A program made the translations under genes and the position numbers. Below, in pieces: positions 1 through 64,000 of a stretch of 64,000 nucleotides of DNA (within the stretch, counting starts at the first letter, position 1; each line of letters starts with the position of its first letter). The notes under the pieces were generated by a model that saw only the letters and a program-made list of their open reading frames with translations, was not told the origin of the DNA and ran no database searches. The DNA comes from Nocardia ninae NBRC 108245 (GTDB lineage: Bacteria; Actinomycetota; Actinomycetes; Mycobacteriales; Mycobacteriaceae). Location: contig NZ_BJXA01000001.1 in the NCBI RefSeq assembly GCF_007990755.1, positions 372,001-436,000 of the forward strand. Reading direction: 5' to 3'.

Positions 1-1
1 C

Positions 2-1627
2 TACGACCAGTACGCGCTCGTGCCCACCGAGCTCGTGGTCGCGCCGACCATTGCCGGCAACACGGTGACGTGGGCACGGGATCGTCTCGACGGCGCGCCC
101 GGATACCAGCTCCGTCTCGAGGTCATCGACGGGTCGGTGGCCCCGAACGGGGCGATTACCGCAGGGCCCGACGGCCGAATCGCACTGCGCGTCACCGCAA
201 TGACCGGCGACACCCCGTTGACGCCGCTGTCCGGATCCGAACTGTTCAACGGCCGTGAGCGCAAGCTCGACGGCGCGAAGAACACGCTCACCTTCCTCAG
301 CTACCGCGAGAAGTTCCTCGCCGGATCGTGGCGCTTCAACACCTATTTCGGCCGCGACACCCTCATCTCGATGATGCTGCTGAAGCCGGTGCTGGCACCC
401 GAGGCGATCGAAGCGGGCATTCGTTCCGTACTGACTCGGCTCGGGCCCGAGGGGCAGGTCGCGCACGAGGAGTCGCTGTCGGAGTACGCGGTGCTCATGA
501 ACAAGCGCAAGAGCGGAACTCTCAGTGGTGCGCCGATTTTCGACTACAACATGGTCGACGAGAACTATCTGCTCGCCCCGGTTGCCGCCGCCCATCTGCT
601 CGACGACCCGGCCGGCGCCGAACGGGCGTCCGCCTATCTACGTGCGCCGCTGGACAACTCGACCGTGTTGCTCGGTCAAGCGTTGGTGCGCAACCTGCGA
701 CTCGTCACGTCGACCACGGCGGCCTTCGCCGACGAGCCTCGATACGGCAACTTGATCGCCCTGCAGCCCGGTCGCGACTCGGGCGAATGGCGGGACAGCG
801 GAATCGGTCTCGGCGGCGGCCGGTACCCCTACGACGTCAACGCCATCCTCGCGCCCGCCGCGCTCGAAGCGACCGCGCGGCTGCTCGACCACGGGGTACT
901 CGATCCCTTCCTGACCGCCGACGATCGGCTGGAACTGTCCTTCGCCGGCGCGGCCGCGAAAACCTGGCGAGCCGAGGCCCCGCGACTGTTCACCGTGACC
1001 CGCGACGCCGAACAGGCCAGGGCCGCCGTCGATTCCTACGCCGGAAAGATCGGTGTCACCGCACAAGACGCGCTCGCCTCGATCGACAACAACCCGATCA
1101 CCTTCCCCGCCATCGCCTTGGACGCCAACGGCGCACCGATACCGATCACGCACTCCGACGACACGTTCGACCTGCTGTTCGGCGCACCGCCGCCCGAGAT
1201 CCTCGACAAGCAGGTGAGCGCCATGTTCCGCCCCTTCCCACTCGGCTTGATCACCGAAGCCGGGTTGGTCGTGGCGAATCCGGTCTTCGCCGACCCCGCC
1301 CTGCAATCCCAGTTCACCAACCACGACTACCACGGCACCGTGGTCTGGTCCTGGGTGCAGGCCGCACTCGCCAGCGGTCTCGCTCGCCAACTCGACCGCA
1401 CCGACCTACCCCAGCCGGTCCGAGACCGGCTGGTGAGCGCCCAGCGCACCCTGTGGGAGGCGATCAAGGCTGCCGAGTCGATGGCCAACTCCGAACTGTG
1501 GAGCTGGCGCTTCGACAACGGCCGCTATCGCGTCGCACCCTTCGGTGCCAGCGAAGCCGATGTCACCGAATCCAATGCGGCACAGCTCTGGAGCAGCGTC
1601 TACTTGGCCGTCACTCCCCCGTCGTGA
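2..1627 (+). CDS. (alpha/alpha)6-barrel glycosidase-like protein, 5'-truncated by window edge
   Basis: The reading frame is open from the first bases (Y-D-Q-Y-A-L), so the gene begins upstream of the window; the GTG at 20 is probably internal. The visible 541 residues include F-N-T-Y-F-G-R-D-T-L near residue 112. That motif resembles the central region of amylo-alpha-1,6-glucosidase/glycogen-debranching and related six-hairpin glycosidases. Acidic clusters (V-D-E-N-Y, D-S-G-E-W-R-D-S-G) suit a sugar-binding barrel. Substrate is unknown. The end overlaps the convergent P450 gene by 17 bp. The fold assignment is by motif only; the specific activity is not claimed. Confidence 0.6.
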   Translation, partial: YDQYALVPTELVVAPTIAGNTVTWARDRLDGAPGYQLRLEVIDGSVAPNGAITAGPDGRIALRVTAMTGDTPLTPLSGSELFNGRERKLDGAKNTLTFLSYREKFLAGSWRFNTYFGRDTLISMMLLKPVLAPEAIEAGIRSVLTRLGPEGQVAHEESLSEYAVLMNKRKSGTLSGAPIFDYNMVDENYLLAPVAAAHLLDDPAGAERASAYLRAPLDNSTVLLGQALVRNLRLVTSTTAAFADEPRYGNLIALQPGRDSGEWRDSGIGLGGGRYPYDVNAILAPAALEATARLLDHGVLDPFLTADDRLELSFAGAAAKTWRAEAPRLFTVTRDAEQARAAVDSYAGKIGVTAQDALASIDNNPITFPAIALDANGAPIPITHSDDTFDLLFGAPPPEILDKQVSAMFRPFPLGLITEAGLVVANPVFADPALQSQFTNHDYHGTVVWSWVQAALASGLARQLDRTDLPQPVRDRLVSAQRTLWEAIKAAESMANSELWSWRFDNGRYRVAPFGASEADVTESNAAQLWSSVYLAVTPPS

Positions 1628-2858
1628 CCGCCGCCTCCTTGCGCAACCGGACAGGCAGGGCGGTGAGGCCACGGATGAGGAGGCTGTGCTGCCAGGTCGG
1701 CGTGGCCGCGTCGGGGGTCAAGGTGAGGTCCGGGAATCGTTGCAGCAGTGCGGTGAAGGCTATTTCGGCCTCGACGCGGGCCAAGGGGGCGCCGACGCAG
1801 AAGTGGATGCCGTGGCCGAAGGCCAGGTGCCCCCCGGCGTCGCCAGTGACGTTCAGTCGGTCGGGGTCGTGGTACCTGGCCGGGTCGTGGTTCGCGGCGG
1901 ACAGGGCGACGTACACGAGTTCGCCCGCCGGGATTTCGACGTCGCCGACCTGCACAGGCTCGGAGGTGTAGCGCACGGTGGCCCAGTCGACCGGGCTGTC
2001 GAAGCGGAGGAACTCCTCCACCGCGGCGGGCACTCCGGACGGGTCCGCGCGTAGTTCCCGAAATTGGGATTCGTTGCGCAGCAATGCGTATGTGCCGTTG
2101 CCGATGAGGTTCACCGTGGTTTCGTGCCCCGCGATGAGCAGCAGGAACGCCATCGAAATCAGTTCGTTCTCGGTCAACTGGTCACCGCCGTCGCGGATCT
2201 GCACCAATCCGGAGAGCAGGTCGTCGCCCGGGTCGGTGCGCTTGGTCTGCACCAGGGCGGCGAGATATTGCGCCATCTCCGCCGAGCAACGGTTCCGTTC
2301 TTCCAGCCCGCCGACCGCCCCGACCAGCACCTTCGTCCAGTGCTGGAACGACTCCCGATCGCTGAACGGCACCCCGAGCAGCTCGCAGATCACGGTGACC
2401 GGCAGCGGCACCGCGAAGGCCTCCAGCAGGTCGACCTCGTCGTGCTCGGCCATCCGATCGAGCAGCGCAGCGGTGATCTCTTCGATGCGCGGCCGCAATG
2501 CCGCCACCCGGCGGCCGGTGAAGGCCTTGTTGACCATTTTGCGCAGCCGGGTATGGTCCGGCGGATCGGTGTTCAGCATGTGCGCGACCAGCGGCAACAC
2601 GGGCGAATCCATCAGCGCCGCAGGATCTTTCTGCCGAAAAACCTCGATCACCTCGGCCAGGTTCTTGTGCATCCTGGGGTCGGCGAGCACAGCCCGCCCC
2701 TCCGCATACCCGATCACCAGCCACTGCGACACGCCGCGCTGAAACTGCACCCGCAGCACCGGCCCGCGCTCCCGCCACCGCCGGTAATACACGTGCGGAT
2801 CCTCGAAGAAATCCGCCCCCAACAGCTCGACCTGATCCTGAGCCTCGATCTCGCCCAT
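1611..2858 (-). CDS. Cytochrome P450
   Basis: A soluble bacterial class I cytochrome P450 of 415 residues, expected to hydroxylate a small molecule using ferredoxin and ferredoxin reductase. Visible hallmarks are the I-helix A-G-H-E-T-T, the K-helix E-F-L-R (ExxR) and the heme loop F-G-H-G-I-H-F-C-V-G with the cysteine ligand. I place the start at the ATG at 2858 (M-G-E-I-E-A-Q) because G-G-G-A-G-G lies just upstream; the longer open frame to 2945 is Gly/Arg-rich and unlike a P450 N-terminus. It is divergent from the NRPS across a 483 bp gap, so it could be a tailoring enzyme of that pathway, but this is inference. No redox partner gene is adjacent. Confidence 0.93.
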   Translation of the reverse strand: MGEIEAQDQVELLGADFFEDPHVYYRRWRERGPVLRVQFQRGVSQWLVIGYAEGRAVLADPRMHKNLAEVIEVFRQKDPAALMDSPVLPLVAHMLNTDPPDHTRLRKMVNKAFTGRRVAALRPRIEEITAALLDRMAEHDEVDLLEAFAVPLPVTVICELLGVPFSDRESFQHWTKVLVGAVGGLEERNRCSAEMAQYLAALVQTKRTDPGDDLLSGLVQIRDGGDQLTENELISMAFLLLIAGHETTVNLIGNGTYALLRNESQFRELRADPSGVPAAVEEFLRFDSPVDWATVRYTSEPVQVGDVEIPAGELVYVALSAANHDPARYHDPDRLNVTGDAGGHLAFGHGIHFCVGAPLARVEAEIAFTALLQRFPDLTLTPDAATPTWQHSLLIRGLTALPVRLRKEAAVTTGE

Positions 2859-3341
2859 CCTGCCCTCCCTGCGTCCCGCGCCCGCTCCGACCGCGCCCAC
2901 CCATGAGACCCCATCGCCGAGTCCCACCCCACCCACCGTACCCACCCCCGAAACCCCTGTATCGCTGATGGATTACTTGCCGACGCAGCGTTCGGATCCA
3001 CTGCTCTGCGCCGTAGCTTTCGAGGGCGCCCGGGAGCCACACCCATCATCAATCGATCATCGATGCGGTTCCCCCGTTCGGCGACTTCACGGCGGACCGA
3101 TCACGCGGTGCTGACCCGACAATTGTTCGGGGATTCGCCGGGGACCGAGGATTTCCCGCAGGTCGCGCGGTGGGTGCCACCGCGCGCAGCGTCGCCATCG
3201 CCGACGCCCACGGGTCGACCCTCCCGAATTCCCTTGCCTCCCTGCGTCATCAGAACATCATCGGGCCCTCCGGCCGCAGCGTCCGAAGTCCGGTTGCGCC
3301 ATAGCATCTGCCGCGGTGTTGGTCCGAGGCGAGGAGATCCG
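2859..3341. promoter_or_regulatory. Divergent intergenic region between the P450 and NRPS genes
   Basis: This stretch of 483 bp must hold the promoters of both divergent genes. An open frame continuous with the NRPS runs through its right half, but it is Pro/Ser/Arg-rich and does not look like an adenylation-domain N-terminus, so I treat it as non-coding. GAGGAG at 3331-3336 is the NRPS ribosome-binding site. AT-richer DNA around 3045-3065 contains overlapping ATCGAT/ATCATC repeats that might be an operator. No mbtH-like gene is hidden here. Confidence 0.5.
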
Positions 3342-6300
3342 GTGAGTGCTGCCGGTGGGACATTCCGATGCGATGTGACGGACGGGATGTGGCAGTCCTT
3401 TTCCGGGCAGGTGAGCAGTCGGCCGGGTGCTACCGCGCTCGTCGACGGTGACGGCAGCCTGACCTATGCCGAGCTCGCCGCGCTGGTCGACGACTTCGCA
3501 GATTGCTTGCGCGCGAACGGGGTTCGGGTCGGCGACCTGGTGGGGATTCGGTTGCCTCGTGGGCGGGCGGCGGTCGTCGCCATCCTCGCCGCGCTGCGGT
3601 CGGGGGCGGCGTATGTGCCGCTCGATCCGGCGTATCCGGCGGCTCGGCTGGCCGCGATGATCGAGGATGCGCGACCGCGGGCGCTGGTCACCCAGGACGG
3701 TGTGGTCGCCTTGGCCGGCGGCGTACCTCGGCCGGATGCCGCGTATGTGATCTTCACGTCGGGGACGACGGGACGGCCGAAGGGTGTGGTGGTTTCCCGG
3801 CGGGCGCTGGCGGCGTTCTGTGCGGCCGCGATCGATCGGTATGGGCTCGATGCCGATGATCGGGTGCTGCAATTCGCGTCGCTGAGCTTCGACGCAAGCG
3901 TCGAGGAGCTCTTTCTGCCGCTGAGTTGCGGCGCGGCGGTGGTGCTTCGCGACGAGGACATGATCAGCCGTCCGGACCTTTTCCTCGACCGCTGCCTGGC
4001 GGGCGGCGTGACCGTCCTCGACCTGCCGACCGCTTACTGGCATGAACTGGTGGCCGCACTCGATCGGGGTGAGGCCGTGCTGCCCGCGACGTTGCGGCTC
4101 ACCATCATCGGTGGCGAGTCGGCTCGTCCCGACGCGGTGCGCCGCTGGCAGACGGTGGCGGGCGGTTCGGTGCGGCTGCTCAATACCTATGGGCCCACGG
4201 AAACCACGGTTGTCGCGACCGTCGCGGACCTCACTCGATGGGCGGGCGACGCGGTGCCGATCGGCACCCCGCTGGACGGGGTGACCTGCCGGGTGGTCGA
4301 CGCCGACGGTAACCCGGCGCCGGTGGGTGAACTGGTGATCGGTGGCCGCACGGTCGCCGACGGCTATCTGAACAACCCCGACCTGACCGCTGAGCGTTTC
4401 CGGCCGGGGCCCGACGGCACGGAGTACCGCACCGGTGACCGCGTCCGCTGGCACGACGATCAGCTCGAATACCTTGGCAGACTCGATGATCAGGTCAAGA
4501 TTCGCGGCTTCCGCGTCGAGCCGGGCGACATCGAGTCAGCCCTACGCGCCATCCCCGCCATCGATGATGCCGTCGTGTCGGTCGACCAGCGCGACGAGCG
4601 GGCCATCCTGATCGGCCATGTCGTGACGGCAACGGGCACCGATCTGACGGAGATCCGGGCGGCACTGCGCGAAACCTTGCCCGCATACCTCGTGCCCGCC
4701 GAACTCATTCGGCACGAGCGTCTTCCGCTGACCGCGCAAGGCAAGATCGATCACGCTGTACTCATCAGCGACGGACGCGCCCGCACTGTCGCGTGGACAG
4801 GCACGTCCGCCGAAGCGGAGATCGCCACACTGTGGGAGTCGCTGCTCGGGATCCCGATAACGGTCCCGGACAACGACTTCCTCACACTCGGCGGCGACTC
4901 GCTCACGGCTGTGCGCCTCTGCGCGGCCCTGCGCCACCACCACGGCATCGACCTCACCCTGAGCGAGTTGTATGCCGCGCCCACCATCGCGGCGATCGCG
5001 GCTCGACTGCGGCACAACATCATCCAGGACCAGCACACCACCGCCGCGGTGCCGGAGAATGTCCCGCTACGCCTGAGCCCACTCCAGCGCGACTTCTGGG
5101 TGGCCGAACAGGTGTGCACCGGACTGCCGGCGCATACCTTGCGTATCCGCTACCGGTGGAACGGCCGGGTAGACGCCGCAATGCTCGCGCACAGTCTCGC
5201 TGCGCTGGCCCGTCGTCATCCGCTGCTCAGATCTCGTTTCCTCGACGACGGTGCGGAACCGAGCATGGTCATCGATCCCGACGCGACGATTCCATTGCTC
5301 GAATCCGCAACCGACAGTATCGATCTGCGCAACGGACCGATCGCGTACGCAGCACTGGTCCGCGGCGACACTGCGGACGAGGTGGTTTTCGTCGTCCACC
5401 ACCTGGCGTTCGACGGATGGTCGGCGGGCATCGTCGGCAACGAACTCGCGCAGCTGTATCGGGCCGGCGACTTGCCAACGCCCACACCACTACCCGACCT
5501 CGCTTCCCTGCCGGCAGTCGATGCAACCTTGATCGCCTACTGGAGAGCACGTTTCGACGGCGCCGATCTCGACCTGGAACTGCCCGCCGACCGTCCGCGC
5601 CCGGCGGCCCGATCGTTCGCCGCGGCGCGCGTCTGCGTCGATGTCGACCCGGTGTTGCTCGAACGCCTCCGTTCCTACGCGCAGAGCCGCCGCGCCAGCC
5701 TGTTCATGGCACTGCTGGCAAGTGTGCAGACAGTGCTGACCCGCTACACCGGCCGAACCGACATCACCGTGCTCGCTCCGGTCGCCTGCCGAGCCACTCC
5801 CGGTCTGGAATCACTGGTCGGTCCGCTGCTCAACATTCTGCCGGTCCGCGGAAACGTCTCCGGCGAACCGTCGTTCGCCGACCTGCTCGACCGGGTCCGC
5901 GACGCGGTCCTGCGCGATCTCGATCATCGAGACCTCGCACTACCTGATCTGGTCGACGCCATCGCCCGGCCGGGCGCCGGGAATCGGAACCGGATCAGCC
6001 CGGTCACGCTGACGGTCCACAACACTCCGGAGCCAGGCGATCACACCGTCAGGTACGCCGGTGAACTCGCCCCCGCCGCCACCATGGTCGACGTCGCCAT
6101 CGGCCTGGATTTCCCCCTCGACGGCCCGGTCCTCAGCATCGACTACGCCACCGAATTGTTCGATGCCCCAAGGATGGCGGCCCTGCTCGATCACTTGCTG
6201 ACCGTGCTCGCCGCCGCCGTCACCGATCCGCATACTCCGGTGACCCGACTCCCGATGCTCACCGACTCCGAACGCCGTCGGATCGTGCACGAATGGAACG

Positions 6301-9300
6301 ACAGCGCCCGCCCCCAACTCACCACCACCGCCGTCCACCAACTGTTCGAGCATTGTGCCGCAACAACTCCCGACGCACCGGCACTCACCTTCCGCGGCGA
6401 CACCATCAGCTACGCCGAGCTGAACCACCGGGCCAACCGGCTCGCCCGCCGGCTGCGCGCCGAGGGGGTCGCGCCGCGCGACTTCGTCGCGATCTGCCTC
6501 GACCGCGGTTTCGACCTGTTCATCGCGGTGTGGGCGGTGCTCAAAGCCGGTGCCGCGTATGTGCCGCTCGACCCGGCATACCCGCGGGATCGGCTCGACT
6601 ACATGCTCGCCGACTGCGGCGCGCAGCTCGTCATCGACGCCGCGTACCTCACCGGCGCCACCCCGGACGACAGCAGCGACCTGCCGTTACGCAACACGGC
6701 GACCGACCCGGCCTACCTGATCTACACCTCCGGCTCCACCGGCAAACCCAAAGGCGTCGTGGTGAATCACGCCAACCTGGTGCACGCCGTCGGCATGTGG
6801 CGCCACGCCTACGAGCTACGGCCGGAGTGGACGTACCAGCAGGCTGCCAGCTTCTCGTTCGACATGTTCGTCGGTGAGACACTGCGCGCGCTCACCACCG
6901 GCGGCCGACTGGTGATCGTGCCACGGGAGACCCTGCTCGATGCCGCCGACCTCTACACGCTGATGCGTACCGAAGGCGTGCAGTGCACCGAACTCGTTCC
7001 GGCGGTGCTGCGCACCCTGCTTGCCCATGTCGAGGAGCTCGGACAGCGACTCGACTTCGTCCGATTGCTGATCGGCGGCGGTGAGGAATGGCGGGTCCGC
7101 GAATACGAGCTGGCACGCCGACTTGTCGGCCCGGACAATTCGGTGGTCAACGCCTACGGTGTCACCGAGGTCACCGTCGACAATGTCTGGTTCACCGGAT
7201 CGGTCGACCATCTGCCCGGCAATGCCCCGCTGCCGATCGGCGTGCCGTTCCCCAACAATCGCGTCTACGTCCTCGACGCGCATCGCGCACCGGTGCCCGC
7301 CGGGATCGTGGGCGAGCTGTATCTCGGCGGCGCCGGTGTGACGCCCGGCTATCATCATCGGCCTACGCTCACCGCCGATCGGTTCGTGCCCGATCCGTTC
7401 GCACCCGAACCCGGTGCTCGCATGTACGCCACCGGTGACTCCGCCCGGTGGCGGCTCGACGGCCAGGTCGATTTCCTCGGGCGGCTCGACGGTCAGGTCA
7501 AGGTCAACGGCTACCGGATCGAGATCGGCGAGATCGAGGCCGCGCTCGGCGCCGTGCCCGAGGTGGTCGGCTGCGCGGTCACCCTGCACACGCCGTCGTC
7601 CGCACTCGCCCGGTTGATCGGTTACGTCGTCACCCGGGACGGCTCGGCCGCCGACGAGACTGCGATCCGCGAGGCGCTGGCGACCGAATTACCGACGCAC
7701 ATGGTGCCTGCCCGAGTGCTCACGCTGGCCGCGCTCCCGTTGACGCCGAACGGGAAACTCGACCGGAACCGGCTACCCGCACCGCCCGACGACATCGATC
7801 CGGGCACGGGACCAGGACCGCGCACGCCGACTGAACAACACATCGCGGCGGTGTGGTGCGAGGTGCTCGGCGTCGCGGACCTCGGCATCGACGACACCTT
7901 CTTCGCCCTCGGCGGCGATTCGTTCGCCGCGCTGAAGGTGATCCGGCGAATCGAGCCGACACCGGCGTTGGTCGAGCTCTACCGCTACCCCACGGTGCGG
8001 CGGCTGGCCGCGTTGCTCGATGAACGCGATCCGGGGCCGCGCACCGAACGCCGAATGTTGCACCGGCTCACCGACAACGACGCCCGACTCGACGGCATAA
8101 CGGTGGTCGCGGTGCCCTACTCCGGCGGCAGCGCCGTCGCCTATCAGCCGCTCGCCGAGGCACTTCCAGCGAACTGGGCGCTGTACGCGGTGGAACTACC
8201 GGGTCACGACCGGGCGCATCCGGACGAGGAATTGCTGCCTGCCGCGGTGGTCGCCGAGCTGATCCTGGCCGAGCTGCCCACGGTCAGCGGTCCAATTCTG
8301 TTGTACGGCCATTGTTTAGGTGTTGCGGTGACGGTCGAGTTGGCTCGGCAGGCCGAGGCGGCGGGCATCGAACTGGCCGGTGTCGCACTGGGCGCGGGCT
8401 TTCCGACCGCGCGGCTGCCCGGTCGGTTCTTCGACTGGTTCTATCGGCTGATTCCGACCGACCGATTCACCTCCGACCGTGAATATTTGACCTACCTGCG
8501 CGGCCGTGGCGGCTTCGTCGATATCGATGACGCGCAGCAGCAGGCATTCGTGCTGCGCAACGTCCGCCATGACGCCCGCGACGCCGAGGAGTACTTCACT
8601 GCCGCCTACACCGACCCGCGGCCACCGCTGAAGACGCCGGTGCTTGCGGTCGTCGGCGCGAAGGATCGGGTCACCGAGCACTACGTGGAACGCCATCACG
8701 AATGGCGGCACTTCAGCGACGGACCGCTCGATCTGGCCGTACTGCCCAGAGCCGGGCACTTTTTCGTGAAGAGCCACGCCGAGCCACTGGCCGAGGCGCT
8801 GGTCGGTTTCGCCGAGCGTGCACCCGAACCCCTTGCGCCGGAGCCGATTCCCCCGGCTGGGCCGTCACCCAGCCTGTCCCGGTTCGCGCTCGTCGCCCTC
8901 GGGCAGTTCGTCTCCATGGTCGGCAGCGGGCTCAGCGCCCTCGTGCTCAGTATCTGGGTGTTCCAGCAAACCGGCTCGATCACCGACTTCGCCGTCGTCA
9001 ACGCGGTCGGCTTGCTGCCGGGCATCCTCGTCAGCCCGGTCGCGGGCGCCGTCGCCGATCGCTGGGACCGCCGCCGGGTGATGCTGGCCAGCGATGCCGC
9101 CGCCGCGGCGGCGATGAGTGTGCTTGCGGTGCTGGTGTTCACCGGCGGGCTACAACTGTGGCAGATCTACCTCACCGTCACGGTCACCTCGATCGCCGGC
9201 GCCTTCCAGCGACCCGCGTATCTCGCCGCCGTCGCGCAGCTCGTGCCCAAGCGCTACCTCGGGCACGCGAACGGCATCAGCCAACTCGGCGTCGGTGTCG

Positions 9301-10205
9301 GGCTGGTGTTCGCGCCGATGCTCGGGGCCGGGCTGATCGGCTTGATCGGCATCGCGGGCGTCATCCTGCTCGACATGGTGACATTCACCATCGGCGTCGT
9401 CACGCTGCTGCTTGTCCGGTTTCCGAACTTGCTGTTCCATCGCCGAGACGAAACGTTCCGCAGCGAGATCGTCAACGGGTGGCGGTATATCACCCGCCGC
9501 CCCGGCATGCGCGCCGCCCTGCGGTTCTTCGTCATCGACCACGCGTTCTACACCCTCGGTTTCGCCGTCATCACCCCGATGCTGCTGCTCGAACAGTCCC
9601 CCGCGGTGCTCGGAACCGCCCTCGGCGCAGGCGGACTCGGTGGTTTGGCGGGCAGTCTCGTGATGGGTCTGTGGGGCGGCACCGCCCGGCGGACCAACGG
9701 ATTGATCATCTTCATGGGCATCGGAAGCATCGGCATGACCGTCGTCGGATCGGGTAGTTCGCCGGTCTTCGTCATCGCGGGCATGTTCCTGCTGACCTTC
9801 GGTGAATCGCTGGCCGAGGGGCACTGGATCGCGGTGGTGCAGACCAAGGTCGGATTCGAACTACAGGGTCGGGTCCTGTCCATCTTCATCACCGTGATGA
9901 TGCTGACCATGCCGCTGGGCTACCTGCTGGTCGGCCCGCTCGCGCAAGAGTACGTGCGCCCGCTGCTGGAACCAGGCGGCCCGCTCGCCGGGACCGTCGG
10001 CCTGCTCATCGGGGTCGGCCCCGGCCGCGGGCTCGCCATGCTCGTCGTCCTCAGCGGCCTGCTGCAACTCGCCTGGGCGGTGCGTGGCTGGCTGGATACC
10101 CGCCTGCGCCTGCTCGAAGACCACCTCCCCGACGCCCTGCCACCCGCCGAGATCAACTCACGGGACGACCTGCAACGCCTCGCCGACGCTCAACTTCTCC
10201 GCTGA
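3342..10205 (+). CDS. Bimodular NRPS (A-T-C-A-T-TE) fused to an MFS exporter
   Basis: A 2287-residue protein starting at GTG 3342 behind GAGGAG. Domains by approximate residue: A1 15-475 (F-T-S-G-T-T-G-R-P-K-G; Y-G-P-T-E-T; G-K-I-D), carrier T1 485-560 (L-G-G-D-S-L), condensation 575-970 (H-H-L-A-F-D-G), A2 990-1480 (Y-T-S-G-S-T-G-K-P-K-G; Y-G-V-T-E; G-K-L-D), carrier T2 1500-1560 (L-G-G-D-S-F), thioesterase 1585-1825 and a multi-helix MFS domain 1840-2255 with the loop motif A-D-R-W-D-R-R-R. The order predicts loading of one amino acid, condensation with a second, and release of a dipeptidyl product. The thioesterase nucleophile motif is G-H-C-L-G, with Cys in place of Ser, plus G-A-K-D-R and R-A-G-H-F for Asp and His. 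Synthesis, release and export therefore sit in one membrane-anchored polypeptide. Substrates are not established. The gene is 10 bp from the downstream PLP gene. Confidence 0.93.
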   Translation: MSAAGGTFRCDVTDGMWQSFSGQVSSRPGATALVDGDGSLTYAELAALVDDFADCLRANGVRVGDLVGIRLPRGRAAVVAILAALRSGAAYVPLDPAYPAARLAAMIEDARPRALVTQDGVVALAGGVPRPDAAYVIFTSGTTGRPKGVVVSRRALAAFCAAAIDRYGLDADDRVLQFASLSFDASVEELFLPLSCGAAVVLRDEDMISRPDLFLDRCLAGGVTVLDLPTAYWHELVAALDRGEAVLPATLRLTIIGGESARPDAVRRWQTVAGGSVRLLNTYGPTETTVVATVADLTRWAGDAVPIGTPLDGVTCRVVDADGNPAPVGELVIGGRTVADGYLNNPDLTAERFRPGPDGTEYRTGDRVRWHDDQLEYLGRLDDQVKIRGFRVEPGDIESALRAIPAIDDAVVSVDQRDERAILIGHVVTATGTDLTEIRAALRETLPAYLVPAELIRHERLPLTAQGKIDHAVLISDGRARTVAWTGTSAEAEIATLWESLLGIPITVPDNDFLTLGGDSLTAVRLCAALRHHHGIDLTLSELYAAPTIAAIAARLRHNIIQDQHTTAAVPENVPLRLSPLQRDFWVAEQVCTGLPAHTLRIRYRWNGRVDAAMLAHSLAALARRHPLLRSRFLDDGAEPSMVIDPDATIPLLESATDSIDLRNGPIAYAALVRGDTADEVVFVVHHLAFDGWSAGIVGNELAQLYRAGDLPTPTPLPDLASLPAVDATLIAYWRARFDGADLDLELPADRPRPAARSFAAARVCVDVDPVLLERLRSYAQSRRASLFMALLASVQTVLTRYTGRTDITVLAPVACRATPGLESLVGPLLNILPVRGNVSGEPSFADLLDRVRDAVLRDLDHRDLALPDLVDAIARPGAGNRNRISPVTLTVHNTPEPGDHTVRYAGELAPAATMVDVAIGLDFPLDGPVLSIDYATELFDAPRMAALLDHLLTVLAAAVTDPHTPVTRLPMLTDSERRRIVHEWNDSARPQLTTTAVHQLFEHCAATTPDAPALTFRGDTISYAELNHRANRLARRLRAEGVAPRDFVAICLDRGFDLFIAVWAVLKAGAAYVPLDPAYPRDRLDYMLADCGAQLVIDAAYLTGATPDDSSDLPLRNTATDPAYLIYTSGSTGKPKGVVVNHANLVHAVGMWRHAYELRPEWTYQQAASFSFDMFVGETLRALTTGGRLVIVPRETLLDAADLYTLMRTEGVQCTELVPAVLRTLLAHVEELGQRLDFVRLLIGGGEEWRVREYELARRLVGPDNSVVNAYGVTEVTVDNVWFTGSVDHLPGNAPLPIGVPFPNNRVYVLDAHRAPVPAGIVGELYLGGAGVTPGYHHRPTLTADRFVPDPFAPEPGARMYATGDSARWRLDGQVDFLGRLDGQVKVNGYRIEIGEIEAALGAVPEVVGCAVTLHTPSSALARLIGYVVTRDGSAADETAIREALATELPTHMVPARVLTLAALPLTPNGKLDRNRLPAPPDDIDPGTGPGPRTPTEQHIAAVWCEVLGVADLGIDDTFFALGGDSFAALKVIRRIEPTPALVELYRYPTVRRLAALLDERDPGPRTERRMLHRLTDNDARLDGITVVAVPYSGGSAVAYQPLAEALPANWALYAVELPGHDRAHPDEELLPAAVVAELILAELPTVSGPILLYGHCLGVAVTVELARQAEAAGIELAGVALGAGFPTARLPGRFFDWFYRLIPTDRFTSDREYLTYLRGRGGFVDIDDAQQQAFVLRNVRHDARDAEEYFTAAYTDPRPPLKTPVLAVVGAKDRVTEHYVERHHEWRHFSDGPLDLAVLPRAGHFFVKSHAEPLAEALVGFAERAPEPLAPEPIPPAGPSPSLSRFALVALGQFVSMVGSGLSALVLSIWVFQQTGSITDFAVVNAVGLLPGILVSPVAGAVADRWDRRRVMLASDAAAAAAMSVLAVLVFTGGLQLWQIYLTVTVTSIAGAFQRPAYLAAVAQLVPKRYLGHANGISQLGVGVGLVFAPMLGAGLIGLIGIAGVILLDMVTFTIGVVTLLLVRFPNLLFHRRDETFRSEIVNGWRYITRRPGMRAALRFFVIDHAFYTLGFAVITPMLLLEQSPAVLGTALGAGGLGGLAGSLVMGLWGGTARRTNGLIIFMGIGSIGMTVVGSGSSPVFVIAGMFLLTFGESLAEGHWIAVVQTKVGFELQGRVLSIFITVMMLTMPLGYLLVGPLAQEYVRPLLEPGGPLAGTVGLLIGVGPGRGLAMLVVLSGLLQLAWAVRGWLDTRLRLLEDHLPDALPPAEINSRDDLQRLADAQLLR

Positions 10206-10215
10206 AAGGCCGCCA

Positions 10216-11127
10216 GTGCCCGCCTCACCCCTGACCACCGCACCGACCGACGCGTACGCCACGCCGCTCATCGATGCGGGCGAACTCGTGCCGGGAACCC
10301 GAATCCTGATCAAGGACGAAACCCGTTACGCCTCAGGCAGTCACAAGGAACCGGCCGCCCGTGCGGTAGTCAGCCGGGCCATCGCCGACGGATACCGGCG
10401 AGTCGTCATCGCCACCTGCGGCAACTACGGCCGCGCCATGGCCATGGCCTGTGCGGCGGCCGAACTGGCCTGCACCGTCGTGCTGCCGACCGGGTGGAGC
10501 GATGGTGGCGCGTTCATGCGCGACGCCGGTGCCGACGTGCACCTCGTCCCGGGCAGCTATGAGGATGCCGTCGACGAATCCCGCTCTCTCGCCACCGAAG
10601 ACGGCTCCATCGACGGCAACGTCGACGGGCCGTACGTGGACGCGGTCTTCGACGGGCACGGCGTCGTCGTGCACGCGCTGCGCGCCGCGCTGACGGAACC
10701 ACCTGCCGCGCTGTGGATCCCGGTCGGCAACGGCACCACCATCATCGCGGTACACCGGCAGCTTCGAGCCGTCGGCTGGTCGGTACCGATCAACGGCGTC
10801 GGCTCCGCAGCCAACAACCCCGTCGTGACCAGCTGGCCCGGCGAGTACCGGATGCTGCCACCGGACGGTGTCGTCACCACAGACCACAATCAGCCGCTGG
10901 TCAATTGGCATGCGCTGCAAGGCCCCGAGGCGATGGCCGCGGTCGCCGCGACCGGCGGCGCGATCTTCGGCGCCGACGACACCGAACTGCTGGCCGCCAG
11001 GGACCTGCTCGCCGAGCACGGCGCTCGGCCGACCCCCTCCGGCGCGGTCGCCCTCGCAGGACTGCTCGGCCAGGCCCGCCGCACCCCGCTCACCGGCACC
11101 CACGTCGTCCTGCTCAGCGGCCGCTGA
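10216..11127 (+). CDS. PLP-dependent fold-type II enzyme (threonine synthase/cysteine synthase-like)
   Basis: A 303-residue enzyme of the tryptophan synthase-beta superfamily. Lys44 in S-G-S-H-K-E-P-A-A-R is the likely Schiff-base lysine. T-C-G-N-Y-G-R-A forms the substrate carboxylate loop, and P-V-G-N-G-T-T matches the phosphate-binding glycine loop. Such enzymes do beta- or gamma-eliminations and replacements. I start it at GTG 10216, 10 bp after the NRPS stop, behind GAAAGG. Operon position suggests it makes an unusual amino acid (for example a diamino or dehydro amino acid) for one NRPS module, which is inference. It is shorter than housekeeping threonine synthases (about 350 residues or more) and is unlikely to be the primary thrC. 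Confidence 0.82.
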   Translation: MPASPLTTAPTDAYATPLIDAGELVPGTRILIKDETRYASGSHKEPAARAVVSRAIADGYRRVVIATCGNYGRAMAMACAAAELACTVVLPTGWSDGGAFMRDAGADVHLVPGSYEDAVDESRSLATEDGSIDGNVDGPYVDAVFDGHGVVVHALRAALTEPPAALWIPVGNGTTIIAVHRQLRAVGWSVPINGVGSAANNPVVTSWPGEYRMLPPDGVVTTDHNQPLVNWHALQGPEAMAAVAATGGAIFGADDTELLAARDLLAEHGARPTPSGAVALAGLLGQARRTPLTGTHVVLLSGR

Positions 11128-11146
11128 CCCGAGTCGAGAAGATCGA

Positions 11147-12058
11147 ATGACCCACCCTGCTGCCGGGCTGCTGTTCGCCCGCGCCCGGACCAGCGCCGCC
11201 GACGAGCGCGTTTTCCTCACCAAACTCGCCGTACTCGGCGTACTCACCGCCCTCGGCGTGGCCCTCGCGCTGCGCCCCGAGCCGTTCGCACTGATCGCCG
11301 GAGCGCTGCTGCTGGCCGCGATGTACACCCACGCCGTCGAACTCCAACATCAAGCGTTGCACCACAGCGCTTTTCGCGCCGCCTGGCCGCACCGCCTCGT
11401 CGGCGTGCCGCTCGGTCTGCCACTGCTGGTCGTCTACACCAACTACCGGGTCCGCCACCTGCAGCACCACCGCTACCTCGGCACCCCGAACGACACCGAG
11501 TTCTTCGGTTTCGACACCCGCACACCGATCACCGCCGCCCTACTGCTGCGCGGCATGTTCGACTACGCGCGGCTGCTCGTCGTTGTTCGCGATGTGCTGC
11601 GCGCGGCGACCGGACGCTGGCGGTACGAACACGGTCACCTCAGCGCCACCATGCGCCGCCGAGCCATCACCGAACACCTCGTCCTGGGCGCCCTACTGCT
11701 CGCCGCGGTAACCCTCGCCGCCACCGGCCGGCACGACCTCGTCCTCCGAATCTGGCTGCTGCCCTTACTATTCGCCGTCCCCATGCACTTCCTGGTCGAA
11801 CTCCCCGAACACCTCCTCTGCGACACCGACACCACCGACGTCCTCCGCAACACCCGCTCCATCCGCGGCAGCCGTCTCACCACCTGGTTCACCAACGGCA
11901 ACAACCTGCACATCGAACACCACGCCGCAATGTCAGTCCCCCTCAACCAACTCCCCGCCCGCCACCCCGAGGTCCAGCAACGCGCCGTCCACGTCGAACG
12001 CACCTACCTCGATTTCTATCGGACGCTGTGGCGCGAGCTTCGAGCCGCCCGGCGGTAG
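11147..12058 (+). CDS. Membrane di-iron fatty acid desaturase/hydroxylase family protein
   Basis: A 303-residue integral membrane protein with three histidine boxes typical of membrane desaturases and hydroxylases: H-Q-A-L-H-H (about residue 66), R-H-L-Q-H-H (about 103) and H-I-E-H-H (about 263). Hydrophobic segments surround the boxes. It begins 19 bp after the PLP gene and is the last gene of the NRPS operon. In such contexts these proteins can oxidise an acyl chain or a carrier-bound or free amino acid, so a tailoring role is plausible. It is unlike the long acyl-CoA desaturase at 58-59 kb in length and box spacing. The substrate is unknown. Confidence 0.85.
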   Translation: MTHPAAGLLFARARTSAADERVFLTKLAVLGVLTALGVALALRPEPFALIAGALLLAAMYTHAVELQHQALHHSAFRAAWPHRLVGVPLGLPLLVVYTNYRVRHLQHHRYLGTPNDTEFFGFDTRTPITAALLLRGMFDYARLLVVVRDVLRAATGRWRYEHGHLSATMRRRAITEHLVLGALLLAAVTLAATGRHDLVLRIWLLPLLFAVPMHFLVELPEHLLCDTDTTDVLRNTRSIRGSRLTTWFTNGNNLHIEHHAAMSVPLNQLPARHPEVQQRAVHVERTYLDFYRTLWRELRAARR

Positions 12059-12286
12059 CGACCAGCCCGGCCGGCGCGGTTGACAGCCCGCTGACCGGTT
12101 CGGTCGTGCGAACAGCGGATACCGGTCACCCGGATGCGGTTGCCACGCTGAGCGGTACACGCAGGTAGCGCTGCTGTCCTGGGGCACCATCCCCGGCAGG
12201 CGGTGCGGCTCATCATCGGACGCGGTCTCATCGGCCGGGTCTGGCCTCTTGATGCGCGAGCACCGCACTGATCGGGCCGGGTCGAT

Positions 12287-13789
12287 TCAGCCACCGTTGA
12301 CCGGCCCGGTCGGCACCTTGGCGCCCGCTGATCCGGGTCGGTTGATGTACACCGTGACCGGGGCGGTGCTGTTGCCTTGCACGGTGACCACTCGCGCCCC
12401 GGTGGGCGAGGTGATGGTGCCGCCGTCGGCGCGGACCTCGTAACCGTTGGGGTAGTGCAGGTCGGAGACGTAGATTTCGGTGGGGGCGGCGAGGGGTTGG
12501 GGGGTGTAGCGGTAGGCGAAATCGCCGGTGGCGGGGTCGAAGGTGAGGCGGCCGGGGGTGCCTGCGGTGGCTCGGGGGTAGGTGCGGACCAGGTCGCGGC
12601 CGATGTCGCCGAGGAAGGGGTCGGGTTTGGGGGCGCCGGGGCCGAAGCTGGAGGCGTAGTGCCAGTATTGCCAGCCGATGAAGCGTTCGTCGGCTCGGGT
12701 GAGGGTGTTGCGCAGTACCGTTGCGTCGCCGTCGCCGAATTCCGTTACCAGCGTAGGGATTCCGGTCCGTTTGGTGAAGGAGTCGATGTTGCCCCAGGTT
12801 TTGTCCTGTTGGACCGGGCATACGCCGCGTAGTTCTTCGGGCAGGCCGAGGTAGATGGCGAGTTGGCTGGGGATGCAGTAGTCGTGCGGTGCGAAGACGA
12901 TGCCGGGTGAGGTGATCGGTGGGTTCTTGCCCAGGTTGGTCGGCATGGTTTCGTTCCAGGTGACGTTCGGTTCCCAGAAGACCGGGATGTTCGCGTTGCG
13001 GGCACGTACCGCATCGGTCAGTTTCTGCATGGCCGCTTGATATTTGGTGTCGAACCGGGGGCAGCCGTTTGGGAAGCAGGTATGGAACGCCGATCCGGGC
13101 CATGGTTCGTTCATCAGCTCGATACCGAGGACGCCGGTGCGGCCCTTGACCTTCTCGGCCAGTGCCGCCAGCGCCGTGCCGAGATGGTCGAGGATGCCAT
13201 TGCTGTTGTCCCACACCTCATCCCAGCCACGGTTCATGCTGGGCATCAGGTAGTAGAGCGGGAAGCCGGGGTTCGGTTCCCAGGCGGCCGGGCGCGCACG
13301 CAGCGACCATTCCGGAAATCCGTTGCCGCCCCAGATCTTCGACAGTCCGTCCTGGTGATTGTCGAGCAGCGTGTAGATGCCTTGGGCCGCAAGGGTATCG
13401 ATCACTCTGACGAGACGTTCGAGGTAGGCGGTGTCGACGACGCCGCGGGTGGGCATCAGTCCGGCGAAGCTCACACCCAAGCGCACGGTGTTGAATCCGT
13501 GCCGGGCGAGCAGTGCCGCGTCCTGGTCGGTCACGGTGAAGCCGTCGCCGGGCTCGACATAAGGAGCTTGCTTGTCGACATTGTTGACTCCGTGCAGCAG
13601 CACCTTGCGGCCCTGCGCGTCGACGAGATAACTACCCTCGGCCTGAATCTGACTGAGCGCCGGCGGGGCGGCTTGCCCCGAAGTCGGGACCAGCACCGAA
13701 CACCCGATTGCGGCGACGGCGGCGCCGATCGCGCACTGCCGGGCACGCGCCCGTACCGCGGCCATCGTCCTCATCATCATTGTTCGCAT
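12287..13789 (-). CDS. GH5 family glycosidase, endoglycoceramidase-like, secreted
   Basis: A 500-residue secreted glycoside hydrolase family 5 protein. The N-terminus has a signal peptide with an arginine-rich n-region, a hydrophobic core and a likely cut near S-G-Q-A-A. L-M-N-E-P-W-P-G carries the acid/base Glu and T-E-F-G-D-G-D the nucleophile Glu; L-L-D-N-H-Q-D-G is also typical. The C-terminal 100 residues look like the beta-sandwich found in endoglycoceramidases, which release the glycan from glycosphingolipids in Rhodococcus. A steryl-glucosidase activity is an alternative. GGGGAAG precedes the ATG at 13789, which I prefer to the ATG 27 bp upstream. The gene runs opposite to both neighbours. 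Confidence 0.82.
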   Translation of the reverse strand: MRTMMMRTMAAVRARARQCAIGAAVAAIGCSVLVPTSGQAAPPALSQIQAEGSYLVDAQGRKVLLHGVNNVDKQAPYVEPGDGFTVTDQDAALLARHGFNTVRLGVSFAGLMPTRGVVDTAYLERLVRVIDTLAAQGIYTLLDNHQDGLSKIWGGNGFPEWSLRARPAAWEPNPGFPLYYLMPSMNRGWDEVWDNSNGILDHLGTALAALAEKVKGRTGVLGIELMNEPWPGSAFHTCFPNGCPRFDTKYQAAMQKLTDAVRARNANIPVFWEPNVTWNETMPTNLGKNPPITSPGIVFAPHDYCIPSQLAIYLGLPEELRGVCPVQQDKTWGNIDSFTKRTGIPTLVTEFGDGDATVLRNTLTRADERFIGWQYWHYASSFGPGAPKPDPFLGDIGRDLVRTYPRATAGTPGRLTFDPATGDFAYRYTPQPLAAPTEIYVSDLHYPNGYEVRADGGTITSPTGARVVTVQGNSTAPVTVYINRPGSAGAKVPTGPVNGG

Positions 13790-14048
13790 TGGCTTCCCCG
13801 ATCCGGTGGCCGACAACAGGCTTAATGGTCACACGTCCAGTTCGAGCCAAACCAGCCATCGCACATCCGGGGATTCCCCACTTGGGCACCAGACGACATT
13901 TACCAAGTGTTTGCCCAATTCAGCTGCCCGCGATCATGGGATGTTTGTTTGCGTTGCGCACACTGTCGCTCCGGACCGTTCGGGGTGACGGCACGAATGC
14001 GCGACCACCTGCGAGTTGTGATGACTCTCAGCAGTACGAGAGGACCCG

Positions 14049-15212
14049 ATGCCAGCCCTGAAGAAGCGGTCACGCTTGTCCGAACATACCGAGCCGGTCA
14101 GTAGCGGAGTCGAGCAGATACGCCTCGACGAAGTGTCGTGCCGGCACGTTACGCACCGCGATCCATTGTCCGCCGACGCATTGCTGGCGCGGCTGCCCGA
14201 ACTGAATGCCGCCGCCGATGTGCCGCAACTCGTCACTTCGTTTCGAGAGCTGTTGTGGCGGGCCCGGGAAATAGAACTGACTGACGTCGCCGACCGCCTG
14301 GCCGCGATGCGCGATGTCGGAATGTTGCTCTCCTCCCTACAGCGCCACGGTGTCGAACCGCTCGAAGCCGCACCCGAGGGCACGGACGCATTGCTCGCGT
14401 GGGGGCTCTCGGTGGACATGGTCCCGCGCGACACCGTCCTGCATTACGGCGTGTGGAACCCGCGCGGCAAACGTCAGCGGATGTTCCTCGGAGACCGCGA
14501 GGAGAACGTCATCATCGACGCCGTCCGAGTCGGCACCATCCTCATCGACGAAATAGCCCCGACCATCGCCGGATTGGCCGAAATCCACCCCCGCGATGCC
14601 GCATTCGGCGAAATCTGCCACACCACGGCGGACCAATTGGAGACGCTGCCGGAGCTGATGAACGACGTCTATCGAAACGTCGACCCGGTCGACTTCTACG
14701 CCGCTCGACTGCGCCCCTTCATGGCGGATGTGGTCATCGCCGACCGCCAGTACTACGGTCCCGCACCCGTACACGTCCCCCTCTACCTCATCGACCGCCT
14801 CGTCTGGTCCGCCGACCACCCCGACGCCGACCTCCGCTACTTCCAGCACGACATAGTCAAATACGCTCTCCCCCATTGGCGTCGACTCTTCGAGCGCACC
14901 GAAGGCACCCCCTCCCTGATCACCCGCCTCATCCGCGAATTCGACCGCCCCACCGGCCCACCCCCCACCAAACTCGCCGACGCCATGGACGGCGCGATCC
15001 GAATCATGAACGCCCTGGTCACCTTCCGCACCCTGCACAACCGCATGGCAGGCGGCGCCTACACCGACGCCACCCGCCACCCCACCGGCATGGCCGGCGT
15101 AAGCCCCGGTCTCCTGGACCACATCCTCACCCTCACCCACGACTGCGCCACCCGCACCCGAGCCCGCCGCACCGGAATCCGCACCCACTCTCGGGATCCG
15201 CACTCGCTCTGA
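14049..15212 (+). CDS. PrnB-like heme enzyme (monodechloroaminopyrrolnitrin synthase family, IDO/TDO superfamily)
   Basis: A 387-residue protein that aligns by eye along its length with PrnB, the pyrrolnitrin enzyme that rearranges 7-chlorotryptophan. Matching stretches are A-M-R-D-V-G-M-L-L-S-S-L-Q-R-H-G, R-D-T-V-L-H-Y-G-V-W-N-P, F-Y-A-A-R-L-R-P-F and Y-Y-G-P-A-P-V-H-V-P-L-Y. F-R-T-L-H near residue 336 matches the PrnB segment that carries the proximal heme histidine. PrnB belongs to the indoleamine/tryptophan dioxygenase superfamily. There is no tryptophan halogenase, PrnC or PrnD gene in the window, so the substrate may be an unchlorinated indole. Family assignment is good; the reaction is unknown. 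The 3' end is part of a long inverted repeat. Confidence 0.78.
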   Translation: MPALKKRSRLSEHTEPVSSGVEQIRLDEVSCRHVTHRDPLSADALLARLPELNAAADVPQLVTSFRELLWRAREIELTDVADRLAAMRDVGMLLSSLQRHGVEPLEAAPEGTDALLAWGLSVDMVPRDTVLHYGVWNPRGKRQRMFLGDREENVIIDAVRVGTILIDEIAPTIAGLAEIHPRDAAFGEICHTTADQLETLPELMNDVYRNVDPVDFYAARLRPFMADVVIADRQYYGPAPVHVPLYLIDRLVWSADHPDADLRYFQHDIVKYALPHWRRLFERTEGTPSLITRLIREFDRPTGPPPTKLADAMDGAIRIMNALVTFRTLHNRMAGGAYTDATRHPTGMAGVSPGLLDHILTLTHDCATRTRARRTGIRTHSRDPHSL

Positions 15213-15241
15213 CACCCCGGATTCGGTGCGGATCCCGAGAG
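15188..15241. terminator. 16-bp inverted repeat overlapping the end of the PrnB-like gene
   Basis: CTCTCGGGATCCGCAC at 15188-15203 is matched perfectly by its reverse complement at 15226-15241, with a 22-base loop that contains the stop codon. It lies between convergent genes and would act as a hairpin in both directions. There is no U-tract, as is usual in actinobacteria. Confidence 0.6.
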
Positions 15242-15271
15242 CCAGTGCGGCTGTTCGAATCAGCGGGTCGG

Positions 15272-15727
15272 CTACTCGACCTGGAGGAGCCGAGGGGACA
15301 AGGCGAAGCCGTGGCGTGTGTAGGCGTTGATTGCGCGATCGCTGGAATGCACCGTTAGTCGCTCCAGTCCTAGGCGGCTCGCCTCGGCGACAACGGCATC
15401 GATCAGTCTGCCGCCCAGGCCGGTATCCCTCCGTTCCGGAACCACATACACACATTGAAGATCGCCCGACGCCCGTTCAGGCCTATGTGGAGTCGGTACG
15501 CGCTGGATGACTGCGAGCCATGCCATACCGAGGACGAGCCCACCGTCGACGACGACCCAGCACCGGTGCGAGTGTTCGTTGTCCTTTGCCCAAGCCACGA
15601 ACCACGCCATGAACTCTTCGCGAGTGATCTCCGGCGTGCCGCGCTTCTCCGTGACCCACCGCCAGCGAAGTCCCGCCACCGCGGCCAGATCGTCCTCTTC
15701 GGCTGGGCGAACAACGATTTCACTCAT
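15272..15727 (-). CDS. GNAT family N-acetyltransferase
   Basis: A 151-residue acyl-CoA-dependent N-acetyltransferase. V-Y-V-V-P-E-R-R-D-T-G-L-G-G-R-L is the beta4/pyrophosphate-loop motif (R/Q-x-x-G-x-G/A) and A-I-N-A-Y-T-R-H-G-F the C-terminal motif. The start is the ATG at 15727 (M-S-E-I-V-V). The acceptor substrate cannot be told from sequence. The end is 60 bp from the convergent PrnB-like gene. Confidence 0.88.
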   Translation of the reverse strand: MSEIVVRPAEEDDLAAVAGLRWRWVTEKRGTPEITREEFMAWFVAWAKDNEHSHRCWVVVDGGLVLGMAWLAVIQRVPTPHRPERASGDLQCVYVVPERRDTGLGGRLIDAVVAEASRLGLERLTVHSSDRAINAYTRHGFALSPRLLQVE

Positions 15728-15791
15728 CCATGGATTCTGGCGCAGCAAAGCCTCTTTCGCCGAGCAGCAGCTGCGATGTGGTAGCACTTGC

Positions 15792-17627
15792 CTACCTGGG
15801 GAGCGTGACGATCTGAATCGGGGTTCCCAGTGGCGCGCCGTTGCTGGTGGTGGTGAATTCGAAACTGCCGGAGCAGCCGTCGATGGTGTAGTCGCCGTTG
15901 ATGTTGCGCAGCTGGCCGAGCACGTCGCTGGTTCCGGGCATACGGTTCGGGGTTGCGGCCAGGCGGATGGCTCGGGTTGCGGTGAGGGTGGCGTCGTGGA
16001 CCAGGCAGGTGTAGGCGTCGGTGCCGTCGGTGCGGTAGCCCGCGTCGGCGAGGGCCTCGGTGTAGAGCTGCCAGCCCTCGGGCGGGGTGCCGCGGCCGGC
16101 GGGCCAGTCCAGATGGACCACACCGGCGTAGATCACCTGTACGCCGGCTTGGCGCAGCTGGTCGGGATTGCGGTGGATCGCGGTCAACGCGGTCACCCCG
16201 GTCATGATCGTCAACGGCCGAGACCGGCAGGCGCGTTCTTTCAGCGAGTCGATGAACTCGCCCATGTCGGAGACGCGGCCGGCGAACAGGATGGTGTTGG
16301 CGCCGGACGCGCACACGTTGCGGGTGACCCCGTCGAACATCTGCGGCCAGGTGTCGCTGGGAATGGTGACCCCGGTGAATCCCTGATCGGGGATCTGCCC
16401 GATCCAGCGACCGAGCTTGTCGCGGAACACTTTCTGTAGCGCGGCGGCGTAGAGGTCACCGCGGGTTTCGGCGTTCTGATCCCACACCACGATCGCCGGA
16501 CCCAACTCTGGGTGGCTATCGAGATATCCGCTGAGATGGTCGACGAAAGTACTGGTCGCCGGGGTGACGCGCACCATGCCGGGGATATTGTCGTAACTCA
16601 ACTCGTCGGCGGTGGTGATGGCGCCGATGATCGGGATCTGCTTGTCGCTCAACGCTTTCACCGCGTCCCGAGTGTCGGCCACACTGGTGCCCAGCGCGAC
16701 GACGGCGGCGACCCGTTCGCGCGGATCCTCGGCGGCTGCCAGCGAGATCAGTCGGTCGACCGGTGCCCGCCACTGGTTCTGGAAGCTGCCGTTGTTGGCC
16801 AGCAACAACCGGATCGCGGGCCGGGGATCGCCGAAGGACCGCCCGCTGTTGACCCGATGCTGCGCGGCGGCGGCGCCGATGAGCATCTGCCGGATCTGGT
16901 CGCTGGAGAGCTGGCCCTCCTTGGGGCGACCATCCGGCGGACCGGTTTGGGTCGGCTGGGAGAGCGGGCCCAGCAGCGCGACGGTGAGGTAGTCGCCGCT
17001 CACCAGCCTGTTCTGCGTAGCGATCTGCTCGACCACATCCGCCGATTTCGGGTCGAAGCCGGTGAACGCCCCATCGGTCACGCCGATGCACTCCCCGTCC
17101 ATCAAGGTCAGCCCCGCCTCGGCGCACGTGTTGTCCGCACGCCGGAACAACCACACCACGACCACCGCGACCACCAACACCAAAACCGACGCCAAAGCCG
17201 TAACCACGACGGCTGGGCGAGGATGGTGACGGACCCATTCCCTACCGGTGGCCAACCACGGCCCTCGGTCCCGGGACGCGACAGAGCGCTCCTCGCCTTG
17301 GGGCACCGGGATTTCCTGGGGCGGCGCGGGCGGCCTTGCAGCAGCGCTGCGCTGCTCCTCCCACCAAGCCAACTCATTCTGCAGCTGCTGCCCGGCCAAC
17401 TCCGGTCGAGTGTGGTGCAGGCACGCGGTCACGATCGCCTTGGTTGTTTCCCGTTTCGGCAAGGGCTGACCGGACGTGATCGCCTGGCGCAACTCCTCCG
17501 CGCTGATGTGGGCTTCCTCGGCCAGGCGGGCCAGGCGTCTAGCGTCCGAAGCCGCTCCCGTGCGGCCGACCAATTCCCGCAGTATCTCCTTGAAGGCGGC
17601 GATCGGATCGGCATTCGGGGCGGTCAC
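15792..17627 (-). CDS. Membrane protein: helical N-domain, one TM segment, extracytoplasmic type 1 periplasmic-binding-like domain
   Basis: About 611 residues from GTG 17627; GTG 17669 is an alternative and the start is uncertain. The N-terminal 100 residues are helical and resemble actinobacterial HTH/transcriptional-repressor-like domains (L-A-R-L-A-E-E-A-H-I-S-A-E-E-L). After a Pro-rich linker comes one membrane helix (V-V-V-T-A-L-A-S-V-L-V-L-V-V-A-V-V-V-V-W). A domain of about 400 residues follows, with features of branched-chain amino acid-type binding proteins: V-A-A-V-V-A-L-G-T-S-V-A-D-T, P-I-I-G-A-I-T-T-A and G-P-A-I-V-V-W-D-Q-N-A. Outside sensor joined to a possible inside DNA- or protein-binding domain suggests one-component sensing. 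No ligand or target is known. Confidence 0.6.
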   Translation of the reverse strand: MTAPNADPIAAFKEILRELVGRTGAASDARRLARLAEEAHISAEELRQAITSGQPLPKRETTKAIVTACLHHTRPELAGQQLQNELAWWEEQRSAAARPPAPPQEIPVPQGEERSVASRDRGPWLATGREWVRHHPRPAVVVTALASVLVLVVAVVVVWLFRRADNTCAEAGLTLMDGECIGVTDGAFTGFDPKSADVVEQIATQNRLVSGDYLTVALLGPLSQPTQTGPPDGRPKEGQLSSDQIRQMLIGAAAAQHRVNSGRSFGDPRPAIRLLLANNGSFQNQWRAPVDRLISLAAAEDPRERVAAVVALGTSVADTRDAVKALSDKQIPIIGAITTADELSYDNIPGMVRVTPATSTFVDHLSGYLDSHPELGPAIVVWDQNAETRGDLYAAALQKVFRDKLGRWIGQIPDQGFTGVTIPSDTWPQMFDGVTRNVCASGANTILFAGRVSDMGEFIDSLKERACRSRPLTIMTGVTALTAIHRNPDQLRQAGVQVIYAGVVHLDWPAGRGTPPEGWQLYTEALADAGYRTDGTDAYTCLVHDATLTATRAIRLAATPNRMPGTSDVLGQLRNINGDYTIDGCSGSFEFTTTSNGAPLGTPIQIVTLPR

Positions 17628-17813
17628 CGCGGTACCTGCGCTCGCGTAGTCTCGATCATCGGCCCCCACCAACCTTCCCTGCCATGGTTCGAAAACCAAC
17701 GCGCACATACACGTTCGACGGCTGCACCAACAACGCCCCCTTACCCGTAGGAACATGATTCCCCACCCCGACGCACTCCCGCGTCGAAACAGCATCGATC
17801 GCTTCGAGCGGTG

Positions 17814-19253
17814 TCACCGCGCATTCACGGCGGGCGGCCAGTCGTGCGGCTCGATATTCCCGGGCTTCCCCGCGCCGTCCTGGCCCCAATCGAACTCCGG
17901 CGGTGGCGGACCCCACCGCTGCGGGTTGGTGAACTCGATTCGCTCCGAGCCGAAGTCGACCGACACGAAACTGGTCCGGGCCGCGAAAACAAGGCGTGTG
18001 AAATCGGCCGGCCCCTGGAACGTCGCCGTGTGGAACGAGGTGTCGCCGCCGAACGTCGCCTCGTCGAAGGATGCTTTGGCGCCGAACGTCGCCTCGCGGA
18101 ACCCGGTACTGCCGCTGAACGTCACCTTGTTGAACCAGGCGCCGCCCCGGAACATCGCCTCGCCGAACCCGGTGTTGGCACGGAACGTCGTCCCGTCGAA
18201 CCTGGCGGTGCCACTGAACGTCGCTCCGCTGAACCAGGCACCTCGGGCGAACGTTGCCGTGTGGAACCAGGCGTCGGCGCCGAATGTCGCCGTGTTGAAC
18301 TGGGCGTCGCCGGTGAACGTCGCCGTGTCGAATCGGGCGGCGCCAAGGAACGTCGCCCCGATGAACCCTGCGTCGCCACCGAAACTCACCCCATCGAACA
18401 TGGCGGTGCCACTGAACGTGGCCCCGTTGAACCAGGTATCGCCGGTGAACGTCGCCGCGTTGAACCCGTTGTCGGCGTTGAACTTCGCCGTGTGGAACCA
18501 GGTATCGCCACTGAACGTCGCCTCGTCGAAACGGGCGGCGCCGACGAAGACGGCGCCACTGAAATCGACGTTCTCCAGGTAAGCGGTCCGCAAATCGAAA
18601 TGGCTTGCCGACCAGCTATATTCGGCTTCGGGTCGGAGGTGTTCGCCGATCACCCGGACGATGGTTTTGCGGACCTCACGGTCGTTCTGCCGGTACTCGA
18701 AGTGTTGTTCGTCCTCCGGACTCGACTCGTCGGCCGCCGGGTATTTGCGGATGTTCTTGGTCTGGTGATTGCCCCCCAGATCCGGGGTGTAAGGCAGGCG
18801 GAGGTAGCCGCACAGCACGTCGATGCATTGCTGCCGACGCAGGCCGTCGGTTTCGTCCGCGGCACCGGCCATCGCGTACACCCCCGCGATCCGGACCGCG
18901 ACATCGGTCGCACCGAGTTGCGCGGCCGCGGCCCCGAATCGCTCTACGAACCGGCTCTGCTCGGCATCGCGCTGGCGTCGGTAGGCGATCACCAAGGCGA
19001 CAACACCGCCGACGCCGGCGACGATCGTCAGTGCCACCTTCGTGATATCGAGCGGCGCGGCCTTCGCATCGCTGGTCGGGGTGTACCGATTCACCACCTG
19101 GTAGGCCACGTAGGCGACAGCAACTCCCGCTACGAGCGCGGCCATGATCGCCGGAAGCAACCCGAACCGCTCCGCCCGGCGCCTGATCGCCCTGTTGCTC
19201 TTGCCGATCCGCGCCAGCAGTGCGGTCCACTTATTGCGCACCCACCCGAACAT
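17814..19253 (-). CDS. Membrane-anchored pentapeptide-repeat protein
   Basis: A 479-residue protein starting at ATG 19253. Two membrane segments lie near residues 33-55 and 70-88, then a linker rich in charged residues. From about residue 240 there is a long run of degenerate five-residue repeats of the form A-T-F-x-G-D-x-x-F, with Phe or hydrophobic residues every fifth position, predicted to fold as a right-handed quadrilateral beta-helix of around 40 or more coils. The repetition is visible in the DNA as tandem imperfect repeats from about 18050 to 18560. The function of such proteins is seldom known; a scaffold role is possible. The C-terminus is Pro-rich. Confidence 0.8.
   Translation of the reverse strand: MFGWVRNKWTALLARIGKSNRAIRRRAERFGLLPAIMAALVAGVAVAYVAYQVVNRYTPTSDAKAAPLDITKVALTIVAGVGGVVALVIAYRRQRDAEQSRFVERFGAAAAQLGATDVAVRIAGVYAMAGAADETDGLRRQQCIDVLCGYLRLPYTPDLGGNHQTKNIRKYPAADESSPEDEQHFEYRQNDREVRKTIVRVIGEHLRPEAEYSWSASHFDLRTAYLENVDFSGAVFVGAARFDEATFSGDTWFHTAKFNADNGFNAATFTGDTWFNGATFSGTAMFDGVSFGGDAGFIGATFLGAARFDTATFTGDAQFNTATFGADAWFHTATFARGAWFSGATFSGTARFDGTTFRANTGFGEAMFRGGAWFNKVTFSGSTGFREATFGAKASFDEATFGGDTSFHTATFQGPADFTRLVFAARTSFVSVDFGSERIEFTNPQRWGPPPPEFDWGQDGAGKPGNIEPHDWPPAVNAR
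18050..18560. repeat. Degenerate tandem 15-bp-unit repeats encoding pentapeptide repeats
   Basis: The + strand shows recurring phrases such as GAACGTCGCC, GTCGAA and GGCGTCGCC in register with codons of the pentapeptide-repeat gene. The repeats are coding, not a separate element, but they are a likely site of in-frame expansion or loss. Confidence 0.6.
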
Positions 19254-19311
19254 CGCTCGATTGTGCTCGCAGCAGCGAGGTCTCGCACAGCACTCCGCAC
19301 TTCCCGCACCC

Positions 19312-19848
19312 ATGAATGGCGGTGTTCTCGCACCGTCGATGACGCTGCGGGGCAACAATGGTGGCGTACGTGCGTTGAGCGGGGGCGTCTTGGAGTTGGT
19401 TCCTGGTGACAGCGGCGAAGAGCAGAAGCCGCGCGGGCTGAAGATCCACATCCGTTTTCTTCGGAGTTGCGTCGGGCTGGCGTTGGCGCTGTGGGCGGCG
19501 GCTCTGACCCAGCCGCTGGCTGACTTCACCGGAAGCAGCTGGGGAGTCATCTGGACTATCCAGGTCTACCCGTTCTGGAGTGGGGAAGCTCCGGGCGCGG
19601 CCAGCTTGTTCGTCTGCGGCGCTTTCCTGGCCATTGCCGGGGCGGGAGTCGCGGTGGGCACGCTCACATCTCAGGACGAGGGCATCCGGAAGTTCGGTGG
19701 CGTGCTGGCCTTCACCGTCTTCAACTGGTGTTTCTTCGGCGCAACCTTCTTTTTCAGTGCGTTCACCGGCACGGTTCTTGCGGGCATGTGGCTGATCCTC
19801 ATATCCATACTGATGCTGTTGGTGGCCGCGTTCAGCTTGGACTTCTAG
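19312..19848 (+). CDS. Small integral membrane protein of unknown function
   Basis: About 178 residues if started at ATG 19312; ATG 19339 is an alternative and no clear ribosome-binding site separates them. The N-terminal 40 residues are hydrophilic. At least four hydrophobic segments follow (L-A-L-A-L-W-A-A-A-L, A-A-S-L-F-V-C-G-A-F-L-A, V-L-A-F-T-V-F-N-W-C-F-F, M-W-L-I-L-I-S-I-L-M-L-L). It is divergent from the pentapeptide-repeat gene with only 58 bp between starts. I do not recognise the family. Confidence 0.55.
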   Translation: MNGGVLAPSMTLRGNNGGVRALSGGVLELVPGDSGEEQKPRGLKIHIRFLRSCVGLALALWAAALTQPLADFTGSSWGVIWTIQVYPFWSGEAPGAASLFVCGAFLAIAGAGVAVGTLTSQDEGIRKFGGVLAFTVFNWCFFGATFFFSAFTGTVLAGMWLILISILMLLVAAFSLDF

Positions 19849-19875
19849 ACAGCTGTGTCGTGCCGAGTGACCACC

Positions 19876-20766
19876 TCACACGGTGAGTTCGGCACCGTCG
19901 GGCAGGACCTCCACACCTGCTTGCGCCACCAGTGCACTGGCTGTGGAGGAGGGTTCGAGGAGCGGGTTGGTGTTGTTGAGGTGGGTGTAGATTCGGCGCA
20001 ATCCTGGGTGGCGGGTGAGGGCGGCGAGGGAGCCGCTGGGGCCGGCTATGGGGAGGTGGCCCATGAGGGATTGGCCGGCGTCCGGGTCCTGGGAGTGGAC
20101 GGCCGCGCCGAGTTCTTGCGCGCTGAAGAAGGTGCCGTCGAGTAGTGCGCAGTCGGCGGAGGCCAGCAGGTTGTCCAGTGCAGCAGGCCAATTCGCTAGG
20201 CAGGGCGCGTACACGAATACGCCGCCGGTCACCGGGTCTTCGATGCGGAGGGCGGTCACCCAGTGGATGGAGGGCGACGGCGTCGCGATGTACTTCGGCG
20301 CCTTGGCGCTGATCGGGTGAGCGAAAACGCGGAGCCCGCCGGCGAGTTCGAAGCCGGGCACGGTGCTGTCCTGCCACTTCCATGGGCGGTAGCGAGTGAG
20401 CAGGCCGCGCAGCGGCAGGAGTGCGTCCAGCACTACGGGGCTGGCGTAGACGGTCAGATCGGCGGCTCCGCGCAGGATAGCCAGCCCCATCGTGTGGTCC
20501 ACCTCGGCGTCGGTGAGGAGCACGCCGCGCACGGGCGTTTCCCGCGGTCCCGGTCCGGGGCGGAGGGCAGGTGTCGCGAGCAGTTGGGTGCGAATATCGG
20601 GAGAAGCGTTGAGCAGCCACCAATCTCGCGAGTTGCCGCTGATGGCCACGCACTCTTGGCTGCGCGACGGCAGCTCGCCGTTACGGGCACTCAGGCAGAG
20701 CTCGCAGGCACAGTCCCACTGCGGGAACCCGCCTCCGGCAGCGGTACCGAGCAGGATCACTTTCAC
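19876..20766 (-). CDS. pqqB: PQQ biosynthesis protein PqqB
   Basis: A 296-residue metallo-beta-lactamase-fold protein needed for pyrroloquinoline quinone synthesis, thought to oxidise the tyrosine part of the PqqA-derived intermediate. Typical features are the start V-K-V-I-L-L-G-T-A-A-G-G-G-F-P-Q-W, the C-A-C-E-L-C metal-site cysteines, N-A-S-P-D-I-R and L-T-D-A-E-V-D-H-T-M-G. The GTG start overlaps the pqqE stop by 4 bp, so it is translationally coupled as the last gene of the operon. Confidence 0.95.
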   Translation of the reverse strand: MKVILLGTAAGGGFPQWDCACELCLSARNGELPSRSQECVAISGNSRDWWLLNASPDIRTQLLATPALRPGPGPRETPVRGVLLTDAEVDHTMGLAILRGAADLTVYASPVVLDALLPLRGLLTRYRPWKWQDSTVPGFELAGGLRVFAHPISAKAPKYIATPSPSIHWVTALRIEDPVTGGVFVYAPCLANWPAALDNLLASADCALLDGTFFSAQELGAAVHSQDPDAGQSLMGHLPIAGPSGSLAALTRHPGLRRIYTHLNNTNPLLEPSSTASALVAQAGVEVLPDGAELTV

Positions 20767-21842
20767 GGCGCCTGCGCCCGCATGGTGAAAGCCGTCGCCG
20801 CCTCGCTCAGTGCGGCGTCGACGAGCGGCCGATCCGGCGACAGCCCGCACACCGGGTCGGTGGCCGCCGCGTCACCGGTGAACTGGAACGCTTGGCACCG
20901 GCAGCCGCCGAAGTCGGTGAAGCGTTCGGGACAGGAACGGCAGGGTTCGGGCATCCACGAGGTTCCGCGAAAAGCGTTGAACGCCTTCGATGAATACCAG
21001 ATCTCGGCCAGCGGTCGTTCGAGCACGTTCTCCACCGGCAACGTGGAAATCACCGAAGCCCCCGGGCACGGCAGTACGTTCCCTCCGGGCGTGACGGTCA
21101 GTTGCCTTCTCCCCCACCCATCCATACACGGCTTCGGCCGGTCCGCGAAGTAGTCCGCGACCACGTACACCAAATCGGGCCCGCCCGCGTACTTCTCCCG
21201 AGCCCGCTGCATCGCCTGTCGCGCATTGTCGAGCTGAATCGCGCTGGGCAGCAAAGCGGCTCGATTACGCAGCCCCCACCCGTAGTACTGCGTGTTGGCC
21301 AACTCGATCCGATCCGCGCCGAGACCGACGGCGAGGTCGACGATCTGCTCGACCCGATCGATATTCCCCCGATGCAACACAACATTCACAGTGAGCGGCA
21401 GTCCTGCCCCTGTGATCGCCTCGGCCGCATCAAGTTTCAGCGCGTGCACCCGAGCGCCCGCGATGCGATCGGCAGACTGTGGATCCGCGTCCTGCATCGA
21501 GAGCTGAACGTGGTCGACCCCGCGCTCCGCGAGCTGCCGCGCCCGCTCAGCAGTCAGTCCGACACCGCTGGTGACCAGGTTGACGTAGGCCCCGAGTCCC
21601 CGTGCGTGCGCGACCAAGTCGGGCAGATCCCGTCGAGACAACGGCTCACCACCGGAGAAATGCATCTGCACCACTCCGAGCGCACGAGCCTGGGTGAGCA
21701 CATCGCACCACTGCTCAAACGTCAATTCCCCAGCACGCGAAACGAGTTCGACGGGATTCGAGCAGTACGGGCAATGCAGCGGGCAACGATGAGTCAGCTC
21801 GACCAGCATGCCGAGCGGCGCCTCGACCGACGTCTCAGTCAT
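20763..21842 (-). CDS. pqqE: PQQ biosynthesis radical SAM enzyme PqqE
   Basis: A 359-residue radical SAM/SPASM enzyme that cross-links Glu and Tyr of PqqA, the first chemical step of PQQ synthesis. C-P-L-H-C-P-Y-C is the CxxxCxxC cluster motif. H-F-S-G-G-E-P-L is the SAM-binding GGE motif. The C-terminal Cys-rich SPASM region (C-M-D-G-W-G-R; P-C-R-S-C-P-E-R-F; G-G-C-R-C-Q-A-F) is complete. It starts at ATG 21842, overlapping the pqqD stop by 8 bp. Confidence 0.97.
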   Translation of the reverse strand: MTETSVEAPLGMLVELTHRCPLHCPYCSNPVELVSRAGELTFEQWCDVLTQARALGVVQMHFSGGEPLSRRDLPDLVAHARGLGAYVNLVTSGVGLTAERARQLAERGVDHVQLSMQDADPQSADRIAGARVHALKLDAAEAITGAGLPLTVNVVLHRGNIDRVEQIVDLAVGLGADRIELANTQYYGWGLRNRAALLPSAIQLDNARQAMQRAREKYAGGPDLVYVVADYFADRPKPCMDGWGRRQLTVTPGGNVLPCPGASVISTLPVENVLERPLAEIWYSSKAFNAFRGTSWMPEPCRSCPERFTDFGGCRCQAFQFTGDAAATDPVCGLSPDRPLVDAALSEAATAFTMRAQAP

Positions 21843-22107
21843 CCAGGGCCACCACTCGTCGCTGCGCGAGCCGCTGCAACAGCTCGGCAATGTCCTCAGC
21901 GCGGACACCCTCGTACTCCGCGCCGAGCCGCTGCACAATGCCATCAATGCTGTGCGCACCATCGCAAAGCGCGAGCACCGCGGCGGCGGTGTCGTTGAGA
22001 ACCACTACCCCTTCGGGCAGCAGCGCCAGCTCACCGCGCACCGAATCACTGGCGAGCCGGACACCCGGCCGCAGCCGCGGCAGCGTGCTATCGGACAGCC
22101 CGGCCAT
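21835..22107 (-). CDS. pqqD: PQQ biosynthesis peptide chaperone PqqD
   Basis: A 90-residue protein of the RiPP recognition element family. PqqD binds the PqqA peptide and presents it to PqqE. R-P-G-V-R-L-A-S-D, L-L-P-E-G-V-V-V-L-N-D-T-A and V-L-A-L-C-D-G are typical. I start it at ATG 22107, which overlaps the pqqC end by 20 bp; an in-frame ATG at 22137 is less likely. It overlaps both neighbours, which is strong evidence for one polycistronic unit. Confidence 0.95.
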   Translation of the reverse strand: MAGLSDSTLPRLRPGVRLASDSVRGELALLPEGVVVLNDTAAAVLALCDGAHSIDGIVQRLGAEYEGVRAEDIAELLQRLAQRRVVALDD

Positions 22108-22816
22108 CACCGGCCTCCGTGTGATAGTCGAGCGCATCGAGCACGGCGCTCAGCACATCGCATTTGAAGGCGAGCGCATCGACGCAAGCCTGCTGCTGCG
22201 CACGGGTTTCGGCATGCCGGACCACCAGATCGAGCAGCGAACGCCCCTCGGCCTCCACCATGTCGATGCGCGCGGTGAAGTACGCGAACCCCTCCTCCGC
22301 GATCCACGGATAGTGCTGCCGCATCCGACCCAGCCGGTAGCTCAGCAACCCGGGCGAGAACAGCTCGGTGAGCCCCGACGCCACCGCCTCCAACCACGGC
22401 CGGCGTCGAGCGAAGTCGAGATAGGCGTCTACCGCGAACCGCACCCCGGGCAAGACGAGTCGTTCTGAGACCACCTCGGCGCGCTCGAGACCCACCGCCT
22501 CGGCCAAGTGCAGCCACTTCTCCGCGCCGCCCGGCGAGCCGTCGGCCCCGTCGTGATAGACGATCCGCGGCAACCACTCCCGCCGCACCTCCGGCAGCGG
22601 ACAGTTGGCGATGATCGCGGCATCCTTCTGCGGCAGGCAGCGCTGGTAGTACCAGCGATTCGCCACCCACAACCGCAGCTCGTCCTTGTCCAGCCGCCCG
22701 TTGTGCAACCGTTCATGGAACGGATGCCGGTCCCAATACAACGCCTCGAGCGCGTGCAACGACTGTCGGAACTCGGCCTCGCTCCAGCGAGTCTCCGTGT
22801 CACAGGCCGTGGACAT
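22088..22816 (-). CDS. pqqC: PQQ synthase PqqC
   Basis: A 242-residue cofactorless oxidase that performs the last ring closure and oxidation of PQQ. The segments Y-W-D-R-H-P-F-H-E-R-L-H-N-G, W-V-A-N-R-W-Y-Y-Q, P-L-P-E-V-R-R-E-W and I-V-Y-H-D-G match PqqC, including the active-site His and Tyr/Arg-rich helices. It begins 35 bp after the end of pqqA. Confidence 0.97.
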   Translation of the reverse strand: MSTACDTETRWSEAEFRQSLHALEALYWDRHPFHERLHNGRLDKDELRLWVANRWYYQRCLPQKDAAIIANCPLPEVRREWLPRIVYHDGADGSPGGAEKWLHLAEAVGLERAEVVSERLVLPGVRFAVDAYLDFARRRPWLEAVASGLTELFSPGLLSYRLGRMRQHYPWIAEEGFAYFTARIDMVEAEGRSLLDLVVRHAETRAQQQACVDALAFKCDVLSAVLDALDYHTEAGDGRAVR

Positions 22817-22851
22817 CCCGGTGCACCTTTGCCCTTCGCGTCAGCGCCGCG

Positions 22852-22977
22852 TCAGTCACGGCCGGCGTAGGCGGTAATTTCCAATGCGGTATCGAAGAAA
22901 GCGAAATCGGGACGGCGCCACACCTTCTTGCCCGTCTCGACCTTTTCGGTAGCGCGGTTCTCGACGATGGTCTGCAT
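22852..22977 (-). CDS. pqqA: PQQ precursor peptide PqqA, operon copy
   Basis: A 41-residue precursor whose core E-I-T-A-Y carries the conserved Glu and Tyr (E-x-x-x-Y) from which PQQ is built, followed by A-G-R-D. The upstream W-R-R-P-D-F-A-F-F-D-T-A-L is the recognition part. GGAGG lies 7 bases before the ATG at 22977. It is the first gene of pqqACDEB. It differs from the second copy mainly in the N-terminal leader. Confidence 0.95.
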   Translation of the reverse strand: MQTIVENRATEKVETGKKVWRRPDFAFFDTALEITAYAGRD

Positions 22978-23277
22978 ACGAATGCCTCCGTTTGTCAAAG
23001 GATGCGTGAATACAGCGAGCCGAACGCTCTGGTTCGCGAGCGTAACACGCCTGAGCGCAAGCAAAACGGCCGCACGGCAACTGGGGAAATGCACCCCATA
23101 AGGGGTAGTGAGGTTTCAGCAGTCGCTGCATGATTGCTTTCGGTGCCGTAACCGAACCGATAGCCGAACGCACACGCCGGTCGCCCGAAACGTCATAGCG
23201 GCGTGGGTAACATGCTTGACGCTCCTGTAATTCGTATGGCTTAGCAAACTCCTGAGTCCGGGCTAGGAGCCACCCTC
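22978..23277. promoter_or_regulatory. Divergent promoter region between pqqA and the quinoprotein gene
   Basis: The 300 bp region separates two divergent PQQ-related genes and should hold both promoters. TTGACG at 23216-23221 could be a -35 box for the rightward gene, but I see no convincing -10 at the right spacing. AGGAG at 23266-23270 is the ribosome-binding site of the quinoprotein gene. Confidence 0.45.
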
Positions 23278-24888
23278 ATGCACAAGAGAACAAACGCAAC
23301 GCCCCGCCGACGCGGTTCGTCTCTGCGCCTGCCCATCCTGGCGATCGCGGCCGTCCTGCTGATGACCGGCACCAGCTTCGGACAGTCCACCGCTGCCGAG
23401 GGTGACTGGTCGATGTGGCAATACGACCTGCAGGGTTCTCGGCACAATCCCCACGAGACCGCCATTACCCCGGCCACCGTCGGCTCGCTGCAGCTGAAGT
23501 GGGCGTTCGCATTCCCCGAAACCATTGCCGCGTCCAGTCAGCCCGCGGTCGTGGACGGCACCGTCTACGTCGGCGGCCGCAACGGCACCTTCTACGCGTT
23601 GGACGCCGATACCGGTGCGACCCGATGGTCGTTCCAAGCCGAAACGCCGCTCGGCGGCAACCTTCCGACCTTCGGTCTGCGCAATGGGCCCGCGGTCGCG
23701 GACGGCCTGGTCTACTTCGGCGACAATTCCGCCAGGATGTGGGCCCTCGACGCGGCCACCGGCCAGCAGCGCTGGGTCCGCCAGTTGGACCCCCACCCGT
23801 TCGCCATCATCACCGGCTCGCCCTTGGTGTTCGACGGTCACATCTACGTCGGCGTGTCCAGCCAGGAGCTGGGCCAGGCCACCAGCGACCACTACCCCTG
23901 CTGCACCTTCCGCGGCAGTGTCGTCTCGCTCGACGCCGCGACCGGCGACGTGCAGTGGCAGTACTACACGATCCCGCAACCACAGCCGACCGGCGGCAAA
24001 CCGAACTTCGCACCCAGCGGTGCACCGGTCTGGTCCTCGCAGACTCTCGACGTGCCATCGCGCACGCTCTACTACACCTCGGGCAACCCCTACAGCGGCT
24101 ATCCCGAAGGGGCGGAAGCGATCGGCGCGCTGGACCTCGACACGGGGACGGCCCGGTGGGTTCGACGCATGACGCCGGGTGACCCACCCTGGAACGGCCG
24201 CTGCGTGATACCGCCGCCCGGCGGGAACTGCCCGGATCCCGGCCACGACTTCGACTTCGGTTCGCACCCGAACCTCTTCGAGATCAACGACCGCCTGGTC
24301 GTCGGCGCCGGCCAGAAGAGCGGCGTCTACCACCTGCTCGACGCCACCACCGGTGAGATCATCTGGCAGACCCGGCTGTCCACGCCGAAACCGATTCTGC
24401 CCGCCCCTGGCTCGGAGTCGCTGCAAGGTATCCAATGGGGCGCCAGCTATGACGGCAACCGCCTGTACGTCGCCACCTACCAGGCGCAACCCGGCACGCT
24501 GTATGCGCTGAACCCGGCCACCGGCGAAATGATCTGGGCCACCCCGAATCCCACCGAGGGCTGCCTGATCAACGTGCCTCCGGTACCGATGTCCCCGTTG
24601 TGCCAGCTCGCTATGCCGAACGCCGTCACCACTACCCCCGGCCTGGTCTACGAGGGCAGCATGGACGGCAAGATGCGCGTCTTCTCGGCCGACACCGGCG
24701 CGATTCTCTGGCAATACAACACCGCGAAACCGTTCAAGACGGTGAACGGCGTGCCGGGCCTCGGCGGCGCCATCAACGGTCACGGCGCCGTCGTCGCGAA
24801 CGGCATGGTGTTCACCAACTCCGGTTACGGACGCCAGATCACCACCGGCATGCCGGGCAATGTGTTGCTGGCATTCGGCCTGCCGTAA
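23278..24888 (+). CDS. Secreted PQQ-binding beta-propeller dehydrogenase (polyvinyl-alcohol-dehydrogenase-like)
   Basis: A 536-residue exported quinoprotein. The signal peptide runs to about residue 40 (L-P-I-L-A-I-A-A-V-L-L-M-T-G). Repeats such as V-Y-V-G-G-R-N-G-T-F-Y-A-L-D-A-D-T-G-A-T-R-W are the W-motifs of an eight-bladed PQQ propeller. Adjacent cysteines in H-Y-P-C-C-T-F-R-G match the vicinal disulfide found near PQQ in quinoprotein alcohol dehydrogenases. V-G-A-G-Q-K-S-G resembles polyvinyl alcohol dehydrogenases. There is no cytochrome c CxxCH domain, so an external acceptor is needed. It is divergent from the pqq operon and convergent with the second pqqA; it very likely uses the PQQ made next door. 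The alcohol substrate is unknown. Confidence 0.85.
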   Translation: MHKRTNATPRRRGSSLRLPILAIAAVLLMTGTSFGQSTAAEGDWSMWQYDLQGSRHNPHETAITPATVGSLQLKWAFAFPETIAASSQPAVVDGTVYVGGRNGTFYALDADTGATRWSFQAETPLGGNLPTFGLRNGPAVADGLVYFGDNSARMWALDAATGQQRWVRQLDPHPFAIITGSPLVFDGHIYVGVSSQELGQATSDHYPCCTFRGSVVSLDAATGDVQWQYYTIPQPQPTGGKPNFAPSGAPVWSSQTLDVPSRTLYYTSGNPYSGYPEGAEAIGALDLDTGTARWVRRMTPGDPPWNGRCVIPPPGGNCPDPGHDFDFGSHPNLFEINDRLVVGAGQKSGVYHLLDATTGEIIWQTRLSTPKPILPAPGSESLQGIQWGASYDGNRLYVATYQAQPGTLYALNPATGEMIWATPNPTEGCLINVPPVPMSPLCQLAMPNAVTTTPGLVYEGSMDGKMRVFSADTGAILWQYNTAKPFKTVNGVPGLGGAINGHGAVVANGMVFTNSGYGRQITTGMPGNVLLAFGLP

Positions 24889-24903
24889 CCGCGCGGATTG
24901 ATA

Positions 24904-25020
24904 TCAGCTACGGCCCGCGTAGGCGGTGATTTCGAGGGCGGTATCGAAGAAGGCGAAATCTGGTCGATGCCAAGCCTTCTTGACTACCTCGAGAATGCTG
25001 TTCTGGCCGCTGGCGTGCAT
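24904..25020 (-). CDS. pqqA: Second PQQ precursor peptide PqqA, detached copy
   Basis: A 38-residue open frame, too short for usual gene callers. It ends R-P-D-F-A-F-F-D-T-A-L-E-I-T-A-Y-A-G-R followed by S and stop, identical to the operon copy over these 19 residues and with the E-x-x-x-Y cross-link motif. Its N-terminus (M-H-A-S-G-Q-N-S-I-L-E-V-V-K-K-A-W-H) differs. The pre-start sequence CGGAGGCATTCG is the same as before the first copy, showing duplication that included the ribosome-binding site. It stands alone, 15 bp from the end of the quinoprotein gene and divergent from the soluble glucose dehydrogenase-like gene. It probably feeds the same PqqCDEB enzymes. Confidence 0.9.
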   Translation of the reverse strand: MHASGQNSILEVVKKAWHRPDFAFFDTALEITAYAGRS

Positions 25021-25145
25021 GCGAATGCCTCCGATTGCCGCTCGGGAAAGGTTGGGACTTCATGAGCGTAAGACGCCGTACACCCTTTATCCTCCCCAGT
25101 CGTTCTCCAGTCGAGATGACCGCCCGAATGTGGCTCTACTTAGCT

Positions 25146-26231
25146 ATGACTTCAACACTTCGAAGTGCGGCACATTATGCCGGCACCGCTGTGATCGCTG
25201 TAATGGCAAGTTTTTTCGTCGCGCTGCCCAGTTCCCTCGCGGGACCGGTCACCGCGGCAGGCACCCCGGACCTCAATGCCCCGCAAGAGGTGGGTCGGGA
25301 CATCGACGCGCCATGGGGTCTGACCTTCCTCCCGGACGGCGCCGCCCTGGTAGCCGAGCGCGATACCGGCGTGATCAAACGCGTCGCACCCGGCACCACA
25401 CCCACCCAGGTGTACCGGGTGCCCGGCGTGGTCGCGCGCGGCGAAGGCGGACTCCTCGGCCTCGCCGTGTCGCCGAAGTACGCCGAAAACGGTTACGTCT
25501 ACGCCTATTTCACGGCCAGCGGCGACAACCGGATCGTGCGCTTCCGCTTGGACGGGCAACCGCAAGCGATCTTCACCGGAATCGCGAAGGCCAACATTCA
25601 CAATGGCGGCCGCATCGCCTTCGGCCCCGACGGCATGCTCTATGTCGGAACCGGCGACGCCGGACAGCGGAACAGGTCGCAGGACCCGGCCAGCCCCAAC
25701 GGCAAAATTCTCCGACTCGATCCCGACGGCAAACCGGCACCGGGCAACCCCACGCCGAATTCACCGGTCTACTCCCTCGGCCACCGCAATGTGCAGGGTC
25801 TGGCGTGGGACGCCACCGGGCGGCTCTATGCCACCGAATTCGGGCAGGACACCTACGACGAGGTCAATCTGATCGAGGCGAAGCGCAACTACGGCTGGCC
25901 CGTGGTGGAGGGCAAGGGCGACACCCAGAACGGCCGCTACACCAACCCGCTCGTCACCTGGTCGACCAGTGAAGCCTCCCCCTCCGGCCTCGCGATCACC
26001 GCGAACACGCTGTACGTCGCCGCACTGCGCGGCCAGCGGCTGTGGACCATCCCGCAGCGCGCCGACGGCACGCTGGACCGGCCGGTAGCGCAGCTGCGCA
26101 GCAAGTACGGCCGGCTGCGTACCCCGGTGGTGGCACCGGACGGCGCGCTGTGGCTCACCACCTCCAATACCGACGGCCGCGGCACCGTCCGGGCCGGCGA
26201 CGATCGGGTCATCCGGTTCCCGGCCCGCTAG
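25146..26231 (+). CDS. Secreted PQQ-dependent sugar dehydrogenase (soluble GDH/Asd family)
   Basis: About 361 residues; ATG 25146 gives a clear signal peptide (A-V-I-A-V-M-A-S-F-F-V-A-L-P-S-S-L-A), and ATG 25116 is an alternative. Motifs are those of soluble quinoprotein glucose/aldose-sugar dehydrogenases: D-A-P-W-G-L-T-F-L-P-D-G, G-E-G-G-L-L-G-L-A-V-S-P, I-H-N-G-G-R-I-A-F-G-P-D-G, S-L-G-H-R-N-V-Q-G-L-A-W and the six-bladed propeller lengths. It should oxidise aldose sugars outside the membrane with PQQ. Its position beside pqqA copy 2 supports the cofactor assignment. Confidence 0.88.
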   Translation: MTSTLRSAAHYAGTAVIAVMASFFVALPSSLAGPVTAAGTPDLNAPQEVGRDIDAPWGLTFLPDGAALVAERDTGVIKRVAPGTTPTQVYRVPGVVARGEGGLLGLAVSPKYAENGYVYAYFTASGDNRIVRFRLDGQPQAIFTGIAKANIHNGGRIAFGPDGMLYVGTGDAGQRNRSQDPASPNGKILRLDPDGKPAPGNPTPNSPVYSLGHRNVQGLAWDATGRLYATEFGQDTYDEVNLIEAKRNYGWPVVEGKGDTQNGRYTNPLVTWSTSEASPSGLAITANTLYVAALRGQRLWTIPQRADGTLDRPVAQLRSKYGRLRTPVVAPDGALWLTTSNTDGRGTVRAGDDRVIRFPAR

Positions 26232-26235
26232 GACC

Positions 26236-27602
<1,367 letters not shown>

Positions 27603-27606
<4 letters not shown>

Positions 27607-28898
27607 GCCGGGTTCCGCATTCCGACATACAGCGGGAACTGCTGCGCCAAGGCGTCCACCCGCTTGGTGAGCGCCGCCGAGGCCTCGCCGGTACACAGCG
27701 CCGTCGCGATGATGTCGGCGACCTCGGTGAACGCCGCGATATCGAAGCCGCGCGCGGCCAGCGCCGGTGTGCCGATCCGCAGGCCCGAGCTGATCATCGG
27801 CGGCCGCGGATCGAACGGAATGGCGTTGCGGTTCACCGTGATTCCCAGCCGCTGCAACAGATCCTCGCCCTGCTTACCGTCCAACGGAGCATCACGCAGG
27901 TCGACAAGCACCAGGTGCACATCGGTACCGCCGCTGACCACGCCGATACCGGCCGCCCGGCAATCCTCGGCCAGCAGCCGCTCGGCGAGCAGCCGGGCGC
28001 CCGCGAGGGTCCGCTCCTGCCGCTCGCGGAACGCAGGCTCAGCCGCCATCTTGAAGGCGACCGCCTTGGCCGCGATCACATGCTCGAGCGGTCCGCCCTG
28101 CTGGCCGGGGAACACCGCCGAATCCAGCTTCTTGCCCAATTCCGGTGTGGCGAGGACGAATCCGCCGCGCGGCCCGCCCAGCGTCTTGTGCGTGGTCGAA
28201 GTGACGACGTGCGCGTGCGGCACCGGCGAGGGATGCAACCCGGCCGCGACGAGACCGGCGAAGTGCGCCATATCGACCATCAGGTAGGCACCCACCTGGT
28301 CGGCAATCCGCCGGAATTCGGCGAAGTCCAGCTGACGCGGATAGGCGGACCAACCCGCGATGATCAGCTTCGGCTGATGCTCTTCGGCCAGCCGTGCCAC
28401 CTCGTCCATGTCGACCAGCTGATCCTTAGCCCGAACATGGTATGCGGCAACGTCATACAGCCGCCCGGAGAAGTTGATCTTCATGCCGTGCGTGAGGTGA
28501 CCACCGTGGTCCAGCGCCAAGCCGAGAATGCTGTCACCGGGGCGCAGCAGCGCGTGCATCACCGCGGCGTTCGCCTGCGCACCCGAATGTGGTTGCACGT
28601 TCGCGTATTCGGCGCCGAACAGCGCGCGCAGCCGCGACAGGGCCAGCGACTCGATCTCGTCGATGTGCTCGCAGCCGCCGTAGTAGCGGCGGCCCGGATA
28701 GCCCTCGGCGTACTTGTTGGTCAGCACGGTGCCCTGGGCTTGCATCACCGCGAGCGGCGCGTAGTTCTCCGACGCGATCATCTCCAGTCCGCGTTGCTGG
28801 CGGTCGGTCTCCCGATCGACCATCGCGGCGACCACGGGGTCGAATTCGCGCAGGGAGACATCGAGTGGGGTGCGGAGATCGGCGGCGGGATCTGCCAT
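27603..28898 (-). CDS. glyA: Serine hydroxymethyltransferase
   Basis: A 431-residue PLP enzyme that joins glycine and 5,10-methylene-THF to give serine and THF, or the reverse. [13 protein letters not shown] contains the PLP lysine. M-I-A-S-E-N-Y and [13 protein letters not shown] are signatures. It starts at ATG 28898 behind GAAAGG. The tandem glycine riboswitch in its leader and overlap with sdaA indicate that it works catabolically here, using glycine and methylene-THF from demethylation of betaine; a housekeeping glyA probably exists elsewhere. Confidence 0.96.
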
Positions 28899-28943
28899 GG
28901 GGAGCCTTTCGTCGACGCGTGCGCGCGTAAGTGTGGCTCCTCC

Positions 28944-29118
28944 CGCTCTGTCCTAGGGCCTGAGAGATTCACGCGCTGTGCGTTTGCCCCGTCGGCGAGT
29001 GCCTCGATGCACTACTTTTCAGAGTTGCCTGATGCGCAGCGGTACTGGGCCTGAGAGTTTCCCGGGAGGTGTTGCTCCTTCGGCTCTCCATCGAACGGAT
29101 GGAGATCTCCCGCTGCGT
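28944..29118 (-). promoter_or_regulatory. Tandem glycine riboswitch upstream of glyA-sdaA
   Basis: On the minus strand two aptamers follow one another. Aptamer 1 (about 29118-29036) is closed by GCAGCGG pairing with CCGCTGC and contains GCCGAAGGAGCAA and CTCTCAGGC. Aptamer 2 (about 29024-28946) is closed by CTCTG/CAGAG and contains GCCGACGGGGCAA and CTCTCAGGC. These are the conserved cores of the gcvT-type glycine riboswitch, in the cooperative tandem arrangement. About 46 bases separate aptamer 2 from the glyA start, enough for an expression platform; glycine binding would be expected to switch on glycine catabolism. Confidence 0.93.
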
Positions 29119-29132
29119 GTGCGGCGAATATT

Positions 29133-29159
29133 CAGTTGTTGCATATAGCGCAACAACTG
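29133..29159. promoter_or_regulatory. Inverted-repeat operator upstream of the glyA riboswitch
   Basis: Ten-base arms CAGTTGTTGC and GCAACAACTG are perfectly complementary around a 7-base spacer. The inner GTTGC-N7-GCAAC pattern recurs twice in the promoter region at 39.4-39.6 kb of the same catabolic cluster. It sits just upstream of the riboswitch, where the glyA promoter should be. The nearby IclR regulator is the best candidate to bind it. Confidence 0.7.
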
Positions 29160-29235
29160 CGCAATACGGCACTCAGTATTGTCGGCGGCCGCGCGCGTTG
29201 TCAATGGCGAACCCCGGCCCCAGGAGCCCGGCCCG

Positions 29236-30021
29236 TCAGCCGAAGTAGCCGAGCCGCCTGCTGATGTCCGCGGCGCTCGCGATCGCCAGTTCCGCCATCG
29301 GCGCGAAGCGGTCCGGGCCGAGCCGATACGACGGCCCCGAAACACTCAGTGCCGCGACGATCGCGCCGTTGCTGTCGAAGACGGGAGCGGCGACGGCATT
29401 CAGCCCGATCTCCAATTCCTCACGCACACTTGCCCACCCGTTCTCGCGCACCGCTACCAGCTGGGCGGCCAGGTCGGCGACCTTGGTCAGCGTGTTGACG
29501 GTGTAGCCCTCCAGCTTCGGGCCGACCTGCTTGCGCAGTGCCGCCGGTGCGAGCCCGGACAGCAGCACCTTGCCGCTCGACGTGGCGTGCGCCGGGCAGC
29601 TCTGCCCGACCCAGGAACGCAGGGCGATCGAGCCGGTACCCGCCGCCTCGACGATATTGATGATCCGATTACCGTCCAGCACAGCGATATTCGTGGTCTC
29701 GCCGGTCTCGGCCGCCAGCGCGTTGCACGCGCCCTGGCTCTGCCCGACGAGATCGACCTGCGCACTGGTGGATCCGGCCAGCCGGACGATGGAGAACCCG
29801 AGCCGATACTTGCCGCGGTCGGAGAGCTGCTCGACGTAACCGCGCGATTCCAGCACGGCGACCAACCGGGAGACGGTAGATTTGTGCACGCCCAGTTCGG
29901 CGGCGATCTCCGTGACGCCGGCCTGCCCCAGCTTGGCGATGATCTCCATCACCAGCAGCGCGCGGTCGACCGACTGCACCGCAGCGGCCCGACCTGTGTC
30001 CTCACCATCCTGTTTCGCCAT
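29236..30021 (-). CDS. IclR family transcriptional regulator
   Basis: A 261-residue regulator with an N-terminal winged helix (V-T-E-I-A-A-E-L-G-V-H-K-S-T-V-S-R-L-V-A-V-L-E) and a C-terminal IclR effector-binding domain (R-E-E-L-E-I-G-L-N-A-V-A-A-P-V-F-D). It begins 12 bp after choline dehydrogenase, so it is probably the last gene of that operon. It likely controls choline/betaine catabolism through the GTTGC-N7-GCAAC repeats; this is inference. The effector may be a pathway intermediate. Confidence 0.9.
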   Translation of the reverse strand: MAKQDGEDTGRAAAVQSVDRALLVMEIIAKLGQAGVTEIAAELGVHKSTVSRLVAVLESRGYVEQLSDRGKYRLGFSIVRLAGSTSAQVDLVGQSQGACNALAAETGETTNIAVLDGNRIINIVEAAGTGSIALRSWVGQSCPAHATSSGKVLLSGLAPAALRKQVGPKLEGYTVNTLTKVADLAAQLVAVRENGWASVREELEIGLNAVAAPVFDSNGAIVAALSVSGPSYRLGPDRFAPMAELAIASAADISRRLGYFG

Positions 30022-30033
30022 GACGCCGTCATT

Positions 30034-31593
30034 CTAGGCTGATCCCCTGATCAGGTCCGCGCACTTCTCCGCCATGGCCATGACGGTGATGTTCGGGTTC
30101 ACCGCGGGCAGTTTCGGCATCGCGGACGCGTCGACCACCCGCAGCCGCGACACCCCCTTCACCCGCAGCTCCGGATCGAGCACCGCCAGCGGATCCTCGG
30201 GCGCACCCATCCGTGCGGTGGCGGCCGGGTGGTAGACCGTGTTGTGGGTGGCGTGGATATAGCTCAGCAGCTCGTCGTCGGTGGTCGCGTCCGGTCCGGG
30301 GGCGAGTTCCGCGGCGACCCACTCGCGCAGCGGCGACTGCTCGGCGATCCTGCGGGCCAGCCGAACTCCGGCGAGCATGACCTTCTCGTCGTGGCCGTCC
30401 GGATCGGTGAAGTATCGCGGGTCGACTTTCGGCCTATCCCGGAAGTCGCGGGTGCGTAGCCGGACGGTTCCGCGCGAGCGTCCCTGGGTCACGTTGGGGG
30501 TCAGGCAGAAACCGTTGTCGGTGGTCGGGTAACCGTGGCGCAGGGTGTTCATATCGAACGGCACGCTGCCGTAGTGCATCATCACGTCCGGCAGGCGCAG
30601 CGCCTCGTCGGTGGTGGCGAAGAGCCCGATCTCCCACCACTGCGTCGAGGTCTGCACCATCGGCTTGGCGGCCTCCCAGAACACCAGCCCTTCCACATGG
30701 TCGTCCAGATTCGCGCCGACGCCGGGCGCGTCGACCAGCACCGGAACGCCGATCTCCCGCAGATGATCGGCGGGCCCGATCCCGGACAGCATCAACAACT
30801 TCGGCGTGTCGATGGCGCCCGCGGTGACGACGACCTCGCGCCGAGCCGAGACGGTGTCGTAGCCGGTGAGGTCGGGACGTTGGTAGCGCACGCCGGTCGC
30901 GCCGCGGGCCTCGTCGAAGAGGATCTCGCTGACCCGGCAGTCGGTGCGCACCACCAGATTCGGGCGCGAGTTCAGCACCGGATGCAGGTATGCGTGCGAT
31001 GTCGACATGCGCGTGCCGTCCTCGGCCGCGTTGATCTGGAACCAGCCCGCCCCGTTACGCACGGTGGCGCCCCGGTTGAATTGCACCGTCGGCAAACCGA
31101 CCGCCGCTGCCGCTTCGAGCACCGCAAGGCCGCACGGGTCGACGGGCGGAACATCGCGCAGCCGAACGGGTCCGGTGCGCCCGTGCTGCTCGCCGGGCGC
31201 GTCGTTGTTCTCCAGCCGCGTGACGTAGGGCAGCACCTCGGCCGCGCTCCACCCCTTCGCGCCGAGGGCGGCCCACTCGTCCAGATTCTCCGCGGGCGGC
31301 CAGAAGGCGATACAGGAGTTGTGCGAGGAACATCCGCCGAGCACTTTCGCGCGGGCATGGCGCAGATAGCTGTTCCCGCGTTCCTGCGGTTCGATCAGGT
31401 AGTCCCAGTCGTAGCCGGAGTCCAGCAGGTGCATCCAGCGGGTGAGTTCGAGAATCGCGCGATCGCCGACATCGGACGGACCCGCCTCCAGCAGGCACAC
31501 CGACACGTCCGGATCCTCGCTGAGCCGGGCGGCGAGCACACACCCGGCGGTCCCGCCGCCCGCGATCACGTAGTCGAACACGGTGTCAGCCAT
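30034..31593 (-). CDS. betA: GMC family choline dehydrogenase
   Basis: A 519-residue FAD-dependent glucose-methanol-choline oxidoreductase that oxidises choline to betaine aldehyde. The N-terminus has F-D-Y-V-I-A-G-G-G-T-A-G-C-V-L-A-A-R-L-S-E-D. G-A-I-D-T-P-K-L-L-M-L-S-G-I-G-P is GMC signature 2, and the C-terminal V-N-P-N-I-T-V-M-A-M-A-E-K-C-A block is typical. It is slightly shorter than proteobacterial BetA. The choline assignment rests mostly on context with betaine aldehyde dehydrogenase and the demethylation genes. Its start overlaps the permease stop by 8 bp. Confidence 0.85.
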   Translation of the reverse strand: MADTVFDYVIAGGGTAGCVLAARLSEDPDVSVCLLEAGPSDVGDRAILELTRWMHLLDSGYDWDYLIEPQERGNSYLRHARAKVLGGCSSHNSCIAFWPPAENLDEWAALGAKGWSAAEVLPYVTRLENNDAPGEQHGRTGPVRLRDVPPVDPCGLAVLEAAAAVGLPTVQFNRGATVRNGAGWFQINAAEDGTRMSTSHAYLHPVLNSRPNLVVRTDCRVSEILFDEARGATGVRYQRPDLTGYDTVSARREVVVTAGAIDTPKLLMLSGIGPADHLREIGVPVLVDAPGVGANLDDHVEGLVFWEAAKPMVQTSTQWWEIGLFATTDEALRLPDVMMHYGSVPFDMNTLRHGYPTTDNGFCLTPNVTQGRSRGTVRLRTRDFRDRPKVDPRYFTDPDGHDEKVMLAGVRLARRIAEQSPLREWVAAELAPGPDATTDDELLSYIHATHNTVYHPAATARMGAPEDPLAVLDPELRVKGVSRLRVVDASAMPKLPAVNPNITVMAMAEKCADLIRGSA

Positions 31594-33115
31594 CGGCCCG
31601 CACCTCCGCGGCGTGCGAGGCCAGCGTGCCGATTCGATTGCGCCCCTTCACCGCGTACCACAGCAGGCCGGAACCGAGGATCAGCCCGATGTAGACGAAC
31701 GCACCCCAGGTGTTGTACCAGGGACTGCCGTACACCTCGGGACGCGGCCAGGCCAGGTTGAGCGCCATGCCGACGCCCCACACCACCGCGACGATATTGA
31801 CGAGCATGCCCCACCGTCCCATCGTGAAGTAGCCGCCTTCGGCCAGTTCCTTCGGCGGCCACTGCCCTTGCAGCCGCTTCTTCAGCATCGGCCCGGTCAC
31901 CATCAGGTAGGCCAGGTAGATCATGATGATCGCGATCGATGTCAGCACCGTGAAGATCTTGGGCTGGCCGACATTGATCACCAGGATGAGCGCGGCGAGG
32001 ACGCCGATCAGGATGGCCGGAATCACCGGCGTCTGCGTCTTGGGATGCACCCGCGCGAGCCTCTCGCCGAACGGCAGCGCGTTGTCCCTGGCCATCGCGA
32101 AGGTCAATCGGATGGCGGCCGTGTGCACGGCGAGCGAGCACACCGTCACCGCGACCACGATGCAGCACAGGAAGATCGTGCCGAGCGGACCCCACATCAC
32201 CTGCTCGACGATGTATTGCAGGCCGCCGCTGGAGCTGCCGATCTGCGGGTCGTTGAGATCGGGCGCCGCCATCACGGCGAAGGCCAGGATGCCCCCGCCG
32301 ATGACGAACGAGGCCAGCACGGCGCGCAGGATGGCCTTTGGCGCGGTGCGCCGCGGCTCGACCGTCTCCTCACCCAGCGAACTCGCGGTGTCGAAGCCGT
32401 ACATGACGTAGCCGGAGGCGAGCGAGGCCACCAGGAACGCGCCGAGATAGCCGCCGGACTCCCCCGCGCCGTAACCGTGGGTCGAGAAGAACACCTGCGG
32501 ACCACGAGTCGCGTTGGCCGCCAGGATGATCACGATCAGCACCGCCGCGATGAGCTCGATGAACACGCCCGAGCTGTTGATCCGCGCCATCAGCCGCACG
32601 CCGAGCGCGTTGATCGTGGTGGTGAACACGATCATGATGGTGCCGAGCAGCACCGCGTTGGTGGCGTAGTCGTACTCCCCGGTCCCGTCGCCGATGATCT
32701 GGAAGCCGCTCCACAGCCGCGGCAAGTTCAGCTGGAGCGCGAGTACCACGGCGGCCAGCGTCACGATCGAGGCGGTCAGCATCAGCCAGCCCGACGACCA
32801 TCCGACGATTCTGCTGCCCAACGACTTCGACCAGTTGTAGACCGACCCGGCCACCGGATAGCGCGCCGCGAGTTCCATGAAGCACAGCGCGACAGCCAGC
32901 TGTCCGACGAAAACGAGCGGCCAGGACCACAGATACGCGGGTCCGGCGCTGCCGAATCCGAAATAGAACAGCTGGAATGTGCCGGTGAGGATGGAGATAT
33001 AGCTGACGCCGGCCGCGAAGCTCGCGAATTTTCCGATGCTGCGGTCGAGGGATTCCTTGTAGCCGAAATCCGCCATGCCGGTACCGTCGGGCACCCCGCG
33101 CTCTGTGACTACCAT
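31586..33115 (-). CDS. APC superfamily amino acid/amine permease
   Basis: A 509-residue transporter with about twelve hydrophobic segments, of the amino acid-polyamine-organocation superfamily. F-A-A-G-V-S-Y-I-S-I-L-T-G near the start and G-Y-V-M-Y-G-F-D-T-A-S-S-L-G-E-E-T in the sixth helix region are typical of GABA/choline-type permeases. Start is ATG 33115 (M-V-V-T-E-R-G). It is inside the choline operon and so probably imports choline, betaine or a related amine. This is not the BCCT family more often used for choline. Confidence 0.87.
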   Translation of the reverse strand: MVVTERGVPDGTGMADFGYKESLDRSIGKFASFAAGVSYISILTGTFQLFYFGFGSAGPAYLWSWPLVFVGQLAVALCFMELAARYPVAGSVYNWSKSLGSRIVGWSSGWLMLTASIVTLAAVVLALQLNLPRLWSGFQIIGDGTGEYDYATNAVLLGTIMIVFTTTINALGVRLMARINSSGVFIELIAAVLIVIILAANATRGPQVFFSTHGYGAGESGGYLGAFLVASLASGYVMYGFDTASSLGEETVEPRRTAPKAILRAVLASFVIGGGILAFAVMAAPDLNDPQIGSSSGGLQYIVEQVMWGPLGTIFLCCIVVAVTVCSLAVHTAAIRLTFAMARDNALPFGERLARVHPKTQTPVIPAILIGVLAALILVINVGQPKIFTVLTSIAIIMIYLAYLMVTGPMLKKRLQGQWPPKELAEGGYFTMGRWGMLVNIVAVVWGVGMALNLAWPRPEVYGSPWYNTWGAFVYIGLILGSGLLWYAVKGRNRIGTLASHAAEVRADG

Positions 33116-33173
33116 CGTTACTCTTTCGCGGTAATGGCCGATACGGGCTGTCCGGCCGACAATGAAACTACGA

Positions 33174-34664
33174 TCAGACGCCCTTGAACCACTCCGCAGG
33201 CTTCGGTGCCGTGTTGTGCCAAATGTGTTTGATTTCTTGGTATTCGGCCAATCCGGTCGGGCCCAGCTCGCGGCCGTTGCCGGATCTCTTGAATCCGCCC
33301 CATTCCGCGCCTGCGGTGTAATAGCCGAAGTCGTTGAGCCACACGGTGCCGTGGCGCAGCGCGCGCACCACCCGCTCGCCGCGGGCCGCATCCGAGGTGC
33401 GAACCCCTGCTGCGAGACCGTATTCGGTGTCGTTGCCGAGCCGGATCGCCTCGGCCTCGGTGCTGAAGCGCTCGACCGTCAGGATCGGGCCGAAGGTCTC
33501 CTCCTGCACCAGGCGCATCGACCGGTCGCAGCGGTCGAAGATGGTCGGCAGGTAGAAACTGCCGTCGCGCAGGGCGGGGTCGTCGGGCCTGGCACCGCCG
33601 GTCACCAGCTTCGCGCCCTCCGAAATACCCAGCGCGACATAGGCTTCCACCTTCGCGCGGTGTTCCTCGGAGACCAGCGGGCCGGTTTCACTGGCCGGGT
33701 CGAGGCCGGGACCGACCCTGATCCGTTCGGCCCTGGTCGCCAGTTCCGCGACGAAGTCGTCGGCGATGGACTCCTCGATGATCAACCTGGTGCCCGCCGA
33801 ACAGACCTGCCCAGAGTGCAGGAACACCCCGGTCAGCACGTGGTCGACGGCGCTGTTCCACTCGGCGTCCGCGAAGACGATGTGCGGGTTCTTGCCGCCG
33901 AGTTCCACCGCCACCTTGGTGACGTGCTCGGCGGCGACCCGACTGATCGTCCGGCCGGTGGCCAGCCCACCGGTGAACGAGATGAAATCGACCTCCGAGT
34001 TGTCGGTCAACGCCGTGCCGAGAACCGCGCCGCTGCCCTGCACCAGGTTCAACACCCCGGCAGGAACACCCGCCTCCTCGGCGAGTCGAGCGAACTCGAT
34101 CGTGCTCAGCGGGGTGACCTCGCTCGGCTTGAGCACCATCGTGCAGCCCGCCGCCAGCGCTGGTGCAACCTTCCAGGACATCTGGAGCAGCGGGTAGTTC
34201 CACGGTGCGATCAGCACGCACACCCCGATCGGCTCGCGCACCACCCGGCTGATCACCGCCGGATCGCCCACGTCGACCTGCCGGTCCGACTGCACCCCGA
34301 CCAAGCCGGCGTAGTAGCGGAACACCGAGATCACGTCGTCGATGTCGATCCGGCTCTCCACCAGTGTCTTCCCGGTGTCCGCCGTCTCCAGCCGCGCCAG
34401 CCGCTCCTTGTCGCGGGCCAGCAGGTCCGCGATCCGCAGCAGCAGCGCCACCCGATCGATGACCGGCGTCGCGGCCCAGCTTCCCTCGTCGAAGGCGGCC
34501 CGGGCGGCGGCGACGGCGTCACGCGCGTCCTGCGGTGTCGCCTCGTCCACCGTGGCCACGACCGCGCCGTTGGCCGGGTCGGTGATCTGGCGCAGCCCGC
34601 CGTCCGCGGCGTGCGTCCATCGACCGCCGATGAGTAGATCAGGGTCGCCATTCATCACATTCAC
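33174..34664 (-). CDS. betB: Betaine aldehyde dehydrogenase (ALDH family)
   Basis: A 496-residue NAD(P)-dependent aldehyde dehydrogenase. V-E-L-G-G-K-N-P carries the general-base Glu, G-Q-V-C-S-A-G-T-R the catalytic Cys, and A-P-W-N-Y-P is the cofactor-binding signature. It likely oxidises betaine aldehyde from the choline dehydrogenase to glycine betaine. Its start overlaps the Rieske oxygenase stop by 4 bp and 58 bp separate it from the permease. Substrate is inferred from context. Confidence 0.88.
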   Translation of the reverse strand: MNVMNGDPDLLIGGRWTHAADGGLRQITDPANGAVVATVDEATPQDARDAVAAARAAFDEGSWAATPVIDRVALLLRIADLLARDKERLARLETADTGKTLVESRIDIDDVISVFRYYAGLVGVQSDRQVDVGDPAVISRVVREPIGVCVLIAPWNYPLLQMSWKVAPALAAGCTMVLKPSEVTPLSTIEFARLAEEAGVPAGVLNLVQGSGAVLGTALTDNSEVDFISFTGGLATGRTISRVAAEHVTKVAVELGGKNPHIVFADAEWNSAVDHVLTGVFLHSGQVCSAGTRLIIEESIADDFVAELATRAERIRVGPGLDPASETGPLVSEEHRAKVEAYVALGISEGAKLVTGGARPDDPALRDGSFYLPTIFDRCDRSMRLVQEETFGPILTVERFSTEAEAIRLGNDTEYGLAAGVRTSDAARGERVVRALRHGTVWLNDFGYYTAGAEWGGFKRSGNGRELGPTGLAEYQEIKHIWHNTAPKPAEWFKGV

Positions 34665-35830
34665 CTCACGTCACCGATCCGACAGGACAACCATTCGTGG
34701 AACTCCGCGATGTGGTGCTCTGCGGGCACGAGCACCCCGCCCTTACGGTAGGAGCGGGAGGACATGGTCGGTTGTGTTCGCGCACATGCCGCGAAGTCTT
34801 GCTCGTTGACCCGGTGGAACAATTCGACAGAACGGGACACATCTCGTCCCGAGGCGACCACATCTTTGGTATACAACCAATCACACTCGACGATAGTGCG
34901 GTCTGCCGACACGGGGAACATCCGGTGAAAAATGATGTGATCCGGGACCAGATTCACAAAAACCGTCGGCCTGATGGTTATCGCGAAGTAGCGACGGTCC
35001 TGTTCGGGAGTAACCCCCGGTAGCCGGTCGAAACCCGGCGAGCCGTCGACGGTGAATCCGGCGATATCGGGTCCGAATTCGGCGCCGTGACCGACGAACA
35101 CCTGTGCGGCCAGGCCCTGGGCGAATTCGGGCAGCACCTCGGTCAGCTCGGGGTGGATGGTCGCGCAGTGGTAGCACTCCATGAAGTTCTCCACGATGAG
35201 CTTCCAGTTCGCCGCGACGTCGTAGACCACTCGGCGGCCCACCTCGAGGGTGTCGATCTCGTAGGCGTCGATCGCGGCCGGGTCGCCGAGGCGTTCGGTG
35301 ACCGCGCCCATCACGTCGTGCTCGAACGACGGGGGCTCGTCGGCCAGGCAGACCCAGGCGTAGCCGAGCCATTCGCGCAGCGCGACCGGGACGAGTCCGT
35401 AGGCGACCCGATCGATGTCCGCGCCGGTGGCGTCCTTCAGCGCACCCATGTTCGGCGCCGCGACCAAGGTGCCGTCGAGTGCGTAGGTCCACGCGTGGTA
35501 CGGGCATTGCAGGTTGCGCCGCACCTGTCCGGTGTCCTCGGTGCACAGCATCGCGCCGCGGTGGCGGCAGATGTTCAGGAACGCACGTAACTGCTCGTCG
35601 CGGCCGCGCACGATCAGCACACTCTCGCGGCCGACCTGCACCCGCTTGAACTGTCCAGGTTGTGCGATATCGCCGGTTCTGCTGGCGCAGAACCACATTC
35701 GTTCGAAGAGCTGCTCCTGTTCGGCCGCGAAGACGCGGTCGTCGACGTACCACTTGCCGCCGAGGGTCGGGATCAGCGCCGGTGGCGCAGGCGTCGCCCT
35801 GCCAGGATCGCTATGCGAGGTTGTTTCCAC
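34661..35830 (-). CDS. gbcA: Rieske non-heme iron oxygenase, glycine betaine demethylase-like
   Basis: A 389-residue terminal oxygenase. The Rieske [2Fe-2S] motif is C-R-H near residue 88 and C-P-Y-H about 20 residues on. The mononuclear iron site is in [15 protein letters not shown]. The family includes choline monooxygenase, carnitine oxygenase and GbcA, which demethylates glycine betaine to dimethylglycine with release of formaldehyde. Its place between betaine aldehyde dehydrogenase and sarcosine/dimethylglycine oxidases supports the GbcA role. It overlaps the sarcosine oxidase stop by 20 bp. Electrons probably come from the ferredoxin and reductase at 39.6-41.2 kb. Confidence 0.88.
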
Positions 35831-36968
35831 TGGTCACCAACCTTTGCGGGTCGAAAAGTGTGATGGGGTGCGCGGTCTTCGCGTCGATGACCAGGTCGGC
35901 CAGGATCTCGCCCACCACCGGGACGAATTTGAAGCCGTGACCGGAGAAGCCGCAGGCGACGGTGACACGGGTGCCGCCGGGATGGCGGGCGATCACGAAA
36001 TGCTGGTCGGGGGTGTTGGAGTACATGCAGGTCGCCGTGTGGACGCACGGACCGGAGACGGCCGGGACCAGGGCGGCGACGCGGTGGCGCATCTCCTCGA
36101 CCTCGGATGGGTGCACGACGCGGTCGATGGTGTCCGGTGTGCAGACGATGCCCTTGCGGAAGAACGCCGTCTTGACCCCGCCGGTCGGTCCATCGATGGC
36201 GGGGAAGCCGTAGATCTGCGTGCCGGAGTCGTCCTCGGCGATGTAGATCGGCTGGTCTTCGAACGCGGCGGTCCCGCCGATCGGATCGAACCAGTAGAGC
36301 ACCTGCCGTTCGATGGTGATCGGAATACCGAAGTCCGCCAGCAACTGTGGCGCCCAGGCTCCGGGGCAGACAACCAGCTGATCCGCGCGGTAGGTAGCTC
36401 TGGTCGTGGTCACCGTCACGCCAGAATCGGTTTCCGCCCAGCGGAGCACCTCTTCGCCGAACGACAGGGTCGCACCGGCCCGCAGCGCCAGGTCGATGTG
36501 TGCTTGCACGGTCAGTTCGGGGCGCGCGAACCCGCCGTTGGGCTCATACACCGCGATATCGTCGGGCGCGGGCGTGAAAAGCGGGAAACGCCGCCGGATT
36601 TCGGCGGCGTCCAGCACCTGGTGCGGCAGCGACCATTCGCGACTCGCCCGCAGACTGCCCGCGACCGTCAGGCTGTCCGGAGGGCCGAGATACAGGCCGC
36701 CGGTGCGTCGAATGACTTCGCGGTCGGCGTCGGTGGCCAGCTGCTCCCACAGTTCGTAGGCCCGCAGCAGCAGCGGAACGTAGGCGGGGTCTTCGAAATA
36801 GGACTGCCGGATGATGCGGGAACCGCCGTGGCTGGAGCCTCGGTCGTGCGCGGGCGTGAACTTCTCCAGCCCGAGCACCCGCTGACCGCGGGCCGCGAGG
36901 TGATACGCGGCGGCGCTGCCCATGCCGCCCACGCCGATCACGATGACGTCGTAACCCTGTGTGGTCAT
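35811..36968 (-). CDS. soxA: Monomeric sarcosine oxidase/N-methyl amino acid oxidase
   Basis: A 385-residue FAD enzyme that oxidises sarcosine to glycine, formaldehyde and hydrogen peroxide. The Rossmann motif is [26 protein letters not shown] is typical of monomeric sarcosine oxidase. The cysteine in C-M-Y-S-N-T-P-D matches the residue that binds FAD covalently. It starts at ATG 36968, 4 bp from the dimethylglycine oxidase stop. No catalase is in the window for the peroxide. Confidence 0.92.
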
Positions 36969-36972
36969 GTCG

Positions 36973-39417
36973 CTACCTCTTGATCCTGGACATCTCGGGA
37001 TCCACCACCGGCTCCGTGTGCACCGTCGCGGGGTAGCGGGAGCCGAGGTAGTCGACCTCGACGGTGTCGCCCACGGCGACGGCCGCGGGTAGCCAGGCAT
37101 AGGCGATGCAGCGGCCGAGGGTGGCCGAGTAACCCGCGCTGGTCACGTATCCCGCGCACGAGCCGTCCAAGTAGACCGGTTCCTTACCGAGGACGATCGC
37201 CGAGGGGCTCTCGAAGACAATGCTGCGCAGCAGTTTTGCCGGTTCTGCGGCCTGTTCCAGGGCGCTCTTGCCGATGAAGTCGGGCTTGTTCATCCGCACC
37301 GCGAAATCGAGACCCGCGGCGGCGGGCAGGTGCTCGGCGGTCATGTCGGTTCCCCAACTGCGGTAGCCCTTTTCGATCCGCAAGCTGTTGAACGCGATCC
37401 GGCCTGCCGCGATGACGTCGTGCGCGGCGCCTGCCTTCCACAGCACGTCCCAGAGTGCGTTGCCGTACTCGGCGGTCGCGTAGATCTCCCAGCCGAGCTC
37501 ACCGACGTAGGAGACGCGCAGCATGGTGACCGGGATGGCGCCGAGGTTGGTGTGCAGGGCCCGGAAGTATTTGAACGACTGGTGTGACAAATCGTCGGAG
37601 CACAAGGACTGCACCAGGTCTCGCGCGTTCGGGCCCCACACGCCGATACAGCAGGTGCCGCCGGTGATGTCGCGCAGCAGCACCGACCCGTCGGTGGGCA
37701 GGTGCCTGCTGAACCAGTCGAAATCCAGCGGACCGTTGGCGCCCACCTGGAACCGTTGCGGACCGAGCCGGGCGACCGTGAGATCGCTGCGGATACCGCC
37801 TGTCTCGTCGAGCAGCAGTGCATAGGTCACGGAGCCGACGCTCTTGTCCAGATTGTTGGTGGTGAGCCGCTGGAGGAGTTCCAGCGCGCCCGGACCGGCG
37901 ACCTCGTATCGGGTCAGCGGCGTCATATCGAACATCGCGACCCGCTCCCTGGTCCAGTGCGCCTCGGCAATGGCGATCGGCGACCAGAACTTGCTCGACC
38001 ATTCGTCGCGGTCCGGGAACGGCAGCCCGTCGGCGCGAAGTCGTTGCGCCAGCGCGGCATTGGCTTCGTACCAGGCGGGCCGCTCCCAGCCGCCGCCCTC
38101 GAAGAAGAACGCACCCAGTTCCTGCTGGCGACCGTAGAACGGGCTGGTCCGCAGCCCGCGGAGCGCCGTCCGATACTGGTGCGGATGGATGATGTCGTAG
38201 ACCTCGACGAAGGCCTGCGAGCTCGTCTGCATGATGAATTGGTCGCTGCGCGCGACGTCCTCGAAACGATAGAGATCGCACTCGTGCACGTCGGTGCCCG
38301 GCGCGCCGTCGATGATCCATTCCGCCGTCGCCTTGGCCACGCCGGCCGAATGGGTGACCCATACGGCCTCGGCGACCCAGAATCCCGCGAGGTCACGGTG
38401 CTCACCCATGATCGAGAAGCCGTCGGGGGTAAAGGAAAATATCCCGTTGAAACCCTCTTCCGGTTTCGAATCACCGAGCGCCGGGAGCAAATTCATCGAT
38501 TCCCGCCAGGCGGGCGCGAAATCCGCCTCGGTGAAGGGCAGCATCGAGGGCATTGCCTCGTCGGCGGTGGCCGATTCCAGGGTGGACATGTCCACCGGCA
38601 TCGGGGCGTGGCCGTAGTAGCCGATGCCCATGCGATCGCCGTGTTCGCGAAAATACAAATCTTGATCTTGGTGACGCAGGATCGGCAGGCTTGCGACTCG
38701 GCCGCGGTTTGCCAGCGCGGCCAGCGGTCCGGTCTTGGCGTATTGGTGGGCCATCGGCACCAGCGGCACGACGAGGCCGACCTTTCGCGCCAACTCCGCG
38801 CCCCAGAATCCCGCAGCGCAGACGACGATATCCGCGGCGAGCACGCCGTCGGCTGTCCGCACACCGACGACTCGGCCACCGCCCTCCTCGATGCCGAGCA
38901 CCTCCTGGTTCGGCAGGAACCGCGCGCCACGACCGGTCGCCGCCCGCGCCTGCGCCGCCGCGGCATTCAGCGCATTCGCCAAACCATCTGCCGGAGTGTG
39001 GAATCCGCCGATAACCTGGTCGATATCGAGCAGTGGATACAGGGCCGCGCATTCGGACGCATCCAGCAGGCGCCCCTCGATGCCCCACGACTGCGCCCAG
39101 CCCGCCTTGCGGTGCAGGTCGCGCCAGCGGTCCGGGGTCGTCGCTACCTCGAGACCACCGACCGGGTCGAAGGCTCGCCCGTCGGAATGGTCGAGCGCGC
39201 CGAACTTTTCGGTGGTGTACCGGGCGAACTCGGTCATCGTCTTGGACGGGTTGGTCTGGAACACCAAACCCGGTGCGTGCGAGGTGGATCCGCCGGTACG
39301 GAAGAGGGGCCCCCGGTCGAGCACGGTGATATCGGACCAACCGCGGGCGGTCATTTCGTCGGCGAGAGATGTCCCGACTATCCCGGCTCCGATGATGACA
39401 ACTTTCGGGTTAGCCAA
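36973..39417 (-). CDS. dmg: Dimethylglycine oxidase/dehydrogenase, FAD domain plus GcvT-like folate domain
   Basis: An 814-residue two-domain enzyme. The N-terminal DAO-type FAD domain starts [14 protein letters not shown]; the His in G-G-S-T-S-H-A-P-G is at the place of the covalent FAD histidine of Arthrobacter dimethylglycine oxidase. The C-terminal half is a GcvT/aminomethyltransferase domain that binds THF, so the methyl group can leave as 5,10-methylene-THF. Length equals the oxidase family. I choose the TTG at 39417 because GGAGG lies 6 bases before it and the protein then begins exactly at the Rossmann strand; the open frame to 39552 covers operators and is not believable. First gene of the long leftward operon. 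Confidence 0.92.
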
Positions 39418-39431
39418 AGGGTGCCTCCGGT

Positions 39432-39448
39432 GTTGCTTGTAGCGCAAC
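39432..39448. promoter_or_regulatory. GTTGC-N7-GCAAC operator in the dmg promoter region
   Basis: GTTGC TTGTAGC GCAAC lies 15 bp upstream of the TTG start of the dimethylglycine oxidase. It has the same half-sites and spacing as the site before glyA. A further partial half-site (GTTGCGTAAT on the minus strand) is at about 39460-39469. Confidence 0.6.
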
Positions 39449-39582
39449 GAATTCTTATTACGCAACAAATAGTCCGCCTGCGGAGGCGCGCTGTCAACAG
39501 CTGGAAACCTGTTGTTCACAGGGCGATTCAGGGGTTGACGGGTGCCGTTCACCGGCGCACACTGTTGCGTATTGCGATATCA

Positions 39583-39599
39583 GTTGCGCTCTGAGCAAC
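39583..39599. promoter_or_regulatory. GTTGC-N7-GCAAC operator upstream of the Rieske ferredoxin gene
   Basis: GTTGC GCTCTGA GCAAC lies 14 bp upstream of the ferredoxin ATG, overlapping or next to its ribosome-binding site region. A partial half-site GTTGCGTATT is at 39563-39572. Together with the site at 39432 it probably lets one regulator control both divergent operons. Confidence 0.6.
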
Positions 39600-39612
39600 T
39601 CTTGGAGGGTTT

Positions 39613-39963
39613 ATGGAATCCCTTGCGAAACAGCCAGCCCCTTCCGGGACGGAACTGTTCGTCGCGCGCCTCGCGGACCTGCCGGTCGGCGAAGTCGCCA
39701 CGGTGCGGCCGGACCACGGCGCGCCGATCGCGGTATTCCACACCGAGCAGGGGTTGTTCGCGATCGACGACACCTGCACCCACCAGGACGCGTCCCTCGC
39801 CGATGGCTGGGTGGAGAACTGCACGGTCGAATGTCCGTTGCACGAATCATGTTTCGATCTGCGCACCGGGCGGGTCTCGGGGCCACCGGCCAAGGTCGCG
39901 GTCCGTACCTACGCGGTGCGGGTGCTCGACGGCAACGTCGTGGTCTCGACCGAGGCGTCATGA
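39613..39963 (+). CDS. Rieske-type [2Fe-2S] ferredoxin
   Basis: A 116-residue small Rieske ferredoxin, the kind that carries electrons to ring-hydroxylating oxygenases. C-T-H-Q-D-A and C-P-L-H-E-S hold the two Cys and two His ligands, 19 residues apart. GGAGG precedes ATG 39613. It starts the rightward operon with a matching FAD reductase and is the likely electron donor of the betaine demethylase on the other strand. Confidence 0.93.
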   Translation: MESLAKQPAPSGTELFVARLADLPVGEVATVRPDHGAPIAVFHTEQGLFAIDDTCTHQDASLADGWVENCTVECPLHESCFDLRTGRVSGPPAKVAVRTYAVRVLDGNVVVSTEAS

Positions 39964-40084
39964 GTGCATTGCGGTCGGCGACGCGCACGGTGGAGTCGCG
40001 TGTCAGCGAGACCGAGTCATGTAGCGAGCGAATCATGTGGCGCGCTATGCGCATCACGGAACCGAGCGCCGACGAGGCGAAGTC
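39964..40084. other. Non-coding spacer between ferredoxin and reductase genes
   Basis: An unusually long 121 bp gap for an otherwise tight operon. It contains several near-repeats of the type GAGTCATG / GAATCATG / AAGTCATG (around 40014, 40030 and 40081), the last giving the reductase start. No credible gene is seen; it could reflect duplication of a start region. Confidence 0.4.
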
Positions 40085-41248
40085 ATGAGTGTGGTCGTCG
40101 TCGGTGCCTCTTTGGCCGGGTTCTCGCTGGTACGGGAGCTGCGCACGCATGGCTACGATGGCGAGATCACCGTCATCGGCGATGAGGTACATCCGCCTTA
40201 CGACCGCCCACCACTGTCAAAGGAGTTCCTGCACGGCGACGTTGATATCACCTTGGACGACGGCACCGACGATCCCAGCACCCGCTGGCTTCTCGGCCGC
40301 CGCGCAGTCGGAATCACCTCGGCGGCAACCGGTCCCGGCGTGACCCTGGACGATGGCACAGTCGTTGCCGGGCAATCGCTGGTGCTCGCCACCGGGGCCC
40401 GCGCTCGATCATTACCCGGCGCACAGACACTCACCGGCATCCATACGCTGCGCACCATCGATGACGCACGCGCGATCCGTGCCTCCTTGCACACCGCACG
40501 CACCGTGGTGATCGTCGGCGCGGGCCTGATCGGTGCCGAAATCGCCTCGACGGCAGCTTCTCTCGGCGTGCAGGCGACCATCGTCGAACTCGCCACCGAC
40601 CCACTCGCCGGTGTCTTCGGCCCGCGCCTCGGAGCGCTGTGCGCGGATCTGCACGCGGCCAACGGTGTCCGGTTACGCACCGGCATCGCCGTGGCCGAAT
40701 TCGTGGGCGGCCACCGCGTCAGCGCGGTCCGGCTGACCGACGGCACGCTGCTCCCCGCCGATGTCGTGATCATCGGCATCGGCGCGATCCCCAACACCGA
40801 ATGGGCACAGGATTCGCCGCTGCGCATCGACAACGGCTTCGTCACCGACTCCCGCTGCCGCACACCAGTTCCCGATATCTACGCCATGGGCGACTGCGCC
40901 CGCGCCTATCACGATGAGCTCGGCGCACTCCATCGTTGCGAGCACTGGTCGAACGCCACCGCGCAGGCCCGGATCGTCGCCGCCACCCTGACCGGCGCAG
41001 CACCGGAGCCCATGCCGTCCACCTATTTCTGGTCACGCCAGTACGGCCGAATGATCCAATTCGCCGGCTACCGCCGACCGGACGACGTGCTGCGCTTCGT
41101 CGACGGCGACCCGTCCACGCCGTCGTGCACCGCACTCTACGAACGCGACGACGTACCGGTCGCCGTCTTCGCCATCGACAACGCACGCCTGTTCACCAGG
41201 TACCGCAAGCAGATCGAGCGGCGGCCCGCGGCCATCGCCACCCCGTAG
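40085..41248 (+). CDS. FAD-dependent NAD(P)H:ferredoxin reductase
   Basis: A 387-residue reductase of the putidaredoxin/rubredoxin reductase type. [10 protein letters not shown] is the FAD-binding motif, Y-D-R-P-P-L-S-K-E is a family signature, [14 protein letters not shown] binds NAD(P)H, and I-Y-A-M-G-D-C-A is the second FAD motif. The C-terminal reductase domain is present. With the ferredoxin before it and the oxygenase at 34.7-35.8 kb it would make a three-component Rieske system. Confidence 0.92.
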
Positions 41249-41256
41249 GAGGATTT

Positions 41257-42342
41257 GTGTCCGAAACCGTTCGCGGCGTCATCGCCCGCCGCACCGGCGC
41301 CCCGGTCGAGCTGGTCGACGTGGTGATCCCCGATCCCGGACCGCACGACGTCGTGGTGCGCGTGCAGTCGTGCGGGGTGTGCCACACCGACCTGCACTAC
41401 CGCGAGGGCGGCATCAACGACGAGTTCCCGTTCCTGCTCGGCCACGAGGCGGCGGGCGTCGTGGAGACTGTCGGGGAATCCGTCACCCACGTGTCCATAG
41501 GCGATTTCGTCATCCTGAACTGGCGGGCGATCTGCGGCGAATGCCGCGCGTGCCGGCGCGGACGTCCCTGGTACTGCATCGATACCAGCAATGCCAGCAA
41601 GAGCATGACGCTCATCGACGGCACCGAGCTCACCCCGGCTCTGGGCATCGGCGCGTTCGCCGACAAGACGCTCGTCCACGAAAGACAGTGCACCAAGGTC
41701 GATCCCGCCGCCGACCCGGCCGTCGCCGGACTGCTCGGCTGCGGGGTGATGGCGGGCATCGGCGCGGCAATGCACACCGGCAATGTCTCGCGCGGGGACA
41801 GCGTGGCGGTGATCGGCTGCGGTGGTGTCGGCGATGCCGCGATCGCCGGTGCTCGTCTGGCGGGGGCGGCGACCATCATCGCGGTCGACCGTGATCCACG
41901 AAAGCTCGCCTGGGCCAGGCAGTTCGGCGCCACCCACGAGATCGACGCGAGCGCCGAGGACGTGGTCGAGCGGATCCAGGAACTCACCGGCGGCTTCGGC
42001 GCCGATGTGGTGATCGACGCCGTCGGCCGACCGGAGACCTGGAAGCAGGCCTTTTACGGCCGAGACCTGGCGGGCACCGTCGTGCTGGTCGGCGTGCCGA
42101 CCCCGGAGATGACCCTCGAGCTGCCGTTGATCGAACTCTTCTCGCGCGGCGGCGCGTTGAAATCCTCCTGGTATGGCGACTGCCTGCCCGAGCGTGACTT
42201 CCCGATGTTGATCGACCTCTACCACCAGGGCAGACTGCCTTTGGAACACTTTGTCACCGAACGTATCTCACTCGACGAGGTGGAGAAGGCGTTCGACGCC
42301 ATGCACCACGGCGACGTGCTGCGTTCGGTCGTGGTGTGGTGA
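41257..42342 (+). CDS. mscR: S-(hydroxymethyl)mycothiol dehydrogenase (mycothiol-dependent formaldehyde dehydrogenase)
   Basis: A 361-residue zinc alcohol dehydrogenase of class III type as found in mycothiol-producing actinobacteria. C-G-V-C-H-T-D-L and G-H-E-A-A-G hold catalytic zinc ligands, [15 protein letters not shown] the structural zinc, and G-C-G-G-V-G-D-A-A the NAD site. Length equals MscR/AdhE2. It oxidises the mycothiol adduct of formaldehyde, which this cluster makes at the Rieske and sarcosine oxidase steps. Start is GTG 41257 behind GGAGGA, 8 bp after the reductase. Confidence 0.9.
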
Positions 42343-42357
42343 CGAGCCCGGGTCCGG

Positions 42358-43017
42358 TCAGCGTGGCGGCAAGAGCCCGTTCACTATGGCCGCCAGCCCA
42401 TTCCGATGTATATCGCGATAGGTCAGCTCGCCCCACTGGTCTGCGATCGCGGCGAGCGTCGGCAGCTCTTCGGCATCGAGCCGATCCATGGCCGGGTCGG
42501 TAGCCGTCTCGAGCCGCGCCTTCCGGCGCTCCCGGTTCACTCGGATGATGAGGTCGCCCACGATGTAGTACCAGATGGTGCGGTACACGTCGACGGCTTC
42601 CTCGGTGCTGCACCCACAGTCGACAGCAGCGGCCACCATCAGCTCGACCATCCCCATCGCCGAGGGCACGAACAGCGGGTCGGAGGTCAATACCTCGATG
42701 ATCCACGGACGCTCGGCGAGGCCTTCGTACAGGGCACAGGCGACTTCGAGGAGCCGCTCCCGCGGGTCATCGGAGTACTCCCGCCGCGGAATATGCCGGG
42801 CATGCGACTCCAACAGCAGCAGCAGGAGCTCGTCCTTGTCGCGCACATGGTGATACAGCGCCATCGGCGTGCTGCCCAGCTCCTTCGCCAGCCGCCGCAT
42901 CGACAGGCCGTCGGCACCTTCGGTCCGCAGCAGTCGATCGGCGGCGACGACGATCGCGTCCTGCGACAAACGCGGTGGTCGGCCCACCTTTCCCTTGCGA
43001 TCCGTTTCTCCGGGCAT
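42358..43017 (-). CDS. TetR family transcriptional regulator
   Basis: A 219-residue repressor. The HTH is in L-S-M-R-R-L-A-K-E-L-G-S-T-P-M-A-L-Y-H-H with the preceding helix A-I-V-V-A-A-D-R-L-L; the C-terminal part resembles the TetR_C type used by tetracycline-repressor relatives. Start ATG 43017 (M-P-G-E-T-D-R-K). It is divergent from the unknown gene at 43121 and a perfect palindrome lies between them. It is convergent with the formaldehyde dehydrogenase and probably not part of choline control. Confidence 0.9.
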   Translation of the reverse strand: MPGETDRKGKVGRPPRLSQDAIVVAADRLLRTEGADGLSMRRLAKELGSTPMALYHHVRDKDELLLLLLESHARHIPRREYSDDPRERLLEVACALYEGLAERPWIIEVLTSDPLFVPSAMGMVELMVAAAVDCGCSTEEAVDVYRTIWYYIVGDLIIRVNRERRKARLETATDPAMDRLDAEELPTLAAIADQWGELTYRDIHRNGLAAIVNGLLPPR

Positions 43018-43041
43018 CGGTCCATCTTCCCCTTCGCCGGT

Positions 43042-43061
43042 CGCCCCTGAAATCAGGGGCG
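43042..43061. promoter_or_regulatory. 20-bp palindrome, likely TetR operator
   Basis: CGCCCCTGA-AA-TCAGGGGCG is perfectly symmetric with a two-base centre and lies in the 103 bp gap between the TetR gene and the divergent unknown gene. Its size and place fit a TetR-dimer operator giving autoregulation and control of the neighbour. Confidence 0.65.
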
Positions 43062-43120
43062 GTGCGCCGCCTGTGCTGAAGTGGGCGCTGCCACCTGGCT
43101 GATCGGATCTGGAGAACTTG

Positions 43121-44065
43121 ATGAATGTGGTCGACCCCATGGAAAGCGTCGTCGTCTTCATGGTGGGGCCCGACCCCGACGACGGTTTCCTCGCCATGGT
43201 GCGCACGCAGGACGACCACGCGGTGCAGCGCGCCTGGCAGGAATTGGTCGCAGAGCACAACATTCGGGCCGAGCAGGTGACCGCCGTGGTCGCGGAATGG
43301 CAGCCGTCGGCGGCGGACGCCGCGTTCATCGAGCAGACGTTCGGCGAGGTCGACCTGTCCTATCTGTTCGACCGTCCCGCGGCAGACGGCTGGGATGCCG
43401 CGTTCGCCGCGGCGCAGGTCGCGCTGCAAGCCGAGATCGAGCGCCGCGACGCGGATCCGGCCGCGATGGCGCTGATCGAGGAGAGCACCAAGGACGGGGT
43501 GGTGCTGCCCGTGCTGCGCAGCCGTTCGCTGCCCGGCAGCGATATCGTCCGGGACGCGATGGAATATCTCCCGCTCGGTGACCATGTCTATGCCACGTTG
43601 GCGCGCATGGCGAAGACCCCGCGCGGCACCATCGCTCAGACGCCCCTGCTGAACCACGACTTCGCAGACCACGAGGATGTCGTCACGCAGTTCGCCAACG
43701 CGACCATCGCCTTGGCGGACGGCCTCGGCCTCGAGGGCTGGGACACCGAAGACGGTCCGATTGCCCGCGTGTTCCGGCGGGACAGCTTTCAGGGCAGCTC
43801 CGCGATTCTGTTGCCCAGGTTCCACAGCTGGGTTGCCGAGGCGACCGGTTGGCAAGAGCTCGTCGTAGCCGTGCGCTGCGCCGATGAATTGCTTGTTACG
43901 CCTGCGGATTCCCCGATGGCCGAGCGGTTGCGGCGCGACATCTCGAATGCCGAACCGGAGTGCGCCGAGCTCCGGCCGACGCTCTTCCGGGTCACCGGCG
44001 ACGGGCTGGAGAACATCGAGTTCGTGCTCGAGAGCAGCGCCGCTTCGCCCTCCGCCATGGGCTGA
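43121..44065 (+). CDS. Hypothetical protein, likely controlled by the divergent TetR regulator
   Basis: A 314-residue, acidic, soluble protein starting at ATG 43121 behind GGAG. No signal peptide or membrane helix. I do not recognise a domain; the phrase M-E-S-V-V-V-F-M-V-G-P-D-P-D-D-G-F-L starts the protein and the C-terminal half has R-D-S-F-Q-G-S-S-A-I-L-L-P. Codon use is like that of its neighbours, so it is a real gene. A 142 bp gap follows before the ROK gene. Confidence 0.75.
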   Translation: MNVVDPMESVVVFMVGPDPDDGFLAMVRTQDDHAVQRAWQELVAEHNIRAEQVTAVVAEWQPSAADAAFIEQTFGEVDLSYLFDRPAADGWDAAFAAAQVALQAEIERRDADPAAMALIEESTKDGVVLPVLRSRSLPGSDIVRDAMEYLPLGDHVYATLARMAKTPRGTIAQTPLLNHDFADHEDVVTQFANATIALADGLGLEGWDTEDGPIARVFRRDSFQGSSAILLPRFHSWVAEATGWQELVVAVRCADELLVTPADSPMAERLRRDISNAEPECAELRPTLFRVTGDGLENIEFVLESSAASPSAMG

Positions 44066-44207
44066 TCTGCAGCGAATCAGCACGTTCGGCCCCGGGCAGC
44101 CGCTTTGTCCTGTCAGAGAACAAACTTCGTCTCGATCTATCGAAAGCACCTCCAGAACTCACCGAAGTGCGGTTGAATTCGCTCAGTTGCAGAGAAAGAA
44201 GCATCTG

Positions 44208-45392
44208 ATGCGGATCGCGGCACGACCTGAAAATGCCCACCAGGCCCGGATTTTGCGGTTGCTGCGGGATCGGGGGCCGCAGTCGCGGTCGGAACTGGGT
44301 CAGCCGATGGAGCTGTCCCGGTCCAAGCTCGCGGTCGAACTCGATCGGCTCGCCGCGCTCGGGCTGATCGAGGCCGGCGGATTGGCGGCCTCCAGCGGCG
44401 GCCGACGCTCGGCGATCGCCATGCTGGCGTCGGGTCTGCGTTTCGCGGCCATCGATATCGGCGCGACATCCATCGACGTCGCGGTGACCGACGGGGAGCT
44501 GCGGGTGCTCGGGCAGCTGTCCGAGCCGTGCGATATCCGGCAGGGTCCGGCCGCAGTGCTGGAGCGGGCCCTCGATCTGCTCGGCAAACTCCGCGCCGAC
44601 CCGAGCATGTCCGGGCGGCTGCACGGGGCAGGCGTCGGCGTGCCGGGCCCGGTGAGTTTCCGGGAGGGCATGCCGGTCGCGCCGCCGATAATGCCTGGCT
44701 GGCACCGCTTTCCGGTGCGCGAGGCCATCGCGCAGGAGCTCGGCTGCCCGGTGCTGGTCGACAACGATGTGAACATCTTGGCGCTCGGTGAGATGCAGGC
44801 CGGCTCAGCGCATTCGGTGGCGGATTTCCTGCTCGTCAAGGCGGGCACCGGGATCGGCTGCGGCATCGTCGTCGACGGCGGCATCTACCGCGGTGTGTCC
44901 GGCAGCGCGGGCGATATCGGCCACCTGCGGATCACCGACGACGGCCCGGTCTGCGCCTGCGGCAACAGCGGCTGCCTCGAGGCCTACGCTGGTGGCGCCG
45001 CATTGGCCCGGGAAGCCACCGCCCGCGCCGCACGGTCACCCTTCCTCACCGAACGCCTGGCCGCCGCGGGCGCGCTCACCGCGACCGACCTGGCCGACGC
45101 CGCGGCGGCGGGAGACCCGTTGGCGGTGGCCATGATTCGGGACGCGGGCACCCATCTCGGCACCGCGCTGGCCGGGTTGGTCAGCTTCTTCAACCCGGGG
45201 CTGGTGGTGATCGCGGGCGGACTCACCGGGTTCGGCCATCCGCTGCTCGCGGAGATCCGCAGCGTGGTCTATCGCAGGTCGTCGCCGCTGGCCACCGGCA
45301 ACCTCCCGATCGTGCTATCCGAGCTCGCCGAGCTCGGTGGGGTGATCGGCGCGGCGCGGCTCATCAGCGATCACATCTTCAGCGTCGCCTGA
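44208..45392 (+). CDS. ROK family transcriptional regulator/sugar kinase-like
   Basis: A 394-residue ROK protein. An N-terminal winged helix (L-R-L-L-R-D-R-G-P-Q-S-R-S-E-L-G-Q-P-M-E-L-S-R-S) precedes the ROK domain with A-I-D-I-G-A-T-S-I-D-V-A (phosphate 1), V-G-V-P-G-P-V, D-N-D-V-N and the zinc motif C-A-C-G-N-S-G-C-L-E-A-Y. NagC/XylR-type repressors have this form. It opens an operon with a sugar ABC transporter 22 bp downstream, so it probably represses that operon in the absence of the sugar. Confidence 0.92.
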   Translation: MRIAARPENAHQARILRLLRDRGPQSRSELGQPMELSRSKLAVELDRLAALGLIEAGGLAASSGGRRSAIAMLASGLRFAAIDIGATSIDVAVTDGELRVLGQLSEPCDIRQGPAAVLERALDLLGKLRADPSMSGRLHGAGVGVPGPVSFREGMPVAPPIMPGWHRFPVREAIAQELGCPVLVDNDVNILALGEMQAGSAHSVADFLLVKAGTGIGCGIVVDGGIYRGVSGSAGDIGHLRITDDGPVCACGNSGCLEAYAGGAALAREATARAARSPFLTERLAAAGALTATDLADAAAAGDPLAVAMIRDAGTHLGTALAGLVSFFNPGLVVIAGGLTGFGHPLLAEIRSVVYRRSSPLATGNLPIVLSELAELGGVIGAARLISDHIFSVA

Positions 45393-45414
45393 CGACACGG
45401 CAAGGAATTCGGCC

Positions 45415-46920
45415 ATGAACACCGTGCTGACCATGCGGGGCATCGTCAAGGACTTCCCCGGCGTGCGCGCCCTCGACCACGTCGACCTCGACATTCGCGC
45501 CGGCGAGGTGCACTGCCTGCTCGGCCAGAACGGCGCGGGCAAGTCCACGCTGATCAAAGTGCTTGCCGGAGCGCATCATCCGGATGCGGGCGAACTGCAC
45601 TGGCTCGGCAAGCCGGTGCGGCTGTCCGGTCCCGCCGCCGCCACCCGGCTCGGCATCGCCACGATCTACCAGGAATTGGACCTGTGCGACGGCCTCGACA
45701 TCGCCGAGAACATCTTCCTCGGGCACGAACAGGCGCGGGCCGGATTCACCCGCCGCGCGTCGACCGCCCGCGCCGCGACCGCCCTGCTCGAGCGCCTCGG
45801 GCACGGGGAGCTGCGGCCGGACACGATGGTCGGTACCCTGCCCGCGGCGGCCAAGCAGGTGGTCAGCATGGCGCGGGCGCTGTCCTACGACGCGCGCCTC
45901 ATCGTGATGGACGAACCCTCCGCCGCGCTCGGTAACGACGAGGTGACCAACCTCTTCCGCATCATTGATCAGTTGCGCGCGGAGGGCGTTGCCGTCGTGT
46001 ACATCTCGCATCGGCTGGACGAGATCCGCACCATCGGCGACCGGATCACCGTGCTGAAGGACGGCCGCACCGTCGCCACCGGACTACCCGCCCGCACCAC
46101 CGGCACCGACCAGGTCGTCGCGCTGATGACCGGCGGCAATGGCGCCGAAGAGCTGCTCGCGCAACAGCCTTCGCATGCCGAGGATGCCGCCGAGGTGCTC
46201 CGGGTGACCGGACTCGGTCTGGCCGGGCGGTTCCGAGATATCTCGTTCGCGGTGCGCGCGGGCGAGATCGTCGGTCTCGCAGGTTTGGTCGGCTCGGGCC
46301 GCTCGGAAGTACTCGAAACGATCTACGGCGCACGGCCCGCGTCGACGGGGTTGGTCGAGGTCGACGGTCGCCGGGTCAGGCCGGGTAGCACGTCCGCCGC
46401 GGTGGCCGCCGGGATGGGGCTGGCGCCCGAGGAGCGCAAATCGCAGGGCTTGTTTCTGCTGGAATCGGTGGGGCGCAACATCTCTGCCGCGTCACTACCG
46501 CGCTATTCCCGGTTCGGCTGGTTCGACCGCCGCCGGGAACGCGCGGAGACCGGCGGCGTGCTCGCTCGCGTCGGCGTCCGCCCCGCCGACCCGGACTACC
46601 CCGTGCGTGGCCTTTCCGGTGGCAATCAGCAGAAGACGGTGCTGGCTCGCTGGCTGTTGGAGGACTGTCGGGTGCTGCTGCTCGACGAGCCGACCCGCGG
46701 GGTCGATGTCGGGGCCCGCACCGACGTGTACACGCAGGTCCGTGGGCTCGCCGAACGGGGTGTCGCGGTGCTGATGGTGTCCAGCGACCTGCCCGAACTG
46801 CTCGGGCTGGCCGACCGGGTGCTGGTCCTGCGCGACGGCGAGATCATCCACGCGGCGGCCGCGGCCGAGCTCACCGAGCCGGACATCATCGCCATGATCA
46901 TGGAAGGGAGTGCGCTGTGA
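45415..46920 (+). CDS. Sugar ABC transporter ATP-binding protein, RbsA-like
   Basis: A 501-residue protein with two ABC domains. The first has Walker A G-Q-N-G-A-G-K-S-T, Q-loop I-Y-Q-E-L-D and Walker B L-I-V-M-D-E-P-S. The second has a degenerate Walker A (G-L-V-G-S-G-R-S-E), then the L-S-G-G-N-Q-Q-K signature and L-L-L-D-E-P-T-R-G-V-D-V-G, as in RbsA/MglA/XylG. It powers a ribose/xylose/inositol-class importer with the next two genes. Confidence 0.95.
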   Translation: MNTVLTMRGIVKDFPGVRALDHVDLDIRAGEVHCLLGQNGAGKSTLIKVLAGAHHPDAGELHWLGKPVRLSGPAAATRLGIATIYQELDLCDGLDIAENIFLGHEQARAGFTRRASTARAATALLERLGHGELRPDTMVGTLPAAAKQVVSMARALSYDARLIVMDEPSAALGNDEVTNLFRIIDQLRAEGVAVVYISHRLDEIRTIGDRITVLKDGRTVATGLPARTTGTDQVVALMTGGNGAEELLAQQPSHAEDAAEVLRVTGLGLAGRFRDISFAVRAGEIVGLAGLVGSGRSEVLETIYGARPASTGLVEVDGRRVRPGSTSAAVAAGMGLAPEERKSQGLFLLESVGRNISAASLPRYSRFGWFDRRRERAETGGVLARVGVRPADPDYPVRGLSGGNQQKTVLARWLLEDCRVLLLDEPTRGVDVGARTDVYTQVRGLAERGVAVLMVSSDLPELLGLADRVLVLRDGEIIHAAAAAELTEPDIIAMIMEGSAL

Positions 46921-47957
46921 CCGAACGCATCCGCAGCACACCCACAGTTCGCACCGAGGCGAAAACACCGGCGGTGGACGGTGATCCGCCGACCGCAAGC
47001 CGACGTAAGGGCGGGCGCGGCGAACTACGCAAGCACCTGACGTTGATCGTCGCGCTCATCGCGCTACTGCTCGTCGGGGCCTTGACCAAGGGCGAAGATT
47101 TCCTCAGCACCGGCAATATGATCACCATCCTGACCCTGGCGTCGGTCATCGGCGTGGTGACCGTCGGCATGACGTTCGTGATCATCGGCGGCGGCATCGA
47201 CCTCTCGGTCGGCGCGATCATCGCGTTGGCCTCGGTCTGGTGCACCACCACCGCCACCCAGTCCTACGGCGTGGCCGGGATGGTGCTCTGCGCGCTGCTC
47301 GTCGGCCTCGGCTGCGGCGTGCTGAACGGGGCACTCATCGCCTACGGCCGATTGGTACCGTTCATCGTCACGCTGGCCATGATGGTGGCCGCCCGCGGGC
47401 TGGCGGAACAGATCTCCGGGCGGCAATCGCAGCTCGTCACCACCGACCTGCTCGCCCTCGCGCAGAACCGGGTGCTCGGCATACCCCTGCTGGTCTACCT
47501 GTTCGTGGTGGTTGTCGCGATCGGCTGGATCGTATTGGAGCGCACCACCTTCGGCCGACGTAGCGCGGCGGTGGGCGGCAATCCGGAGGCGGCCCGGCTG
47601 GCCGGGATCGACGTGCGCAGGCACACCCTGCTCCTCTACGCGGCGTCGGGGCTGTGCTGCGGTATCGCCGCCGTCATGCTCACCGCGCAGACCACCACCG
47701 GCACCAGCACCAACGGCCAGCTCTACGAGCTGGACGCGATCGCCGCGGTGGTCATCGGCGGCACGCTGCTCAGCGGCGGCTTCGGCACCATCACCGGCTC
47801 GATCCTCGGCGTGCTCGTCTTCACCGTGATCGAGGATCTGTTCATCCTCAACAACCTCGAACAACCCATCCAGGCGATCGGCAAGGGCGCCATCATCGTG
47901 GCCGTCCTGCTGTTCCAGCGCTTCGGTCGCGCCCGCGCGGTCCCCACCCTCACCTGA
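46917..47957 (+). CDS. Sugar ABC transporter permease, RbsC-like
   Basis: A 346-residue membrane protein with about nine or ten hydrophobic helices. G-M-T-F-V-I-I-G-G-G-I-D-L-S-V-G-A-I is the hallmark of RbsC-type permeases and G-G-N-P-E-A-A-R-L-A-G-I the conserved cytoplasmic loop. The GTG start overlaps the ATPase stop by 4 bp. Confidence 0.95.
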   Translation: MTERIRSTPTVRTEAKTPAVDGDPPTASRRKGGRGELRKHLTLIVALIALLLVGALTKGEDFLSTGNMITILTLASVIGVVTVGMTFVIIGGGIDLSVGAIIALASVWCTTTATQSYGVAGMVLCALLVGLGCGVLNGALIAYGRLVPFIVTLAMMVAARGLAEQISGRQSQLVTTDLLALAQNRVLGIPLLVYLFVVVVAIGWIVLERTTFGRRSAAVGGNPEAARLAGIDVRRHTLLLYAASGLCCGIAAVMLTAQTTTGTSTNGQLYELDAIAAVVIGGTLLSGGFGTITGSILGVLVFTVIEDLFILNNLEQPIQAIGKGAIIVAVLLFQRFGRARAVPTLT

Positions 47958-47976
47958 ACTCTCACCAAGGAACATC

Positions 47977-49023
47977 ATGGGCTCCACACTCTCGCTCCCC
48001 CGTCGCGGCATCCTGCTCTCCGGCCTGGCCGCAGGCGCAGGCGTCCTCGCCGCCGCGTGCACCTCGAACGACACCACCGCCAGCACGCAGGTGGCCGGTG
48101 GTACCGGCGACAACTCGGCTGCCGGAAAGCAAGTGCGCGTGGGCTTTTCCGCGCCCGCCGCCGATCACGGCTGGACCGCGGCGGTCACCCGCAACGCGCG
48201 GGCGCAGGCCGAGAAGTTCGCCGACGTCACGCTGAATGTCACCGAGGGCACCAACGACGTCAGTCGTCAGATCGAGCAGGTGCAGTCGATGATCAACCAG
48301 AAGGTCGACGTGCTCGTGGTGCTGCCGTTCGACGGCAACGCGCTCACCGAGGTGGCGAAAAACGCGATGGCCGCCGGAATTCCGGTGATCAACCTGGATC
48401 GGGTCTTCGCGTCGGCGCTGGCCTACCGCACCTGGATCGGCGGCGACAACTACGGAATGGGCGTCAACGCAGGCACGTTCATCGTCGGCAAGATGAAGGA
48501 CGCGGGCATCGCCGATCCGGTGATCGTGGAGATCGCGGGCATCGACAACCTCCAGCTCACCCAGGAACGCAGCCGAGGTTTCCAGGACGCCCTCGCCGCC
48601 GCCGGATTCCGCGTCGCCGCAAGGCAATCCACCGATTTTACGGCCGCGGGCGGACAGCAGGTCGCCAGCCAGATGCTCCAGGCGACGAAGAAGATCGACG
48701 CGATGTGGAACCACGACGACGACCAGGGCATCGGCGTGCTCGGCGCGATCAAACAGGCCAACCGATCCGGTGAGTTCGTCATGGTCGGCGGCGGTGGCTC
48801 GGCCCAGGCCATGCGCGAGATCCAGGCGGGCAACTCGCCGCTGCAGGCCACCGTGCTCTACAGCCCGGCCATGGCCTCCTCGGCGGTCGCGCTGGCCCGG
48901 CTGCTCGGGCAGCGCAGGGCCCTCGGCGATCTCGCCGAACACGATGTGCCCGCGAAGATCACCACGTTCTCCGCGGTGGTCACCAAGGACAACGCCGAAC
49001 AGTACCTAGCGAACGGCTATTGA
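47977..49023 (+). CDS. Sugar ABC transporter substrate-binding lipoprotein
   Basis: A 348-residue RbsB-type binding protein. The N-terminus has a twin-arginine-like L-P-R-R-G-I-L-L-S-G and a lipobox L-A-A-A-C, so the mature protein is a lipoprotein from Cys28. V-R-V-G-F-S-A-P-A-A-D-H-G-W and Q-S-M-I-N-Q-K-V-D-V-L-V-V are typical of the family. The ligand is unknown; sugar or polyol is likely from the neighbours. Confidence 0.93.
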   Translation: MGSTLSLPRRGILLSGLAAGAGVLAAACTSNDTTASTQVAGGTGDNSAAGKQVRVGFSAPAADHGWTAAVTRNARAQAEKFADVTLNVTEGTNDVSRQIEQVQSMINQKVDVLVVLPFDGNALTEVAKNAMAAGIPVINLDRVFASALAYRTWIGGDNYGMGVNAGTFIVGKMKDAGIADPVIVEIAGIDNLQLTQERSRGFQDALAAAGFRVAARQSTDFTAAGGQQVASQMLQATKKIDAMWNHDDDQGIGVLGAIKQANRSGEFVMVGGGGSAQAMREIQAGNSPLQATVLYSPAMASSAVALARLLGQRRALGDLAEHDVPAKITTFSAVVTKDNAEQYLANGY

Positions 49024-49037
49024 CCGATCGGAGCCAG

Positions 49038-50201
49038 ATGACCTCGACAGACCGCCGCACGCTCGGCATCGGGATGGTCGGCCACGCCTTCATGGGGCGC
49101 GCCCATTCGCATGCCTGGCGCAGTGTGGACGCGTTCTTCGACCTGCCGCGGCGGCCGGTGCCCGTCGTGCTCGCGGGGCGCGATGCCGATCGGGCCTCGG
49201 TCGCGGCCGCCCGGCTGGGCTGGGCCGGCGCGGTGGGTGACTGGAAACAGTTGCTCGACCGCGACGATGTCGATCTCATCGATATCTGTACGCCCGGCGA
49301 CAGCCATGCCGAAATCGCCATTGCCGCATTGCAAGCCGGCAAGCACGTGCTGTGTGAGAAGCCGATGGCCAACACGGTCGCAGAGGCGGAGTCGATGGCC
49401 GCCGCCGCCGAGCAGGCCGCCACCCACGGGGTCCGGTCGATGGTCGGGTTCAGTTATCGGCGGGTGCCCGCGCTGGCGCTGGCCCGAAACTTGGTGGCGC
49501 AGGGGCGGATCGGCACCGTCCGGCATGTGCGGGCGCTGTATCTGCAAGATTGGCTCGCCGATCCGGGCGCACCGCTGACCTGGCGGCTCGATCGGCGGCG
49601 CGCCGGGTCGGGGGCGCTCGGCGATATCGGGGCGCACATCATCGACGCCACCCAGTTCGTCACCGGGGAGACGTTGACGGGAGTGTCGGCGCTGCTGGAC
49701 ACGTTCGTCACCGAACGGCCGCTGCCGGGCGGGGTCGGCAGCGGTCCGGTGACGGTGGACGATGCCGCGCTGTTCCTCGGGCGGCTCTCCGGTGGCGGGC
49801 TGGCGTCGTTCGAGGCGACCAGGGTGGCCGCCGGGCGCAAGAACTCGCTTCGCCTGGAGCTCAACGGCACCCATGGCAGCCTGGCCTTCGACCTGGAGTC
49901 GATGAACGAGTTGTGGTTCCACGACCACACCGAAGAACCCGAGACCGCCGGGTTCCGCCGCATCCTGGTGACCGAACCGCAGCATCCCTACACCGGGGCC
50001 TGGTGGCCCGCCGGGCACGGGCTCGGCTACGACCACACCTTCACCAACGAGGTGGCCGATCTGGTCATCGCGATCGCGGCGGATAAGGATCCGAGCCCCA
50101 GCTTCGCCGACGGGCTCGCGGTGCAGCGAGTCTTGGCCGCAGTGGAGGCGAGCGCGGCGGACGACGGGCGCTGGACCGTCATCGGAGGAGGACAACAATG
50201 A
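49038..50201 (+). CDS. Gfo/Idh/MocA family NAD(P)-dependent oxidoreductase
   Basis: A 387-residue dehydrogenase. [13 protein letters not shown] is the Rossmann motif and L-C-E-K-P-M-A-N-T the EKP motif with the catalytic lysine. CGGAG precedes ATG 49038; the earlier TTG overlapping the binding-protein stop is less likely. It probably oxidises the imported sugar or inositol. Confidence 0.92.
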
Positions 50202-51211
50202 GACCGATCACGCTGTTCACCGGGCAGTGGGCCGACCTACCGTTCGAGGAGGTGTGCCGGCTCGCGGCGGAATGGGGCTACGACGGGCTGGAAATTGCCT
50301 GCTCGGGCGATCATTTCGAAGTGGACAAGGCGCTCGCCGATCCCGATTACTCGGCACGCAAGCGGAAGACCCTCGAGCGACATGGACTACAGGTTTTCGC
50401 CTTGTCCAATCACCTTGTCGGTCAAGCGGTCTGCGACCATCCGATCGACGAGCGGCACCGGGCCATTGTGCCGCAGCGCATCTGGGGCGACGGCGAGCCG
50501 GAAGGTGTGCGCAGGCGCGCTGCCGCCGAAATGGCCGATACGGCAAGAGCGGCCGCACAACTGGGCGTGCGCACGGTCGTCGGGTTCACCGGATCGAGTA
50601 TCTGGCACACCGTCGCGATGTTCCCGCCCGTGCCACCGGAGACCATCGAACGCGGCTACCAAGACTTCGCGCAGCGCTGGCATCCGATCCTCGACGTGTT
50701 CGATGCCGAAGGAGTCCGATTCGCGCACGAGGTGCATCCCAGCGAGATCGCCTACGACTACTGGACCACCGTGCACACCCTGGCCGCCATCGATCATCGC
50801 CCCGCCTTCGGGTTGAACTGGGACCCTTCGCATTTCATCTGGCAGGACCTCGATCCGGTCGCCTTCATCCTGGACTTCGCCGACCGCATCTACCACGTGG
50901 ACTGCAAGGACACCAAGGTCCGCTGCGGCGACGGCCGTCGCGGCCGCCTGTCCTCCCACCTACCGTGGGCCGACCTGCGCCGCGGCTGGGACTTCGTCTC
51001 CACCGGCCGCGGCGATGTGCCGTGGGAGGACTGCTTCCGCGCCCTCAACGCCATCGGCTACACCGGACCGATCTCCATCGAATGGGAAGACGCGGGCATG
51101 GACCGCCTCGCGGGCGCCCCCGAAGCCCTCGCCTTCGTCCGCCGTCTCAACGCCATCACCCCACCGAGCGCCTCGTTCGACGCGGCATTCAGGTCCGAGC
51201 CGAGGAGCTGA
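50198..51211 (+). CDS. Sugar phosphate isomerase/epimerase (TIM barrel)
   Basis: A 337-residue AP-endonuclease-2-like TIM barrel. Metal ligands are suggested in [21 protein letters not shown] and I-S-I-E-W-E-D. The ATG overlaps the dehydrogenase stop by 4 bp. In this pairing with a Gfo/Idh/MocA enzyme such proteins act on keto-sugars or ketoinositols. Last gene of the sugar operon. Confidence 0.92.
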
Positions 51212-51212
51212 T

Positions 51213-52103
51213 TCACGCGTCCGCGGTTTCCAGTTGGGAAACGTTGCCGAACACCGCGACTGCGACGGCTCCGCCGATGGCCAGGACGAAGCCGGCACCG
51301 ACGAGACATTCCAGACCGGGGCGCGCGGTGTCGCCGAGGACGAGCACGCCGACGATGCCGGGAATGACGGTCTCGCCGACCACCAGCGCGGCGGTAGCGC
51401 CGTTCACCGAACCCAGTTGCAGCGCAACGGTGTGCAAGTAGAAGCCGCCGATGCCGGCGATCGCGATGGTCCAGGCGGCGGGGTCGGCGAGCAGGGCCGG
51501 GATGTTCAACGGGTCGATTCCGTGCACGACACGCACCGCGATCGCCAAGGCCCCGAACAGCATTCCGGCGGCCAAACCCGCGGCCACCGCGCCCCTGGAG
51601 CCGAGGCGGCGCACCACCAGCTGGCTGCCGGCGAACAGCACCACCGAGCCGATCAGGACGCCCCAGTGCATCACGGGGTTGTCGCTGCCACCGCCTTCAT
51701 GGCCCGCAGCGGCCCCTAGTGCGGCGAGGGCGAGGATCACCGTGCAGATCGCCAGCCAGTCGCGCAGGTGCAGGCGGATCCCGAGTATGAAGATGCCCAG
51801 CACCGCGGTGACGATCAGATTCGCGCTCATGATGGTCTGGGAGAGGAACAGCGGGATCAGGCGCGCGGACACCGCGTTGCCGGCGAAACCGACGATGTCG
51901 AGCACGCTGCCGACGATGAACCACACCGTCAATGCCGCGGCCACCGTGGCGGCAACGGTCGGTGCGCCGGTCTCGGTGACCTGCCCGCCCACCCCATGCT
52001 CGAGCGCCGCCGCAGCCGACCGGCGCGCGGCATACGCCTGCAAGACCGACCCCAACCCATACCCCACGCAAGCAAGTAATGCAGCGATCAAACCGATCAG
52101 CAT
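51213..52103 (-). CDS. DMT superfamily (EamA-like) membrane protein
   Basis: A 296-residue protein with about nine or ten membrane helices in two similar halves, as in EamA/DMT transporters; in actinobacteria this long-helix variant is often annotated only as a DMT-type membrane protein. Start ATG 52103 (M-L-I-G-L-I-A-A-L-L) begins directly with the first helix; ATG 52154 is an alternative. The stop is one base from the isomerase stop. Substrate unknown. Confidence 0.82.
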   Translation of the reverse strand: MLIGLIAALLACVGYGLGSVLQAYAARRSAAAALEHGVGGQVTETGAPTVAATVAAALTVWFIVGSVLDIVGFAGNAVSARLIPLFLSQTIMSANLIVTAVLGIFILGIRLHLRDWLAICTVILALAALGAAAGHEGGGSDNPVMHWGVLIGSVVLFAGSQLVVRRLGSRGAVAAGLAAGMLFGALAIAVRVVHGIDPLNIPALLADPAAWTIAIAGIGGFYLHTVALQLGSVNGATAALVVGETVIPGIVGVLVLGDTARPGLECLVGAGFVLAIGGAVAVAVFGNVSQLETADA

Positions 52104-52364
52104 GCGATCAGTCCCATTAGCGGCACGCTCGTCGTTTCGATCACGATCGACCATAACGTTCGCAGACCAAAGGATCTTCCACCGGCACCGCGTCAGCCGA
52201 TCGAACCGGACAAATACCCGAACCACCCTGTCTGCACCGGCACAGCGTTCGCATTCGCCGTTTCCGACCGCGCGGAACTGTTTGGCAAGTGGTTTGGCCC
52301 GGCACCTCGCGGCCGCATACTCAGGGCACGCGCGCCTCGCGTTCACCGACCCGTAGGAGTCCTC

Positions 52365-53828
52365 ATGGATCTCGCGGCACCCGTCTGCATTGTCGGTGCG
52401 GGCCAGAGTGGGATTCTGACCGCGGCGAAACTGCGCGAACTCGGGTTCGAGAATATCGATATTCTCGAGGCAGGCTCGGAGGTCGGCGGCTACGCACAGA
52501 CCGTCGAGGTCGAGGGTGAAATCTATGACTTCCAAGCGCATCTCGTCGCTCAGCAGGACTTCGGTGCGGATATGGCGGGCACCGCCATCCATGAGTTGAT
52601 GCGCAGGCATCCGGTTCGGACGCAGCCCGAAGCGCTGTACTTCGTCGGCAGATCCGAGTCCGGTAAGCCGCAGCTGGCGGTGCCGCCGCATTTCCCACCA
52701 CTGTTCCGGACCCTCACCCCGGAGCAGGCGGTCGATCAGCTGATCGAGGCCTGGACCATCCTCGAGCAGGCGATCCGGAACAGGACCGCGCCGGGGCCGG
52801 GCGGATTGGCGTTCGATCGGATTCCCGGCGAGACGTGGGAGACGTACCGGGCGCGCCACGCACCGCTGGTCGGCGAGATATTGCAGGGCCTGGTGATCTA
52901 CGCCAACATGCGTCGACCGCGCCAGCCCGCCGAAACCATCATCAATATCAATGCGCACATCTGCGGGCATGTCTCGCAGCTGGCGAAGCTGATGCTGTCG
53001 CTCTATCCGTCGGAGAAGCAGGCGCTGCTGGCGCGGATGCCACCGTCATTGGTCGCGCAGCTGGGTTCACGCCGACCGGTCAGCGTGAGCTTTCCGCAGG
53101 GGTTCGTCCGTTTCCTGCGGCAGGTGCTCGATGACCATCGGCTCGACGTGACGGTGAACAGTCGGGTGACCGGCATCGAACCTGTTCCCGCAGAAGGGGC
53201 TCGAGTCACCTACGCGGTGGACGGCGAATCGCGCAGCGCGATCTACTCGCGGGTGCTGGTGACGGCGCGGGCCGCGCAGATTCGAGAGATCTTCCCCGCC
53301 GGGGAGATTCATGAACTGTTCGCTGAGCAGAACTGTCCGCGGGCCTGGACGCGCAGCTATCTCATCCGGGTACCGGAGGAGCTGATCGCCTTCCCGCGGC
53401 GACCGGATTCCCCAGAGCCCCTGGGGTTCTGGGTGATCGACCCGTACGGCAGCTACACCGACACCGATCCCGAGCAGGCCAGGCACCGCATCACCGCGGC
53501 CAACAAGCAGCACCCCGGTCCGTACTGGGTGTGCTTCAGCAATTCCGACACCTCGATATCGGACGCCCAAGCCTGGTCGCTCGCCAAGGAGAGCTTGTTC
53601 CTGTTCCCCGACCCGCAGCTGGTCGCCGAGACCATCGCCGAATGGCCGGCGTACCCGAGCGCCGCCGCGGTCCGTGCGGGCTGGTTCGACCGGATAGCGG
53701 ACATTCAGGGCAGGCACGGCATCTACTTCGTCGGTGAAATCCTGTCGGGTCCCACCGCCGAGTGCATCAGCTCGTTCATCTGGGACGTGATTCCGCGGTG
53801 GTTCGGGTCGCTCGCCGACAACCAGTAG
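52365..53828 (+). CDS. FAD-dependent NAD(P)-binding oxidoreductase (amine oxidase-like)
   Basis: A 487-residue flavoprotein. V-C-I-V-G-A-G-Q-S-G-I-L-T-A is the FAD dinucleotide motif, I-D-I-L-E-A-G-S-E-V-G-G-Y-A-Q-T the GG motif typical of amine oxidases and phytoene desaturase-like enzymes. The C-terminal I-Y-F-V-G-E-I-L-S-G-P-T-A is the ATG-type FAD contact. Gene stands alone with a GTAGGAG site before ATG 52365. Substrate unknown. Confidence 0.85.
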   Translation: MDLAAPVCIVGAGQSGILTAAKLRELGFENIDILEAGSEVGGYAQTVEVEGEIYDFQAHLVAQQDFGADMAGTAIHELMRRHPVRTQPEALYFVGRSESGKPQLAVPPHFPPLFRTLTPEQAVDQLIEAWTILEQAIRNRTAPGPGGLAFDRIPGETWETYRARHAPLVGEILQGLVIYANMRRPRQPAETIININAHICGHVSQLAKLMLSLYPSEKQALLARMPPSLVAQLGSRRPVSVSFPQGFVRFLRQVLDDHRLDVTVNSRVTGIEPVPAEGARVTYAVDGESRSAIYSRVLVTARAAQIREIFPAGEIHELFAEQNCPRAWTRSYLIRVPEELIAFPRRPDSPEPLGFWVIDPYGSYTDTDPEQARHRITAANKQHPGPYWVCFSNSDTSISDAQAWSLAKESLFLFPDPQLVAETIAEWPAYPSAAAVRAGWFDRIADIQGRHGIYFVGEILSGPTAECISSFIWDVIPRWFGSLADNQ

Positions 53829-53934
53829 GACGCCCGACCGGATCTACCGCTTCCGTGGACCCCGCATTTTCTTTGATACTTTGGTTGGCGAACTTCCAGT
53901 TACCGGAGATTTGCCAGCGTAAGGCGGTGGATCG

Positions 53935-55056
53935 GTGACCAACAGTCGAGCGATGGTGCGCGCCTGGTGGCGATACCGGGTCGATTATCGGTGGCTGATC
54001 GACACGCTCGAATCCCACTCCGCGCTCGGGCCGTTGAAAACGATGCTCGGGTCCGGGGGCATCGTCCTCGGTTTGATCACGGTGCTGGCACTGCTTTCGC
54101 ATGCGGGTCAGACCGGGACCCTCGGCGATGTGCAGGCCATCGTCGTGGTCGGGCTCGCCGGGGTGTGGACGCTGCGCTGGTGGTTGTTGCCGTGGCCGAG
54201 CGAGGTGGAGTCGCTGCTGTGGGTCGCCGGGGTGGATCTCGCCATCACCGCCAACAATGTGATGATCCAGGATCGCCTGCTCGGCGCGATGGGGTGCGTA
54301 CTGCTGGTGACCACGGGCGGATACATCACCATCTTCCACGGTCCGCAGGTGCTGGCCCTGCATGTCGGCTGGTCCGTGATCTCGATCGTGGTGCTGGCGG
54401 CGATGATGGTCCTCGGCATGCCGCCGGGCACGGGCCACGGGAAAGGCGATGTCGCGCTCGGCCTGGTGGTCGTGCTCGTCGTGCTCGCGGTGACCGTCGT
54501 GGTGCTGCCGGTCGTGCACTTCTGTAGCTGGCTGCTGCGGGTGGACGCACTGTCGGACCCCCTGACCAGACTGTTGAACCGGCGCGGTCTCGAATCGCAC
54601 CTGCCGCGATTCTTCGGACCGCGCAGCCGCGGCGGCGTCTATGTGGTGACGCTGGACCTGGATCGGTTCAAGTCCGTCAACGACACCTTCGGTCATTCGT
54701 TCGGCGACGAGGTGCTCATCCGGACGGCCGACTGTTTACGGGCGGCGGCGCGACCCGACGCGATCGTCGTGCGCACCGGAGGTGAGGAGTTCATGGTCGT
54801 CGGCCACCTGCACGGTGAATCCATCGGTGCCGTCGCCGAGCGGCTGCGGCATGCGGTCGAGTCGATGCCCGGCCTGCCGAGCCCCGTCACCGCCAGTGTC
54901 GGGGCCGCGGAGTTCGAGCCCGTCCGGACTTACGGGCAGCATCCCGCGGCGATTCATCGCACCGTGTTCCGCAGTTCGGACGCGGCCATGTATCGGGCGA
55001 AGCAATTGGGCGGCAACGCCGTGGTGATCGCCGACCACCACGACGCGCTCGAATAG
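53935..55056 (+). CDS. Membrane diguanylate cyclase (GGDEF domain)
   Basis: A 373-residue protein with about six membrane helices in residues 35-205, then a GGDEF domain. D-P-L-T-R-L-L-N-R-R-G-L starts the domain and T-G-G-E-E-F is an intact active-site signature, so it should make cyclic di-GMP. No EAL domain. The start is GTG 53935. The membrane part has no known sensor family that I can name. Confidence 0.93.
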   Translation: MTNSRAMVRAWWRYRVDYRWLIDTLESHSALGPLKTMLGSGGIVLGLITVLALLSHAGQTGTLGDVQAIVVVGLAGVWTLRWWLLPWPSEVESLLWVAGVDLAITANNVMIQDRLLGAMGCVLLVTTGGYITIFHGPQVLALHVGWSVISIVVLAAMMVLGMPPGTGHGKGDVALGLVVVLVVLAVTVVVLPVVHFCSWLLRVDALSDPLTRLLNRRGLESHLPRFFGPRSRGGVYVVTLDLDRFKSVNDTFGHSFGDEVLIRTADCLRAAARPDAIVVRTGGEEFMVVGHLHGESIGAVAERLRHAVESMPGLPSPVTASVGAAEFEPVRTYGQHPAAIHRTVFRSSDAAMYRAKQLGGNAVVIADHHDALE

Positions 55057-55065
55057 TTCAGTCGG

Positions 55066-56109
55066 TCACTGCTTTTCCGCAGGCGTATCGAGCTGTTTGG
55101 CCAGCCATGCCAGTGACAGCGGGTAGCGATAGTCGATGCCGCCGTGTTTGGCGTCGAACAGTTCGAAAGCGATGATGTCCGACGGCACTCCGTTGTCGAG
55201 CAACGCCTGTCGGAAGGCGTCGGCGCCGATATCGAGGTACCACTCGTCCTGGGTGCCGCCGTCGATCCAGATCGCCCGCATCGACCGCATCGCCTCGGCG
55301 TACTTCGGCACCATGCGAACCGGATCCCAGTCCAGCCAGCGTTGCCAGACCTCAGGTTTCAGCACGCCGGTGCGCGGATCGAACGGCAGCTCCGGTCGTC
55401 CATCCGCGCCCGGCGTGAAGCAGGCCGTAACCCCGTACAGCAGTAGCAGATCCTGGTCTTCGGGCTTGGTGAAGGACACCCGCTGCTGAAACTCCGCCCA
55501 CCACCGATGAATATCGCCGTCGTACCCGCGCAGCTGCCGCACCGCGTCGGCGAAGCCCGGCAGATAGCAGTACTCGTAGAGTGCGTCACCGGCATGAGTT
55601 GCCAACGCGCCGAACAGATCCGGTCGCAGCATCGGCGTGATCATCGCACCGAATCCGCCACTGCTCTTCCCCATGATGCCGCGGTGATCACGATCGGCGA
55701 CCGTGCGATAGCGCGCATCGACCCACGGCACGATCTCATCGCACAGATACGAGTGATACGGCCCCGTCCCCACCGAGTCCACGAACTGGCTACCGCCGTA
55801 GGCCGTCCACGCATCGACATACACCACGATGGCAGGCGGCGCCTCCCCCGTCGCGAACACCTCATCGGCGGTCTCGGTGAACGGACGGCGGTACGGCATC
55901 CGATTCCGCCACATCGAAACATGCCCGGTATAGCCCTGAATCACATAAATCGACGGATACCGCCGATCCCCCGCCTCCTCGTAACCCGGTGGCACATAAA
56001 CCCACAACGGCCGCTCGTGCGGATCCCGCAACGGATTGTCCCGCAACAACACACTGTCGAAGACATGTTCATCGAGACGTCCGGCGAGCTCAGCAGACCA
56101 AGGCAACAT
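55066..56109 (-). CDS. Alpha/beta hydrolase, esterase D-like
   Basis: About 347 residues from ATG 56109 (M-L-P-W-S-A-E-L); an ATG at 56175 is possible. P-L-W-V-Y-V-P-P-G-Y starts the hydrolase fold. The nucleophile Ser is in I-M-G-K-S-S-G-G-F, and A-K-H-G-G near the end gives the His. No signal peptide is visible. Members of the esterase D/enterochelin esterase group cleave small esters. Divergent from cutC. Confidence 0.85.
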   Translation of the reverse strand: MLPWSAELAGRLDEHVFDSVLLRDNPLRDPHERPLWVYVPPGYEEAGDRRYPSIYVIQGYTGHVSMWRNRMPYRRPFTETADEVFATGEAPPAIVVYVDAWTAYGGSQFVDSVGTGPYHSYLCDEIVPWVDARYRTVADRDHRGIMGKSSGGFGAMITPMLRPDLFGALATHAGDALYEYCYLPGFADAVRQLRGYDGDIHRWWAEFQQRVSFTKPEDQDLLLLYGVTACFTPGADGRPELPFDPRTGVLKPEVWQRWLDWDPVRMVPKYAEAMRSMRAIWIDGGTQDEWYLDIGADAFRQALLDNGVPSDIIAFELFDAKHGGIDYRYPLSLAWLAKQLDTPAEKQ

Positions 56110-56189
56110 CCCTGCGACGCTAGTCGCGCCCCGCCCCATCCGCCTCCGCATTTCGGCGACGATGGCCAGCACCATGCCCGTGAGGGTAG

Positions 56190-56948
56190 GTGGATACTTC
56201 TCGGGTGCGGATAGAGATCAGTGTCGAGTCGATTGCCGGGGTGCGGGTTGCTGCGCGGGCGGGGGCGGATCGGGTCGAGTTATGTGCTGGGCTTTCTGAT
56301 GGGGGGTTGACCCCGAGTATGGCGTTGATCGAGCGTGCGGTGGCGTTGGAAATCCCGGTGCACGTACTTATTCGGCCGCGGCCGGGCGACTTTCACTACT
56401 CGGCTGAGGAAGTTTCGGTGATGGTCGGGGATATTGCGGCGGCTCGGGCGGCTGGAGCCGCGGGAGTTGTGGTCGGGGCGTTGGATTCGTCGGGTGCGCT
56501 CGATCCGGCGTGTGCGGCGTTCGTGGATGCGGCGGAAGGTTTGGATGTCACATTGCATCGTGCGATCGATGTCAGTGCTTCTTCGCAGCGGGCGTTGGAC
56601 GACGCGATCGGATTCGGCTTCACCCGGGTGCTGACTTCGGGGCGGCAGCGCTCCGTGCTGGATGGCGCGCCGTTGATCGAAGAGCTGGTGCGGCAGGGGT
56701 TCGGGGCGATCGAGGTGATGGCGTGCGGTGGTGTGCGCGCGGCCAATGCCGTTCAGGTGATCGAGGCTACTGGTGTCGCCGACCTGCACGCTGCCGTTCG
56801 CACGCCGGTGCTCGGAGCTACGAACGGCGCGGTGTCGTTCGCAGGAGTCGGTGTGCCCCAAGGTTTCGATCGTTTCGAGACCGACCCCGACGAGGTCGCC
56901 GCACTGTGCGCGGTCATCCGTGACCGGAACCAGTTGCCCATCGAGTAG
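56190..56948 (+). CDS. cutC: CutC family protein
   Basis: A 252-residue TIM-barrel protein. I-E-I-S-V-E-S-I, G-A-D-R-V-E-L-C-A, G-G-L-T-P-S, V-H-V-L-I-R-P-R-P-G-D-F and L-T-S-G-R-Q match CutC, named for copper homeostasis in E. coli though the role is doubtful. GTG 56190 or 56205 may be the start. It ends just before a strong hairpin. Confidence 0.93.
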   Translation: MDTSRVRIEISVESIAGVRVAARAGADRVELCAGLSDGGLTPSMALIERAVALEIPVHVLIRPRPGDFHYSAEEVSVMVGDIAAARAAGAAGVVVGALDSSGALDPACAAFVDAAEGLDVTLHRAIDVSASSQRALDDAIGFGFTRVLTSGRQRSVLDGAPLIEELVRQGFGAIEVMACGGVRAANAVQVIEATGVADLHAAVRTPVLGATNGAVSFAGVGVPQGFDRFETDPDEVAALCAVIRDRNQLPIE

Positions 56949-56966
56949 TTCAGGCACCGCGAGAAA

Positions 56967-56994
56967 ACCGGTCCGGTGACAACACCGGACCGGT
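56967..56994. terminator. Bidirectional hairpin terminator between cutC and the cutinase gene
   Basis: ACCGGTCCGGTG, loop ACAA, then its exact reverse complement: a perfect 12-bp stem. It lies between the stops of two convergent genes and has GAAA on its left side, so it can act both ways. Confidence 0.85.
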
Positions 56995-57000
56995 CTGAAC

Positions 57001-57927
57001 TCACCTGCGGGTCGCCTCGATCAACCGCTGCCGCAACCAGGTCAGCGGCGTGGCTCCCCCGCCGACGGCGTAGCCGGGGTAGCTCTGGTGGATACCGGAC
57101 TTCAGGAAGTCGTCGACCTGCCGTTTGCGCTCTTCGTAGGCCGAATTGTTGAGCTGGTCCGCCAGCAGGCCGAGTCCGCCCGCAGCGAGTGCATCGGCGA
57201 TGAGTGCGTTCGCCTGCTGCTGGTAGATGTCGAACATGGCCGGGTTCGGGTTCGACATCTGCGCGAAGAGGCCGGCGAAGCGTGCGGCGAAGTCGCCGTC
57301 GGGGGTGGCGCAGTACAAATCGCCTGGGATACAGAAGGTGTAGGTCTGCGGGCTGAGCCAGCCGAAGCCGCCGAGACGCGGACCACCGGCGCCGGCGCCC
57401 GCGACGGGCGGGCCGATGAGGGTGTCGGTGGGCGAACGGCGCGGATCGGAGACGAGTCCGACCAGCTCGACGCGGCTGGGCGGCACGGCACCGAGCCCGG
57501 TGCCGATCTCCGCGGCGACGTCACCGGCGGCGTCCGCACCCTGGCTGTAGCCGAGCAGCGCGAATCGGGTGTTGTCACAACGCTGTGCCATCGCGCCGAG
57601 CAAGCCGCGCGCACCCTTGACGGCTTCCTGCTTGGACCGACCGTAGACGTCGCCCTCCCACGGGAACGCGGTCGCCGGGTACGCGACGTAATCGGTGAGG
57701 ACATTGCCGGGCAGGTTGTCGGCGGCCGCGGCGAGGATTCCCTTGCCGGGCTCGGCATTCGAGGTCTCCCAGGTACCGGGGATCGCCACGACATACAGGT
57801 CAGGGCAGTCCTGCGGGGCGGCGTGCGCGGTCGACGCGACGCCGACCGGTAGTGCGGCCGTGACCATCGCTGCCGCGCATGCGGCGGTGTGCTTCCATCG
57901 CGAAACCATCGTGTACTCCGTGTTCAC
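57001..57927 (-). CDS. Secreted cutinase family serine esterase (Culp-like)
   Basis: A 308-residue exported protein with a signal peptide ending A-S-T-A-H-A. The cutinase fold shows C-P-D-L-Y-V-V-A-I-P-G-T, the nucleophile G-Y-S-Q-G and the C-I-P-G-D-L-Y-C disulfide segment with the catalytic Asp; a His follows in the C-terminal part. Mycobacteriales carry many such lipid esterases. ATG 57927 or the ATG six codons later may be used. Confidence 0.92.
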   Translation of the reverse strand: MNTEYTMVSRWKHTAACAAAMVTAALPVGVASTAHAAPQDCPDLYVVAIPGTWETSNAEPGKGILAAAADNLPGNVLTDYVAYPATAFPWEGDVYGRSKQEAVKGARGLLGAMAQRCDNTRFALLGYSQGADAAGDVAAEIGTGLGAVPPSRVELVGLVSDPRRSPTDTLIGPPVAGAGAGGPRLGGFGWLSPQTYTFCIPGDLYCATPDGDFAARFAGLFAQMSNPNPAMFDIYQQQANALIADALAAGGLGLLADQLNNSAYEERKRQVDDFLKSGIHQSYPGYAVGGGATPLTWLRQRLIEATRR

Positions 57928-58069
57928 TGCCGGGTGGGTGCCCGGTCGGCGATGGCGCTCCGTGTCCGCTCGAGCGCCGATGACTGTCTTTCTTCAGGTG
58001 GTCATTTCGTCGGGAACGTCCCCGTACCTGGGAACAGTGTCCCCAGAAAGTCCGTCTGACGCCAGCGGT

Positions 58070-59176
58070 TCAAAGACTACGTTGCCCATCGGCGAATCGG
58101 CCTGCCGTATTCAGATGCCGCAGCGCCTGTGCGTAGGAGTCGAGCAGGCTCGTCTGGCAGTACGGCAATCCGAGTTCGGCGCAGAAGTCGATGACCATCG
58201 GCTGGGCCCGGCGCAGGTTGGACCGGGGCATGGACGGGAAGAGGTGGTGTTCGATCTGGTAGTTCAGTCCGCCCAGCGCGGTATCGATGACGGCGCTGCC
58301 GCGAACATTGCGGGAGGTCAACACCTGTCGGCGGAGAAAGTCGGTGGCATCGTCTTCGCTCAGCATTGCCATGCCTTTGTGGTTGGGTGCAAACGTGCAG
58401 CCCATGTAGAAACCGAACAGACCTTGCTGCACCAGGATGAACGCCACCGCTTTGCCCGGCGACAGCACCAGGAACGCCGCCCCGAGGAATCCGGCGAAGT
58501 GCGCCGCGAGCAGCGCGCCCTCCCAGACGCGATGCGGGATAGGCCAGCGGAACACCGCCCGGACGCTCGAGTAGTGCAGGCTGCCCGCCTCCAGCAGCAG
58601 CAACGGGAAGAACAGCCAAGCCTGGTACCGGAAGATCAGGCGCCGGAGGCCTTTCCCGGTGCGCGCGCGGTCACCGGAGTGCGCCAGGATTCCCATCACG
58701 TCGGGGTCGGAGCCCTCGGTGTTGGGATGTGCGTGGTGCCGGTTGTGATTGCTGGTCCACCAGCCGATGCTCAACCCGGTGGCGAGATTGCCTGCGATCA
58801 GGCCGAACACATAGTTGCCGCGTCGTCCGGCGAAGATCTGCCGGTGCCCGGCATCGTGGCCGAGGAAGGCGAGCTGGGCGAACACCGCCGCGAGGAACAC
58901 CGCGACGGCCAGCTGCCACCACGAGTCGCCGAGGAAGAAGAACGCCGTCCACCCGGCGACGAACGCACCGGCGGTGATCGCGCTCTTCCAGGCGTAGTAC
59001 CGCACCTGCCGGTCGAGCAGTCCCGCCTGACGGATCCGGCGCATCAGCACCGCGTACTCGCTGCCACGCACCGACGGCATCGGTGCCGAGGCCTGCGTGG
59101 GCGGCGGCGCATCCACCACCGCACTCGACGCGGCAGCGAATCCCGGCGCCGGGCCGGTTGAAGTTCCTGTGACCAC
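58070..59176 (-). CDS. Acyl-CoA/fatty acid desaturase (DesA3/linoleoyl-CoA type)
   Basis: A 368-residue membrane di-iron desaturase. His boxes are H-D-A-G-H (about residue 107), H-N-R-H-H (about 144) and Q-I-E-H-H (about 304), the last typical of front-end-like desaturases. Four or so membrane helices separate them. It probably introduces a double bond into membrane acyl chains. The gene is monocistronic. Confidence 0.92.
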   Translation of the reverse strand: MVTGTSTGPAPGFAAASSAVVDAPPPTQASAPMPSVRGSEYAVLMRRIRQAGLLDRQVRYYAWKSAITAGAFVAGWTAFFFLGDSWWQLAVAVFLAAVFAQLAFLGHDAGHRQIFAGRRGNYVFGLIAGNLATGLSIGWWTSNHNRHHAHPNTEGSDPDVMGILAHSGDRARTGKGLRRLIFRYQAWLFFPLLLLEAGSLHYSSVRAVFRWPIPHRVWEGALLAAHFAGFLGAAFLVLSPGKAVAFILVQQGLFGFYMGCTFAPNHKGMAMLSEDDATDFLRRQVLTSRNVRGSAVIDTALGGLNYQIEHHLFPSMPRSNLRRAQPMVIDFCAELGLPYCQTSLLDSYAQALRHLNTAGRFADGQRSL

Positions 59177-59451
59177 GGGCGCCTACGCATCCTGCTAGCA
59201 GTGGTGTTCCTTGGGCACTAACTGTCGTCTACGAAGCAGCGGCCACCGACAGCGGGCCTCCGCAACCAGCTTGACCGCCGCCACCACACGATCGTCCGGG
59301 CAGACCACCAGCAGGTGAACGCCGGTACGGATCGGCGACACATCTGCGTGACAACTCTGGACGCGTCCTGCGACGGGTCAGCGGCCACCGCAGGCTTCCC
59401 CGGACGGCTCCGGATTACCTGATGCCACCCGCCGCCGCGAATTGCGTTGGA

Positions 59452-59685
59452 TCAGCGCCGAAACAAGCGACGGAGCCGACCGCGGATTCCGGTGGCGTCC
59501 TGCGATGCCTCGGGGGCGGCCTCGGCTTCCTGCACCGCCGTCGCCTGCGCGAACCGCACGTGGAGCTGCTCGCGCACCTGCTCCGGGGTGTAGGCGCGAC
59601 GGCGACGCTCGGCGCGCACCACCACGACACCGGTGGCGACCACACCGGCCGCACCCGCCAATCCCACTGCCTTCCACCACCTCAT
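59452..59685 (-). CDS. Small single-pass membrane protein
   Basis: A 77-residue protein with one N-terminal helix (A-V-G-L-A-G-A-A-G-V-V-A-T-G-V-V-V-V) followed by a charged cytoplasmic-type tail with Y-T-P-E-Q-V-R-E-Q-L-H-V-R-F. Similar small proteins occur widely in Nocardia and mycobacteria without a known role. Divergent from the next gene by 18 bp. The 275 bp to its left (59177-59451) hold nothing I can identify. Confidence 0.65.
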   Translation of the reverse strand: MRWWKAVGLAGAAGVVATGVVVVRAERRRRAYTPEQVREQLHVRFAQATAVQEAEAAPEASQDATGIRGRLRRLFRR

Positions 59686-59703
59686 GGCACATAGGCTACG
59701 GCC

Positions 59704-60342
59704 ATGACGGGTACGGCCATCACACTCGACCGCGCGCTAGAGCTCACCAGAACCGGCGACATCTGGTTGTTCCGCGGACATTCCGCCGCTGACCGGGCGA
59801 TCCGGATGACGACGAACAGTCCGGTGAATCATGTCGGCATGTCGGTGGTGCTCGATGATCTGCCCGCCTTGATCTGGCATGCCGAGCTCGGCCGATCACT
59901 GCCGGACATGTGGTCGGGCAACGAGCACCGCGGCGTCCAGCTGCACAATCTGCGCGACGCGGTCCTGGTGTGGGCGAATCGCTATGGCCAGCAGGCGTGG
60001 CTGCGCCAGTTGAACCAACCGGCCACCCGCGAGATGGAAGACAGTGTGCTGCGCACTATTGCCCGGCTCGACGGCACGCCGTTCCCGTCCACCGCCGGTC
60101 TCGCCGGACGCTGGCTGCGTGGCCGGGTGAGCATTCCGCGTCGCAAGCGGCGTCAGGCGGTGGCCCGCGAGCTGGAGAACGCGTACTGCGCGGAGATCGT
60201 GGCGACGACGTACCAGGCGATGGAACTGCTGCCGTCGGATCGCAGCCCCAATTGGTATGACCCCGGCCGCTTTTGGAGCGGTGACCGACTGCGGCTGACC
60301 GGTGGCTATGAATTGGGCGACGAAATAGCCGTCCAGACCTGA
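59704..60342 (+). CDS. Permuted papain-fold (YiiX/NlpC-P60-like) protein
   Basis: A 212-residue protein with G-D-I-W-L-F-R-G, a His in V-N-H-V-G-M-S-V and a Cys in N-A-Y-C-A-E-I-V-A-T-T-Y. The order His then Cys is that of the circularly permuted papain-fold family, which includes lipid-acting enzymes and amidases. No signal peptide. Conserved in Mycobacteriales as a protein of unknown function. Catalytic role is inferred from motif order only. Confidence 0.65.
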   Translation: MTGTAITLDRALELTRTGDIWLFRGHSAADRAIRMTTNSPVNHVGMSVVLDDLPALIWHAELGRSLPDMWSGNEHRGVQLHNLRDAVLVWANRYGQQAWLRQLNQPATREMEDSVLRTIARLDGTPFPSTAGLAGRWLRGRVSIPRRKRRQAVARELENAYCAEIVATTYQAMELLPSDRSPNWYDPGRFWSGDRLRLTGGYELGDEIAVQT

Positions 60343-60345
60343 AAA

Positions 60346-60359
60346 GCCAGTCCACTGGC
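60346..60359 (+). terminator. Short hairpin after the papain-fold gene
   Basis: GCCAG-TCCA-CTGGC flanked by GAAAA on the left and GGTTTCT on the right. A second hairpin, TCTGCA-CTTT-TGCAGA, follows at 60364-60379. Together they probably end transcription of the upstream gene; the second could also be an operator for the atoE gene. Confidence 0.5.
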
Positions 60360-60500
60360 GGTTTCTGCACTTTTGCAGACGATGCCTGCGCAATTCCCCC
60401 TTGTCTGCGCAGAGGGTGCCATCAATACTGTCCAACCGAGCCTGTGTGCGGTGCGTCACATTCGCACGAGGCGGCGTGTGGAAAGTAGAGGAACACCCGA

Positions 60501-61943
60501 ATGACGTCCACGATCGAAGAAGAAGCCAGCTCCGAAAAGGGCCTAGCGCGAGTAGCGCAATCGCTCGCCAAGTGGACGGAGAAGTGGTTCCCGGACGCCT
60601 ATGTCTTCGCACTGTTAGGCGTTGTCGTGGTCGCCGTCGCCGCGCTGGCCAACGGCTCGTCACCGAAGACAGTGGTGAACGCTTTCGGCGATGGCTTCTG
60701 GGACCTCACCGCTTTCACCTTGCAGATGGCCATGGTGGTGCTCACCGGCTACGTCGTAGCCACGTCCCCGCCGGTGGCCCGGTTGATCGAGCGGCTCGCC
60801 ACGGTTCCGCAGACCGCAAGCAGCGCAGTGGGTTTCGTGGCGTTCCTGGCCATGTCGGTGTCCCTGCTGAACTGGGGACTCAGTCTGGTGTTCGGCGGTC
60901 TGCTCGCCCGAGCCATCGCCCGCCGGACCGATCTGCGCGTCGACTACCGCGCTCTGGGTGCCGCGGCCTTTATGGGGTTGGGTGCCGTGTGGGCACTGGG
61001 CCTGTCGTCCTCGGCCGCCCAACTCCAGGCCACCGCAACGTCGTTGCCGCCTGCCCTGCTGAAGATCACCGGCGTGCTCGACCTCGGAACCACGATCTTC
61101 ACCTGGCAGTCCATGTTGATGTGCGTGATCATCATGGCGATGACCGTGGTGATCGCACACGTCTCGGCGCCGAAGGGCGCGGCCATCAAGACCGCGGAGG
61201 AACTGGAGGTCGACCTCGACGACCAGCCCGCGGAAGCGACACCGCGCAGCAGGCCCGGGGAATGGCTCGAGTACAGCCGCATCCTGCCGATCCTGCTCGG
61301 CGCACTGACGTTGGGATGGCTGGTCTCCCAGTTCTTTTCCAAGCCGGCACTCACGGTGGTCAGCAGCCTGAACGGCTATCTGCTGGTCTTCCTCATGCTC
61401 GGCTTGGTGCTGCACGGCACGCCGCGCAACTTCTTGCAGGCCGTCTCCCTCGCCGTGCCCGCAACGGCGGGCATTCTCGTCCAGTTCCCGCTGTACGCCG
61501 CGATGGCCGCCGTCCTCACCAAGGCGAAGGGCCGCGGCGGGCACACCGTCTCCGAGCACCTCGCGGAGTTCTTCACCAGCATCGGCGGCGGCGGCAGCTT
61601 CGCCATCGTGATCGCCATCTACACCATCGCGCTGGGCTTCTTCGTCCCGTCCGGTGGCGGAAAATGGCTGGTTGAAGCGCCTTACGTGATGCAGTCGGCG
61701 ACCGACGTGCAGATGAACCTCGGCTGGACGGTACAGATCTACAACGTGGCCGAGGCGCTGCCCACCCTCATCAACCCGTTCTTCATGCTGCCCTTGCTGG
61801 CCGTCTTGAAACTGCGGGCGCGCGACCTCGTCGGATTCACGTTCTTGCAGTTCATGTTCCACCTACCAGTGGTGCTACTGCTCGTGTGGTTGCTCGGGAT
61901 GACGTTCGACTACGTCCCGCCGATCATTCCCGGTAAACCCTGA
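60501..61943 (+). CDS. atoE: Short-chain fatty acid transporter, AtoE family
   Basis: A 480-residue membrane protein with about twelve helices. W-T-E-K-W-F-P-D-A-Y-V-F-A near the start and the segments S-L-L-N-W-G-L-S-L-V-F-G and F-V-P-S-G-G-G-K-W are typical of AtoE, which takes up acetoacetate and short-chain fatty acids. No ato degradation genes are nearby. It ends one base from the convergent DoxX stop. Confidence 0.93.
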   Translation: MTSTIEEEASSEKGLARVAQSLAKWTEKWFPDAYVFALLGVVVVAVAALANGSSPKTVVNAFGDGFWDLTAFTLQMAMVVLTGYVVATSPPVARLIERLATVPQTASSAVGFVAFLAMSVSLLNWGLSLVFGGLLARAIARRTDLRVDYRALGAAAFMGLGAVWALGLSSSAAQLQATATSLPPALLKITGVLDLGTTIFTWQSMLMCVIIMAMTVVIAHVSAPKGAAIKTAEELEVDLDDQPAEATPRSRPGEWLEYSRILPILLGALTLGWLVSQFFSKPALTVVSSLNGYLLVFLMLGLVLHGTPRNFLQAVSLAVPATAGILVQFPLYAAMAAVLTKAKGRGGHTVSEHLAEFFTSIGGGGSFAIVIAIYTIALGFFVPSGGGKWLVEAPYVMQSATDVQMNLGWTVQIYNVAEALPTLINPFFMLPLLAVLKLRARDLVGFTFLQFMFHLPVVLLLVWLLGMTFDYVPPIIPGKP

Positions 61944-61944
61944 G

Positions 61945-62505
61945 TCAGTTCCGCACCAGCAGCACGGCACCGGCGGCCAGCAGCGCGAGAACGATCGCGG
62001 CCAAGCCGTAAACCAAACGGTGCGTGCGCACTACGGGCAGGAAGCGGTCGAGGGCGTATCGACCGGGACCGGTGAGGGTCAGTGCGGCGGCAGCCGCGGC
62101 CAGGATCAGCTCGTACTCGATACCCTTGGGGGCGAAGAAGGCTCCTGTTCCCTTCACCGCGAGGGCATTGAGCATGGTGCCGACGATGGCCGCACCCGCG
62201 AGCGGGGTGAGCAATCCGACCACCAGCGCCAGACCGCCGAAGGTTTCGGTCACGCCCGCGACCAAGGCCATCGTCTCACCGGCCGGATACCCCTTGCTGG
62301 TGAAGAACTTTCCGGTCCCGTCGAGTCCGCCACCGCCGAACATGCCGAACAGCTTCTGCGCGCCGTGCGCGGCCATGGTCAGCCCGACCGCGATGCGCAG
62401 CAGGAGCAGTCCGGCGTCGTAGGCGTGTGGAGTCGCGCCATAACCCGACGGCTTCTCGAGGTCAGCAGTCGAGGTGGACGGCGCAGCTGTTGCGGTGGAA
62501 CTCAT
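61945..62505 (-). CDS. DoxX family membrane protein
   Basis: A 186-residue protein with four membrane helices after a 30-residue Ala/Thr-rich N-terminus. L-L-L-R-I-A-V-G-L-T-M-A-A-H-G-A-Q-K-L-F is the DoxX start. In mycobacteria DoxX works with redox-stress proteins. ATG 62505. It lies 31 bp after the dioxygenase gene and is likely cotranscribed with it, under MarR control. Confidence 0.92.
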   Translation of the reverse strand: MSSTATAAPSTSTADLEKPSGYGATPHAYDAGLLLLRIAVGLTMAAHGAQKLFGMFGGGGLDGTGKFFTSKGYPAGETMALVAGVTETFGGLALVVGLLTPLAGAAIVGTMLNALAVKGTGAFFAPKGIEYELILAAAAAALTLTGPGRYALDRFLPVVRTHRLVYGLAAIVLALLAAGAVLLVRN

Positions 62506-62536
62506 TCGAGGTGCCTTTCGGTGGGGTACAGGTGGT

Positions 62537-63301
62537 TCAGCCGAATTGGAGTGAACGTTTGGCCAGGCCGCGCCAGAAGCCCTCGATAACGCTGCGCTGA
62601 GTTCCCAGATCAGCGGACGCGGCGCCGAGCGAAACGAACAGCGGGGCAAAGTGTTCGGTGCGTGGATGCGCCAACTGCGCTGCGGGAGCTTTGTGTTCGA
62701 AGTCGAGCAGCTCGTCGAGATCCGCGGCGGCCAGCGCGCGCCGGCCCCATTCGTCGAACTCCGTCATCACCGGATGCACCGAGCCGTCCTGGCTCAGAGC
62801 GCGCAGGTTGTGCGTGAAGAAGCCGCTGCCGACGATCAGCACGCCTTGATCGCGCAGCGGGGCGAGTTTGCGGCCGATCTCCAGCAGGCCCGCCGGGTCC
62901 AGCGTCGGCATCGACATCTGCAACACCGGCACGTCGGCTTCCGGGTACATCTCCACCAGGGGGACATAGGCGCCGTGGTCGAGGCCGCGGTCCGGTGCGT
63001 CGTGCACGGACATGCCGGGTCCGCGCAGGAGTTTGCGCACGTCATCGGCCAGTTCGGGCGCGCCGGGCGCCCGGTAGGTCACCTCGTAGTAGTGGCGCGG
63101 GAAGCCGCCGAAGTCGTAGATCAGCGGAACCGTGCTGGTTGCGCCGATCGTCAGCGGTGCGTCCTCCCAGTGCGCCGAGATCATCAGCACCGCTTCGGGT
63201 TTCGGCAGCTCCGCCGACCAGGCGGCCAGCTGGCCCGGCCAGATCGGGTCGTCGGCCAGCGGCGGCGCACCGTGCGACAGGTAGAGCACCGGCATCCGCA
63301 T
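62537..63301 (-). CDS. Class III extradiol ring-cleavage dioxygenase family protein (DODA/YgiD-like)
   Basis: A 254-residue protein. L-S-H-G-A-P-P-L, I-S-A-H-W-E, L-D-H-G-A-Y-V-P-L and G-S-G-F-F-T-H-N-L are the metal and catalytic histidine motifs of the LigB/DODA family; in bacteria this group includes 4,5-DOPA dioxygenase. Substrate here is probably a catechol. Divergent from the MarR gene with two operator-like palindromes between. Confidence 0.92.
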   Translation of the reverse strand: MRMPVLYLSHGAPPLADDPIWPGQLAAWSAELPKPEAVLMISAHWEDAPLTIGATSTVPLIYDFGGFPRHYYEVTYRAPGAPELADDVRKLLRGPGMSVHDAPDRGLDHGAYVPLVEMYPEADVPVLQMSMPTLDPAGLLEIGRKLAPLRDQGVLIVGSGFFTHNLRALSQDGSVHPVMTEFDEWGRRALAAADLDELLDFEHKAPAAQLAHPRTEHFAPLFVSLGAASADLGTQRSVIEGFWRGLAKRSLQFG

Positions 63302-63323
63302 CGTCTCGCCATCCTTCCAGGTA

Positions 63324-63337
63324 GTTCAAATTTGAAC
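63324..63337. promoter_or_regulatory. MarR operator 1
   Basis: GTTCAAATTTGAAC is a perfect 14-bp palindrome in the divergent gap between the dioxygenase and MarR genes, 23 bp from the dioxygenase start. Confidence 0.75.
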
Positions 63338-63360
63338 TTCTAGCCCGATGGTAGATTATT

Positions 63361-63374
63361 GTTCGAATTTGAAC
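63361..63374. promoter_or_regulatory. MarR operator 2
   Basis: GTTCGAATTTGAAC, one mismatch from site 1 and centred 37 bp from it, within TTGTT...AACAA flanks. It lies just before the MarR start, fitting autorepression. Confidence 0.75.
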
Positions 63375-63392
63375 AACTATGAGAGGTGGGCG

Positions 63393-63845
63393 ATGACGGA
63401 GCCGCGCTGGCTCGACGACGAAGAAATGCGGGCCTGGACGGCGTTCCTCGCCGCCACGGCGCTGCTGAACCGACGGATCGAACAGCAGCTCAAGGACGAT
63501 GCGCACCTGTCACACACCCAGTACGAGGTGCTCGTCCGACTGTCCCAGGCTCCCGGCCACCAGCTGCGGATGACCGAGCTCTCCGCAGCCCTCTTCACCT
63601 CCAAGAGCGGCCTCACCTACCAGATCGACCAACTGGCCAAGGCAGGCTTCGTCCGCCGCGCCCCCTCCCCCGACGACACCCGCGGCATCGTCGCCACCCT
63701 CACCCCGGCCGGCCGCCGCAAACTCGAAGCCGCCGCCCCCGGCCACGTCGCACTGGTCCGCGAACTACTGATCGATGTCCTCACCCCCGCGCAGCGCAAA
63801 GCCATCGCCGATGGACTCGGCGAGGTGGCTCGCAGGCTCAGTTGA
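63393..63845 (+). CDS. MarR family transcriptional regulator
   Basis: A 150-residue winged-helix repressor. L-S-H-T-Q-Y-E-V-L-V-R-L, M-T-E-L-S-A-A-L-F-T-S-K-S-G-L-T-Y-Q-I-D and R-R-A-P-S-P-D-D-T-R-G are typical. Start ATG 63393 behind GAGAGG. It probably represses the divergent dioxygenase-doxX pair, as in MhqR-type quinone/catechol-sensing systems; that function is inference. Confidence 0.93.
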   Translation: MTEPRWLDDEEMRAWTAFLAATALLNRRIEQQLKDDAHLSHTQYEVLVRLSQAPGHQLRMTELSAALFTSKSGLTYQIDQLAKAGFVRRAPSPDDTRGIVATLTPAGRRKLEAAAPGHVALVRELLIDVLTPAQRKAIADGLGEVARRLS

Positions 63846-63890
63846 CGGCGATGTCAGAGGTCGCCCCGAGCTAGGGCGTACACCAACTCA

Positions 63891-63924
63891 ACCGGCCGGA
63901 CCTGATCGATCAGGTCCGGCCGGT
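63891..63924. terminator. 34-bp perfect palindrome, likely bidirectional terminator
   Basis: Seventeen bases from ACCGGCCGGACC are followed by their exact reverse complement with no spacer; the central GATC would form the loop. It follows the MarR gene and overlaps the likely end of a leftward gene, so it would serve both. Confidence 0.7.
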
Positions 63925-64000
63925 GGTGGGCCGGTGCGGCGCGGTGCGTGCTTCGGTGTAGACCGCCACGATGTCGGCCAGGTGGCGGGATTGGCGGGGT
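63910..64000 (-). CDS. C-terminal end of an unidentified leftward gene, truncated by window edge
   Basis: The minus strand is open from the window edge and ends R-H-L-A-D-I-V-A-V-Y-T-E-A-R followed by a Thr/Arg/Pro-rich tail and TGA at 63912-63910. GC3 is high. Only 29 residues are visible, so neither product nor reality is sure. Confidence 0.35.
   Translation of the reverse strand, partial: PRQSRHLADIVAVYTEARTAPHRPTTGRT

Follow-up and report, generated by a model that had tools for sequence, protein, structure and literature searches.

Peptide synthetases and the exporters of their products are normally encoded by separate genes, so that the exit of a product is rarely tied to its making. 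In Nocardia ninae NBRC 108245 (genome of 9.7 Mb in 204 contigs), the stretch of 64,000 nucleotides analysed here, hereafter the window, holds a gene in which a non-ribosomal peptide synthetase (NRPS), a thioesterase and an MFS exporter are read as one chain, which raises the question of what such a chain would release and what the two steps gain from being joined. The reading favoured here, with a probability of roughly 0.55, is that of a three-gene operon for a cationic dipeptide of a Lys-like and an Orn-like residue, released through cyclisation by a Cys-thioesterase, exported by the attached MFS domain and served by two tailoring enzymes encoded downstream (Table 1).

On the forward strand, an open frame extends from 3063 to 10205, within which a GTG codon preceded by a GAGGAG site is the likely start and a TGA (10203-10205) the stop. 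In the deduced protein, Pfam domains succeed one another as AMP-binding, PP-binding, Condensation, AMP-binding, PP-binding, Thioesterase and MFS_1, each scoring above its cut-off and both AMP-binding and PP-binding being matched in two stretches. The order A-T-C-A-T-thioesterase-MFS in a single chain, as proposed in the earlier note, was thus recovered, and so was the continuous frame from 8810 to 8890 through a Pro-rich linker, since the DNA holds no stop there; the transporter, given at about 415 residues, is indeed complete but comes to about 440 residues with its tail (1848-2287).

Table 1. Features of the locus, numbered along the window.
Feature	Position	Strand	Basis
NRPS-TE-MFS gene, 2287 aa, GTG start	3342..10205	+	open frame, Pfam, relatives in genus
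Adenylation domain A1, pocket DAEDIGTVV, Lys-like	3399..4781	+	Pfam, pocket code
Carrier domain T1, PP-binding residues 493-556	4818..5009	+	Pfam
Condensation domain, residues 577-981, motif HHLAFDGWS	5070..6284	+	Pfam; motif read in sequence
Adenylation domain A2, residues 1002-1472, pocket DMGEIGAVD, Orn-like	6345..7757	+	Pfam, pocket code
Carrier domain T2 (GGDSF), limits approximate	7830..8021	+	Pfam PP-binding, sequence
Thioesterase, ObiF-like, residues 1587-1819; Cys1658, Asp1775, His1806	8100..8798	+	Pfam, PDB match ObiF1, triad columns
Codon of putative nucleophile Cys1658	8313..8315	+	alignment with ObiF1 Cys
Pro-rich linker, thioesterase to MFS	8826..8882	+	continuous reading, linker length
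MFS exporter domain, 12 predicted membrane segments and cytosolic tail	8883..10202	+	MFS_1, MFS_3, hydropathy
PLP enzyme (PALP), threonine synthase relative, GTG start	10216..11127	+	Pfam, equivalog score, relatives
FA_desaturase-family hydroxylase, distant GntB relative, ATG start	11147..12058	+	Pfam, equivalog score, relatives

A sequencing frameshift at 8.8 kb, on which the earlier note considered that its reading could founder, is excluded because the fusion is also open in four other genomes of the genus and in all 80 loci retained from a species-genome collection (the best 80 of 344 related places). That assembly or a frameshift artificially joined two genes is next to inconceivable when the same open fusion recurs in 5/150 genomes of the genus, window included, and in 80/80 of these loci. 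With a query covering thioesterase and MFS, 8 of the 150 genus genomes matched at E <= 1e-40: in five the complete fusion is read in a single frame (the four besides the window having 86-97% identity, and 78-95% when the whole-length NRPS-TE-MFS protein is compared), the match is confined to the MFS in two (G101 and G110), and only a C-terminal piece is left in the last (G102). The ORF concerned in the latter (L024:9545-10879) holds about 150 residues of the C-terminal part of the MFS at 60% identity, followed by what appears by eye to be methyltransferase-like sequence, and is probably what decay has left of such an NRPS. Among the best 80 of 344 collection loci, 3 of which are the same Nocardia as in the genus search, the named organism closest to the query part is Nocardia suismassiliense (97%).

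Beyond the genus, occurrences of the cassette are few but widely spread. In 301 sampled genomes of the family, no match besides the window itself was found at 1e-50, and 7 of 396 genomes of the phylum matched at 1e-60, namely the window (fused) and six in the MFS only. The best 80 of 344 collection loci come from Nocardia, Micromonospora, Catenuloplanes, Pseudonocardia, Amycolatopsis, Planotetraspora, Nonomuraea, Streptosporangium, Dactylosporangium, Embleya and Microbacterium, among others, as well as from a SAR324 MAG and a Moraxellaceae MAG. In the class, 394 genomes were searched with the thioesterase alone, so that selection was not made by the MFS, and all 64 matches were inspected, window included: 55/64 thioesterase domains are fused to an MFS and 9/64 are unfused. 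With 55/64 domains in the class and 80/80 in the best 80 of 344 fused, the idea that the architecture is singular finds no support; it is a recurrent actinobacterial cassette, and fusion is the prevailing state in this thioesterase lineage. Five genomes of one family in the class (f91; G978, G1032, G1053, G1060 and G1115) have five thioesterase matches each, and those inspected have an MFS attached.

The most telling hint at a reason for coupling release to export comes from the thioesterase, whose unusual Cys and position-II Asp went unmentioned in the earlier note. In a sequence search of the PDB, its best solved relative is ObiF1 (130 bits, the next reaching 67), at 36% identity over 248 positions, and ObiF1 likewise comes first for a clade II sister cassette of Micromonospora (L054; 110 bits vs 63). 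ObiF forms beta-lactones. In the alignment, Cys1658, lying in GHCLG, falls on the ObiF1 nucleophile Cys1146, Asp1775 at position II and His1806 fall on Asp1254 and His1284, and position I is an Ala, where EntF-like domains have an Asp and ObiF1 a Gly. In the available part of its description, the obafluorin NRPS ObiF1 (PDB 6n8e) has the triad Cys1146, His1284 and Asp1254, with Gly1173 at the site of the EntF-like Asp (PMC6668435), that is the same Cys, His and position-II Asp as the window, which has it as best match. Among the NRPS thioesterases compared in the accessible sections of a second source, the position-II Asp occurs only in ObiF1 and SulTE, as in some type II thioesterases, and the Cys domains of known structure that carry this triad are those of ObiF1 and SulM, both forming four-membered rings (PMC11298585). 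Judging from the Cys nucleophile, the position-II Asp and ObiF1 as best match, the domain is of the obafluorin ObiF type. The SulM thioesterase of sulfazecin shares the Cys nucleophile and position-II Asp described in the same excerpts (PMC11298585), with a weaker similarity to the window (37 bits). Release of a beta-lactam in the SulM manner was rejected, as the Gln-Cys-Asn signature given for it in these excerpts (PMC11298585) is replaced by His-Cys-Leu in the window. No sulfotransferase, as in a SulM-type cluster, was found among the 12 window genes scanned with Pfam. The PDB entries 8w2c and 8w2d were taken to be SulTE.

The nucleophile is a Cys in 50/55 fused thioesterases of the class (thioesterase-only search) and in 78/80 of the collection (best 80 of 344), a Ser being found in the other 5/55 and 2/80; of the nine unfused domains of the class, five have a Cys (one of them, L115, at a contig end) and four a Ser. 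With Cys in 5/9 of the unfused domains, these counts show no tight link between the Cys and the fusion. The Ser-bearing fused thioesterases (L164, L168, L170, L175 and L177 in the class, L048 and L100 in the collection) constitute a natural comparison set for the role of the Cys. Position-II Asp and His are present in all 64 class thioesterases and in all 135 fused domains (55 from the class and the best 80 of 344, which may overlap). Plain hydrolysis of the peptide, where the fusion would merely keep synthetase and pump equal in number and at the membrane, is a rather doubtful alternative: related type II thioesterases (RifR-like) with the same Asp position do hydrolyse, as far as the available parts of both sources go (PMC6668435, PMC11298585), and the linker, of about 20 Pro-rich residues in the window up to the first matched MFS residue, ranges from 16 to 123 residues across loci, so that no rigid hand-off interface is suggested, but the prevalence of the Cys in both fused sets and the four-membered rings made by the solved Cys domains with the same triad argue against it.

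As for the descent of the domain, its profile gave 3 matches in 349 Pseudomonadota genomes: the Moraxellaceae MAG also present in the collection set, a protein built like ObiF, in the order TE-MbtH-AMP-binding (L190), and a Cys domain that is not fused (L191). A tree of 43 thioesterases, where L180 and L181 are unfused, places ObiF together with unfused domains (88/83) and apart from the fused set. The available text on ObiF1 has it end at an MbtH-like domain, with an extra aryl-A domain in the P. fluorescens form and no MFS, whereas the window has its MFS at that place (PMC6668435).

What the thioesterase would receive was approached through the adenylation pockets, read by a motif-based script with positions following the GrsA convention. 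The A1 pocket, DAEDIGTVV, was taken as Lys-like and the A2 pocket, DMGEIGAVD, as Orn-like; in the PDB search, A1 also matches CmnG and epsilon-poly-lysine synthase domains, not as best. According to Pfam, the first module is devoid of a C domain, so the N-terminus of the peptide would be free. Among the sister cassettes, a DVWH.. pocket (e.g. DVWHISLID), presumably Ser-type, was read for the last A domain in 51 of the best 80 of 344 loci; 7/80 show the A1-type DAED.. code, the last A domain having been missed, 9/80 have no code, and the tally rests on the collection set because 43/64 class rows are without code, many loci being too short. The nearest solved domains of the L054 example are from Txo1 and Txo2, which we take to be teixobactin modules for Ser. 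The preceding modules of Ser type would fit a beta-lactone, because an ObiF-type thioesterase needs a Ser or another beta-hydroxy residue. The last residue of ObiF1 is a known beta-hydroxy amino acid, whereas the one predicted in the window is Orn-like and would have to bear a beta-hydroxyl to serve for a beta-lactone; a hydroxylase-family gene is present in the operon. The thioesterase might instead use the Orn-like residue to close a delta-lactam, or the free N-terminal amine to close a diketopiperazine, with no strained ring; the A2 pocket and the free N-terminus lend themselves to such products, and this alternative, though unlikely, deserves to be kept in mind, but the sister cassettes mostly follow Ser-type modules, without side-chain amine (best 80 of 344), and the thioesterase has its closest match in a beta-lactone former.

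Regarding the exporter, MFS_1 is matched over residues 1851-2193 with 111.1 bits for a cut-off of 33.4, MFS_3 is matched as well, and a PDB search by sequence gave no match for this domain. Hydropathy averaged over 42 aligned sequences reveals 12 clear membrane segments and a weak one before the last; with the window sequence alone and a stricter setting, 8 segments pass. In the averaged profile, loops rich and poor in K/R alternate, the predicted cytosolic ones being rich, as expected if both ends are cytosolic, which should put the assembly line with its thioesterase at the inner membrane face. The release at the membrane put forward in the earlier note stands insofar as this predicted topology would place the thioesterase on the cytosolic side; channelling from thioesterase to pump, the direct passage that the note also suggested, is only a possibility. 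Across diverse aligned proteins, GAVADRWDRRRVM, which we take to be MFS motif A, is largely invariant. Thioesterase and MFS distances among 58 fused proteins are correlated (r = 0.93; 0/1000 permutations as high), hence the two domains have been inherited as a unit and have travelled together, and their means are alike (0.51 for the thioesterase and 0.52 for the MFS). In a tree of 72 MFS domains rooted at midpoint, one branch (100/99) parts 14 free-standing ones (12 loci) from the 58 fused ones, and these sequences suggest that the pair perhaps stems from a single fusion.

Unfused members of the same MFS family, with 36-42% identity to that of the window, are encoded directly behind NRPS genes in one Trichormus (L143) and two Nostoc plasmids (L144 and L146). 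The NRPSs concerned are not fused and end in canonical Ser thioesterases (GGWSMGG or GGYSFGS); a pump of this family does not, therefore, need a Cys-thioesterase. That these Ser-thioesterase NRPSs manage with a separate pump would agree with the MFS of the window being a passenger, joined to the thioesterase by chance and kept without a role in the pathway, or exporting something else. This is very improbable, however, for a domain with 12 intact membrane segments, with motif A residues invariant across diverse proteins and with a conservation equal to that of the thioesterase. In the enterobactin system, EntF and EntS associate a release module with an MFS exporter as two genes, with a Ser thioesterase and a trilactone product; the window resembles them in having a release module and MFS export and differs by its single gene and Cys-thioesterase. 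EntS presumably belongs to MFS_3, the family also matched by the window.

Fusions of TE and MFS are annotated within one predicted protein in fungal PKS and PKS-NRPS models, and the portions of these sources that are available report no function for them (PMC9495618, PMC11057048). A full-text search of the open-access literature yielded no description of a bacterial NRPS fused to an MFS. The earlier note knew of no characterised pathway with exactly this order together with the two downstream genes; this agrees with the literature searched, where none was found, and we know of no characterised system of this NRPS-TE-MFS kind. The architecture itself is visible in databases, where proteins of this sort are at times labelled 'non-ribosomal peptide synthetase/MFS transporter' by automatic annotation; the system is best described as an NRPS whose ObiF-like Cys-thioesterase is joined to an exporter.

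The architecture, its conservation, the catalytic residues and the predicted topology are established here; the substrates, the cyclisation, the type of ring and this very product as cargo of the pump are inferred. A1 would load the first carrier and A2 the second, the C domain would join the Lys-like and Orn-like residues, and the dipeptide would pass from the second carrier onto Cys1658, from which it would be released by intramolecular ring closure and not by hydrolysis. The ring would be a beta-lactone if the last residue has a beta-hydroxyl, and otherwise a lactam or a diketopiperazine. The attached MFS domain would then export the product and would also anchor the synthetase to the inner membrane face. 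Counted against this reading are the position of ObiF outside the fused set in the thioesterase tree, the Orn-like last residue predicted in the window, the Ser of the few fused domains mentioned above, the Cys of 5/9 unfused domains, the cyanobacterial MFS beside canonical Ser-thioesterase NRPSs, and the position-II Asp that type II editing thioesterases share according to the accessible part of PMC11298585.

A bolder proposal, speculative and rather improbable, is that Cys-thioesterase and MFS form a cassette by which reactive products with a strained ring are released and exported, the beta-lactone being closed at the cytosolic mouth of the pump and handed over directly, with the fusion acting as self-protection. 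Were it true, an electrophile would exit without free passage through the cytosol, and the TE-MFS signature would flag a large unexplored set of actinomycete beta-lactone clusters. In any event, a conserved synthetase-pump chain makes the hand-off from synthetase to pump directly testable, and the combination of Cys, position-II Asp and attached MFS could serve as a genome-mining signature for cyclised, possibly beta-lactone, peptides. In the open-access literature searched, no assigned compound was found for the cassettes of Nocardia, Micromonospora, Streptosporangiaceae, Embleya and others.

The two genes downstream of the NRPS probably make or modify a building block. The PLP enzyme scores 166.6 bits for an equivalog cut-off of 266 bits as a true threonine synthase (PRK06381), and the hydroxylase 40.7 bits for a cut-off of 380 bits as a true GntB arginine gamma-hydroxylase; both identities were rejected, leaving a relative and a distant relative, respectively. 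The hydroxylase gave no match to the PDB by sequence. Threonine synthase converts a gamma-substituted amino acid into a beta-hydroxy amino acid, and for this reason the threonine-synthase-like and GntB-like enzymes could together yield a beta-hydroxy diamino acid. All three genes of the operon, for NRPS, PLP enzyme and hydroxylase, occur together in 10 genomes (window, L023, L027-L032, L034 and L044), and the PLP enzyme is found without the hydroxylase in the clade members L033, L035-L038, L045 and L017. An A-T-reductase gene lies upstream in L033 and L017 (the two scanned), and aldo/keto reductases occur in L033 and L040, clustering having grouped homologues from L035 and L036 with them. The PLP enzyme has no match in L040, and neither downstream gene was detected at 1e-10 in the 61 loci L046-L106, within the DNA compared. 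L041 has instead, beside the same NRPS type, a cystathionine-beta-synthase-like gene and a lysA-like (diaminopimelate decarboxylase) gene (L041:2800-5101, minus strand; homologues in L042 and L043). At a guess, this pair could supply a lysine analogue, e.g. thialysine, for the first module.

Around the operon, the P450 gene at 1611-2945 (minus strand), divergent from the NRPS, was rejected as a core gene: it adjoins the NRPS in L020 and L021, and no match was found in L022 and L023. A PrnB-family protein (PF08933, 103 bits), from a family named after pyrrolnitrin biosynthesis, is encoded outside the operon at 14049-15212 (plus strand) and has a 75% homologue near the cluster in L021. On the minus strand, the window further encodes a glycoside hydrolase family 5 protein with a GH5 C-terminal domain (12287-13816), as well as a radical SAM/SPASM protein beside a metallo-beta-lactamase-fold protein (19876-21962).
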